A stretch of 37,612 nucleotides of DNA from Dysgonamonadaceae bacterium (GTDB lineage Bacteria; Bacteroidota; Bacteroidia; Bacteroidales; Azobacteroidaceae). The translations under genes were made by a program, and so were the position numbers. The stretch covers positions 1 through 37,612 of the forward strand of contig JAISFI010000071.1 in assembly GCA_031263685.1 (NCBI GenBank), given 5' to 3'. The notes beneath the pieces are model-generated. The model made no database searches, was not told the DNA's origin, and saw nothing but the letters and a program-made list of their open reading frames with translations. Shown here piece after piece: positions 1 to 37,612 of this stretch; within the stretch, counting starts at the first letter, position 1; every line of letters begins with the position of its first letter.

Positions 1-13
1 AGCAATCCAACGC

Positions 14-958
14 TTAATTACTCACAAACAATTTACAATCACTCTTCCCCTGCGTCGAAAAAATAGACACAACATAAACTCCATTCGGCAAATGAATTGG
101 ATATTCGTTCCTTTCCGCCGAAAAACGTGCCGCACCGAGCTTAGACACTAAACGTCCGGTCATATCAAAGACGCTGACAACGGCCTCGTCCGACACCGTC
201 GAAGAGATTATAAGCCTGCTATCCGTATAATACACGCGGAACGGATCACGACCGGCCGCCGGATTTCCATCCAAGCCTGTCGACCGTTCTCTTTTAACCC
301 CTATATTATCGATATAACACACATATCTTGATTGCAGCGTAACATTGCTGCCATACGTCGGCAAAATGGCAAATCCCAGTATCCCGGATGCTAATTTGTT
401 CACGTTCGCCTGCGAAAACTTCGATTCATTTACCGCTACCCGATAGTCTATCCATTCGCCACCGGTTGTAAAAGGCTGTACCGACCCGTTGAACGTAAGC
501 ACAACACCATCGTCTTCCTTATGATCTTTGATTGTATTGAAGTACGTCAACAATTTAACGCGAATCTCCTGCGAAGTAGCCGATGAAGCGCTATAACTCG
601 CATCTGCTGCCTGCCCGATAACACTTGCCGGCTGATATACCTGAAACCGGATTGTATCTATATCCTCAAGATACAGCGCTGACGGAAACCGTATCTTCAA
701 TCCATAATTACGTGCTTCAAGCGATGTATATCGAAGTACTTTCGACGATGGGTTCCGGACATCGATCAACGGATTATCGACCGTTTCATGCGAATATTGC
801 CACCGGGGGTAGTAATTTACGTTCGCATTGTTCCCATACCGGAACACATAAGGTGTAGTATCGAATGTTTCAAAATCGGCTACAAAATTACCCTGTCCAT
901 GCAAAAGGCAAACACCTGCCAATAGGCTAACTACCATTGTAAAAATAATCTTTTTCAT
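14..958 (-). CDS. T9SS-sorted secreted protein, jelly-roll-like
   Basis: 314 residues. An N-terminal signal peptide (MKKIIFTMVVSLLAGVCLLHGQ) sends it through Sec. The last ~75 residues (motifs VSVFDMTGRLVSKL and LPNGVYVVSIFS, ending KLFVSN) are a typical type A T9SS sorting domain, so it should be secreted or attached to the cell surface. The middle (about 25-225) is rich in beta-strand patterns such as DTIRFQVYQPAS and YVCYIDNIGVKR, resembling a carbohydrate-binding-module or jelly-roll fold. No catalytic motif is visible. It diverges from the PUL that begins at 1155, and a role in binding the same polysaccharide is inference. Sorting tail confident; function unknown. Confidence 0.8.
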   Translation of the reverse strand: MKKIIFTMVVSLLAGVCLLHGQGNFVADFETFDTTPYVFRYGNNANVNYYPRWQYSHETVDNPLIDVRNPSSKVLRYTSLEARNYGLKIRFPSALYLEDIDTIRFQVYQPASVIGQAADASYSASSATSQEIRVKLLTYFNTIKDHKEDDGVVLTFNGSVQPFTTGGEWIDYRVAVNESKFSQANVNKLASGILGFAILPTYGSNVTLQSRYVCYIDNIGVKRERSTGLDGNPAAGRDPFRVYYTDSRLIISSTVSDEAVVSVFDMTGRLVSKLGAARFSAERNEYPIHLPNGVYVVSIFSTQGKSDCKLFVSN

Positions 959-978
959 ACGTATAAATTTCTATGACA

Positions 979-986
979 CAAATATA
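979..986 (-). promoter_or_regulatory. Possible -7 box for the leftward T9SS gene
   Basis: On the minus strand this reads TATATTTG, matching the Bacteroidota -7 consensus TAnnTTTG, about 20 bases before the ATG at 958. I see no clear TTTG -33 box at the expected distance. Confidence 0.4.
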
Positions 987-1046
987 TCTACTTCAACCGA
1001 CATCGACCTGCATTTCCCGTTCAAATAAGATACAAAATCACGCTGT

Positions 1047-1113
1047 CGGAAAAAAACAGTACATTTTTCGGAAAATAGCGGTACATCTTCTCTCATTTTT
1101 CACTCTATTTTTG
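1047..1113 (+). promoter_or_regulatory. Candidate PUL promoter with tandem 22-bp operator repeats
   Basis: Two tandem imperfect 22-bp units occupy 1047-1068 and 1069-1090. Both begin CGGAAAA and contain GTACAT. A -7-like box TATTTTTG follows at 1106-1113. No TTTG -33 box is present; its place is taken by the second repeat. That layout suggests an activator-dependent promoter, as expected for PULs controlled by hybrid two-component or SusR-type regulators. The regulator gene is not in the window. Activator binding is inference. Confidence 0.4.
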
Positions 1114-1154
1114 TGACGGAATTATAATTGTCATATATTTATTGCGAGACGAAC

Positions 1155-2258
1155 ATGAAACAAAAACGTAAAGTCATATTAAACATTTTTTGCAGCACCT
1201 TTTTCTTTCTTGCGGCGCTACCATCTTTAAACGTACAACATGCAAATGCACAAAACGTCGACAACATGTTTCCGAACATCGTCTTTACCCGTACCGAATA
1301 CAATACATGGAAATCGTATATTGAGGCTGATGAATTGTCCGAAGGAAAGATCGTGTATTCCGACATGATACGCTTATTGGCCGTGAGAACCATCCGCGAC
1401 AATATCGTACCTTCGCCGGTTGCCAATCTGGACGTTACAGGCGCTAAGGAAAAGATAGACGATAACATGAAACGTATGCAAGCGCTCTGTTTCCACTATG
1501 CGTTCACCCAAGACGAAACCTGCCTGAATAAAGCCAAAGAATTCTATTTAGCCTGGGCGGCCGTCAACAATGCAAAAGCAGAGAACTCTCCCGGCGAAAC
1601 TGCCTACACACCCGGCATAGAAGCCTATTCGATTATCCGCAACTGCATCGATGCGACCTCACGTGCCAGCATCGACGCATGGATTAGAAAGCGGGCAAAC
1701 GTTGCTAAGGCCGATCGCGTACGCGCCAATAACTGGGAAACAATCCGCCTGCAATTCCTGCTGCATTACGGCTTGATACTTAACGACCAGGCGATTCTCG
1801 ACAGTTTTAAGAGCGGATACGAAGCTTTTATCCCCAAGAATATCTATCCCAACGGTACTACAGAAGATTTACTGGGACGGGATGCTTTCGCTTATCATGC
1901 TTATAACCTGCTGTTTTACGCCCGGATATTGAAAGCGCAAGCCGCTTACTACGGCCCCGAATACGCTCATGCCGAATACATCAAAGAACATCGCTGGGGT
2001 GCATCCATCCAAAAAGCGGTCGATTTCTGGAAACCGTTTCTGCTTTATCCCGACAAATATACCCATACGGAATTTGTCGAATCGGAATGGGCGCCCGATA
2101 AAACCCGAAACGATTACAATAAAACATACAAACCCGGCGAAACAATTTATGTTGTAGAAGAGTTTTACTATATGGACAAAACGCTTTACGAATATATTCG
2201 TAAATACAAAAGCAACACAACATTACCCTGTTGGCTCAGCGCCCTGAGATGGAAATAA
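1155..2258 (+). CDS. Alginate lyase-fold family protein (putative polysaccharide lyase)
   Basis: 367 residues from the ATG at 1155. An upstream in-frame TTG at 1128 would only add a nonapeptide before an already complete signal peptide (MKQKRKVILNIFCSTFFFLA..., cleavage near NA-Q at 32-33). The mature part is helical and fits the (alpha/alpha)n toroid of the alginate lyase/PL5-like superfamily: NNWETIRLQFLLHYG at 192-206 and a GRDAFAYHAYNLLFYARI segment at 241-258 in place of the usual catalytic R...H/Y block. Where PL5 enzymes have Asn-His, this protein has Asn-Asn-Trp, so its substrate or activity may differ. It is the first gene of the PUL, 26 bp before susC1. Its products would be unsaturated uronides, matching GH88 downstream. 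Fold likely; substrate unknown. Confidence 0.65.
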   Translation: MKQKRKVILNIFCSTFFFLAALPSLNVQHANAQNVDNMFPNIVFTRTEYNTWKSYIEADELSEGKIVYSDMIRLLAVRTIRDNIVPSPVANLDVTGAKEKIDDNMKRMQALCFHYAFTQDETCLNKAKEFYLAWAAVNNAKAENSPGETAYTPGIEAYSIIRNCIDATSRASIDAWIRKRANVAKADRVRANNWETIRLQFLLHYGLILNDQAILDSFKSGYEAFIPKNIYPNGTTEDLLGRDAFAYHAYNLLFYARILKAQAAYYGPEYAHAEYIKEHRWGASIQKAVDFWKPFLLYPDKYTHTEFVESEWAPDKTRNDYNKTYKPGETIYVVEEFYYMDKTLYEYIRKYKSNTTLPCWLSALRWK

Positions 2259-2284
2259 ATAAACGATTCAAAATTATATGCGCT

Positions 2285-5200
2285 ATGATAAAACATTTTT
2301 TGAGCACTTATACATTTTTGCTTGTCCTGCTGTTCGCAAGCGCAACAGTGACAAATGCACAACCGTCCGCTCCCAACAATAAGATTCAGGGAGTGGTGTA
2401 CGACTCGCAGGGCGAAACGCTGATCGGCGTATCCATCCTGCTGAAAGGAACAGGTAACGGAACGGTGAGCGACGTAGATGGCCGTTTCTCCATTGCGGCG
2501 CCGCCCGCAAGTCTCCTGGTCTTCTCTTACCTCGGCTATGAGACACAAACAGTCACCGTGCAGGCCGATATGAACAATCTGAAAATCGTCATGCAGGAAA
2601 ACAGCAAAGTCCTGGACGAAGTTGTTGTAGTAGGCTACGGCGTACAGAAAAAGCAGACTGTAACCGGCGCTATTTCTACAATCAAAACAAAGGAACTGAC
2701 CGACATTCCCGTTTCCAACCTCAACAATGCACTGGCTGGAAAAGTACCCGGACTGGTCACCATCCAACCTTCGGGGCGTCCCGGAGAAGACGTCGCCAAC
2801 ATCTACGTGCGCGGACAGTCTACCTGGGTAGATTCCAGTCCGCTGATTATTGTGGATGGCATGGAACGTGAAAGTTTCTCGCAAATCAACCCGAACGAAG
2901 TCGAAAGCATCTCCGTCTTGAAAGATGCTTCCTCTACTGCCGTCTATGGGGTGCGAGGCGCCAATGGCGTTATTCTTTTGACAACCAAACGCGGTGTTGA
3001 AGGAAAACCACGCATCAGCCTCTCGGCCAACTGGGGCCTTCAGCAACCAACGCAAATCCCTGAATTTCTGGATTCCTACCATCAGTTACTCCTGAAGAAA
3101 CAGGCCTACCTCAACGACAATAAAAATCCGGAAGCGGAAGAGCCTGCCTTGCTGAGCAATGAAGCGCTGGAAGGGTTTCGACTGGGAACAGACCCGTACA
3201 AATATCCCAACGTAGTTTGGTATCACGAATTGACCAAAAAGTTCACTCCTCAACAACAATACAGCATCGATGTTTCGGGAGGAACGCCGGTTATCAAATA
3301 CTTCATTTCACTGGGCTACCTCTCGCAGTCGGGTATCTTCAAATACACCAACCTGCAAAAGGATTACCATGCCGACACGTATTATCACCGCTTCAATTTC
3401 CGGTCGAATCTGGATGTAAAAATCAACAAATATCAAACACTTACCACCAATATCAGTGGCCGGATACAGGAGAAAAACGGTTTTCCCAATGTCGACAACC
3501 TGATACAGACGCTGATTGCCAAATCGCCCTATCGGCATCCGATGTTTAATCCCGACGGTACCCTGTCGGCCATTGAGGGCAGCGGAAATCCGATTTCGAA
3601 AATAGCCTATTCCGGTTACGAAAATACGAAAACCAACAACTACGACCTGACAGGCTTGCTGCACAACGACCTGAGCTTTATCACACCCGGACTTTCTTTC
3701 GACGCTTCGGTGTCGTATACGAGCAATGTGGGCGTCCTCAAGAAATACACCGACCAGATAGACACCTACTATTATTCACCGATCACCGGAAAGTATGCGC
3801 AGATTACGGAAGATGAGCCTTTTGCTTACAGCGAAGAACGCTATCCGGAGTCATTCAAACGGGAAAGTCTCCAGTTGAAATTGAATTACAACAAGACCAT
3901 CGCCTCCCTCCACGACTTGAAATTTACAGCCGTATATAATCAGCAAAAAGACTTTTCCAATATCTCCATCCCGAACGTGCTGATGGGATATGCCGGCCGG
4001 GTCGAATACATTTATGCCAATAAGTATATGGGAGAATTTAATGTCGGATACAACGGATCGGAAAACTTCGCCAAAGGGCATCGTTTCGGACTGTTCCCCG
4101 CTTTTTCCGTTGGATATATCATCAGCGAAGAAAAATTCATGGAGCGGATACAGCCCATTCTGCCGTACCTGAAGATACGCGCTTCCGTTGGCTGGGTTGG
4201 AAATGATAAAATAGGCAATAATCAACGCTTCCTGTATCAGGGCGCTTACAATTACTATCCCGCTTCCAACATCAACCAGTCGCAAAACTACATGTTCGGC
4301 ACCAACAATCCGAGCAACTCCGGCGGTATTGCCGAGTTGAGGAGCGAAAACCGGGAATTGACTTGGGAAACTGCCCTGAAACGAAACATCGGTATCGACG
4401 GCAATCTGTTCCAAAACAATCTCCTGTCTTTCAGTTTCGACTACTTTTACGAATACCGCAAAAACATCCTGATGCAGGCGCGGTCACTGATGCAAACAAC
4501 CGGTATTCCTTCGCCCGTCTACAACATCGGAGAGGTAAAGAACTACGGATTTGAAGCCGATTTGACGCATCGCCACAAGATTGCTTCCGTCGAATATTAC
4601 CTGAAAGGTACCTTCAGCTTTGCCCGAAATAAAATCATCAATTACGACGATCCGGGAAAAACGCCCGATTACCAGCGATATGCCGGCTACCGGATTGGGC
4701 AGTTCAGAGGCTATCAGGTAATTGGTTTCTTTGAAAATGAAGACGATATTGCCCGTTCGCCCAGCCAGGCATCATTGGGAGGTCCCATCATTCCCGGCGA
4801 CTTAAAGTATCTCAATTACAACGACAGCGACAACGTTATCGACGATAAGGACATCATCCCCATCGGATATTCCAACATACCGGAAATTACGTTCTCGTTC
4901 ACCCCCGGATTTTCATGGAAAGGATTCGACGCATCCGTCCTCTTTCAAGGCGCAGCACATTCGTCGGTCTTCTTTACTTCCAATGCAGGATATGAATTTG
5001 GAGGCGCAGCCGGTGGCGGACAGGTATCGAAGGTACACCAGAATTACTGGACACCGGAAAACCGCGATGCCGCCTATCCCTCGCTGCACGTCAACACGAA
5101 GCACAGCAACAAAAATCTCAACTCGTTTCATTTGAAAAAAGGAGATTACCTGCGCTTGAAAACCATTCAGATCGGCTACACGCTCCCCAGAGCACAATCG

Positions 5201-5359
5201 CAAAAAATCGGAGCAGAGTTGATACGCATCTTCGCCAGTGGAAGCAACATCTTTACCTGGTCTCACATCGATAACTTCGACCCGGAAGTCATCAAGTCGA
5301 GCGGTGAAGTATATCCGCAGCAAACAGTCTACAACCTTGGTATAAACATCAATTTTTAA
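2285..5359 (+). CDS. SusC/RagA-family TonB-dependent transporter (SusC1)
   Basis: 1024 residues from the ATG at 2285, chosen because a signal peptide (MIKHFLSTYTFLLVLLFASA...NA-Q, 1-26) starts there; earlier in-frame starts would overlap the lyase gene. In order: carboxypeptidase-regulatory-like domain (about 33-105, with GVVYDSQGETLIGVSI and GRFSI), TonB-box-like segment (VLDEVVVVGYG, 109-119), plug domain with the SusC signature (VDGMERE, VESISVLKDASSTAVYGVRGANG, 190-228) and a large outer-membrane beta-barrel to the C-terminal aromatic strand NLGININF. It imports oligosaccharides across the outer membrane using TonB-ExbBD energy. It partners with SusD1, whose ATG begins 4 bases after this stop. 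Full length for the family. Confidence 0.95.
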   Translation: MIKHFLSTYTFLLVLLFASATVTNAQPSAPNNKIQGVVYDSQGETLIGVSILLKGTGNGTVSDVDGRFSIAAPPASLLVFSYLGYETQTVTVQADMNNLKIVMQENSKVLDEVVVVGYGVQKKQTVTGAISTIKTKELTDIPVSNLNNALAGKVPGLVTIQPSGRPGEDVANIYVRGQSTWVDSSPLIIVDGMERESFSQINPNEVESISVLKDASSTAVYGVRGANGVILLTTKRGVEGKPRISLSANWGLQQPTQIPEFLDSYHQLLLKKQAYLNDNKNPEAEEPALLSNEALEGFRLGTDPYKYPNVVWYHELTKKFTPQQQYSIDVSGGTPVIKYFISLGYLSQSGIFKYTNLQKDYHADTYYHRFNFRSNLDVKINKYQTLTTNISGRIQEKNGFPNVDNLIQTLIAKSPYRHPMFNPDGTLSAIEGSGNPISKIAYSGYENTKTNNYDLTGLLHNDLSFITPGLSFDASVSYTSNVGVLKKYTDQIDTYYYSPITGKYAQITEDEPFAYSEERYPESFKRESLQLKLNYNKTIASLHDLKFTAVYNQQKDFSNISIPNVLMGYAGRVEYIYANKYMGEFNVGYNGSENFAKGHRFGLFPAFSVGYIISEEKFMERIQPILPYLKIRASVGWVGNDKIGNNQRFLYQGAYNYYPASNINQSQNYMFGTNNPSNSGGIAELRSENRELTWETALKRNIGIDGNLFQNNLLSFSFDYFYEYRKNILMQARSLMQTTGIPSPVYNIGEVKNYGFEADLTHRHKIASVEYYLKGTFSFARNKIINYDDPGKTPDYQRYAGYRIGQFRGYQVIGFFENEDDIARSPSQASLGGPIIPGDLKYLNYNDSDNVIDDKDIIPIGYSNIPEITFSFTPGFSWKGFDASVLFQGAAHSSVFFTSNAGYEFGGAAGGGQVSKVHQNYWTPENRDAAYPSLHVNTKHSNKNLNSFHLKKGDYLRLKTIQIGYTLPRAQSQKIGAELIRIFASGSNIFTWSHIDNFDPEVIKSSGEVYPQQTVYNLGININF

Positions 5360-5363
5360 CGTC

Positions 5364-7064
5364 ATGCAACACAGAAAAAACAGTTTCCGTTACAGTTTAC
5401 TCCTCCTCATCGTGGGGGTACTGACCTCCTGTGTGGATATTTTCAACGAAAAGCTACTGGAACAAACGCCCGAACAGGACCTGGATTTCGAAAAAGTGTT
5501 TTCCGATTACGAGCAGTTCCGCAAATATGCCGACTATACCTACACATACATGCCCTGCCACCTGGGACGGATGTGGAATTCCCTGAACTGCGCTATCTCG
5601 GACGAGGCCGAAGGCCTGGGTCTGAACAACTGCTCGACCGTCTTCAACAACGGCGCCTGGAGCGGCGCTACCGTTACGGTGGGAAGTTCGATCGAATCGA
5701 ATGCCGCACTCGAACTCGGCGAGCTGTGGAAAAAGCTGTATGCCGGTATTCGACAGGCAAATATGGCATTGGACAATATGGATCGGATTCAAAATTATCC
5801 TTCCGCAACGGTAAAGGAAAGGATACGGGGCGAACTGTATTTCATTCGCGCTTACCTCTATTTTGAGTTAATCAAGCGTTGGGGCGGCGTTCCTGTTTTC
5901 GATAAATCTCTGAACATCAACAACGATGTACTGGATAAACCGCGCGACAGTTACGACCAGTGCGTCCAGTTTATCACCGCCGATTGCGACCGTGCCGCCG
6001 CTATCCTGGCGCCCATCGAAAACATCGAAAACGGACGGGCAACGCAAGGCGCTGCCTTAGCCCTGAAATCGAGAACCCTCCTCTACGCCGCCCGGAAACT
6101 GAACAATCCCGACGAACGGGTCGAAAAGTGGCAAGCCGCTGCCGCTGCCGCAAAAGCCGTCATCGACCTGCAAAAATATTCCCTGCACGGCGATTATGTA
6201 AACCTCTTTTTCGAGCCGGTTTGCAATGAAATCATCCTGAACCGTCCGCGACCGGCGATGAATTTTGAGCAGGGACACACCGACAATTCCAATTTCCTGG
6301 TGCGCTTTATCGTTCCCGAAGGATACAACGGATGGATGGGCACCGGCGTTACCCAAAACCTGGTCGACATGTTTGAAGACAACCGCGGTTATCCGATTCA
6401 CGACGCCGGCAGCAACTACAACCCGGACAAGCCATACGAAAACCGCGATCCGCGTTTCAAGATGACGATCCTCTACAACGACCGCACCTGGCACGACCGG
6501 AAAATGGAATTTTACAGAAACGGACGGGATTACGGCAGCAACTATACCAATCCCCTCGGCTACGGCATTGCCAAGTTCTGGAAAGAATCGCATCAGCGCT
6601 ATCAGCGCACAACGACTTACCTGAATTACATTGTTTTCCGTTATGCCGAAATTCTCCTGAATTTTGCAGAAGCGCAAAATGAAGCAGGAGGTCCGGAAAG
6701 CAATCTGGAAGGTCTTTCCGTTCGGGACGCCCTCTCGCAAGTTCGTGGTCGCGTGGGGCAGGTTCCCGTTCCGGTTGCCGTTTCGGGCACAAAGGAAGCC
6801 ATGCGCGAGCGGATCAAAAACGAGCGCGCCGTAGAACTCTGTTTTGAAGAACAGCGCTGGTATGACGTTATCAGTTGGCATGAAGGCGTTAAATATTTCG
6901 ACAGTACGATTCGGGGCATGAAAATAGAAAAAGAAGGCAACAAATTCACCTACGAAATCTATGATTATGAAAAACGGATATTTAAAGAACACATGCACCG
7001 TTACCCGATTCCAAACGAAGAAATCTATAAAAGTCAATACCTGGAACAAAACCCAGGCTGGTAA
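5364..7064 (+). CDS. SusD/RagB-family outer-membrane lipoprotein (SusD1)
   Basis: 566 residues. The signal peptide ends in a lipobox, LTSC, with the lipidated Cys at 23. The family pattern is clear: an N-terminal TPR-like helical half (LWKKLYAGIRQANMALDNM; ELYFIRAYLYFELIKRWGGVPV) and the C-terminal SusD domain with RYAEILLNFAEAQNEAGG and ERAVELCFEEQRWYDVISW, ending in YPIPNEEI...NPGW. It sits as a lid on SusC1 and captures glycan at the cell surface. It starts 4 bases after the susC1 stop and lies 36 bases before susC2, consistent with one operon. Confidence 0.95.
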   Translation: MQHRKNSFRYSLLLLIVGVLTSCVDIFNEKLLEQTPEQDLDFEKVFSDYEQFRKYADYTYTYMPCHLGRMWNSLNCAISDEAEGLGLNNCSTVFNNGAWSGATVTVGSSIESNAALELGELWKKLYAGIRQANMALDNMDRIQNYPSATVKERIRGELYFIRAYLYFELIKRWGGVPVFDKSLNINNDVLDKPRDSYDQCVQFITADCDRAAAILAPIENIENGRATQGAALALKSRTLLYAARKLNNPDERVEKWQAAAAAAKAVIDLQKYSLHGDYVNLFFEPVCNEIILNRPRPAMNFEQGHTDNSNFLVRFIVPEGYNGWMGTGVTQNLVDMFEDNRGYPIHDAGSNYNPDKPYENRDPRFKMTILYNDRTWHDRKMEFYRNGRDYGSNYTNPLGYGIAKFWKESHQRYQRTTTYLNYIVFRYAEILLNFAEAQNEAGGPESNLEGLSVRDALSQVRGRVGQVPVPVAVSGTKEAMRERIKNERAVELCFEEQRWYDVISWHEGVKYFDSTIRGMKIEKEGNKFTYEIYDYEKRIFKEHMHRYPIPNEEIYKSQYLEQNPGW

Positions 7065-7100
7065 CCGGTTTTCAGTTTTTAACTCTTAGCATATAAATCT

Positions 7101-9878
7101 ATGACTCCTATCAAAAAAATATCCTTTCTGATTTTTATCTCTCTGTTGCCGGCAGGCTTCAGGGGACAGGAAATCGATACCGTAAGCTACGCTGCCGACC
7201 GTACCGGAGAGATCGCTATCGCTTACGGCAAAACGACGAAAGAAGCCGCTGCTTCTGCTCTATCTGCCGTTTACGCTATCGACCTGCAAAAAAATGCAGT
7301 CACTACACTGGAAGAATCCCTGAACGGGACACTCTCCGGCCTGTATTCCGCTAAAAACGGCGGACAAAAATTCGGCGCCCGAAACTACAATTTCTTCATC
7401 CGTGGAAAAGCAACTACCGCCGATGCGTCGCCGCTGATCCTCGTCGATGACGTGGAAGCCAATATTGAACTCCTCGATTTCAATGAGGTGGAAAGCGTAA
7501 ACATCCTGAAAGACGCCTCGGCGCTGGCCATATACGGCATGAGAGGCGCCAATGGCGTGATTCTCATCAAAACCAAACGCGGCTACAATGCACCAAACAC
7601 TGTTAAGCTCGATATCCGGATGGGGATACAAACGCCATTGTCTTGGGGTAAGCGCCTGAATGCTTATGATTATTCCACACTGTACAACGAAGCGCTGACA
7701 AATGATGGAGGCGTTGGAATTTACACTCCGGATGCCTACCTGAACAATTCCAATCCTTACGCCTATCCCGATGTCGATTTCGGCGACCTGTTCCTGAAAC
7801 AGCAGTCGCTTAGCCAGCAATATAACTTTACCGTACAGGGAGGAACTCAAACTGCCCGATACTTCTTTCTGACCGGATATACGAAGCAGGGCGGACTGTT
7901 CGCACTCCCGGACAAACATGACGGGATAAATCAAAAAAGTTATGAACGCTATAACTTCCGTTCAAACATAGACGTAAATTTGGGCGCCGGATTCAACATG
8001 AGTGTCGATGTATCGGCCATCTTCGACTATAACCGTTCGCCGTGGATGAACAGTTCCGGAAATGCCAATGCACTCTCCAATGCACTGGTCAATTTGATTG
8101 TCAACACGCCGGCCAATGCTTTTCCGGTATGGAACGGGGATGGAAGTTTAGGAGGCACCTCCGTTTATCTCAACAATCCGCAAGGCATTTTACAGCGGGG
8201 CGGAACAAGACGGGACGAGCACAAGCTGCTGGCATCGAACGCAAAGATCTCTAAAGATCTTCCTTTCATCACACAGGGACTGAAGGTTTATGCCGTCTAT
8301 CACTTCGAGAATTACAATTCATCCTATAAATCGGCCTACAAGCAGTTTGCCGTATATCACTATAATCCCGCTGCCGACACCTACACCGCCTACGGTACTA
8401 ACGACACGAAAACAACTACTGCCGGAGGACAAACTTCGGAATATTACCGCAACAACAACATTTTCGCCGGACTGGAATACGAGCGAACGTTCAACCGGCA
8501 TCAGGTTGAAGGCCTGGCCTTCTTCAACCGTTCGCAGTCGAGCGTGAGCGGCGACGTGCCCGACTACCACTATCAGGGATGGGCTGCGCGTGCACAGTAC
8601 GGATACGATCACCGCTACTATGCCGAACTCTCGGCGGCCTGCCAGGGTTCAAACCGTTACCGGCACGGCAAGCGGTACGGGTTTTTCCCGGCCATTGGCC
8701 TGTCGTGGGTTTTATCGAACGAAAACTTCCTGCAAAACAGCCCGGCTGTAGATTTTCTGAAGCTGAGAGTCTCGACCGGAATAAACGGAAATGACAAAAC
8801 CCTCGGCAATCGTTTTGCCTGGCGTCAATCCTGGTACACGGGATCGGGCTACGGCTTCGGAAATCCGAATGCCGTGGGCGACGGCTCTTATGAAGGAGCG
8901 CTGGCCAACGAAAACGCTACCTGGGAAAAAGCAGCGAAAGCGAACGTGGGCATCGACTTCTCGACCCTGGGCGGCGATTTGTCGGCAACGGTCGATTTGT
9001 TTTCCGAAAGAAGAAAGCATATTCCCGTCGAAGAAAGCAGCCAGACACCCTCACTGATTGGTATCGCCCTGCCGCAGGTGAACGAAGGAATCATCACAAA
9101 CAAAGGCGTCGAAGCGGCGCTCAATTACAGCAAGACGACAGGTTTCTGGCGCTTTTCGATTGGCGGAAACTTCCTCTTTGCCCGCAATAAAATCGTCGAC
9201 CTGAAAGAGCCCGATTATTCCTACGACTGGATGTACCGGAAAGGAAATTCCATCAACACGATATACGGACTGGTGGCCGACGGTATTTACCGGACACCGG
9301 AAGAAATCGCCCACGCTTCCAAATCTTCCTACACGACCCTCACGCCGGGCGACATTCGCTATGTGAATCAAAATCCCGGCGATGACGATATTATTAATCA
9401 GGCCGACAGGGTGCCTATCGGCAACGCCTTCCCCGAAATCTTCTATGGCCTGCAGTTGGGCGTTTCTTACAGGAACTTCGACTTTGCCGGCTTCGGAAAA
9501 GGGGTGGCGCGGAGCGACGTTTATTTCAAACCGGAACAGTTTTCGGTCTACGCACGCGACAATCGCTGGCAACCGTCACAGCCTGAAGGGCAACATCCCA
9601 AACTCAGCATCTCCAACGTTCATAACAGCCAGACATCTTCCTTCTGGTTGCAATCGGGCAGCTATTTTCAAATCAGCAGCCTGGAATTGGGCTATACCCT
9701 GCCGCAATCCATACTCAAGAGCCTGTCTATTGCCGGCGTTCGTGTTTACTGTAATGTGAACAACGTATTCACGTTCAGTTCCGAACGCGAAAAGCGCAAT
9801 CCGGAGGCTTTACTGGCAGGATACACGGAATATCCGCTGTTGAGAACGTATCTGTTTGGCATCTCCGTTAAATTATAA
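7101..9878 (+). CDS. SusC/RagA-family TonB-dependent transporter, short N-terminus (SusC2)
   Basis: 925 residues, about 100 shorter than SusC1. After a signal peptide (MTPIKKISFLIFISLLPAGF, cleavage near RG-Q) it goes almost directly to a TonB-box-like stretch (GEIAIAYGKTTKEAAASA) and the plug (SLNGTLSGLYS; FFIRGKATTADASPLILVDDVE; VESVNILKDASALAIYGMRG). The carboxypeptidase-like regulatory domain present in SusC1 is missing. The beta-barrel looks complete to the end (TYLFGISVKL). Such shortened SusC proteins occur in second-pair transporters, but the loss may alter its TonB interaction. Paired with SusD2 12 bases downstream. It probably takes up a second form of the same glycan, by context only. 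Confidence 0.93.
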   Translation: MTPIKKISFLIFISLLPAGFRGQEIDTVSYAADRTGEIAIAYGKTTKEAAASALSAVYAIDLQKNAVTTLEESLNGTLSGLYSAKNGGQKFGARNYNFFIRGKATTADASPLILVDDVEANIELLDFNEVESVNILKDASALAIYGMRGANGVILIKTKRGYNAPNTVKLDIRMGIQTPLSWGKRLNAYDYSTLYNEALTNDGGVGIYTPDAYLNNSNPYAYPDVDFGDLFLKQQSLSQQYNFTVQGGTQTARYFFLTGYTKQGGLFALPDKHDGINQKSYERYNFRSNIDVNLGAGFNMSVDVSAIFDYNRSPWMNSSGNANALSNALVNLIVNTPANAFPVWNGDGSLGGTSVYLNNPQGILQRGGTRRDEHKLLASNAKISKDLPFITQGLKVYAVYHFENYNSSYKSAYKQFAVYHYNPAADTYTAYGTNDTKTTTAGGQTSEYYRNNNIFAGLEYERTFNRHQVEGLAFFNRSQSSVSGDVPDYHYQGWAARAQYGYDHRYYAELSAACQGSNRYRHGKRYGFFPAIGLSWVLSNENFLQNSPAVDFLKLRVSTGINGNDKTLGNRFAWRQSWYTGSGYGFGNPNAVGDGSYEGALANENATWEKAAKANVGIDFSTLGGDLSATVDLFSERRKHIPVEESSQTPSLIGIALPQVNEGIITNKGVEAALNYSKTTGFWRFSIGGNFLFARNKIVDLKEPDYSYDWMYRKGNSINTIYGLVADGIYRTPEEIAHASKSSYTTLTPGDIRYVNQNPGDDDIINQADRVPIGNAFPEIFYGLQLGVSYRNFDFAGFGKGVARSDVYFKPEQFSVYARDNRWQPSQPEGQHPKLSISNVHNSQTSSFWLQSGSYFQISSLELGYTLPQSILKSLSIAGVRVYCNVNNVFTFSSEREKRNPEALLAGYTEYPLLRTYLFGISVKL

Positions 9879-9890
9879 ATTTCTACCCCT

Positions 9891-11588
9891 ATGAAACCGT
9901 TAAGTAAAATATATTTCTTCCTTTTTCTCGCACTCATCCTCTCCTCCTCGTGCGAAGACTTTTTAGATCCCGCCAAAGATGGAACGCTGAACCAGGAGGA
10001 TGTTTGGGGAAGCACTCGCCGTTCTTTCGGCCTGCTCAATAACGCCTACAACAACCTGATCGGAAACTACAGCCGGATTTCGGACGCCATGCTCGCCGCC
10101 GGTTGCGATGAAGCGCTGCACGCCGATCCGGCCAACCCCATTAAAGGCTTCAACGATGGCACCTGGAGCAAGTATAATCTCGTAGAAAACGTTTGGGACA
10201 ACTGCTACGAAGGTATCCGAAAAGTAAATCTCTTCCTGGAAAACGCCGATAATATCACGCTCCCGAAAAGAGATTCCAATACCGGTACCGACGAATCCAT
10301 TGTCCGAACCATCGACCGGATGAAAGGAGAAGCCCGATTCCTGCGCGCCTTCTTCCACTTCGAGCTGGTGAGAAGATACGGTGGCATTCCCGTCATCGAC
10401 CGCACGCTGACGAAGGAAGAAGCCAGGTGCATGGAACGACAATCGATCGACAGTTGTTTTCATTTCATCTTCAACGATTGCGATTCGGCAGCGGTGAGGC
10501 TTCCGGGAAGCTATCTGAACACAGTGCCCGGATTCGACGACACGAAGGATGTAGGACGCGCTACTTCCTGGGCGGCAAAAGCCCTGAAAGCGCGCGCCCA
10601 ACTCTACTATGCCAGTCCGCTCTTCAATCCGGAAAATGACCGGTCGCGCTGGAAAGACGCCTATCTTACGGCCGAAGATGTGATCCGGAGAGGTCCTTTC
10701 AGTCCCTGGCAATTCAACAGCAACGGTAATATGACCAACCTGTTTGTCAGCAACTCAACAATGGGACTCTATCACAAAGAAATCATCTTCTCCACCAGCT
10801 ATACTGCCAATACAACTACCGAGCGGCTCAATGTACCGATCTCTTATGGAGGGAAGGGACTTACCTGTCCTACCCAAAATCTGGTCGAAGCGTTCAACGA
10901 TCCGCTGTTCCTGAACCGCGATCCTCGACTGGCGATGACGGTGCTGCAAAACGGCGACCTGCTGAACATCAACGACCGGTCGGACAGTATCAAAACATAC
11001 ACCGGCGGGAAAGACGCTCCCGAATCCGACCCCTCGGCCTCAAAAACGGGATACTATCTCGCCAAATTTGTAAAGCAGGCAGCGGCCTCTTCCACACCGC
11101 CTGCCGTATGGGAAGGAAGAACGGTCAATACCACCAAGACCAAAATCCTGTTCCGGCTGCCGGAAATCATCTATATCTTCGCCGAAGCCTATAACGAATA
11201 TCACGCAGCGCCCAGCAACGATGTATATATTTATCTCGAAAGAATTTTGACGCGCGCCGGCGTCTCCCTGTCCGGTGGCGCTTTGCCGGACATGAATCAG
11301 GCAGAAATGCGCCGCTTTATCCGCAAGGAACGGCAGGTAGAACTCGCTTTCGAAGAGCACCGATTCTTCGATATTCGCCGCTGGCGACTGATGGACGATC
11401 CCGCCGAACGGGAAAAATACCTCAACATTCGCGGACAGCGAATTTCTATCCAGGCCGACGGTACCCCGAACACGCGAATCGAAACCGTTCAGCAACGCGT
11501 ATGGGACGATAAAATGTATTTCTATCCCATTCCCGAATCGGAAATCATTGCCTCGAAATCCTTAACACAAAACGAAGGATGGGAGTGA
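9891..11588 (+). CDS. SusD/RagB-family outer-membrane lipoprotein (SusD2)
   Basis: 565 residues. The signal peptide MKPLSKIYFFLFLALILSSSC gives a lipidated Cys at 21. SusD hallmarks: ENVWDNCYEGIRKVNLFLEN, EARFLRAFFHFELVRRYGGIPV, LPEIIYIFAEAYNEY, KERQVELAFEEHRFFDIRRW and the closing YPIPESEI...NEGWE. It forms the surface glycan-binding partner of SusC2. Its stop codon TGA overlaps an ATG (TGATG at 11586-11590) that opens a frame through the downstream repeat array. Confidence 0.95.
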   Translation: MKPLSKIYFFLFLALILSSSCEDFLDPAKDGTLNQEDVWGSTRRSFGLLNNAYNNLIGNYSRISDAMLAAGCDEALHADPANPIKGFNDGTWSKYNLVENVWDNCYEGIRKVNLFLENADNITLPKRDSNTGTDESIVRTIDRMKGEARFLRAFFHFELVRRYGGIPVIDRTLTKEEARCMERQSIDSCFHFIFNDCDSAAVRLPGSYLNTVPGFDDTKDVGRATSWAAKALKARAQLYYASPLFNPENDRSRWKDAYLTAEDVIRRGPFSPWQFNSNGNMTNLFVSNSTMGLYHKEIIFSTSYTANTTTERLNVPISYGGKGLTCPTQNLVEAFNDPLFLNRDPRLAMTVLQNGDLLNINDRSDSIKTYTGGKDAPESDPSASKTGYYLAKFVKQAAASSTPPAVWEGRTVNTTKTKILFRLPEIIYIFAEAYNEYHAAPSNDVYIYLERILTRAGVSLSGGALPDMNQAEMRRFIRKERQVELAFEEHRFFDIRRWRLMDDPAEREKYLNIRGQRISIQADGTPNTRIETVQQRVWDDKMYFYPIPESEIIASKSLTQNEGWE

Positions 11589-11797
11589 TGAACGAAATTG
11601 GGGGCGCGCCCCGGAACTTTGGGGGAACGCCCCCAGTCTTTGGGGGAACGCCCCCAATCTTTGGGGGAACGCCCCCAATCTTTGGGGGAACGCCCCCAAT
11701 CTTTGGGGGAACGCCCCCAATCCTTGGGGGAACGCCCCCAATCTTTGGGGGGCGCCCCCGAAAAGCAGAAGACATTAATTTTCAGTTTTATAAATAA
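11588..11797 (+). CDS. Possible coupled ORF encoding Gly/Pro heptapeptide repeats
   Basis: The start codon at 11588 overlaps the susD2 stop (TGATG), the usual geometry of translational coupling. The 69-codon frame runs through the 21-bp array, so each DNA unit gives one heptapeptide of the type GGTPPIF, and ends with a charged tail (RPRKAEDINFQFYK). Caution is needed: the repeat is also stop-free in other frames on both strands, so an open frame here is weak evidence. If made, the product would be a short low-complexity Gly/Pro protein without signal peptide. I rate it as unproven. Confidence 0.2.
   Translation: MNEIGGAPRNFGGTPPVFGGTPPIFGGTPPIFGGTPPIFGGTPPILGGTPPIFGGRPRKAEDINFQFYK
11597..11764. 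repeat. 21-bp GC-rich palindromic tandem repeat array (8 units)
   Basis: Units begin at 11597 (degenerate), 11618, 11639, 11660, 11681, 11702, 11723 and 11744 (degenerate, last). The six central units are nearly identical, with one or two substitutions in the first and sixth. Each unit holds a 7-bp inverted repeat around a four-base loop: TTGGGGG-AACG-CCCCCAA. Transcribed, it would form a string of at least six strong hairpins between susD2 and the first beta-helix gene. There is no T-run after it, so it is not a classical terminator. Possible roles are mRNA stabilization, damping of downstream expression, or a replication-slippage locus. Confidence 0.9.
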
Positions 11798-11831
11798 CAA
11801 ACAGTCGTTTAATCTTTAAAAAATTCAAATC

Positions 11832-13724
11832 ATGAAACGAATGAAAGTACTTTTTTTATCGCTTTTAGCCATTTCGGCTATACAGGCAAAGGTGTATTAT
11901 GTAAGTCCCGACGGCGACAATTCCGACGGTTCTTCGTGGGGAAAAGCATTCCACTCGCTCCTGGATGCGCAGCAAACGGTTAGCAATCCCTGCGAAATCT
12001 GGGTGAAACAGGGAACATACAATGTGGTAGATACTACGTTGACAATGATGAACGGCGTAAACGTGTACGGCGGATTTCTGGGAAATGAAGCAAACCTGAA
12101 CGCAAGGAACAGCGATCCTTCGCTAACGATCCTCAACGGAAACAAGACAAAGCGGATCCTCACTGCCGCCGATAACCTGACCGTCGAAACCGTTTGGGAC
12201 GGCTTCACGATTCAAAATGGAAACAGCGGTAATGCCGGCGGCGTTTCCCTGTTGAAAAACGCGACCCTGCAAAACTGCATCATCCAGCAAAATAAAAATG
12301 CCGTCAACAGCGGTGGCGGCGTGTATATGAACACCAATGACACCGATTCCGTCAAGCTAATTAACTGTATCGTAAGGGAAAATGCAGTATATTACAATGG
12401 AACGGCAACATCTCCCGCCGGTGGCGGCGGCGTTTATATCCATGACGGAGCGGCAGCAGTTATTCGCGCCTGTACCATTGAAAATAACAAGGTAGATGGC
12501 GACAGCTATACCGGCTCCAGAATGTACGGTGGCGGGGTCTTTATGAACGACGGCGCCATAGAACAGTCCACCGTCTCGAAAAACAAGGCGACGAATATCG
12601 ATTTTGAAACCGGTAAGCTTACCACCGTCGGTTTCATCAACGCCGGCGGTATCATGGTAATGACGCCTGCGGCAGGAAGCGTGCGAATCAGCAACTGCGT
12701 GATAGAAGGAAACGTGGCAGAAGTACAATCCGGCGGCGGCATCATGATCAATCCCTATTGGACAAGCAGTGTGGTGGCAGCCGGCGTAACGGTCGAAAAC
12801 ACGATCATCGCCAATAACTATTCCCGCCAGCAGGGCGGCGGCGTTTTCTGCGATTCTCAAAACGAAGGCTCGACTGCTGCCTACAACTTCATCAACTGCG
12901 TAATCGCCAACAATGAAGCCAATCTGAATCCGGGTGGCGGCGTTTTCATCAACAACAAAGCCGGATCGACCGTCAAGTTCACCAACAGCACCATCGTAAA
13001 CAACCGAATGAACACCTATAATTATGGTGGAGCCGGAATTTACTACAACAATATCTCTGCCGACATAACCAACTGTATCTTCTGGGGAAACCTCAATGCA
13101 GGCACAACGCCCCTGAAACATCATTTGAGAACAAAAGACGTTGCCGGCAACCGGGTCATTTACTGCGCTTTCGACCAGCGTTACGTAGAGTCGGAAATCA
13201 CATCGGCCTCCGATCCGACCGATATTCAGGGCACGCTTTCGCTCGCAAACGAAAATGACGGTGCAAGCGGCAATCTGGTACAGTTTATCCGTCCAACATC
13301 GTTCAACGGCATTGCCAAAGACGAGGCACAGCAAACTGAAATCTCGCAGGCGCTGTGGGCTATCCGTCCAACTTCGGCCTGTGTAGATGCAGGCGCTACG
13401 GTCAGAGACTTGAAATACGACCTCCTCGGCACCGAGCGTCCTTATGGAGGTAAATATGACATCGGCGCCTACGAATACAACCCGGCAACAGGGTCTTCGA
13501 TACGCCAAACGACCACCGGCAATGCTCCGAAAGCTTACGGCATAAAGGGCGCCATTGTAATCGACAATACGGATGCCGCCACGCAGGCAACAGTCTATAC
13601 GCTTCTGGGCGCAAACTGCAAGACTGCGATGCTGAAGGAAGGTGAAAACAGAATAAACATCGCTCAGCCGGGTATTTATATCGTTAAAGCCGGAAATAAT
13701 ACTGCAAAAGTGTTAGTCAAATAA
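11832..13724 (+). CDS. T9SS-sorted right-handed beta-helix protein (1)
   Basis: 630 residues. Signal peptide MKRMKVLFLSLLAISAIQA, then the motif KVYYVSPDGDNSDGSSWGKAF that opens many secreted parallel beta-helix proteins. Repeated rungs of the type GGGVYI/NCIVRENAV (about 120-420) indicate a pectate-lyase-like right-handed helix. Around 505-550 is the ACVDAGA...DIGAYEYN segment of 'choice-of-anchor Q' proteins. The last ~65 residues form a T9SS-type tail (ATVYTLLGANCKT...GIYIVKAGN...KVLVK). It may bind or cleave polysaccharide outside the cell; no catalytic residues could be assigned. A close paralogue follows 30 bases downstream. Confidence 0.85.
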   Translation: MKRMKVLFLSLLAISAIQAKVYYVSPDGDNSDGSSWGKAFHSLLDAQQTVSNPCEIWVKQGTYNVVDTTLTMMNGVNVYGGFLGNEANLNARNSDPSLTILNGNKTKRILTAADNLTVETVWDGFTIQNGNSGNAGGVSLLKNATLQNCIIQQNKNAVNSGGGVYMNTNDTDSVKLINCIVRENAVYYNGTATSPAGGGGVYIHDGAAAVIRACTIENNKVDGDSYTGSRMYGGGVFMNDGAIEQSTVSKNKATNIDFETGKLTTVGFINAGGIMVMTPAAGSVRISNCVIEGNVAEVQSGGGIMINPYWTSSVVAAGVTVENTIIANNYSRQQGGGVFCDSQNEGSTAAYNFINCVIANNEANLNPGGGVFINNKAGSTVKFTNSTIVNNRMNTYNYGGAGIYYNNISADITNCIFWGNLNAGTTPLKHHLRTKDVAGNRVIYCAFDQRYVESEITSASDPTDIQGTLSLANENDGASGNLVQFIRPTSFNGIAKDEAQQTEISQALWAIRPTSACVDAGATVRDLKYDLLGTERPYGGKYDIGAYEYNPATGSSIRQTTTGNAPKAYGIKGAIVIDNTDAATQATVYTLLGANCKTAMLKEGENRINIAQPGIYIVKAGNNTAKVLVK

Positions 13725-13754
13725 AAACAATTCAATTATCATAATCTAACAATA

Positions 13755-15407
13755 ATGAAACAAGTATATTTATTTTTAAGCGCTTGCATGCTCGCCGGTA
13801 TGGTTCATGCAACAGTATATTATGTAAGTCCGGAAGGCGATAACAGCGACGGAAAGACTTGGGCTACGGCTTTTCAGTCGCCCGCAAAAGCACTGTCTAC
13901 CGTCACTTCCGGCAGTCACGAGGTGTGGGTGAAACAGGGCACATACATTTCGGCAACAACGCTCAAATGGATTCCCGGCGCCAATTTTTACGGCGGCTTT
14001 ACCGGTACGGAAATCAGCCGTGACGAACGAAACACCGATCCTTCACTCACCATCCTGGAGGGAACCCGTACCAGTGGCGTTTTAACTACGCCACAATCGG
14101 CCTACAGCACGCTGTGGAACGGCTTTACCATTCAAAAAGGAAAAGCCACCGGCGGTGGCGGCGGTATTTTCCTGCAAAGGAACACAACGCTCGAAAATTG
14201 CATCGTGCAGGATAACGAGGCTACCAATTACGGTGGCGGCGGTATTTATATCCAGGATGCAAATAATGGCCGGATACAAATCCTCAACTGTATTGTGAGA
14301 AACAATAAACTCACGCCAACGGCGGCCGATCGCGACGGCGGCGGTATCACCGTAAGGGCAACCAAATCGTCGGACGTCCTGATCGGCAACTGTATCATTG
14401 AAGGCAATATTGTCGATGCAGGCGCCCAGTCAAGGGCTTTCGGCGGGGGAATCAGTTTGCTGTCCGGCGCTACCGTAGCAAATTGCATCATACGCAACAA
14501 TCAGGTAACAAAGCCTTCGGGAAGTAACTGTAATGGCGGCGGTATGTATATTTCTCTCGATGATGCAGGCGTTTCGGCCAACATCAGCAACTGCATCATC
14601 GCCAATAACTTCTGCGATGCCGGCAACGGCGGTGGCGTCTTCGTCACCGAGAAAGCAGGCAACGTATCTTTCGGCAATTGCCACATCGTAAACAACCAGA
14701 TAACCTACGCCAGCTATGGCGGTGGCGGCATTTTTACGAAAAACCCGGCAACTGTTGTCAATTGTGTTTTCTGGGGCAATGACGCTCCGGGAAGTACCCC
14801 CAAACATTTCCGCACAGACGGCGGCGGAAGTGTGAGCTATTGCGCTTTCGATGCGCAGGCCAACGGTACTGCTTTCGGAACGGCCACTGTTGCAGATAAT
14901 ATAACGGTCGAAACCGAAAACCTCGGCAACCTGGCAAATGCTCATTATGCGGCTTTCGTTCGTCCAACCGCATTTGCCGGAAAGGCATCGAACGACATTG
15001 AACTGGCCGAACTGCAGCAGGCCGACTGGTCGCCGCTCGCCACTTCCGCCCTCATCAATGCCGGAACAACTGTCGCGGTAATTACCGATGATATGGCCGG
15101 AATCGCCCGCCCGCAAGGAACTGCCTACGATATTGGCGCTTACGAATTTGAAGAAAAAACCACCCCCGGTACAGGTATCGACCCGGCGCAGGTGAAGACG
15201 GCTTTCGATGCGCCTGTCTATACAACATCGGGAAACATTGTCCTGAAAAATGCGGAAGATAACGCGTCGGCCATCATCTACGATATTACCGGACGCACCG
15301 TGAAAAATGTGCATCTCGCAGTTGGAGAAAACACAATCTCCGTTCCATCCCGTGGTCTTTATTACGTAAAAACAGGCCAATCATTACTCAAAGTAATGGT
15401 ACGCTGA
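13755..15407 (+). CDS. T9SS-sorted right-handed beta-helix protein (2)
   Basis: 550 residues, a tandem paralogue of the preceding protein: same signal-peptide type, same opening (TVYYVSPEGDNSDGKTWATAF), same YGGFTG and NERNTDPSLTIL blocks, same Gly-rich rungs (GGGGIYIQ, NCIVRNN, GGGMYI), the same anchor-Q motif (INAGTTV...DIGAYEFE) and a clear T9SS type A tail (SAIIYDITGRTVKNV...RGLYYVKTG...KVMVR). It is about 80 residues shorter, mostly through fewer helix rungs. Secreted, surface-located, probably acting on or binding the PUL substrate. Enzyme class not determinable by eye. Confidence 0.85.
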   Translation: MKQVYLFLSACMLAGMVHATVYYVSPEGDNSDGKTWATAFQSPAKALSTVTSGSHEVWVKQGTYISATTLKWIPGANFYGGFTGTEISRDERNTDPSLTILEGTRTSGVLTTPQSAYSTLWNGFTIQKGKATGGGGGIFLQRNTTLENCIVQDNEATNYGGGGIYIQDANNGRIQILNCIVRNNKLTPTAADRDGGGITVRATKSSDVLIGNCIIEGNIVDAGAQSRAFGGGISLLSGATVANCIIRNNQVTKPSGSNCNGGGMYISLDDAGVSANISNCIIANNFCDAGNGGGVFVTEKAGNVSFGNCHIVNNQITYASYGGGGIFTKNPATVVNCVFWGNDAPGSTPKHFRTDGGGSVSYCAFDAQANGTAFGTATVADNITVETENLGNLANAHYAAFVRPTAFAGKASNDIELAELQQADWSPLATSALINAGTTVAVITDDMAGIARPQGTAYDIGAYEFEEKTTPGTGIDPAQVKTAFDAPVYTTSGNIVLKNAEDNASAIIYDITGRTVKNVHLAVGENTISVPSRGLYYVKTGQSLLKVMVR

Positions 15408-15422
15408 TACACTAAAAAAACT

Positions 15423-15449
15423 GCAGGGGCAAGCTCTGCCTGCCCCTGC
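15423..15449 (-). terminator. GC-rich hairpin between beta-helix and GH88 genes
   Basis: A 9-bp perfect stem, GCAGGGGCA/TGCCCCTGC, with a 9-base loop. The adjacent run of seven A lies on the left, so the U-tract of an intrinsic terminator would be on minus-strand RNA, opposite to the surrounding genes. On the plus strand it is only a hairpin. Function unclear. Confidence 0.45.
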
Positions 15450-15504
15450 TTCGCAAGGACGAGATGCTATTTCCGTCAAATATTACTCAAAACAAACCCA
15501 TGTT

Positions 15505-16779
15505 ATGAATACAATTTGTAAATGTGTACTTTCTCAGGTTTTGCTATATTTCTGCCTTTCGGGTTGCTCGCACATTCCGGACAACGACAGGAATACGACA
15601 AAAGAATTACAGTTCATCCGGGAAAACATAGATTTTATTGCCCAACAAACAACCCTCATGCTCGAAACAACAGGCGCCCCTACCGGCAAGAACTATCCCC
15701 GAAGCATGAACGATGCCGGCCAGCTCGTAACTACCGGCATGTATGACTGGACGCCCGGCTTCTTCCCCGGCTCGCTGTGGTATCTCTATGAACTGACCGG
15801 CGACTCTGTCTGGAAAGACAAAGCCGAACAGTGGACGCAAACATTGGAGCCGCTGAAAACCTTTACCGGCCATCATGACCTGGGATTCATGATGTATTGC
15901 AGTTACGGAAACGCCAATCGCCTGGCGCCCAAGCCCGAATATAAAGACATTCTCCTCCAAAGCGCTTACTCCCTCGCTTCCCGCTTTTCGGAAGAAACGG
16001 GATGTATCAAGTCGTGGAATCACCGCGTTGCATGGGATGGCGAAACGGAGTGGTTTTATCCGGTCATCATCGACAATATGATGAACCTGGAAATGCTTTT
16101 TTTTGGCGCAAAAACATCGGGCGATAAACGCTTGTACGACATTGCTGTAACACATGCCAATACTACGCTGCAACATCATTTCAGGGAAGATTTCAGTTCG
16201 TACCATGTGGTAGATTACGATACCGTTACCGGCGTTGTGAAACATCGGGCTACCTGCCAGGGTTTCAGCGACAACTCAACATGGTCGCGCGGACAGGCCT
16301 GGGCTATTTACGGTTACACGATGATGTACCGCGAAACAAAGGACGCTCAATACCTGGATGCTGCCGTGAATCTCGCAGCTTATTATCTGTCCCACCTACC
16401 GGAAGATTTAATCCCTTACTGGGATTTTAATGCCGGCGAAGCAGGCTATACGCCCGACAAGGATTCTTACGCGACACAATACTGGGAAAAGCCGAAAGAT
16501 GTTTCCGCCGCCGCTGTCGTATGTGCTGCTTTTTTTGACTTGGCAACATATACGCACCGTTCGGAATATACCGACAAAGCTATTCAAATGCTTCACAACC
16601 TGTCGTCCGAAAAATATCGCGCCGAGTTGGGGAAAAATGCTCATTTCATTCTGATGCACAGTGTGGGCAGTATTCCTCACATCAGCGAAATAGACAAGCC
16701 GCTGGTTTATGCCGACTATTATTTTTTGGAATCGCTGGTCAAATATACCGCTTTTTTAAGAAACTTTACATCTTTATGA
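15505..16779 (+). CDS. GH88 unsaturated glucuronyl hydrolase, lipoprotein
   Basis: 424 residues. The lipobox LSGC places the lipidated Cys at 21. The (alpha/alpha)6-barrel pattern of glycoside hydrolase family 88 is clear: MYDWTPGFFPGSLWYLYELTGD, HHDLGFMMY with candidate catalytic Asp125, YPVIIDNMMNLEML with candidate Asp190, and the signature WSRGQAWAIYGYTMMYRET. These enzymes remove the 4,5-unsaturated uronic acid that polysaccharide lyases leave at the non-reducing end, by hydration of the double bond. It therefore completes the pathway begun by the lyase-fold protein at the start of the cluster. Lies 97 bases after the second beta-helix gene, with a hairpin between. Confidence 0.92.
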   Translation: MNTICKCVLSQVLLYFCLSGCSHIPDNDRNTTKELQFIRENIDFIAQQTTLMLETTGAPTGKNYPRSMNDAGQLVTTGMYDWTPGFFPGSLWYLYELTGDSVWKDKAEQWTQTLEPLKTFTGHHDLGFMMYCSYGNANRLAPKPEYKDILLQSAYSLASRFSEETGCIKSWNHRVAWDGETEWFYPVIIDNMMNLEMLFFGAKTSGDKRLYDIAVTHANTTLQHHFREDFSSYHVVDYDTVTGVVKHRATCQGFSDNSTWSRGQAWAIYGYTMMYRETKDAQYLDAAVNLAAYYLSHLPEDLIPYWDFNAGEAGYTPDKDSYATQYWEKPKDVSAAAVVCAAFFDLATYTHRSEYTDKAIQMLHNLSSEKYRAELGKNAHFILMHSVGSIPHISEIDKPLVYADYYFLESLVKYTAFLRNFTSL

Positions 16780-16802
16780 TTTCCCGCTACAATGTTTATG
16801 GT

Positions 16803-16810
16803 TACTTTTG
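16803..16810 (+). promoter_or_regulatory. Candidate -7 box upstream of exbB
   Basis: TACTTTTG matches TAnnTTTG and lies 55 bases before the exbB ATG, after the end of the GH88 gene. A clear TTTG -33 box is not visible. It suggests exbB-exbD can be transcribed independently of the PUL. Confidence 0.45.
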
Positions 16811-16865
16811 CAGGGTTTTTTAGCGTAAAAGTGATTTATTATTTATTTTTATCCATTGTTCGGAC

Positions 16866-17555
16866 ATGAATTTATTATTAATACTGCTTCAAAGTGAGTT
16901 CCCTGTAGAAATAGTTCGGGAAGAGAGTTATTTTTCGTTGTTGATGAAAGGTGGATGGATATTGCTTCCGCTCTTTGCATTGCTCCTCTTGTCTGTCGCC
17001 ATCATGATAGAGCGATGGCTGGTTATCGGTAAGGCGAAAAGCAAAGACAATCTTTGGCTGAATCATATTTTCGAACTTATTTCGGAAGGGAAAATTACCA
17101 AAGCCCGGTTGCTTTGCAGCGAAATACAACATGCATCGGCCAAAGTTATTGCTGTTGGCCTGGATGCAGCAGATACAAACAGCATAGAAGAGATTCAGGA
17201 AAATATGCAGTTGGAAGGCCGCCAGGAGGCTTCCCGCCTGGAAACGGGGCTGAATTACCTGGGCATCACGGCTTCTATTGCACCGATGCTTGGTTTCCTG
17301 GGAACGATATTCGGTGTTATCAACATTTTCTACCATATATCCGTCACCAACGATTTGAGTATTGCCACTATCTCTGACGGATTATACCAGAAGATGATTT
17401 GCTCCGGTGTCGGCCTTTTTGTCGGAATCATCGCCTATACGGGCTACTACATTTTGAATGGGAAAATAGACGTGATTGTTGGCCGGATAGAAAAAGATTC
17501 CAATGAAGTGCTGAAAACTCTTCGGAAATACAAAAAACAACCGGTTGAGTTATGA
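16866..17555 (+). CDS. exbB: ExbB/TolQ/MotA-family proton channel subunit
   Basis: 229 residues. Three membrane segments in the family layout: about 28-48 (GGWILLPLFALLLLSVAIMIERW), about 130-155 (ASIAPMLGFLGTIFGVINIF) and about 178-198 (GVGLFVGIIAYTGYYILNG), with the cytoplasmic loop between the first two. The conserved LGFLGTIFGVI stretch marks the channel helix. ExbB assembles as a pentamer around ExbD and converts proton flow into TonB motion. The stop overlaps the exbD start by 4 bases. No tonB gene is adjacent, so TonB must come from elsewhere. TolQ is possible from sequence alone. Confidence 0.88.
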   Translation: MNLLLILLQSEFPVEIVREESYFSLLMKGGWILLPLFALLLLSVAIMIERWLVIGKAKSKDNLWLNHIFELISEGKITKARLLCSEIQHASAKVIAVGLDAADTNSIEEIQENMQLEGRQEASRLETGLNYLGITASIAPMLGFLGTIFGVINIFYHISVTNDLSIATISDGLYQKMICSGVGLFVGIIAYTGYYILNGKIDVIVGRIEKDSNEVLKTLRKYKKQPVEL

Positions 17556-17962
17556 AAATAGAACGTCAAAAGAAGAGAACAGCCGAAGTATATACGGCGT
17601 CGCTCAACGATATTATGTTTTTCCTGTTGCTGTTTTTCCTGATTATTTCCACCATGGCAACATCGTCGGCTATTCGGGTGTTGTTGCCGCAGGCTTCCAC
17701 AGCCCAAAACATTGTCAGCAAAAGAAACATCCAGTTGGCCATCACCAAAGATATGCGCTGCTATCTCGACAATAAAGAGATTCCTTTCGACGAACTTAAA
17801 CCTGCGCTGACAGAAATCGTGGCAACAAAAACCGCCGAACAGGAAATCGCCATCGCGCTTCAAGCAGATAAGGAGCTAAGCCTCCAACAAGTGGTGGACG
17901 TGATTAATATCGGAAATGAATTGGGCGTGAAGATGGTGCTGTTTGCGAAGAAGAATCGTTGA
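17552..17962 (+). CDS. exbD: ExbD/TolR-family biopolymer transport protein
   Basis: 136 residues. A short cytoplasmic N-terminus (MKIERQKKRTAEVYTAS) is followed by a single membrane helix that carries the conserved proton-binding Asp in LNDIMFFLLLFFLI, then a periplasmic domain (about 45-136) ending in DVINIGNELGVKMVLFAKKN. It pairs with ExbB; the ATG overlaps the exbB stop (ATGA), implying coupled translation. Located just after two SusC/D systems, it could power them, though other exbBD copies may exist in the genome. Confidence 0.87.
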   Translation: MKIERQKKRTAEVYTASLNDIMFFLLLFFLIISTMATSSAIRVLLPQASTAQNIVSKRNIQLAITKDMRCYLDNKEIPFDELKPALTEIVATKTAEQEIAIALQADKELSLQQVVDVINIGNELGVKMVLFAKKNR

Positions 17963-18129
17963 GACGAAAGCGCCTCGATGATTTTGTTTTTTTGAGAATC
18001 CAGACTCAATGTTGAATGTTTTTTACTTTTGCACAGCTATTATCATAAATAATACTAACAGAAAGGAAATTTCTATCGGAAAATAATGTTTTTCCATAAG
18101 AACTGCTTTATCTTTGTACTGTGTTTTTC

Positions 18130-18195
18130 ATGGTATTAGATTTAAAGAAGTTAACAAAATCAAAATTTTTGAAGAAGAGGTTGCCGAGATGGTAA
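18130..18195 (+). CDS. Possible 21-residue basic micro-ORF
   Basis: ATG at 18130 opens a 21-codon frame (begins MVLDLKKLTKSKF, ends KKRLPRW) whose TAA lies inside the terminator stem. The peptide is strongly basic, with eight Lys/Arg. The position, a few bases after the putative start of the short transcript and overlapping the terminator, is like a leader peptide of an attenuator. It lacks an SD, which is normal in this phylum. No homologue is recognised; chance is quite possible. Confidence 0.2.
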   Translation: MVLDLKKLTKSKFLKKRLPRW

Positions 18196-18208
18196 CCTCT
18201 TCTTTTTT
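18174..18208 (+). terminator. Intrinsic terminator downstream of exbD
   Basis: 12-bp stem, GAAGAGGTTGCC/GGTAACCTCTTC (one G-U pair), five-base loop GAGAT, followed by six T. A textbook rho-independent terminator 210 bases after the exbD stop. Confidence 0.85.
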
Positions 18209-18356
18209 AGTTATCTTTCACCCGACAATATTAATACCAAACTGAAATTAGTTTACATTATTTATTCTGCTTACAATGATTGAGATTCAGCTATTGAGAT
18301 TTAAAATAAATAAAACTAATGAGTGTTCTGTACTTAATTTGATTGTTATTGAGAAA

Positions 18357-18388
18357 TTTGCAGGAATCAAATAAAAAATGTAGGTTTG
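18357..18388 (+). promoter_or_regulatory. Bacteroidota promoter of the thioredoxin-like gene
   Basis: TTTG at 18357-18360 and TAGGTTTG at 18381-18388 are separated by 20 bases, an excellent match to the TTTG-N19-21-TAnnTTTG consensus. The ATG at 18412 lies 23 bases after the -7 box. Confidence 0.75.
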
Positions 18389-18411
18389 CGACCTTAAATA
18401 TATGATAGTAT

Positions 18412-19572
18412 ATGCGTTGGATAAATTATGGGATATTAATAAGTATGTTTGGGGGATTTTTTATTTCCTGTACTCAAAAACAAGTATTTACGGTTGAGGG
18501 TGTTGTGAAAAATGCAACGGACTCGGTACTTTACCTGGAAAACATTGGAGTATCTGCCATTGCGGTGCTGGATTCCGTAAAATTGAAAGCGGACGGGAAG
18601 TTTACATTTACGCAAGAACGCCCGTCCATTCCGGATTTTTACCGCCTGCGAATAGCAAATCAATGGATTAATCTGGCTATTGACTCTACAGAAACGATTG
18701 CAGTCCATGCAGACGCCGCTTCCGGCTACGCAAAGGGATATAATATCGAAGGATCGGAAGATGTTCAAAAAATAAAAACATTGACGCTTTTGCATCTACA
18801 AGTCAGCGAAGCATACAACCGGTTCATAGAAACACTGCAACAGAGTCCGCTATCGCAAGAGGCATATTCTTCGGAAATTATGAAAATCTTACAACCTTAT
18901 CGGGAAACTGCCCAAGAGTATATTTATGAAAATCCGGCTTCGACAACTGCTTATTTTGCGTTATTCCAGCAAATCAACAATCTATTAATTTTTGACCCTT
19001 ATAACGAAAAAGATAACCGGCTGTACAGTGGCGTAGCTACCAGTTGGGATTTGAAATACGAAAACCATCCGCGAGCAAAACAGTTGCACAACATTACGGT
19101 GAGCGCTTTGCAAGAAATAAGAAGAAGTAAGTCTCACCGCATCAGTAATATAGAAGTCAAAGACGTCATCTCTTATTTTGAAATATCGCTGCCGGATGCT
19201 CGCGGAAATATCATTAATCTTTCCGACATCATCCCAAAAGAAAAAATTATCCTGTTGGATTTTACGGCCTATCAAGCACAGTTTTCGCCTTTACACAATA
19301 TGAATTTAGGCAGCCTGTATGAAAAATACTACGACAAAGGCTTAGATATTTTTCAAGTTTCGCTGGATGCAGATTTAAATTTCTGGCAAAATGCGTCGGA
19401 CAATATTCCATGGTATGCCGTGAGAGATCCGGAAACCGTATATTCCCAAACAGCAGCAAGATACAATGTAGAAAAATTGCCAACAACATTCATTATCAAC
19501 AGAAAAGGAGAGATTGTATTGCGTGTGGAACAAGATGCAGAACTGGAAAAAGAAATAAAGAAGATGTTGTAA
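18412..19572 (+). CDS. Thioredoxin-fold lipoprotein lacking CxxC, with DUF4369-like N-terminus
   Basis: 386 residues. Signal peptide with lipobox (FFISC, Cys about 20). The N-terminal ~100 residues (FTVEGVVKNATDSVLYLENI...LDSVKLKADGKFTF...FYRLRI) match the DUF4369 pattern of Bacteroidota thiol-disulfide proteins. The C-terminal ~140 residues are a TlpA/AhpC-like thioredoxin fold (FEISLPDARGNIINLSD, IILLDFTAYQAQFSPLHNMNL, VSLDADLNFWQ, YNVEKLPTTFIINRKGEIV, with the cis-Pro in LPTT). Where CxxC should follow DF, it reads TAYQAQFSP with no cysteine. It is therefore unlikely to be a thiol oxidoreductase and may have a binding or chaperone role. Own promoter. Confidence 0.8.
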   Translation: MRWINYGILISMFGGFFISCTQKQVFTVEGVVKNATDSVLYLENIGVSAIAVLDSVKLKADGKFTFTQERPSIPDFYRLRIANQWINLAIDSTETIAVHADAASGYAKGYNIEGSEDVQKIKTLTLLHLQVSEAYNRFIETLQQSPLSQEAYSSEIMKILQPYRETAQEYIYENPASTTAYFALFQQINNLLIFDPYNEKDNRLYSGVATSWDLKYENHPRAKQLHNITVSALQEIRRSKSHRISNIEVKDVISYFEISLPDARGNIINLSDIIPKEKIILLDFTAYQAQFSPLHNMNLGSLYEKYYDKGLDIFQVSLDADLNFWQNASDNIPWYAVRDPETVYSQTAARYNVEKLPTTFIINRKGEIVLRVEQDAELEKEIKKML

Positions 19573-19586
19573 AGCATGGAATTTTA

Positions 19587-19618
19587 TTTGTTTTCCACGA
19601 AAAGAAAACCTACCTTTG
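19587..19618 (+). promoter_or_regulatory. greA promoter
   Basis: TTTG at 19587-19590, 20-base spacer, TACCTTTG at 19611-19618: a near-perfect Bacteroidota promoter. It starts 14 bases after the upstream stop and implies a greA leader of about 115 nt. Confidence 0.75.
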
Positions 19619-19650
19619 TAGTCAAATTTAATATTTCCGGTTAATGAGGG

Positions 19651-19680
19651 GAGTCCTGACCAACGGTTGGGATTCTTTTT
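19651..19680 (+). terminator. Terminator hairpin inside the greA leader
   Basis: An 11-bp stem, GAGTCCTGACC with GGTTGGGATTC (three G-U pairs), loop AAC, followed by five T. It lies after the greA promoter and 60 bases before the greA ATG, so it can truncate greA transcripts near 55-60 nt. It may also end transcripts from the upstream gene. Confidence 0.7.
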
Positions 19681-19740
19681 GTTTATTTTCAAAAACCGGA
19701 TAAAGACTAAAATTAACTATAACTTAAAATCAGGTAAATT

Positions 19741-20211
19741 ATGGCAATAAGTTACATGACCGAAGACGGTTACAAGAAACTAATGGATGAAGTCACTTAT
19801 TTGGAAACCGTCAAGCGACCGGAAATATCAAGACAAATTGCGGAAGCCCGGGATAAAGGAGATCTTTCGGAAAACGCAGAATATGATGCCGCCAAAGAAG
19901 CGCAAGGCCTCTTGGAAGCCAAAATCTCTCAACTAAAAGGATTGATTGCAAATGCCCGTCTCATCGACGAGAGTCAAATAACGACCGATGTAGTTCAAAT
20001 CATGAACAAAGTCAAAATCAAAAATGTGAAAAACAACCAAACAATAACTTACACGCTGGTATCCGAAAGCGAAGCAAACCTGAAACAGGGAAAGATTGCG
20101 ATCAATACGCCCATCGGAAAGGGTTTGTTGGGCAAGAAAGCCGGAGAAATTGCGGAAATCAAGGTTCCGTCCGGTGTGATGTCATTTGAAATTGTCGAAA
20201 TTTCATTGTAA
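19741..20211 (+). CDS. greA: Transcription elongation factor GreA
   Basis: 156 residues, the normal GreA length. The N-terminal coiled coil carries the acidic tip (EARDKGDLSENAEYDAAKEAQ, with Asp41 and Glu44 that position the catalytic Mg2+ in RNA polymerase). The C-terminal FKBP-like domain contains TYTLVSESEAN and NTPIGKGLLGKKAGE. GreA enters the RNAP secondary channel and stimulates cleavage of backtracked RNA. The gene has a leader with a terminator hairpin, and the HIT gene follows 47 bases later, probably on the same transcript. Confidence 0.97.
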   Translation: MAISYMTEDGYKKLMDEVTYLETVKRPEISRQIAEARDKGDLSENAEYDAAKEAQGLLEAKISQLKGLIANARLIDESQITTDVVQIMNKVKIKNVKNNQTITYTLVSESEANLKQGKIAINTPIGKGLLGKKAGEIAEIKVPSGVMSFEIVEISL

Positions 20212-20258
20212 GTATACATTAATATAAATAATCTTCATGTTTTAAGTTTTCACATCTT

Positions 20259-20654
20259 ATGTCAACCCTGTTCAGCAAAATCATCGCCGGTGAAATTCCC
20301 TGCTATAAAGTGGCGGAAAATGAAAAATTCTACGCATTCTTAGATATTAATCCTCTGACTAAAGGACACACACTGGTTGTTCCCAAGCAGGAAACAGACT
20401 ACATTTTCGACTTGCCGGACGAATTATTAGCCGATATGATGCTGTTTTCCAAACAAGTAGCCTTTGCCATAGAAAAAGTGATTCCATGCAAACGAATTGG
20501 GATGACAGTTATCGGTCTGGAAGTTCCCCACGCACATATTCATCTGATCCCCATTAATAAAGAGGCCGATATGTTTAACCGCCACAAATTAGTCTTGGAA
20601 AAAGAAGCGTTCGAAGCGATTGCCGAGGCCATTGCGGCAGCATTTTTGGGATGA
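20259..20654 (+). CDS. HIT-family nucleotide hydrolase (Hint-like)
   Basis: 131 residues. The histidine triad HAHIHLIP is at 91-98 (His91, His93, His95), and the N-terminal block IFSKI-like (LFSKIIAGEIPCYKV) and DINPLTKGHTLVVPK are typical of the Hint branch. These proteins hydrolyse nucleoside phosphoramidates such as AMP-lysine; the physiological substrate is usually unknown. Follows greA in the same direction. Confidence 0.93.
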   Translation: MSTLFSKIIAGEIPCYKVAENEKFYAFLDINPLTKGHTLVVPKQETDYIFDLPDELLADMMLFSKQVAFAIEKVIPCKRIGMTVIGLEVPHAHIHLIPINKEADMFNRHKLVLEKEAFEAIAEAIAAAFLG

Positions 20655-20728
20655 TTCAGGTGTAAAAATGATACAACTACCCTGATACCCTTAAAAATCG
20701 ATTAACAAATAGCAAAATATTCTAAAGT

Positions 20729-20747
20729 GTGTGCAAAACGTGTGCAA
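20729..20747. repeat. Short direct repeat GTGTGCAA
   Basis: Two copies of GTGTGCAA (20729-20736 and 20740-20747), 11 bases apart, lie about 50 bases from the tRNA-Asn 3' end. One helical turn of spacing suggests a possible protein site. It could be a scar of integration near a tRNA, but no integrase or duplicated tRNA end is present. Confidence 0.3.
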
Positions 20748-20786
20748 CAAAAAAGAAACAGCCGCTTATGTAATCTCATAAACGAC
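20748..20786 (-). terminator. Terminator of tRNA-Asn
   Basis: On the minus strand, a 10-bp stem (GTCGTTTATG/CATAAGCGGC, two G-U pairs, loop AGATTA) is followed by a T-rich tract (TGTTTCTTTTTTG). It sits 12 bases beyond the tRNA. Confidence 0.65.
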
Positions 20787-20797
20787 TGAGTATCCAG

Positions 20798-20871
20798 CTC
20801 TTCCTCTTGGACTTGAACCAAGGACCCTCTGATTAACAGTCAGATGCTCTAACCGACTGAGCTAAGGAAGA
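20798..20871 (-). tRNA. tRNA-Asn (GUU)
   Basis: Cloverleaf on the minus strand: acceptor TCTTCCT/AGGAAGA, D-stem GCTC/GAGC, anticodon stem TCTGA/TCAGA with loop CTGTTAA (anticodon GTT, plus positions 20835-20837), variable GGGTC, T-stem CTTGG/CCAAG with loop TTCAAGT, discriminator G. All four stems pair perfectly. The 3' CCA is not encoded. Confidence 0.97.
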
Positions 20872-20899
20872 ATTTTTGTTCTTTTCTTAAATTGCGATG

Positions 20900-20930
20900 C
20901 AAAAGTAGTGGTAATTTTCCAAATATGCAA
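20900..20930 (-). promoter_or_regulatory. Promoter of tRNA-Asn
   Basis: On the minus strand, TACTTTTG (20907 down to 20900) is preceded, after 20 bases, by TTG (20930 to 20928). This matches the TAnnTTTG -7 box with a partial -33. It lies back to back with the kinase promoter at 20931-20938. Confidence 0.55.
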
Positions 20931-20938
20931 TATCTTTG
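20931..20938 (+). promoter_or_regulatory. -7 box of the PfkB kinase gene
   Basis: TATCTTTG, 17 bases before the ATG at 20956, so the leader would be only about 10 nt. It abuts the -33 element of the divergent tRNA promoter. Confidence 0.55.
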
Positions 20939-20955
20939 CAAAAAAAAAATTTCAA

Positions 20956-21930
20956 ATGAAAATATTAGGAATGGGCAATGCCTTAGTAGACGTGTTGGCG
21001 AAACTGGATGCCGACGATACCCTGACAGCGTTAGACCTCGCCAAAGGAAGTATGCAACTAATTGATGTAGAGCGACGGAATCACATATTCTCCCGGATTC
21101 AACATCTACCGCAAGAAATGACGGCCGGAGGATGCGCCTCCAATACACTGGCCGCACTGGCAAAACTGGGACTGCATGTCGGATTTGTCGGAAAAGCTGG
21201 AAATGACGCTTATGGGAAGTTTTATCTTCAGGATCTGGACACGATAGGCGTACATACGCATATTATTCAGGAGCAAGCAGCATCCGGTACGGCTATGGTA
21301 TTGATCTCTCCCGGCGGAGAGCGAACTTTTGGGACATACCTTGGCGTGTCGGCCGAGTTATCGGCGGCAGATCTCTCGGAAGATGTTTTCCGTCCATACA
21401 GCTACTTTTACATTGAAGGATATTTGGTCCAAAATCCGGAACTGATCACTTCTGCAATTAAAATGGCTAAAAGATTGGGAATGAAAGTAGTCATAGACGC
21501 CGCCAGTTACAATGTAGTAGAAGCCAATAAAGATTTCTTCCAACAAATGATCGATGAGTATGTAGATATCGTTTTCGCGAATGAAGAAGAAGCGAAAGCC
21601 TTGACCGGACTGGAGAATCCTCAGGACGCTATTCGCCGGATAGCGGAAAAAACAGAAATCGCTGTCGTCAAAATTGGAGCCAAAGGCGCGTTAGCCATGC
21701 GAGGCGATGAATTAGTGAACGTCCCCGCCATACAGACAACGGTTGTAGACACCACTGCCGCAGGAGATTACTATGCTGCCGGCTTTATATACGGTCTGTC
21801 TAAAAATCTAAGTTTGACACAATGCGCTCAATCGGGAGCCTTATTGGCTGCTCACATCATCGCCGTGGTCGGCACTCGCCTGAACGATTATTCATGGCAA
21901 CAGATCAAACAGGAGTTATTAAAATATTGA
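20956..21930 (+). CDS. PfkB-family carbohydrate/nucleoside kinase
   Basis: 324 residues from the ATG at 20956; a longer frame from 20908 would run through the promoter. Ribokinase fold: substrate-binding start MKILGMGNALVDVLAKL, glycine motif TAGGCASNTLAALAKLG, and PfkB signature 2 DTTAAGDYYAAGFIYGLS containing the catalytic Asp and anion hole (usual DTxGAGD; here Ala replaces the first Gly). ATP-dependent phosphorylation of a sugar or nucleoside; the GNALVDV opening resembles the adenosine-kinase-like group, but substrate is not certain. The S41 protease gene starts 2 bases after its stop. Confidence 0.93.
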   Translation: MKILGMGNALVDVLAKLDADDTLTALDLAKGSMQLIDVERRNHIFSRIQHLPQEMTAGGCASNTLAALAKLGLHVGFVGKAGNDAYGKFYLQDLDTIGVHTHIIQEQAASGTAMVLISPGGERTFGTYLGVSAELSAADLSEDVFRPYSYFYIEGYLVQNPELITSAIKMAKRLGMKVVIDAASYNVVEANKDFFQQMIDEYVDIVFANEEEAKALTGLENPQDAIRRIAEKTEIAVVKIGAKGALAMRGDELVNVPAIQTTVVDTTAAGDYYAAGFIYGLSKNLSLTQCAQSGALLAAHIIAVVGTRLNDYSWQQIKQELLKY

Positions 21931-21932
21931 AT

Positions 21933-23588
21933 ATGCGAAATATACTTTTCAGCCTTTTCATTTTTTTGAATATCGCTTTTCTTGCTGCTCAACAGCAGGA
22001 TAATCATCGATCGGAACTGGCCAAGAACCTGGATATCTACAACTCCCTGATGAAGGAATTGGATTTGTTCTACGTCGACAGCATCCAACCGAACAAACTG
22101 ATTCCCGACGGAATCAATCTGATGCTTTCCAAACTGGATCCTTATACGAATTTTATTTCGGAAGAAGATTTGAACGATTTTAAGTTTATGGTCACCGGAG
22201 AATACGGTGGCATCGGATCCATCATCACCCAACGGAAGGGAAGAACCTATATCTCAGAACCATACGAAGGAATGCCGGCAGCCCTTGCCGGACTTAAAGC
22301 CGGTGATGAGATACTGGCTATCGACGATGTGAAAATAGAACAAATCAAGGAACCGGCCGAAAAACTCAAAGGCATCCCAAACACAAAAGTTAAAATAAAG
22401 TACTTGCAAGCAGGCAGTCAGCAACCGCTAACCACGGAAATTCTCCGTAAACGGATACAACTGAATCCGGTAAGCTATCACGGTGTTGTAGGAAACAACA
22501 CCGGTTACATCTACCTTTCCGGCTTTACGGAACAATGTGCTCAGCAAGTCAAACTGGCGCTGGAAGATCTGAAAAAAAACCGTAAGGTTTCTTCCCTGAT
22601 TCTGGACTTGAGAAATAATCCCGGAGGAAGTATGGAAGAAGCGATTCAGATCGTCAACCTCTTTGTTCCCAAAGGGAAAATCATTCTTTCAACCAAAGGG
22701 AAAGTCAAACAGTGGGACCGGATTTACCGTACAACCCTGGATGCTACGGACGAAGAAATTCCTCTGGTTGTTTTGATTAATGAAAATTCCGCCTCGGCAT
22801 CGGAAATTGTTTCCGGCGCCATTCAAGACCTCGATCGAGGCGTTTTAATTGGCAGACGCACCTTTGGTAAAGGTCTGGTGCAAACAACCCGTGAACTCCC
22901 ATTCAACACCAGCCTCAAGGTAACAACGTCCAAATATTACATCCCCAGCGGCAGATGCATTCAGGCAGTCGACTACACGCATCGCAGTCCGGATGGTAAA
23001 GTTGGAACTATTCCGGATAGCCTTACTTCCGTTTTTTATACCGAAAAAGGTCGCCCTGTTCGTGACGGGGGCGGTATAACGCCCGATATTAAACTGGAAG
23101 AAAAACGGAACCCCAACATCGTTTATTATCTGTTGATGGAATATATCATCTTTGACTATGCCACCCAATGGGTACGCTCCCACCCCACCATAGCGCCGGT
23201 CGAAGCATTTGATTTTCCGGAGAAAGACTATGATTCTTTTAAAGCTTTTGTCAAAGATAAAAATTTCACATACGACCGGCAAAGTGAAAAAGCGCTGTCC
23301 ACTCTCAAGGAAATCATGCAATTCGAAGGCTATACGGAAACCGCATCGGAAGAGCTGAAAGCCCTGGAAAGCAAATTATATCCCGACCTGGATCGAGATT
23401 TGGAACTCAACCGGGCATCCATTGTGCAATGTATTGCTCAGGAAATCGTCAAAAGATACTATTATCAGAAAGGAGAAATTATACAAGCCCTGAAGTTGGA
23501 TGATGATTTGAAGAAAGCATTGGAAATAGTAGATGATATCAATATATATCACCAACTGCTTTCTGTTGCCGAATCTTCAACCGAATAA
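21933..23588 (+). CDS. S41-family C-terminal processing protease (CtpA-like)
   Basis: 551 residues from the ATG at 21933, chosen because a signal peptide (MRNILFSLFIFLNIAFLAAQ) starts there and it follows the kinase stop directly. PDZ domain about 88-165 (GEYGGIGSII, LAGLKAGDEILAIDD). Protease domain about 185-355: ILDLRNNPGGSMEEA, then ENSASASEI with candidate catalytic Ser288 and TFGKGLVQ with Lys313, spaced 25 residues as in CtpA. A helical C-terminal region follows (about 400-551). It degrades or trims proteins in the periplasm. Probably cotranscribed with the kinase. Confidence 0.94.
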   Translation: MRNILFSLFIFLNIAFLAAQQQDNHRSELAKNLDIYNSLMKELDLFYVDSIQPNKLIPDGINLMLSKLDPYTNFISEEDLNDFKFMVTGEYGGIGSIITQRKGRTYISEPYEGMPAALAGLKAGDEILAIDDVKIEQIKEPAEKLKGIPNTKVKIKYLQAGSQQPLTTEILRKRIQLNPVSYHGVVGNNTGYIYLSGFTEQCAQQVKLALEDLKKNRKVSSLILDLRNNPGGSMEEAIQIVNLFVPKGKIILSTKGKVKQWDRIYRTTLDATDEEIPLVVLINENSASASEIVSGAIQDLDRGVLIGRRTFGKGLVQTTRELPFNTSLKVTTSKYYIPSGRCIQAVDYTHRSPDGKVGTIPDSLTSVFYTEKGRPVRDGGGITPDIKLEEKRNPNIVYYLLMEYIIFDYATQWVRSHPTIAPVEAFDFPEKDYDSFKAFVKDKNFTYDRQSEKALSTLKEIMQFEGYTETASEELKALESKLYPDLDRDLELNRASIVQCIAQEIVKRYYYQKGEIIQALKLDDDLKKALEIVDDINIYHQLLSVAESSTE

Positions 23589-23606
23589 ATGATTCCATAG
23601 AGCGTT

Positions 23607-24737
23607 GTGAAAGTATTCCTGACATCCATATTTGTCCAGTTATTTCTGATGGCCTATGTTTTTTGCCATTTGTGGTATGTTGGACATTCCCGAAAAGGGT
23701 GGAAAATTTTTATTTCATGCCTGTTTGCCGTCTTGCTTTCCGGCTATCTTGCCGGATTCTTTTTTCATCAACAGATGAATGATACATTGCTGCATTTCCT
23801 ATTGTCGGCCTACGGCATTTGGTATGTGGCAGTTATCTATTTCACTTTGTTTTTGTTTGTGATAGATGCAGTGTGGATAGTTCACCGTTTTTTCCCAATT
23901 TATCCGATCTGGTGGCGAAAGCATTATCGGAATATTAAAATCGGTCTGTCAGGTTTGATCGCAGGAATCGTTTCCTTCTTCCTGTGTTACGGATATTACA
24001 GTTTTTTGCATCCGAAAGTCAAGCATCAAACCATTCATATCCATAAAAAAGCAGGACAGATTGACACGCTGCGTATCGCTTTCGCCGCCGATATACATAC
24101 CGGATATGTTGTGAATCGCGAACATTTGAAAAAATTTATAGACCTGATCAACGCACAGTCTTGCGACATGATTCTATTGGGAGGAGACATGATAGACTAC
24201 GATATGCACATTCTGAACGTCCAACAAATGGATGCTGAATTTCGCCGACTGAAAGCGCCGAGAGGAGTATATGCCATATTGGGCAACCATGAGCACCGTT
24301 TTAATACGGCAAAGCGGAAAGAATGGCTGGAAAAATGCGGCATAATCGTTTTGCAAGATTCCGTTGCGATGCCCGAAATGGCTTTTTATTTGATTGGAAG
24401 GGACGACAAGCACAACAAACAACGGAAATCTTTAGACTACCTGCTCGCCGGCTTAGACAAAAACAAACCGCTGATACTCGCCGACCACCAACCCTTCAAT
24501 GTCGGCGAAGCGCTTATGCACGGCATTGACTTCATGATGTCCGGCCATACACATAACGGACAGATATGGCCGAATAACATTTGGACGAACAGGTTCTTCG
24601 ACGGATTTGGCGAAGGATACAAGCGGAAAGGAAATACCCAGTTTTACACAAGTTCAGGCCTGGGCGTCTCCGGCCCACCTTTCCGGGTATTCACAGACTC
24701 GGAAATCGTTATATTTGAAATCGTTTTTGCTCCGTAG
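23607..24737 (+). CDS. Membrane-anchored metallophosphoesterase
   Basis: 376 residues, starting with GTG at 23607; no ATG is available before the first hydrophobic helix. Four membrane segments (about 1-22, 34-53, 65-93, 112-135) precede a calcineurin-like phosphoesterase domain with the full metal-ligand set: ADIH (Asp162, His164), GGDMID (Asp194), GNHEHR, DHQPF and GHTHNGQ. This is the YkuE-like arrangement, acting on a phosphoester at the membrane surface; the substrate is unknown. Ends 15 bases from convergent gldH. Confidence 0.9.
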   Translation: MKVFLTSIFVQLFLMAYVFCHLWYVGHSRKGWKIFISCLFAVLLSGYLAGFFFHQQMNDTLLHFLLSAYGIWYVAVIYFTLFLFVIDAVWIVHRFFPIYPIWWRKHYRNIKIGLSGLIAGIVSFFLCYGYYSFLHPKVKHQTIHIHKKAGQIDTLRIAFAADIHTGYVVNREHLKKFIDLINAQSCDMILLGGDMIDYDMHILNVQQMDAEFRRLKAPRGVYAILGNHEHRFNTAKRKEWLEKCGIIVLQDSVAMPEMAFYLIGRDDKHNKQRKSLDYLLAGLDKNKPLILADHQPFNVGEALMHGIDFMMSGHTHNGQIWPNNIWTNRFFDGFGEGYKRKGNTQFYTSSGLGVSGPPFRVFTDSEIVIFEIVFAP

Positions 24738-24752
24738 TTTCCTCAACTCTTT

Positions 24753-25268
24753 TCAATTTTTAATCCTAACCTGCAATCCCACTTCACTCATTCCCGTCAG
24801 GAAATCATCCCGCATGGCTTGCGCGATGGTGTAAACATAGACACCGGACTGAGAGTAGGTAAACCCTGTTTCGTATGGAATGGACAGTTCATAGAGGGAA
24901 ATTCCCTTTCCATACCATTTCCCGTAATTATCAGCCAACTGACATTCAATGGTATCTCGACGAAGTTCTCCGGAAGGTTTCTGCACGGATACGAAAAGCC
25001 AAATGTTTTTATAAGGATACCGATCATTATTTCGTAATGCTATCGATACATTGCAAGGAGAAAGTGTATCACTGACGGAAACTTCAAAACGCACGACGGA
25101 ATCTCTATGCCAAACGCTTTCTTCTATCGCCTGAAAGCGGCAGAACAGTTCCTGACGAGAGCACGCAACAAGCAATACCGCACAGAATATTAAAAACAAG
25201 CCAAACGTTTTCACTGCGGTGCTGTTAATTTTCGTTTTTTTCTCCTCCATTGCCCGTTTTTCTTTCAT
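24753..25268 (-). CDS. gldH: Gliding motility/T9SS lipoprotein GldH
   Basis: 171 residues. A charged N-terminus, then signal peptide with lipobox LLVAC (Cys36). The beta-rich mature domain shows the GldH pattern: FEVSVSDTLSPCNVSIALRNNDRYPYKNIWLFVSV, DTIECQLADNYGKWYGKGI, YELSIPYE and the Gln-Ala-Met-Arg end segment with GMSEVGLQVRI. GldH is linked to gliding and to T9SS function in Bacteroidota, in keeping with the T9SS cargo in this window. The frame overlaps the upstream PSP1 gene by 44 bases; an internal ATG at 25250 is an alternative start with less overlap. Confidence 0.88.
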   Translation of the reverse strand: MKEKRAMEEKKTKINSTAVKTFGLFLIFCAVLLVACSRQELFCRFQAIEESVWHRDSVVRFEVSVSDTLSPCNVSIALRNNDRYPYKNIWLFVSVQKPSGELRRDTIECQLADNYGKWYGKGISLYELSIPYETGFTYSQSGVYVYTIAQAMRDDFLTGMSEVGLQVRIKN

Positions 25269-26385
25269 CGCTCGTTTTCCCGTCTTTGAAACGTTTATTT
25301 TTCTTCTTCTTTTTCTTTTTCAGATGGTCGAAACGGGTAAGGCTGTCTTGACCCAGTATGTCGAAATCTTCCTTTTTAGGCGCTTTTTCGTCGGCGTCTT
25401 CCGATAAATTCAATGGTTTCTGCCCTCTCTTATTCATACCAATGACTTCGAATGCCCTCGCTGCAGGAATCGTAACCAGATTGGCGGCAAAGTTTTGACT
25501 GGTCGAATAAGAGATCAATCCCTTGAACACTTCCGTCTTGAAGTAGTAGTAAGTGGCATCTTTCGTTTCCAGTTGTATTTCTTTCGCAGGGAACTTCTTT
25601 TGAGCCTCAAAATAGCTGTCGACTTCATTGTTGAGGCAACATTTCAGTTTAGCGCACTGTCCTGCCAATTTCTGCGGATTCATGGAAATATCCTGATAAC
25701 GAGCTGCTGCCGTGGAGACAGAGATGAACGAAGACATCCAACTGGAACAGCATAATTCCCGTCCGCAAGGGCCGATTCCGCCTATCCTGCCGGCTTCCTG
25801 CCGAGCGCCGATTTGTCTCATCTCAATGCGCACTTTGAATGTATCGGCCAGTAATTTAATCAGTTCCCGAAAATCGACACGATCGTCGGCAATGTAATAA
25901 AAAATGGCTTTATTTCCATCGCCCTGGTATTCGACGTCTCCGATTTTCATTTGCAGTTTCAGGTCTTCGGCAATTTTCCGGGAACGGATCATCGTATCGT
26001 GCTCTTTCGCTTTAGCCTCTTCGTATTTCTCCATATCTATAGGCTTCACTTTCCGGTAGATACGCTTTACGTCTGTGCCTTCCGTGCGAATACGGTTTTT
26101 TTTCATCTGGAGCAAGACTAAGCGGCCGGTAAGCGTTACAGTCCCAATATCATGTCCGGGAGTGGATTCTACGGCAACAACATCTCCTTTTTCCAGCGGA
26201 AGCTTGTTGCTGTTCAAATAATAACCTTTGCGTGTGTTCTTAAACTGAACCTCCACATAATTCGTGTATTGTTCCGATTCGGGAATATCACTCAACCAGT
26301 CGTAAGTGTTTAATTTACAGTTTTGCCGTTTGTTGCAACCTTTTGCTTTCATGCAACAACAGCTTTTATCTATTCTAAATTCCAT
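25225..26385 (-). CDS. PSP1-domain protein, RicT/YaaT-like
   Basis: 386 residues. N-terminal Cys-rich segment (CCCMKAKGC...C). PSP1 domain with the cysteine pattern [14 protein letters not shown]...[21 protein letters not shown] (about 205-255), matching RicT, whose cysteines take part in Fe-S binding and in the Y-complex controlling RNase Y in Bacillus. The C-terminus ends in a very basic lysine tract and a charged, low-complexity tail. In Bacteroidota this gene commonly sits next to gldH, as here (44-base overlap). Its role in this phylum is not established. Divergent from rpsF. Confidence 0.9.
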
Positions 26386-26407
26386 GTTATGTTTATTTTT
26401 AAGTATG

Positions 26408-26415
26408 CAAATATA
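26408..26415 (-). promoter_or_regulatory. -7 box for the PSP1-gldH operon
   Basis: Minus-strand TATATTTG, 22 bases before the ATG at 26385, matches TAnnTTTG. A -33 box is not obvious. Confidence 0.45.
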
Positions 26416-26486
26416 CAGGAATTATTTTGTATTTCGGTTAACAAGGATTTTTTTCTGTTTTACTTTTCTGTTTTCACTTTTTTTCT

Positions 26487-26494
26487 TACCTTTG
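26487..26494 (+). promoter_or_regulatory. -7 box of the rpsF-rpsR-rplI operon
   Basis: TACCTTTG matches TAnnTTTG, 47 bases before the rpsF ATG. The -33 region is T-rich (CTTTTC at 26463-26468) rather than a clean TTTG. Confidence 0.55.
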
Positions 26495-26541
26495 CCCCGC
26501 GATTTGCAAAAAATACAAAATTAATTATTAATCAAGAGTTT

Positions 26542-26895
26542 ATGAACAATTACGAAACCGTTTTCATTTTAACTCCCGTTTTGTCTGACAATCAGATGAA
26601 GGAAGCGGTAGAAAAATTCAAAGCCCTGCTCGTTGGAGAAGGCGCCGAGATTGTGAATGAAGAAAGTTGGGGATTGCGTAAATTAGCCTACCCCATTCAA
26701 AAGAAAACCACAGGGTTTTATCAGTTGCTGGAATTTAAAGGTGCTCCGACGGTCATTGAGAAGTTGGAAGTCAATTTCCGCCGCGACGAGAGAGTAATCC
26801 GTTTCCTCACTTTCCGCCAAGACAAGTTTGCATTGGCTTATGCAGAAAAGAGAAGAAACAAAAAACAACAGATTAAAGAAACTAAGGAGGTTTAA
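26542..26895 (+). CDS. rpsF: 30S ribosomal protein bS6
   Basis: 117 residues from the ATG at 26542; the long upstream extension is promoter and leader sequence. Motifs [42 protein letters not shown] and [14 protein letters not shown] are typical of bS6. It binds 16S rRNA together with bS18 on the 30S platform. First gene of a three-gene ribosomal operon. No SD precedes it, in contrast to the next two genes. Confidence 0.97.
26884..26890 (+). promoter_or_regulatory. Strong Shine-Dalgarno of rpsR
   Basis: AAGGAGG, 8 bases before the rpsR ATG and overlapping the end of rpsF. Unusual in a phylum where most genes, including others in this window, lack SD sequences. Confidence 0.85.
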
Positions 26896-26898
26896 ATC

Positions 26899-27168
26899 AT
26901 GGCAGGTAACAATCCAGAAATCCGGTATTTAACGCCGGTATCCGTAGAAGTTAAGAAGAAAAAATATTGCCGTTTCAAAAAGAGCGGCATCAAGTATATT
27001 GATTACAAAGATCCTGAATTTCTGAAGAAATTTCTGAACGAGCAGGGAAAAATACTTCCCCGCCGCATCACCGGAACATCACTGAAATTCCAGCATCGGG
27101 TGTCTCAAGCCGTCAAAAGAGCACGCCATTTGGCTTTGCTCCCTTATGTAACCGATTTAATGAAATAA
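26899..27168 (+). CDS. rpsR: 30S ribosomal protein bS18
   Basis: 89 residues. The conserved [22 protein letters not shown] and [32 protein letters not shown] identify bS18. It packs against bS6 on the 30S platform. In Flavobacterium ribosomes bS21, bS18 and bS6 form the pocket that hides the anti-SD end of 16S rRNA. Starts 3 bases after rpsF and has a perfect SD. Confidence 0.97.
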
Positions 27169-27174
27169 TAAAAA

Positions 27175-27181
27175 AAGGAGG
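27175..27181 (+). promoter_or_regulatory. Strong Shine-Dalgarno of rplI
   Basis: AAGGAGG, 9 bases before the rplI ATG. Second SD of the operon. Confidence 0.8.
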
Positions 27182-27190
27182 AACAGAATT

Positions 27191-27634
27191 ATGCAAGTTA
27201 TATTGAAAGAGGATGTTACCAACTTAGGTTACAAAGATGATATCATTACCGTGAAAGACGGTTATGGAAGAAATTTCCTGATTCCACAGAAAAAAGCGAT
27301 CATTGCTTCCGAATCGGCTAAAAAAGTATTGGCCGAAAACCTTCGCCAACGAGCGCATAAATTGGAACAAATCAAGAAAGATGCACAGGAACAGGCGAAT
27401 CAACTGGAAGGTATTACTTTGGTTATCGGTGCAAAAACAAGTTCGACGGGAACAATCTTTGGTTCCGTAAGCAACATCCAAGTGGCCGACGAACTGAAAA
27501 AGAAAGGCTTTGACATCGACAGAAAGAAAATCGTTATCAAAGATTCCGTGAAGGAAGTGGGTAACTACAAAGCTATCCTGAAACTTCACAAGGAAATATC
27601 CGTTGATATACCTTTTGAAGTGGTTTCCGAGTAA
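27191..27634 (+). CDS. rplI: 50S ribosomal protein bL9
   Basis: 147 residues, normal for bL9. N-terminal rRNA-binding domain [32 protein letters not shown] with the family signature, central helix (about 45-75) and C-terminal domain with [25 protein letters not shown]. It spans the side of the 50S subunit near L1. Last gene of the operon, followed by a terminator. Confidence 0.97.
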
Positions 27635-27655
27635 TCTCGGGTAAAATAAATTCAT

Positions 27656-27691
27656 ACTAAAAGCCAATCTTGGAAGAGGTTGGCTTTTAGT
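27656..27691 (+). terminator. Terminator after rplI
   Basis: 14-bp stem (ACTAAAAGCCAATC paired with GGTTGGCTTTTAGT, one G-U), 8-base loop. The T-run lies within the 3' arm, and the matching A-run in the 5' arm makes it potentially bidirectional. It separates the ribosomal operon from the glycosyltransferase gene. Confidence 0.8.
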
Positions 27692-27732
27692 TATAAAAGG
27701 AACGAAAATATTTTCTTTAAAATTTAAGGCTC

Positions 27733-29280
27733 ATGGGAAATATAAGGAATTTTATCAAAAAATATTCGTTTGAGGAGATTATTCTTTTGCTGATCGTTGC
27801 ATCGGGAGCAATATTGTCATTGTACCAGTATCTTGTTAACAGAAGTTTATGGCTCGATGAAGCATGTTTGGCGCTTAATATTATCCAAAAAAGCAGTATA
27901 GAACTTCTGCAACCGCTCGATTACGATCAAGCCGCTCCTTTATTGTTTTTGCAAATAGAAAAACTGTTTTCAATGTTGATACCAAACTCGGAATATGGAT
28001 TACGGCTTTTCCCTTTGTTGTGTTTCCTTGCATCCATCTGGTTTTTCTATCAAATCGTCAAACGACATACATTTAATTTTTATGCGAAAGTAACAGCATT
28101 ATCCATCTTCGTTTTTAATAGTTCACTCCTGTATTATTCGAGCGAGATAAAACCTTATATAACGGATGTAACGGTCATGCTGGCAATTTTTTATTTTGCA
28201 CAGAAAGATTACAAAAAGGAAACTGTAAAGTATTATATACTGGGAATCATTGGTATGCTTTCGTTTTTTCTGTCCACCGTAGCGCCAATAATATTGTTAA
28301 CTTGTGGATTTTATCTGCTTTATGATAAATTTTTCGTAAACAAAAAGAAAAAATGGAAACCCCTGTTATTGTTAGCCGCAAGTTGGTTATTTGCATTTTT
28401 TCCGTATTATGTTTTAGTTGTTCATAATCATCCTGCGAAAGATTTTATGGTAGATTACTGGTCAACGGAAAAAGGTTTTCTTCCGCTTGACAGTTCTATT
28501 TTTGAATACCTGTTGACCAGACTTCATTGGACACTACGTTCGCTATCCTCCTTTAATGTGCCTTTCAATACATGGGTTGGATGGGGTATGTACATATTGT
28601 TTTTTGCAGGTATTTATTACATGATTTGGAAAAAACAGATACTTCTTATGTTGTTTATATGTATGCCTGTTTTAGTCCATTTGTTTTTGTCTGTTTTGAA
28701 AATATACCCTTATGCTGTGTATAATTCTTCATTGGGGCTCAAATTTATTGTATATACCTTACCCAATCTGATAATTATTTGTTCTATTGGATTTGGATTG
28801 ATCGCACATCTCATTTATTCCAAATTGAAAATAAAAGAATATCAAATTCTCGTTATCTTCATACCAATCATGTTTTTTCTGCTTCAAATTCCTGATAAAA
28901 GAGATATAGGAGCAAAAAAGACCATAAATTACATAGCCGAAAATATCAAAGAAGACGAGCATCTCTATGTCATGAATACAATAGCGAATGAATTTAGATA
29001 TTATAGCGACATCGGATTTGCAAAGATTAAAAAAGAACAAATTTGTGGTTATACAACGGGAATCCGTACTTCGGATGCGTTAGTCAATACAATCGATGAA
29101 ATAAAGCAATTGCGTGGGAAATATTGGATATTTTTTCGTGTTTATGATGACGAAGAAGATTATATCGCTAATGGTCTTGAGACTCTCGGTTATAAAGAAA
29201 TAAAAAGATTTAGAAATCTTGGAACGGCGGTGTTTCTGTATGATTTCAGTGAAAATCCAAGCAATCAGGCTTTTGAATGA
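27733..29280 (+). CDS. GT39/ArnT-like membrane glycosyltransferase (GT-C fold)
   Basis: 515 residues, about ten hydrophobic helices. The first outer loop carries the Asp-Glu pair in RSLWLDEACLAL (Asp42, Glu43) and the second helix region the motif YYSSEIKPYITD, both typical of PMT/ArnT-type enzymes that move sugars from polyprenyl-phosphate carriers to acceptors outside the inner membrane. A soluble C-terminal domain (about 395-515) follows. Acceptor and sugar are unknown. The coding sequence is visibly richer in A and T than its neighbours. It ends two bases from the convergent GH115 gene. Confidence 0.75.
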   Translation: MGNIRNFIKKYSFEEIILLLIVASGAILSLYQYLVNRSLWLDEACLALNIIQKSSIELLQPLDYDQAAPLLFLQIEKLFSMLIPNSEYGLRLFPLLCFLASIWFFYQIVKRHTFNFYAKVTALSIFVFNSSLLYYSSEIKPYITDVTVMLAIFYFAQKDYKKETVKYYILGIIGMLSFFLSTVAPIILLTCGFYLLYDKFFVNKKKKWKPLLLLAASWLFAFFPYYVLVVHNHPAKDFMVDYWSTEKGFLPLDSSIFEYLLTRLHWTLRSLSSFNVPFNTWVGWGMYILFFAGIYYMIWKKQILLMLFICMPVLVHLFLSVLKIYPYAVYNSSLGLKFIVYTLPNLIIICSIGFGLIAHLIYSKLKIKEYQILVIFIPIMFFLLQIPDKRDIGAKKTINYIAENIKEDEHLYVMNTIANEFRYYSDIGFAKIKKEQICGYTTGIRTSDALVNTIDEIKQLRGKYWIFFRVYDDEEDYIANGLETLGYKEIKRFRNLGTAVFLYDFSENPSNQAFE

Positions 29281-29282
29281 CT

Positions 29283-31802
29283 TTATTGCAACGATTCTTG
29301 TCTTCTTACCTCCACCGCATCTACCGGAAACTCATAAAAGTTATCCGCCCCCTTACCAAGCATGATTTGGTCTAAAATAATGTAAGGCGACAAGGCAGTA
29401 ACGGAAATCGTTATTTTCCCCGCTTTCGGGAAAGTATATGGAACAATAGAGATAGCTTGTCCTCGCAATACGTTCTGTTTCCATGTTTCACTACGTCCGA
29501 CAACGCTGTAATCCCATTCGTGGATTGTTTCTCCATTAATTGATAAAGCGATTTTCATGCCTTTGCCATTCACATCGTGGTTGGGGAGAACGCCTGTCTT
29601 TATCCAGTATTCGCCGGCTTCGGGAATATCGAATGTAAACCGGAGCGAATATCCCTGTTTCATTTGTACGGCAGAAAAGCTATGCCCCAAGCCTTCGATG
29701 ATTGTTCCGTTTTCCGGCAGATTATCCGCTTGCGATGCGTTCAGCGCTTGTGTAAAATCGTTTTTATCACTTGCCGGCTGTTGGACGGAAGACTGTTGGA
29801 CGGAAGTCGATTCAGTCGATTCAGAAAACGTGGGTTTATCAAAAACCGGCAGTTTACGCGGTTGAAAATCCATGATTCGCTTCCATTTGCCGTTTTCCAT
29901 GCAGTTGTAGTCGGCGGTTATCTTTTCTATTTCCCGGTATGCCTGCATGCTTTTTGCCGCATTATTTTCTTTTTGTATCGTATCTGTTTCCCAACGGGAT
30001 AGTTGGGCGTACAACCACTTTTGATTTATCAGCGAAGCGCCGCGAACGGGATATTCCACCAATTGGAAAAAAGCGCTTTGCCTGTGCGCCGGAATCGTTT
30101 GCTTAATTTGTTGTACAGCAACTTCCAGCAAGCGATAATCCTGTATCCTGCGTTGCAGTTCATTCCGGAAATCCGGATGATATTCGGAATCCTGTACCGG
30201 CGTCAATTGGCGGGGATAGCCCGGTTCTTCCACACGACTCCAAGCGGTATGTTCGGGCTTTCGGAAATTTGCCAACCGGTAATATTCCTTTATGATACCG
30301 GTAATTTCCGTCGACAGATTACTTCCAAATTCACGTGCCGCCCAATGTTGCAGATGATCGAACGTAGAGACGGGACACGCTTCTTCCTGACCGATGTTCC
30401 ATGCCAAATCCAGGAAATATTCCGTCAGGTATTCGGCGGGTTTAATATCGCCTGCGTTCAGCATCCATAGCTTATTTGCACCGTGCTCATACGCACGCTG
30501 CATTTCGGTGTAAATCAGTGCGGGCGAAGTGGAAGCTAACCAGAGATAATCGTGCGGACGTCCCCAATAGGAAACATGATAATAGACACCTGCGCCTCCG
30601 CTGCGTTGTTGCTCCCGGTCATTGCTCAATCGGCGGATATAGCCGTAATTATCGTCACACCACACAAGTGTAACATAATCGGGTACCTCCAAGCCTGAAT
30701 CATACACTTCCAATACTTCCTTGTAAGGTACAAATTGCTGCGGCACATCGGCAGGGTTTTTATTGACATATTTCTTGATTAATTCGGTTTGGTCGGCAAT
30801 GACCTGCTTGAGGGCGTTTTTGTATTCTTCGACGGTTTTTACTCCCTGCATCATTCCGTCGTGCTTGCCACGCATACCTATGGTGAGAATATTGTCCGAA
30901 TGAGGTAATTCCTCTAATCTTTCAGACCAATAGTTTAAAATTTCGTTTCGATTTATCCGGTAATTGTATTCACCTTTACCTGCCTTGTCCCATTCGGATG
31001 CCGAGTTGCGCATCATAGGCTCGCAATGAGACGTTCCGACTACAATGCCGTATTTTTCGGCTATTTGTCGATTACCTTCCACAAAATAGAACGGTACAGT
31101 ACATTCGTGCATGGCAGGCCAAATCGTATTGGCGCGCAAGCGCAGCAAGAGTTCAAAAATCTTTTCGTAGGCTTCGGGGCCGACAGCGCCTTTCTCCGAT
31201 TGCGGGGCGAGCGTTTGTGTTGCCCACGGCATTAATCCCCAATCTTCGTCATTAATAAATATACCCCGGTATTGCACCGAAGGCGCTTCTTGCACGGTTG
31301 TTTCGGGAAACGAAAAAGACTGTGCTTTTGCAGGTTTTACATCTGCAAAATAGTGCCATGGCGAAACGCCAATCATTCGCGATAATTCCAACAGGCCGTA
31401 GGCTGTTCCGCGAGGATCGCTACCGGCAATAATCAAACACTCAATTGAACATTCGCGGTCGCCATCCTTCAAAGTTGTCAGTTGAAAAGTTTCCCATTTA
31501 CCTGAAATCGCCGACAAATCTATTTTTCTGCTTTTTATTAACCGGTCAATTTCCTTGCTTTGTCCTATCGTTCCGGCAATAATCTGAACATTGTTTCGAT
31601 TTTCGGATCGTTGTAAGATGGCGTCAAAGACGGTTTGTACATCTTCTTGCAAAAGCGCCACTGCCGTCTGAACCACTTGTTTTTCATTTTGATCTACATG
31701 AATAGAAACGGTGCGGTTGGTTTCAAATAAAACCCCGGCGCACACGCTGTTACCTATTGAGCTAACAACGAACAGCAGAGTGATGATGCATACTGTTTTC
31801 AT
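29283..31802 (-). CDS. GH115 alpha-glucuronidase
   Basis: 839 residues from the ATG at 31802, where a signal peptide (MKTVCIITLLFVVSSIGNSVCAG) begins; the longer frame from 31853 overlaps the upstream gene. Family 115 landmarks: IIAGSDPRGTAYGLLELSRMIGVSPWHYFADV, YRGIFINDEDWGLMPWA, LRLRANTIWPAMHECTVPF, GIVVGTSHCEPMMRN, TIGMRGKHDGMM, VTLVWCDDNYGYIRRLS and VYYHVSYWGRPHDYLWL. A C-terminal beta-sandwich (about 690-839) matches the GH115 C-terminal domain. These enzymes remove 1,2-linked glucuronic or 4-O-methylglucuronic acid from xylan or other acidic plant glycans. Probably periplasmic or surface. Cotranscribed with the GH28-GH42 gene 22 bases upstream. Confidence 0.93.
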   Translation of the reverse strand: MKTVCIITLLFVVSSIGNSVCAGVLFETNRTVSIHVDQNEKQVVQTAVALLQEDVQTVFDAILQRSENRNNVQIIAGTIGQSKEIDRLIKSRKIDLSAISGKWETFQLTTLKDGDRECSIECLIIAGSDPRGTAYGLLELSRMIGVSPWHYFADVKPAKAQSFSFPETTVQEAPSVQYRGIFINDEDWGLMPWATQTLAPQSEKGAVGPEAYEKIFELLLRLRANTIWPAMHECTVPFYFVEGNRQIAEKYGIVVGTSHCEPMMRNSASEWDKAGKGEYNYRINRNEILNYWSERLEELPHSDNILTIGMRGKHDGMMQGVKTVEEYKNALKQVIADQTELIKKYVNKNPADVPQQFVPYKEVLEVYDSGLEVPDYVTLVWCDDNYGYIRRLSNDREQQRSGGAGVYYHVSYWGRPHDYLWLASTSPALIYTEMQRAYEHGANKLWMLNAGDIKPAEYLTEYFLDLAWNIGQEEACPVSTFDHLQHWAAREFGSNLSTEITGIIKEYYRLANFRKPEHTAWSRVEEPGYPRQLTPVQDSEYHPDFRNELQRRIQDYRLLEVAVQQIKQTIPAHRQSAFFQLVEYPVRGASLINQKWLYAQLSRWETDTIQKENNAAKSMQAYREIEKITADYNCMENGKWKRIMDFQPRKLPVFDKPTFSESTESTSVQQSSVQQPASDKNDFTQALNASQADNLPENGTIIEGLGHSFSAVQMKQGYSLRFTFDIPEAGEYWIKTGVLPNHDVNGKGMKIALSINGETIHEWDYSVVGRSETWKQNVLRGQAISIVPYTFPKAGKITISVTALSPYIILDQIMLGKGADNFYEFPVDAVEVRRQESLQ

Positions 31803-31824
31803 TTGATTTTTATTGTATCCATGA

Positions 31825-34800
31825 CTATTCTTTCCAAACGCTAACTCCTGCACAGGAGATGTTTTTTCCTCCTATAATATACTTCGTATTTGCCTGCAAC
31901 GGTAGCGTATATGTTTTATCGGCGTAATTCACTGCTATGCCGAAGCCGTCGCGGTACTCGATATGCAGCCCGGCCGGTAAATCCTGCAATGGAATAGACA
32001 AGCGGGCATACAGTTTTTTCAGCACAGCTTTTTCCATTTGTCCGTCCCTGGAATCCACGCCGATGTAGGTAAGCGTACCTTTCCCCAAACGTCGGAAAGT
32101 AATGGCGGGGCGTCCTTCGTAGAAATCGCCCGAATAAGTCGCCCATGTTTCTGTGTCATTTTCGGGAATTAATACTTCGCCCCAACTTGTCCATAGATAT
32201 TTTTGTCTGTCGAATACTACGTTATCCGGCGTTTGCGGGAGTAATAAATCATAAAAATCGATTTTCGCACCTATCAACGAATAGATCGGTGCGGCAAAAG
32301 GCGCTTCAAACAATTGTCCGGTGCGGTTTTTATGCCCGGTGCGGCAGGTTAAAACCAGGTTGCCGCCACGTTCCACGTATGTTGTCCAACGCTTCACCAG
32401 TTCCTCGTCGATCATTTCGTAAGCGGGCGCTATGATAACCGGATAGTTTGAAAAATTGTTTCGTTCATCCAGAAAATCTACCGGTGCACCGAAAGATTTC
32501 AGGGCATTGTAATAGTGATTGATGTGCCGTTCGGTATTCCATTCGCTTGTCTGCGGGTTTCTGCTCATTTCCCAAGCGTTTTCGTGGTTGTAAAGTATGC
32601 CGGTGCGCCGTTTTTCGTAGGCGGCGGGATTGTTGGCGCCTTCGCTGTAATGCTTGCGCAGTTCCTTTACTTCTTTGATAAATCCGGCATATTCCAAACC
32701 GCCCGGCGTAGGCGTGACACCGTCGGCGCCAACAATGCCGTAATGATATAACTCCGTTCCGTAAGTGGGCTGGCGATAACGGTAAGTACACACAAACCGG
32801 CTGCCTCCGCTAAACACCTGCCACAACCACAGGCGTACCGCGCCGGGTAACGGTTGCGGGTTGATGCGTCCCCAGTTGACTTGTCCGGGTTGCAGTTCCA
32901 TCACACCGTAAACACCGTCGATGGTGCGGAAAAAATCATTGGCTTTGGCAATCCGTTCTACGGGGCCCAGTCGATAACCTTTGCGACCGATGCCATAATT
33001 TTCGCCAAATACCATGTAGCGGGTATAAGAATGAAAATTCAGTTCGTTGCTTTTCCGCAGATGTCCGTCGCTGTATTCGGGGATGTAGTTAGTTGTAATC
33101 CACTGATTGTTGCCGCAATGGCGCCGGATAGTATTTGTCTGCTCGTCCAGAAAGGAAGTCATTTCTTCTGTCGAAAAACGGTTGTAGTCGAGTATCTGAT
33201 GCGAATTCATAAACATCTGCGAGAGACGCGGAATATTAATCTCGTCAAAACTGCTGTATATTTGGCTCCAGAAAGCCGCTCCCCAAGCTTTGTTCAAGGG
33301 TTGAATATCTCGGTATTTGTTTTTCAGCCATTGGCGGAAACGTTTTTGGGCATCCTGTCCGTAATCGTGAGCGGGACGGGGTTCATTGTCCAATTGCCAG
33401 CCGATGATGCGGGTATCATTCCCGTAGTGTTGCGCCAGTTTGTCAATCATACTCAGAGAATATCTCCGGAAATAATTGTTGGAAACCGACGGATGTTGAC
33501 GTGCACCGTGGTCTGCATGTGTTCCGCTTTCGTTTTCAATCAGGATATCGGGATGTTCGCGCACCAGCCAAACCGGCGGTGTGGCAGTCGAGGTACACAT
33601 GATCACCTTCAATCCGTTGCGGGCGGCCATGTCGATCGCACGGTCGAGCCAGGCGAAATTGTAAACTCCTTCAGACGGTTCGAGTTGCGCCCATGCAAAC
33701 TCGGCATAATGCACGAAATCGAAACCAAGCGCTTTGATTTGTTTGAGGTCGCGTTCCCATTGCGATTCGTCCCAATGTTCGGGATAATAATAGACGCCGG
33801 TAATAGTCAAGTCACTGGGGTCGAAAAATTGGGAAGGATGAATCTTATCGTACTTCATATTTTCTTCCGTGATATTTTCTACATGGATGGCTTTTTTTAC
33901 AAATTGCTTCACCATTCCGACATGTATGTTTCGTATTTCTACGTTTTTCACCGGGAGTTTGGCGTCGCCTTTCAGTTCATAGATAGCATCGGTCGTTTCG
34001 CAATATACATTTTCCAAATGGACGCCTTCTATGCGGGTGATGCGTTCTTCGTAGGTAGGAACGAGGGTTTTCCATTGATAAAGGACATCGGTGTCGATTT
34101 CGAGTAAGCGTTGCGTAGTGCCCGATGTTACATTTTTCATGTAAATATTTTCGACAAATCCGCCTCGCCGGTGATTGGTTTTGATGAAAAAGAAACGGTC
34201 TACCGATTTCGGCGCCGAACAATCGTGCAGGTAGATATTGCGGATGCCTCCCGACAGTTCGCTGCCGATACCCAGCAACGTGTGTCCGGCAAGCACGTTA
34301 CAATGACGAATGACAATGTTTTCGCAGGGCGTATTCAATCGCCAGGCATCGCGGTTGCGTCCCGACTTGATCACTACAGCATCATCTCCCTGGTCGAAGG
34401 TACAGTGTTCCACTAAGAAATTGCGACTCATTTCAAAGTCGATCCCGTCGTTGTTGTGTCCATGCGCCTTGACGTTCAAGTGACGGACAAGTCCGCCGTC
34501 GCACAGATACAGGTGAATAGTCCAGAAAGGACTTTCTCGTATGCTGAATCCGTCCAGCAAGACATTTTTGCATCGATTGAAATGAATCAGGTGGGGTCGC
34601 AGGTTGTTATCGCCTTCCGCCATCCGGCGCTGTTCTACCGGTACATCGGTCGATGCCATGGTATAAAGCTTTTTCAATGCCTCCAAATGCGCCTGGGGAC
34701 GGGGAAACCATTTTTTCCAAGTAGTCATTTGAGGCTTTAACATTCCTTTTCCCGTAATGGCAATATTTTCACAATTGAAGGCATAGACTAAGGGTGAATA

Positions 34801-35271
34801 GTTGTAACATTCCATTCCTTCCCATGAGGTCATAACGGCAGGCAGGTAATCGTTGGGATTATCGGTAAAACTCAATATAGCGTTTTCTTCCAGGTGCAGA
34901 TTGACGTTGCTTCTGAAGTGAATGGGACCTGTCGCCCATGTTCCCGCGGGGATGATGACACGACCGCCTCCAGCTTTGTTACAGGCGTCAATTGCTTGGG
35001 CTATGGCGTGGCTGTTATTTGTTTCTCCGCCCTCAACTGCGCCGAAATCCGCAATCGAAAAATCCTGTTGCGGGAAACGGAAAACGCGGATGAACGGCAT
35101 TAGAAAAGGTGCATTGACTGTTACAGAATCGTAAGGGACGGGATTATAGACCGTATCTTGGAGCGCCATGTTCGAATTGCCGACGGGAAAGACGGCTATT
35201 CTCTCTTTCGACGTAAACGAAAGGCAGATAAGAGCTAATAAGAAACTCAGCGTAGAGATTTTTTTGTTCAT
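31825..35271 (-). CDS. GH28-GH42 fusion glycosidase
   Basis: 1148 residues, signal peptide at 1-20. N-terminal half (about 70-470) is a GH28 polygalacturonase-type beta-helix: FSIADFGAVEGGETNNSHAI, then HNNDGIDFE (candidate Asp275), GDDAV (Asp296/Asp297), AGH (His330) and FIK (the usual RIK with Phe for Arg). From about 488 (LTITGVYYYPEHWDESQW) a GH42 beta-galactosidase begins: GWQLDNEP with candidate acid/base Glu630, VMELQPGQVNW with candidate nucleophile Glu792, then the trimerization-like domain (VPVIIAPAYEM-type block, about 955-1040) and a C-terminal beta domain. It should cut galacturonic-acid- and galactose-containing pectic side chains in one polypeptide. The frame is unbroken. Leads the minus-strand operon with GH115. 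Confidence 0.92.
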   Translation of the reverse strand: MNKKISTLSFLLALICLSFTSKERIAVFPVGNSNMALQDTVYNPVPYDSVTVNAPFLMPFIRVFRFPQQDFSIADFGAVEGGETNNSHAIAQAIDACNKAGGGRVIIPAGTWATGPIHFRSNVNLHLEENAILSFTDNPNDYLPAVMTSWEGMECYNYSPLVYAFNCENIAITGKGMLKPQMTTWKKWFPRPQAHLEALKKLYTMASTDVPVEQRRMAEGDNNLRPHLIHFNRCKNVLLDGFSIRESPFWTIHLYLCDGGLVRHLNVKAHGHNNDGIDFEMSRNFLVEHCTFDQGDDAVVIKSGRNRDAWRLNTPCENIVIRHCNVLAGHTLLGIGSELSGGIRNIYLHDCSAPKSVDRFFFIKTNHRRGGFVENIYMKNVTSGTTQRLLEIDTDVLYQWKTLVPTYEERITRIEGVHLENVYCETTDAIYELKGDAKLPVKNVEIRNIHVGMVKQFVKKAIHVENITEENMKYDKIHPSQFFDPSDLTITGVYYYPEHWDESQWERDLKQIKALGFDFVHYAEFAWAQLEPSEGVYNFAWLDRAIDMAARNGLKVIMCTSTATPPVWLVREHPDILIENESGTHADHGARQHPSVSNNYFRRYSLSMIDKLAQHYGNDTRIIGWQLDNEPRPAHDYGQDAQKRFRQWLKNKYRDIQPLNKAWGAAFWSQIYSSFDEINIPRLSQMFMNSHQILDYNRFSTEEMTSFLDEQTNTIRRHCGNNQWITTNYIPEYSDGHLRKSNELNFHSYTRYMVFGENYGIGRKGYRLGPVERIAKANDFFRTIDGVYGVMELQPGQVNWGRINPQPLPGAVRLWLWQVFSGGSRFVCTYRYRQPTYGTELYHYGIVGADGVTPTPGGLEYAGFIKEVKELRKHYSEGANNPAAYEKRRTGILYNHENAWEMSRNPQTSEWNTERHINHYYNALKSFGAPVDFLDERNNFSNYPVIIAPAYEMIDEELVKRWTTYVERGGNLVLTCRTGHKNRTGQLFEAPFAAPIYSLIGAKIDFYDLLLPQTPDNVVFDRQKYLWTSWGEVLIPENDTETWATYSGDFYEGRPAITFRRLGKGTLTYIGVDSRDGQMEKAVLKKLYARLSIPLQDLPAGLHIEYRDGFGIAVNYADKTYTLPLQANTKYIIGGKNISCAGVSVWKE

Positions 35272-35303
35272 TATTATCTGTTTTATGATCTATTGTTTTG
35301 TCT

Positions 35304-35370
35304 GCAAAGAAAGGTAAAAAAAATGAGCGATTCATGGAAAATTATACAAATTCATGGATAATTTTACGCA
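35304..35370 (-). promoter_or_regulatory. Candidate promoter and 20-bp tandem operator of the GH28-GH42 operon
   Basis: In plus-strand terms TTCATGGA(A/T)AATT occurs at 35331 and again at 35351, exactly 20 bases apart, with a degenerate third copy near 35371. On the minus strand these lie just upstream of a weak -7 box (TTTCTTTG, 35311 to 35304; TACCTTTC overlaps nearby). No -33 box is visible. Layout and the shared CTCATTTTT between repeat and -7 box resemble the promoter at 1047-1113. Activator control is inferred. Confidence 0.4.
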
Positions 35371-35386
35371 TGAGTGGATATCTAAC

Positions 35387-35452
35387 GGTTAAAATTTAGC
35401 CGGTCAGTTGCGAAATATATAGATTTCACTACTGACCGGCTAAATTTTAACC
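35387..35452. repeat. Perfect 22-bp inverted repeat with 22-base spacer
   Basis: Arms at 35387-35408 and 35431-35452 are exact reverse complements (core TTTAGCCGGTCAGT). The spacer contains an inner inverted repeat, GAAAT-ATATAG-ATTTC, so the whole 66 bases can fold into one long hairpin. There is no T-run on either side, so it is not a standard terminator. It lies 3' of the sigma-factor operon and 5' of the GH28-GH42 promoter. It could be a Rho-independent-like roadblock, a processing site, a large palindromic operator, or a small non-autonomous element. Confidence 0.9.
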
Positions 35453-35541
35453 TGCACAAAGTATAATTCTTAGTTTTCGACGAAACGGGGGAATGCAGAT
35501 GACGCGAATAACACAGATTTTATAGATTTATCCCGCATGGA

Positions 35542-36132
35542 TTAATCTTTTTCTTTGAGCGCTTTCAGTTCTTCCAGACTTTTTAATACGGAACCGATGT
35601 TTTTGTCGTAAACCCTCCGATAGTACCAATATAAGAATAATCCGCAAAAGATTATCATGCACGACAATACAATCCAAAGAAACACACTAACTTTTGCTTC
35701 GGCATAATAAAACACGGCAATAACCGTAATAATGAACAGAGCAATTATACTGATTATTTTTTCCCATTTCACCTGAAGATTGTACCGGTTGACGTAATAA
35801 ATATTATTACTGACGCTTTTTGCAAAATCGAATTTCATTAATCCGTAAATTTTGTACGAATACCATATTACACTTATCGCCAAAAGAACGATGGCATAAA
35901 TCAGTGCAAAAAGGGCAAGTTTGTTTTCAAAACGTTCTAAAAAGTTCCATATCACAGGAATGAATACAATACTTCCCACCACATTGAATACATCCCAATT
36001 CAGTAACCTGTTAACCGATTTATTGGCTTTACCCTGTATGATTTCCAAAATAATTGTCTCTTTCAAGAGGTCATTTTCCTTTAACCGGCTGTCCAATGCA
36101 GCCCATGTTTTTTTTAATTCATCCAATTCCAT
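35542..36132 (-). CDS. Membrane protein, possible anti-sigma factor
   Basis: 196 residues, not matched to a family with certainty. A charged helical N-terminus (MELDELKKTWAALDSRLKEN, cytoplasmic) is followed by four hydrophobic segments: about 46-62, 70-92, 123-143 and 148-168, and a basic C-terminus (KSLEELKALKEKD). It starts 12 bases after the stop of the ECF sigma gene. Membrane proteins with an ELxxLKxxWxxL opening commonly follow ECF sigma genes in Bacteroidota. A role in holding or modulating the sigma factor is inferred from position; no classical zinc anti-sigma motif is present. Confidence 0.7.
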   Translation of the reverse strand: MELDELKKTWAALDSRLKENDLLKETIILEIIQGKANKSVNRLLNWDVFNVVGSIVFIPVIWNFLERFENKLALFALIYAIVLLAISVIWYSYKIYGLMKFDFAKSVSNNIYYVNRYNLQVKWEKIISIIALFIITVIAVFYYAEAKVSVFLWIVLSCMIIFCGLFLYWYYRRVYDKNIGSVLKSLEELKALKEKD

Positions 36133-36144
36133 GTTCTTTTGATT

Positions 36145-36639
36145 TTAAAGATTTGACATTTTTCTTAATTTATCTTTGATTCGATTCAGTTTTGAAGCTA
36201 TGTTGCCGACAGTCAATCCGGTAATATCGGCGATTTCCTGATAGGGTTTTTCTTCCAGATAAAGCAGGATAATCGTTTTTTCCATCGTTTTAAACCGGTT
36301 AATCAAACGGTACATTTCTTGAATCTCTTCATCCATACTTTCCTGTTTTACCAGCGATTCGGCAAGCATCGCTACGGGAATACTCTGCTTCGGACGGTTT
36401 CGGTCTTTTCGCATAACCGATATACAGGTATTCATGGCTACCCGGTAAATCCAGGTGGATACGGAACATTCATTCCTGAATTTTGCAAAACCTGTCCAAA
36501 GATTACAAATAACCTCCTGATATAAGTCGGCAAGAGGAAATTCTTCCGACATATAGAAAGAGCAGACTTTATAAATTACCCGTTCATGTTGTTGGATGAT
36601 TTCGATAAATGCACGTTCTATTCCAATCTTGTCCATCAT
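36145..36639 (-). CDS. ECF-type RNA polymerase sigma factor
   Basis: 164 residues. Sigma region 2 with ADLYQEVICNLWTGFAKFRNECSVSTWIYRVAMNTCISVMRKDR (core binding and -10 recognition) and region 4 helix-turn-helix LEEKPYQEIADITGLTVGNIASKLNRIKDKLR (-35 recognition). Length fits ECF factors. The next gene encodes a membrane protein that may control it. Two adjacent ATG codons open the frame (36639 and 36636). Upstream AACCTT and CGTCTA motifs suggest autoregulation. Regulon unknown; a link with the PULs is not shown. Confidence 0.93.
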   Translation of the reverse strand: MMDKIGIERAFIEIIQQHERVIYKVCSFYMSEEFPLADLYQEVICNLWTGFAKFRNECSVSTWIYRVAMNTCISVMRKDRNRPKQSIPVAMLAESLVKQESMDEEIQEMYRLINRFKTMEKTIILLYLEEKPYQEIADITGLTVGNIASKLNRIKDKLRKMSNL

Positions 36640-36655
36640 TTTATGTTTTTTCTAT

Positions 36656-36691
36656 TAGACGCAAAAAATAGAAAAAACTTGCAGAAGGTTC
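36656..36691 (-). promoter_or_regulatory. Candidate ECF-type autoregulated promoter
   Basis: On the minus strand GAACCTT (from 36691) and GCGTCTAAT (36662 to 36654) stand before the sigma gene. GAAC and CGTC are the classical ECF -35 and -10 cores. The 25-base gap between them is longer than the usual 16-17, so this match is tentative. Confidence 0.35.
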
Positions 36692-36724
36692 AAAAAAAAT
36701 AGATAGTTTTATGTTTACTCAAGC

Positions 36725-36870
36725 AAGACGGTGATGTTGATCTCGTGAGACGGTAATGTTGATCTCGTGAGACGGTGATATTGATCGCATGAGACGGTTA
36801 TCTCGCGACGTCAACATCACCGTCTCGCGAGATCAAGACGGTTATCTTGCGAGATCAAGATAACCGTCTC
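36725..36870. repeat. Complex of 22-bp direct and inverted repeats
   Basis: Three tandem 22-bp units (36725-36746, 36747-36768, 36769-36790) follow GAGACGGTGATGTTGATCTC with few changes. A fourth, altered unit starts at 36791. Inverted copies then follow (TCAACATCACCGTCTC at 36811-36826; AAGATAACCGTCTC ending 36870), plus another direct copy at 36835-36850. The segment 36837-36870 alone makes a 14-bp perfect hairpin (AGACGGTTATCTTG and its complement). It lies between the HU-like gene and the sigma gene, both on the minus strand. No spacers of CRISPR type. Confidence 0.85.
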
Positions 36871-36879
36871 AAAAACCCC

Positions 36880-37275
36880 TTATCTGGACAGCGTTTCGAC
36901 GGCTGTAAAAGTCGCTTTTTTCAAAGCTTCCTTCAACGTTTCCGACGCGGAAAAACGGATATTCACATGTTTAATTTGTGTTGTTGTCACTTCCGTTTCT
37001 GTTGCCACACCCTCACTGCTAACCGTCAGACGGAAAGAGCCTAATTCACCCAGTTGCACGGTTTTCCCGTTGAGCAAATAGTCAGTTAGCACCTTGTACA
37101 GTTGGGCAATGGCAAATTCCGCTTCCTTGGGATTCAGTGTGGTCTCGTCTGCGATGCGCTTGGCGACCTCCTTTTCCCGGATCAGTCCCGTGCTTTTCAA
37201 TACGGGATACCACAACTTGGGATCTCCCGGCCTGGCCGGGTTTCCCCTCTCTACCTTGTTATATAAAATAGACAT
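36880..37275 (-). CDS. HU-family DNA-binding protein (HU-HIG-like)
   Basis: 131 residues. The core (TGLIREKEVAKRIADETTLNPKEAEFAIAQLYKVLTDYLLNGKTVQLGELGSF) is HU/IHF-like, with the helical dimer part and the start of the beta arm; an N-terminal extension (MSILYNKVERGNPARPGDPKLWYP) and a longer C-terminus (VNIRFSASETLKEALKKATF) distinguish the Bacteroidales HU-HIG group. It binds DNA without known sequence specificity. The frame ends 10 bases from the repeat complex. A sorted or tail-anchored protein lies upstream in the same direction, an arrangement frequent in Bacteroidales. Confidence 0.9.
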   Translation of the reverse strand: MSILYNKVERGNPARPGDPKLWYPVLKSTGLIREKEVAKRIADETTLNPKEAEFAIAQLYKVLTDYLLNGKTVQLGELGSFRLTVSSEGVATETEVTTTQIKHVNIRFSASETLKEALKKATFTAVETLSR

Positions 37276-37394
37276 AATACAGATATATTAATCCTCTGCT
37301 CTTATGGCTTCGCAGGTCTTGCCCCGTTTTTGAAATGGTTACCGGACTCCATTAAAAATCATTCTAATCGCAGTTCAGTCAAAAAAGTTGCTGC

Positions 37395-37612
37395 TCAAGC
37401 CTTCCTTTTTAAAAAATACCCTCCCGCCATCAGTAGCAGAATACCGAGGCCATCCGTTATAGGAACGTGGCTCCCATGACCGTTGCCAACGCCGCCGGGC
37501 GCTGCCGTCAAGGTGGATTGGGAGGAATTATCAAATAGACCGATGCTACTGCTCGATGAGGAGGATAACAGTTCTTGTTTCGTCTCGCCTGTCTGTGTGA
37601 ATGAGGTCGATG
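37395..37612 (-). CDS. C-terminal part of a protein with hydrophobic, basic tail (partial)
   Basis: Only the last 71 codons lie in the window; the 5' part is cut off by the edge at 37612. The visible part is Ser/Gly-rich and low in complexity (LLSSSSSSSIG; APGGVGNGHGSH), then PITDGLGILLLMAGGYFLKRKA and a stop. This ending, proline, glycine, one hydrophobic helix, short basic tail, is common in Bacteroidales secreted or surface proteins encoded beside HU-like genes and acts as a membrane or sorting tail. Full product unknown. The 119 bases between this stop and the HU-like ATG hold no recognisable -7 box. Confidence 0.65.
   Translation of the reverse strand, partial: STSFTQTGETKQELLSSSSSSSIGLFDNSSQSTLTAAPGGVGNGHGSHVPITDGLGILLLMAGGYFLKRKA

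Follow-up and report, generated by a model that had tools for sequence, protein, structure and literature searches.

The stretch of DNA analysed here (the window, 37,612 nucleotides of a contig from a Dysgonamonadaceae bacterium) carries an array of 21-bp palindromic units in the gap behind susD2, inside a PUL. The array is one of many that are dispersed in the same genome, and in nearly all of these the step is either close to 21-23 bp or a multiple of such a length. It is probably a lineage-private intergenic minisatellite that was seeded behind susD2 and grew there by slippage. The observations behind this reading are the dispersal of the repeat, an exact core found only in tandem, the homogeneity of the units and the absence of an array at the susD genes of relatives. 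The gap behind susD2 would first have received either a palindromic seed or an array that was still short, with transposition, gene conversion or template switching as candidate routes, and slippage between identical hairpin-forming units could then have driven both growth and homogenisation.

Tandem Repeats Finder reports the array with a period of 21, 7.8 copies, a score of 261 and 0% indels, in agreement with the eight 21-bp units counted in an earlier note on this DNA (Table 1). The consensus unit, TTGGGGGAACGCCCCCAATCT, is made up of a 7-bp stem, an AACG loop and a TCT spacer. The GC-rich stem around AACG described in that note is indeed present, with five G-C and two T-A pairs, and the six units that it called almost identical are units 2-7, which have TTGGGGGAACGCCCCCAA in common (the last base of unit 2 is G). 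The outermost units (unit 1, TTGGGGGCGCGCCCC; unit 8, TTGGGGGGCGCCCCC) are palindromes of a degenerate form that lacks the AACG loop. The 18-bp core is identical in five inner units, and the window contains six matches to this 18-mer at up to three mismatches, against 0.03 expected from shuffled sequences. Composed of head-to-tail units within the 10-100 bp range and placed outside genes, the array has the build of a bacterial intergenic minisatellite. An assembly artefact is an unlikely source, because the same 21-bp unit sits on independent contigs. The exact copy number is uncertain in this fragmented assembly, since some contigs of the genome end inside arrays of other families.

Table 1. 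Coordinates of the array, of the neighbouring PUL genes (positions in the window) and of copies of the 23-bp family (positions in their own loci).
Feature	Position	Strand
Whole array, eight 21-bp units	11597..11764	+
Unit 1, degenerate, palindrome GGGGCGCGCCCC, no AACG loop	11598..11618	+
Units 2-7, near-identical hairpins TTGGGGG-AACG-CCCCCAA (unit 2: CCCCCAG end)	11619..11744	+
Unit 8, degenerate, palindrome GGGGGCGCCCCC, no AACG loop	11745..11764	+
susD2 (PF07980, PF14322), directly upstream of the array, stop codon 9 nt ahead of unit 1	9891..11588	+
Right-handed beta-helix protein gene (PF13229), directly downstream of the array	11832..13724	+
Upstream PUL genes: alginate-lyase-family protein (PF05426), SusC1, SusD1, SusC2	1128..9878	+
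Downstream PUL genes: second beta-helix protein, GH88/GH76-like protein	13755..16779	+
Putative MITE copies of the 23-bp family	L126 3203-3435; L141 4693-4885	

The genome to which the window belongs (3.99 Mb in 446 contigs) contains further copies of the unit, so that the repeat is dispersed at several intergenic loci: in tandem on contigs C362 (the window), C60 and C204, and as three degenerate units that retain the 21-bp step on C417. The C60 array has about twelve units between a minus-strand susC gene and a plus-strand gene, and the C204 array about two and a half units, in operon direction, between WbsX-like and CBM35/DUF5010 genes. ORF calling places the C60 and C417 copies between divergent genes. 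All 15 exact copies of GGGGGAAYGCCCCC in the genome lie inside arrays and none is solitary; one single near-match, with one mismatch, is located near the end of contig C32. Variants form runs within the C60 array, which, like the five identical inner cores of the window array, fits the description 'young or actively homogenized' given in the earlier note. The PUL on C204 also carries, beside its copy of the window family, an unrelated 21-bp array (CTTCGGGCTTGGGTACGAAAA, L021 7020-7128) that is not a hairpin by test.

The search of related genomes suggested in the earlier note yielded these further copies in the genome itself and none elsewhere in the taxonomic family or order. The tandem motif was found in one of 45 genomes of the family, and the 18-mer at one mismatch in one of 393 genomes of the order, each time in the window's own genome. 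One contig, from a Treponema MAG, matched in a genome contig collection (84,980 species as described), and viral contigs gave no match to the tandem motif.

Along the array AACG and TCT take turns in separating the arms TTGGGGG and CCCCCAA, which makes hairpins possible in two registers. The second 7-bp stem, around TCT, is about equal in stability to the AACG stem, and the whole array is predicted to be able to form a single long stem interrupted by small internal loops. Folding gives z = -8.1 for RNA (array with its flanks) and z = -6.1 for DNA. In a hairpin test that compares unit rotations with shuffled units the window array passes (p 0.015), and it fails a stricter dyad test (p 0.15). 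Over 26 units, which are not independent of one another, stem pairs are retained in 167 of 182 cells and substitutions affect 35 of 364 stem positions versus 46 of 182 loop and spacer positions. As to the non-B DNA proposed from the G5 and C5 runs, the predicted RNA fold does not change when G-quadruplexes are allowed, and a G-quadruplex was rejected on this ground.

The gene context confirms the position between susD2 and the first beta-helix gene. The susD2 stop codon lies about 10 nt ahead of the array, which ends about 70 nt before the beta-helix gene, and the alginate-lyase-family protein, two SusC/SusD pairs, two beta-helix proteins and GH88/GH76-like protein of the PUL are encoded co-directionally. 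Because the array follows the susD2 stop so closely and in operon orientation, its hairpin chain would be part of the transcript. Judging from position and predicted folding, the transcript would form a very stable chain of hairpins that may slow 3'-5' exonucleases, and susCD mRNA would then be maintained at a higher level than that of the enzyme genes behind it. This protection of the susCD mRNA is put forward tentatively, and the C60 and C417 copies between divergent genes argue against it. In the same sense, the barrier to 3' exonucleases and the tuning of distal genes listed in the earlier note are possible roles of the predicted structure. The PUL offers a plain test case for the question of whether hairpin arrays between susD and enzyme genes set the mRNA ratio.

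A selected operon element, with the array setting the ratio of SusCD to enzymes as a stabiliser or attenuator of mRNA within the operon, is an unlikely explanation. It would account for the distance and direction of the array relative to susD2, for its predicted RNA folding energy of -121 kcal/mol and for the orientation of the arrays that could be classified in a sample of the genome (11 of 13 in co-directional gaps and 2 of 13 in convergent ones). It is also consistent with a perfect hairpin in one relative (L206, G019:C346), AACAATGGGGC-TTGT-GCCCCATTGTT, which has an 11-bp stem and stands a few nt behind the stop codon of the susD2 homolog, and with strong hairpins at two other susD genes of the same genome (L070 and L071, gaps of 83-94 bp). 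However, the homologs of susD2 in five members of the family (37-41% identity) all lack an array, four of the five have no hairpin at that place, and the gap behind them is 17-79 bp versus 243 bp in the window. Within the genome, 30 of 60 susD matches were fetched and 29 were evaluable; one of the 29, the window's, has an array, and most of the gaps are short and unstructured. The array moreover has no U-tract and no terminator match, and members of its family also lie between divergent genes. A hairpin common to the susD genes of PULs was rejected on the count of evaluable loci. Since a single susD locus has an array and the window family has two of its four loci between divergent genes by ORF calling, the array is not a PUL feature in this genome. 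Its position behind susD2 looks incidental, because the homologs and the other susD genes lack arrays and the C60 and C417 copies are divergent, and an effect on the mRNA is possible all the same.

Other assignments were considered for the array. The seven-codon length of the unit had been pointed out in the earlier note, and a coding role was rejected: the array follows the susD2 stop, and its freedom from stops in all six frames is matched by 20% of shuffled units. A 139-aa minus-strand ORF over the C60 array was judged spurious for the same reason. The array is not an intrinsic terminator, as AATCTTT, or a sequence very near to it, comes after each inner hairpin and the required T run behind a GC hairpin is lacking. 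A CRISPR array was likewise rejected, since the units abut and the stems are separated only by a near-constant 3-bp spacer. The array matches no Rfam family; elsewhere in the window, Rfam matches correspond to a FopS sRNA (RF04319, barely above the cut-off, 18121-18209) and a DUF805 cis-regulatory RNA (RF03081, 37289-37357).

Near-identical tandem units are prone to slippage, and the array consists of such units without indels, as would be expected of a contingency locus in which changes in copy number switch the expression of the downstream enzymes. Such switching is nevertheless very unlikely. Gain or loss of 21-bp units cannot alter a reading frame, the array lies outside any coding frame, and no promoter match was found at the array in a scan with a sigma-70 model, which does not fit Bacteroidota.

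The preferred reading, a minisatellite grown by slippage, has to be seen against the other arrays of the genome. Tandem Repeats Finder was applied to 61 loci (639,845 bases, window included), chosen by steps of contig number with the addition of C104, C172, C421, further parts of C204 and C280, and the window; being selected partly by contig, this 640-kb sample is not strictly random. Arrays were assigned to coding or non-coding DNA by ORF calls that ignore the arrays themselves, which replaced a plainer coding mask under which stop-free arrays, such as L097 and L131, had counted as coding. Every one of the 18 non-coding arrays that score at least 100 has a period of 21-23, 41-42, 46, 83 or 126 bp, a grouping made after the data were seen: 21 (five arrays), 22 (three), 23 (one), 41 (one), 42 (five), 46 (one), 83 (one) and 126 (one). 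The weight lies on the 16 arrays with periods of up to 50 bp, because multiples above 50 bp fill much of the number line. Three related pairs (L126/L141, L090/L133 and L143/L167) reduce the 18 arrays to 15 families; homology of the 42-bp array L125 with L141:9421 seemed likely by eye and received no support from BLAST. Two arrays that look intergenic, L099 (23 bp) and L183 (44 bp), were counted as coding under the ORF rule and are therefore absent from the 18. Among arrays in coding DNA of this sample (score of at least 60), the periods are 12, 15, 17, 18, 21, 23, 24, 27 bp and longer.

Exact 10-base repeats in 247 intergenic gaps recur most often at lags of 14 (15 gaps), 42 (14), 21 (13) and 84 (12), whereas shuffled gaps average 0.08 per lag. 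AT-rich direct repeats of 7 and 14 bp occur in many intergenic gaps of the sample and of relatives. The unit sequences of the arrays differ from locus to locus. Relatives keep the step less strictly: in one genus of the family (g2), 9 of 12 non-coding arrays with a period of at least 15 bp and a score of at least 60 have periods of 21-23 bp; in another (g3) neither of two does, and four genomes of the order are mixed. In the window itself, positions 36726-36798 hold a 22-bp array (AGACGGTGATGTTGATCTCGTG), and the same words recur directly behind it in larger inverted repeats.

In the hairpin test, 10 of 19 non-coding arrays of the genome reach p<=0.05 (combined p 1.6e-11), a set that includes the C60 and C204 arrays, which were chosen by motif; among coding arrays 3 of 13 do so. 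The other nine arrays of the 19, and the 12 of 21 that fail the stricter dyad test (nine pass), weigh against the minisatellite and hairpin reading. Since only part of the arrays pass these tests, hairpins are enriched but not universal, and the size of the step is the more constant feature. Exclusion of arrays from divergent gaps (0 of 13 arrays versus 35 of 223 gaps) was judged not significant, and the window family itself has two copies in such gaps.

Slippage alone does not explain the shared step of about 21 bp, and searches of the open-licence PMC literature listed no description of one. A process particular to this lineage, with a ruler of about 21 bp or two helical turns, might turn unrelated sequences into hairpin arrays between genes, as though DNA were copied in steps of that length by an enzyme or through a replication intermediate whose size is fixed. 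This idea, which remains doubtful, draws on steps of 21-23, 42, 84 and 126 bp at many loci, on the scarcity of indels and on a tendency to hairpins whatever the sequence. The same clustering of steps at 21, 42 and 84 bp, with few indels in the arrays, could be invoked for a helically phased array in which each unit binds a protein on one face of the DNA. Such a binding array is the most improbable of the alternatives: the units vary in sequence from one locus to the next, some families keep to steps of 22 or 23 bp, and three-turn steps (31-32 bp) are not prominent in the lag counts.

Several other minisatellite families are present in the genome. A 23-bp unit, ACACCACTGTTGTGTG, occurs on eight contigs (C30, C36, C173, C214, C226, C283, C289 and C330), with spacings of 23 bp or whole multiples of it. 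Its arrays are framed by TTACGCAARAGCATCNTGCA inverted repeats, found at both ends on six of the contigs (C30, C214, C226, C283, C289 and C330), and the end positions give an element length of 193 to 262 bp. By analogy, this family matches the design of a BrickBuilt-like MITE with terminal inverted repeats. A 22-bp palindromic unit, TTCACCGCCGRTGAAT, is found in tandem on five contigs (C28, C96, C140, C172 and C329), with the matches on C96 and C140 starting at most 10 bases from the contig start, and a 42-bp family with a perfect hairpin, TTTCTACCNNNGGTAGAAA, on four (C25, C177, C321 and C421). Fragmented assemblies can break at such arrays, which are then undercounted.

Porphyromonas gingivalis, the host of BrickBuilt, belongs to the Bacteroidales. 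The window array might similarly be the minisatellite core of a mobile, non-autonomous transposon, a possibility that the framed 23-bp family makes worth weighing and that would agree with the 19-bp leader common to the C60 and C204 copies and found nowhere else in the genome. It is nonetheless quite unlikely for the window array, because nothing significant in its flanks, be it a leader, a tail or a terminal repeat, is common to it and the rest of its family, and the GAAA/CGAAA direct repeat on either side of it is short enough to have arisen by chance.

Among known repeats, the REP/BIME elements of the GTAG and CGTC superfamilies are described in PMC3733652 as short extragenic palindromes that are sometimes clustered, with mRNA stabilisation among their proposed roles. 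The window unit is likewise a short, clustered extragenic palindrome. It differs in that its exact core is found only in tandem and neither a GTAG nor a CGTC tag is present on either strand of the tandem unit. No link to a RAYT gene was seen: one Y1_Tnp gene was found, on contig C128, and no hairpin array adjoins it. Heptamer direct repeats such as TAACTGA, which according to PMC4679880 are intergenic in some Bacteroidetes and form long arrays in some species, resemble the window repeats in being intergenic and direct, but those described there have a 7-bp period and no hairpin units; the AT-rich 7- and 14-bp arrays of the genome, which are separate from the window family, are of this heptamer length. 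The order G-run, C-run, G-run on one strand recalls the ITxF intrastrand triplexes, for which the search criteria of PMC4666352 specify stems 6-15 nt long with loops of 1-6 nt; the window array has runs of 5 nt and loops of 4 and 7 nt. A Treponema sp. MAG (JAISYA010000137.1, L053 5200-5650) has tandem GC hairpins, GGGGGGAATGCCCCCC, of similar build in a non-coding stretch, but with a step of mostly 23 bp and mixed stems (GGGCGG/CCGCCC), and it belongs to a different phylum.

BrickBuilt is described in PMC4596501 as intergenic tandem 23-nt direct repeats dispersed in one species, predicted to form long stem-loops and variable in repeat number; repeats of 22 and 41 nt are cited there as well. 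The window family is similarly intergenic, tandem, dispersed, predicted to fold and built on a unit of about two helical turns. Its unit, a G5/C5 palindrome of 21 bp, differs in sequence from that of BrickBuilt. In the same account BrickBuilt has a leader, a tail and IS5-like terminal inverted repeats, whereas none of these is demonstrable at the window copy and the 19-bp leader of C60 and C204 is the only such part in the window family. By the same description BrickBuilt is matched more closely by the 23-bp family of the genome. Should the 21-bp step hold, intergenic minisatellites of the Bacteroidales, namely BrickBuilt and PgRS of P. gingivalis and the families described here, may have one mechanism of birth in common.

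Follow-up and report, generated by a model that had tools for sequence, protein, structure and literature searches.

A GH28 and a GH42 glycoside hydrolase joined in one reading frame in a Dysgonamonadaceae bacterium: a probable bifunctional RG-I exo-glycosidase

The window analysed here is the whole stretch of 37,612 nucleotides of a contig from a Dysgonamonadaceae bacterium. Its minus strand carries a gene in which two glycoside hydrolases share one frame, followed downstream by a GH115 gene. The features are the following:

31825..35271, minus strand: GH28-GH42 fusion, a single open reading frame of 1148 aa with an ATG start and no internal stop
35212..35271, minus strand: putative hydrophobic, signal-peptide-like N-terminal stretch, residues 1-20, MNKKISTLSFLLALICLSFT (from reading the sequence only)
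33847..35133, minus strand: GH28 domain of the BT4155 (alpha-D-galacturonidase) type, residues 47-475 (NF049892, 5olp_A and motif counts)
33811..33849, minus strand: junction, residues 475-487 (from 26 GH42 N-termini and 30 GH28 C-termini)
32659..33789, minus strand: GH42 catalytic TIM barrel, residues 495-871 (Pfam, and alignment with 1kwg)
31996..32607, minus strand: GH42 trimerisation domain, residues 889-1092 (PF08532, 187.7 bits)
31828..31971, minus strand: weak GH42 C-terminal domain, residues 1101-1148 (PF08533, 19.9 bits, slightly below the cut-off of 21)
29283..31802, minus strand: GH115 gene (PF15979, E = 2e-129; synteny and reading of the DNA), with its likely start at the ATG at 31802, 22 nt past the stop of the fusion

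The initial annotation had described this polypeptide correctly in its coordinates, its length and the order of GH28 before GH42. Pfam places Pect-lyase_RHGA_epim at residues 72-125 and GH28 at 221-468, followed by GH42 (495-871), GH42M (889-1092) and a weak GH42C (1101-1148), the complete GH42 enzyme corresponding to residues ~481-1148.

By its profile score and motifs, the GH28 half is a member of the alpha-D-galacturonidase family that acts on the pectin rhamnogalacturonan-I (RG-I) and is represented by BT4155 of Bacteroides thetaiotaomicron, and it is predicted to hydrolyse the GalA-alpha-1,2-Rha linkage. It scores 864.4 bits against the NCBIfam equivalog NF049892 (BT4155; cut-off 800) over positions 20-454 of the 454 of the profile, and its nearest solved chain is 5olp_A (E = 3e-236), from an entry deposited as a "pectate lyase". 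An assignment to the polygalacturonases was rejected, as the half reaches 174 of 600 bits for PglA and 138 of 600 for PglB, both far below the cut-off. The earlier wording, "pectin-type hydrolase", was too loose: it has to be narrowed to the RG-I alpha-D-galacturonidase family and away from polygalacturonase, the name from which the annotation is corrected here. The residues D275, D296, D297, H330 and K364, which correspond to NND, GDD, GH and the K of RIK, are conserved in all 79 GH28 relatives compared (identity of at least 42%). The initial annotation had also pointed to a Phe in place of the Arg of the RIK motif and had seen in it a hint of changed specificity. The replacement is real (F362, at the position of the Arg of polygalacturonases), but it is no private change of the fusion protein: the same 79 relatives have Phe in 71 cases and Tyr in the other eight, and 5olp carries Phe as well. 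Since Phe at this position is common to the BT4155-type family, it gives no sign of a new specificity. The GH28 half thus passes the family cut-off of BT4155 and shares its motifs, including the Phe, whereas BT4155-type enzymes are mostly free-standing. Its placement in the tree is weakly supported (89).

The domains and catalytic glutamates of the second half are those of a complete GH42 beta-galactosidase, for which activity and trimerisation are predicted. PF02449 (GH42, 401.9 bits) and the trimerisation domain both exceed the Pfam cut-offs, and solved GH42 beta-galactosidases can be aligned with the half over almost its whole length. In the fusion protein, E630 and E792 align with E141 and E312 of the Thermus A4 beta-galactosidase 1kwg, which we take to be the acid/base and the nucleophile, respectively, and hence to indicate the roles of E630 and E792. 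The former is conserved in 62 of 64 GH42 sequences (the two exceptions are alignment gaps) and the latter in all 64. Compared with GH42 enzymes of the BT4156 type, the half likewise has both catalytic glutamates and the trimerisation domain, but its own signal peptide is gone and a GH28 domain precedes it. In the tree it groups with the sister genomes L088, L110 and L111 (support 98), following the family tree. Its nearest relatives come from Candidatus Symbiothrix, Dysgonomonas macrotermitis and similar organisms, from which the host is probably a termite-gut bacterium. That one of the two halves has degenerated or is carried along without catalytic activity, for instance as a binding module, is scarcely credible, because the invariant motif residues are all in place for both families and each half is 68-80% identical to its aligned relatives, most of which are free-standing.

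The junction was located by comparison with free-standing relatives. Most GH28 relatives end 0-29 residues past the point equivalent to residue ~475 (30 C-termini compared), while in GH42 relatives a stretch resembling a signal peptide precedes the mature N-terminus, an example of which is DPHQFFPDKDLSLVGVYYYPEHW (26 N-termini compared). In the fusion protein the junction peptide is ENMKYDKIHPSQFF and the join reads ENMKYDKIHPSQFFDPSDLTITGVYYYPEHW, leaving ~4-6 residues between the end of GH28 and the mature GH42 N-terminus, which starts at about residue 480-481 with no trace of a second signal peptide. The short linker that had been placed near residues 470-487 is therefore even shorter, from ~475 to ~480. 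Just before it, at ~33858 on the minus strand, an ATG preceded by GGAAG encodes M472; in principle it could start a GH42 protein without a signal peptide, but as Bacteroidota rely little on such sites it is probably due to chance.

An assembly or binning artefact that merged two distinct genes in silico has to be considered, since the fusion is seen in a single draft genome (446 contigs, 6.29% contamination) and the genes are kept apart in the nearest relatives. Yet the frame runs on across the join, which lies between the end of the GH28 domain and the first residues of mature GH42, and no remnant of a signal peptide is left there; G+C and third-position G+C are even across it, with no jump; and the downstream GH42-GH115 order is that of the sister genomes L088, L110 and L111. 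A chance chimera would rarely meet all of these together, and such an artefact appears very improbable. The clean join, the even composition, the synteny with GH115 and the placement of the GH42 half in the tree lead us to favour a genuine fusion.

Separate genes are the norm, as had been noted at first: relatives encode both enzymes apart and in several cases next to each other. GH42 is followed by GH28 in Dysgonomonas (L019, L021/L170), B. xylanisolvens (L016) and F. pokkalii (L014). The Dysgonomonas and B. xylanisolvens loci resemble the fusion in having both enzymes, adjacent and on the same strand, but their genes are separate and GH42 comes first, whereas GH28 comes first in the fusion. 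Since this order is opposite, dropping a single stop codon from such an arrangement would not have produced the fusion. The B. xylanisolvens gene pair is also consistent with BT4156 being a GH42 enzyme, as we assume. The search for proteins with the same domain order that the initial annotation had proposed found no other GH28-GH42 protein in ~1,405 genomes, some of them drawn twice (48 from the same family, 393 from the order, 395 from the phylum, 395 from the class, 101 from a second family, in which one complete genome encodes a GH42 of 75% identity, and some smaller sets), and none among the 80 best GTDB loci. In the large draws scoring covered the top two candidates of each genome, of which a full-length fusion would be the first. 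One reported candidate, a frame of 1600 aa in genome G456, turned out on reading to be a GH42 frame of 700 aa. No named GH28-GH42 fusion was found in the literature searched either, and within the data searched this fusion has no earlier report.

The pathway to which these enzymes would belong has been described in B. thetaiotaomicron, where BT4155 cleaves galacturonate from rhamnose, BT4156 and two other proteins are the exo-beta-1,4-galactosidases, and BT4155 and BT4156 work in one RG-I locus (PMC8002723). The genome that carries the fusion also holds RG-I lyase (PL11) and GH105 genes, together with a GH106 that is a fragment at a contig edge. In relatives, GH42 sits with GH106 and with GH115 or GH28, whereas only GH115 lies beside the fusion on its contig, and the window contains no RG-I genes besides these two. 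Taken as a whole, the evidence is best explained by a bifunctional, most likely periplasmic RG-I exo-glycosidase that originated from an in-frame fusion of a GH28 and a GH42 gene, a reading to which we would give a probability of about 0.8. In that case, a BT4155-type GH28 gene would have been fused in frame to the start of the GH42 gene of a GH42-GH115 operon, with loss of the GH28 stop and of the GH42 signal peptide. The N-terminal GH28 would remove non-reducing-end alpha-D-galacturonate linked 1,2 to rhamnose from the exposed end of the RG-I backbone, and the C-terminal GH42 would remove beta-linked galactose from its side chains. As GH42 enzymes trimerise, the mature particle could contain up to three GH28 and three GH42 sites. 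The likely benefit would be a single export event, a fixed 1:1 dosage and two trimming steps held close on the same oligosaccharide.

A galactose-bearing rhamnose can adjoin the galacturonate to be cut, which makes it plausible to have both steps in one particle. A stronger version, in which the fused trimer passes RG-I oligosaccharides between its two exo-sites, so that GH42 clears the galactose from the rhamnose and GH28 then cuts the adjoining galacturonate, is speculative and seems rather unlikely; if it were true, gut Bacteroidales would have a general route to such periplasmic processing units in the repeated fusion of RG-I enzymes encoded next to each other. AlphaFold2 modelled the GH28 half of the joined protein well (43 rows) and the GH42 half poorly (mean pLDDT 62, pTM 0.46), and thus gives no basis for how the two sites face each other. 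The coupled removal of galactose and galacturonate from a branched pectic glycan, as first proposed, stands in so far as both enzymes are joined and RG-I is the likely glycan, while the coupling itself was inferred.

The same GH28 or GH42 families are joined to other pectin enzymes in several relatives, each time with a different partner and never GH28 to GH42. These RG-I-type fusions are:

L166 and L165: GDSL esterase-GH42 (two sister genomes forming one clade, support 99)
L011: GH43-GH42, BT_3657-like
L022, L023, L025 and L028: GH28-PL11
L032: GH28-GH43
L057: DUF4861-GH28-GDSL
L065: PL22-GH28-GDSL
L093: alpha/beta-hydrolase-GH28

In L113 (1330-3930) and L046 (2491-5091), GH28 is joined to a C-terminal domain of ~390 residues that has no Pfam match. 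Further fusions are found in the genome of the GH28-GH42 protein itself (L174, L176, L177): GH105-GH43-DUF2264, DUF4861-GH105-F5/8 type C with a secretion tail, and GH88-like-GH92. Several of the partners that are fused in relatives are encoded by separate, consecutive genes in the Dysgonomonas-type RG-I operon L170 (GH2-GH106-GH42-GH28-GH43-GDSL-GH43). Seen beside these sibling fusions in relatives and in its own genome, the GH28-GH42 fusion is a single case within a recurring reshuffling of enzyme modules directed at RG-I and related glycans. The pattern suggests that, in gut Bacteroidales, neighbouring RG-I genes have been joined time and again into multicatalytic proteins.

Among the characterised multicatalytic enzymes of polysaccharide loci, intramolecular synergy was found in some and was absent in others (PMC8417218). 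One of them, BeCE15A-Rex8A, is similar to the present protein in that a single chain carries both catalytic domains, connected by a very short linker, and in an architecture that is rare within Bacteroidetes, but differs in its xylan substrate and its families (PMC8417218). The fusion could be real but neutral, genes of one pathway having been joined and their products acting independently with no gain. This is a serious possibility, if somewhat short of an even chance: several characterised multicatalytic enzymes lack intramolecular synergy (PMC8417218), and the module fusions are many and each restricted to a lineage, as frequent neutral joining would give. Nevertheless, the loss of a stop from the GH42-then-GH28 order of relatives would yield GH42-GH28 and not the order observed, and the clean removal of the signal peptide together with the repeated fusions of RG-I partners suggests selection, or at least tolerance. 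The GH28-GH42 protein and its sibling fusions offer ready-made natural constructs with which to ask whether exo-enzymes gain from being physically coupled.

Some further observations concern the surroundings of the fusion gene. GH115, which follows GH42 in the sister genomes, adjoins GH28 in Phocaeicola/Alistipes, and is recurrently paired across Bacteroidales with genes for RG-I galacturonidases or galactosidases; this pairing suggests that the substrates of some GH115 enzymes are uronates of pectin or arabinogalactan and not xylan. On the other side, just upstream of the fusion gene, an ECF-type sigma factor gene is followed by a small membrane-protein-like ORF with no Pfam match (35542-36639, minus strand), a putative anti-sigma-like pair. 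Between this pair and the fusion gene lies a near-perfect palindrome of 66 nt (35387-35452; arms of 33 nt, 91% complementary), which may act as a terminator or represent a small mobile repeat; no other copy of its arm sequence was found in the window or in the other loci compared. At the opposite end of the window, a second and unrelated polysaccharide locus on the plus strand (1128-16779) contains an alginate-lyase-like protein, two SusC/SusD pairs, two right-handed beta-helix proteins and one GH88/GH105-like enzyme.
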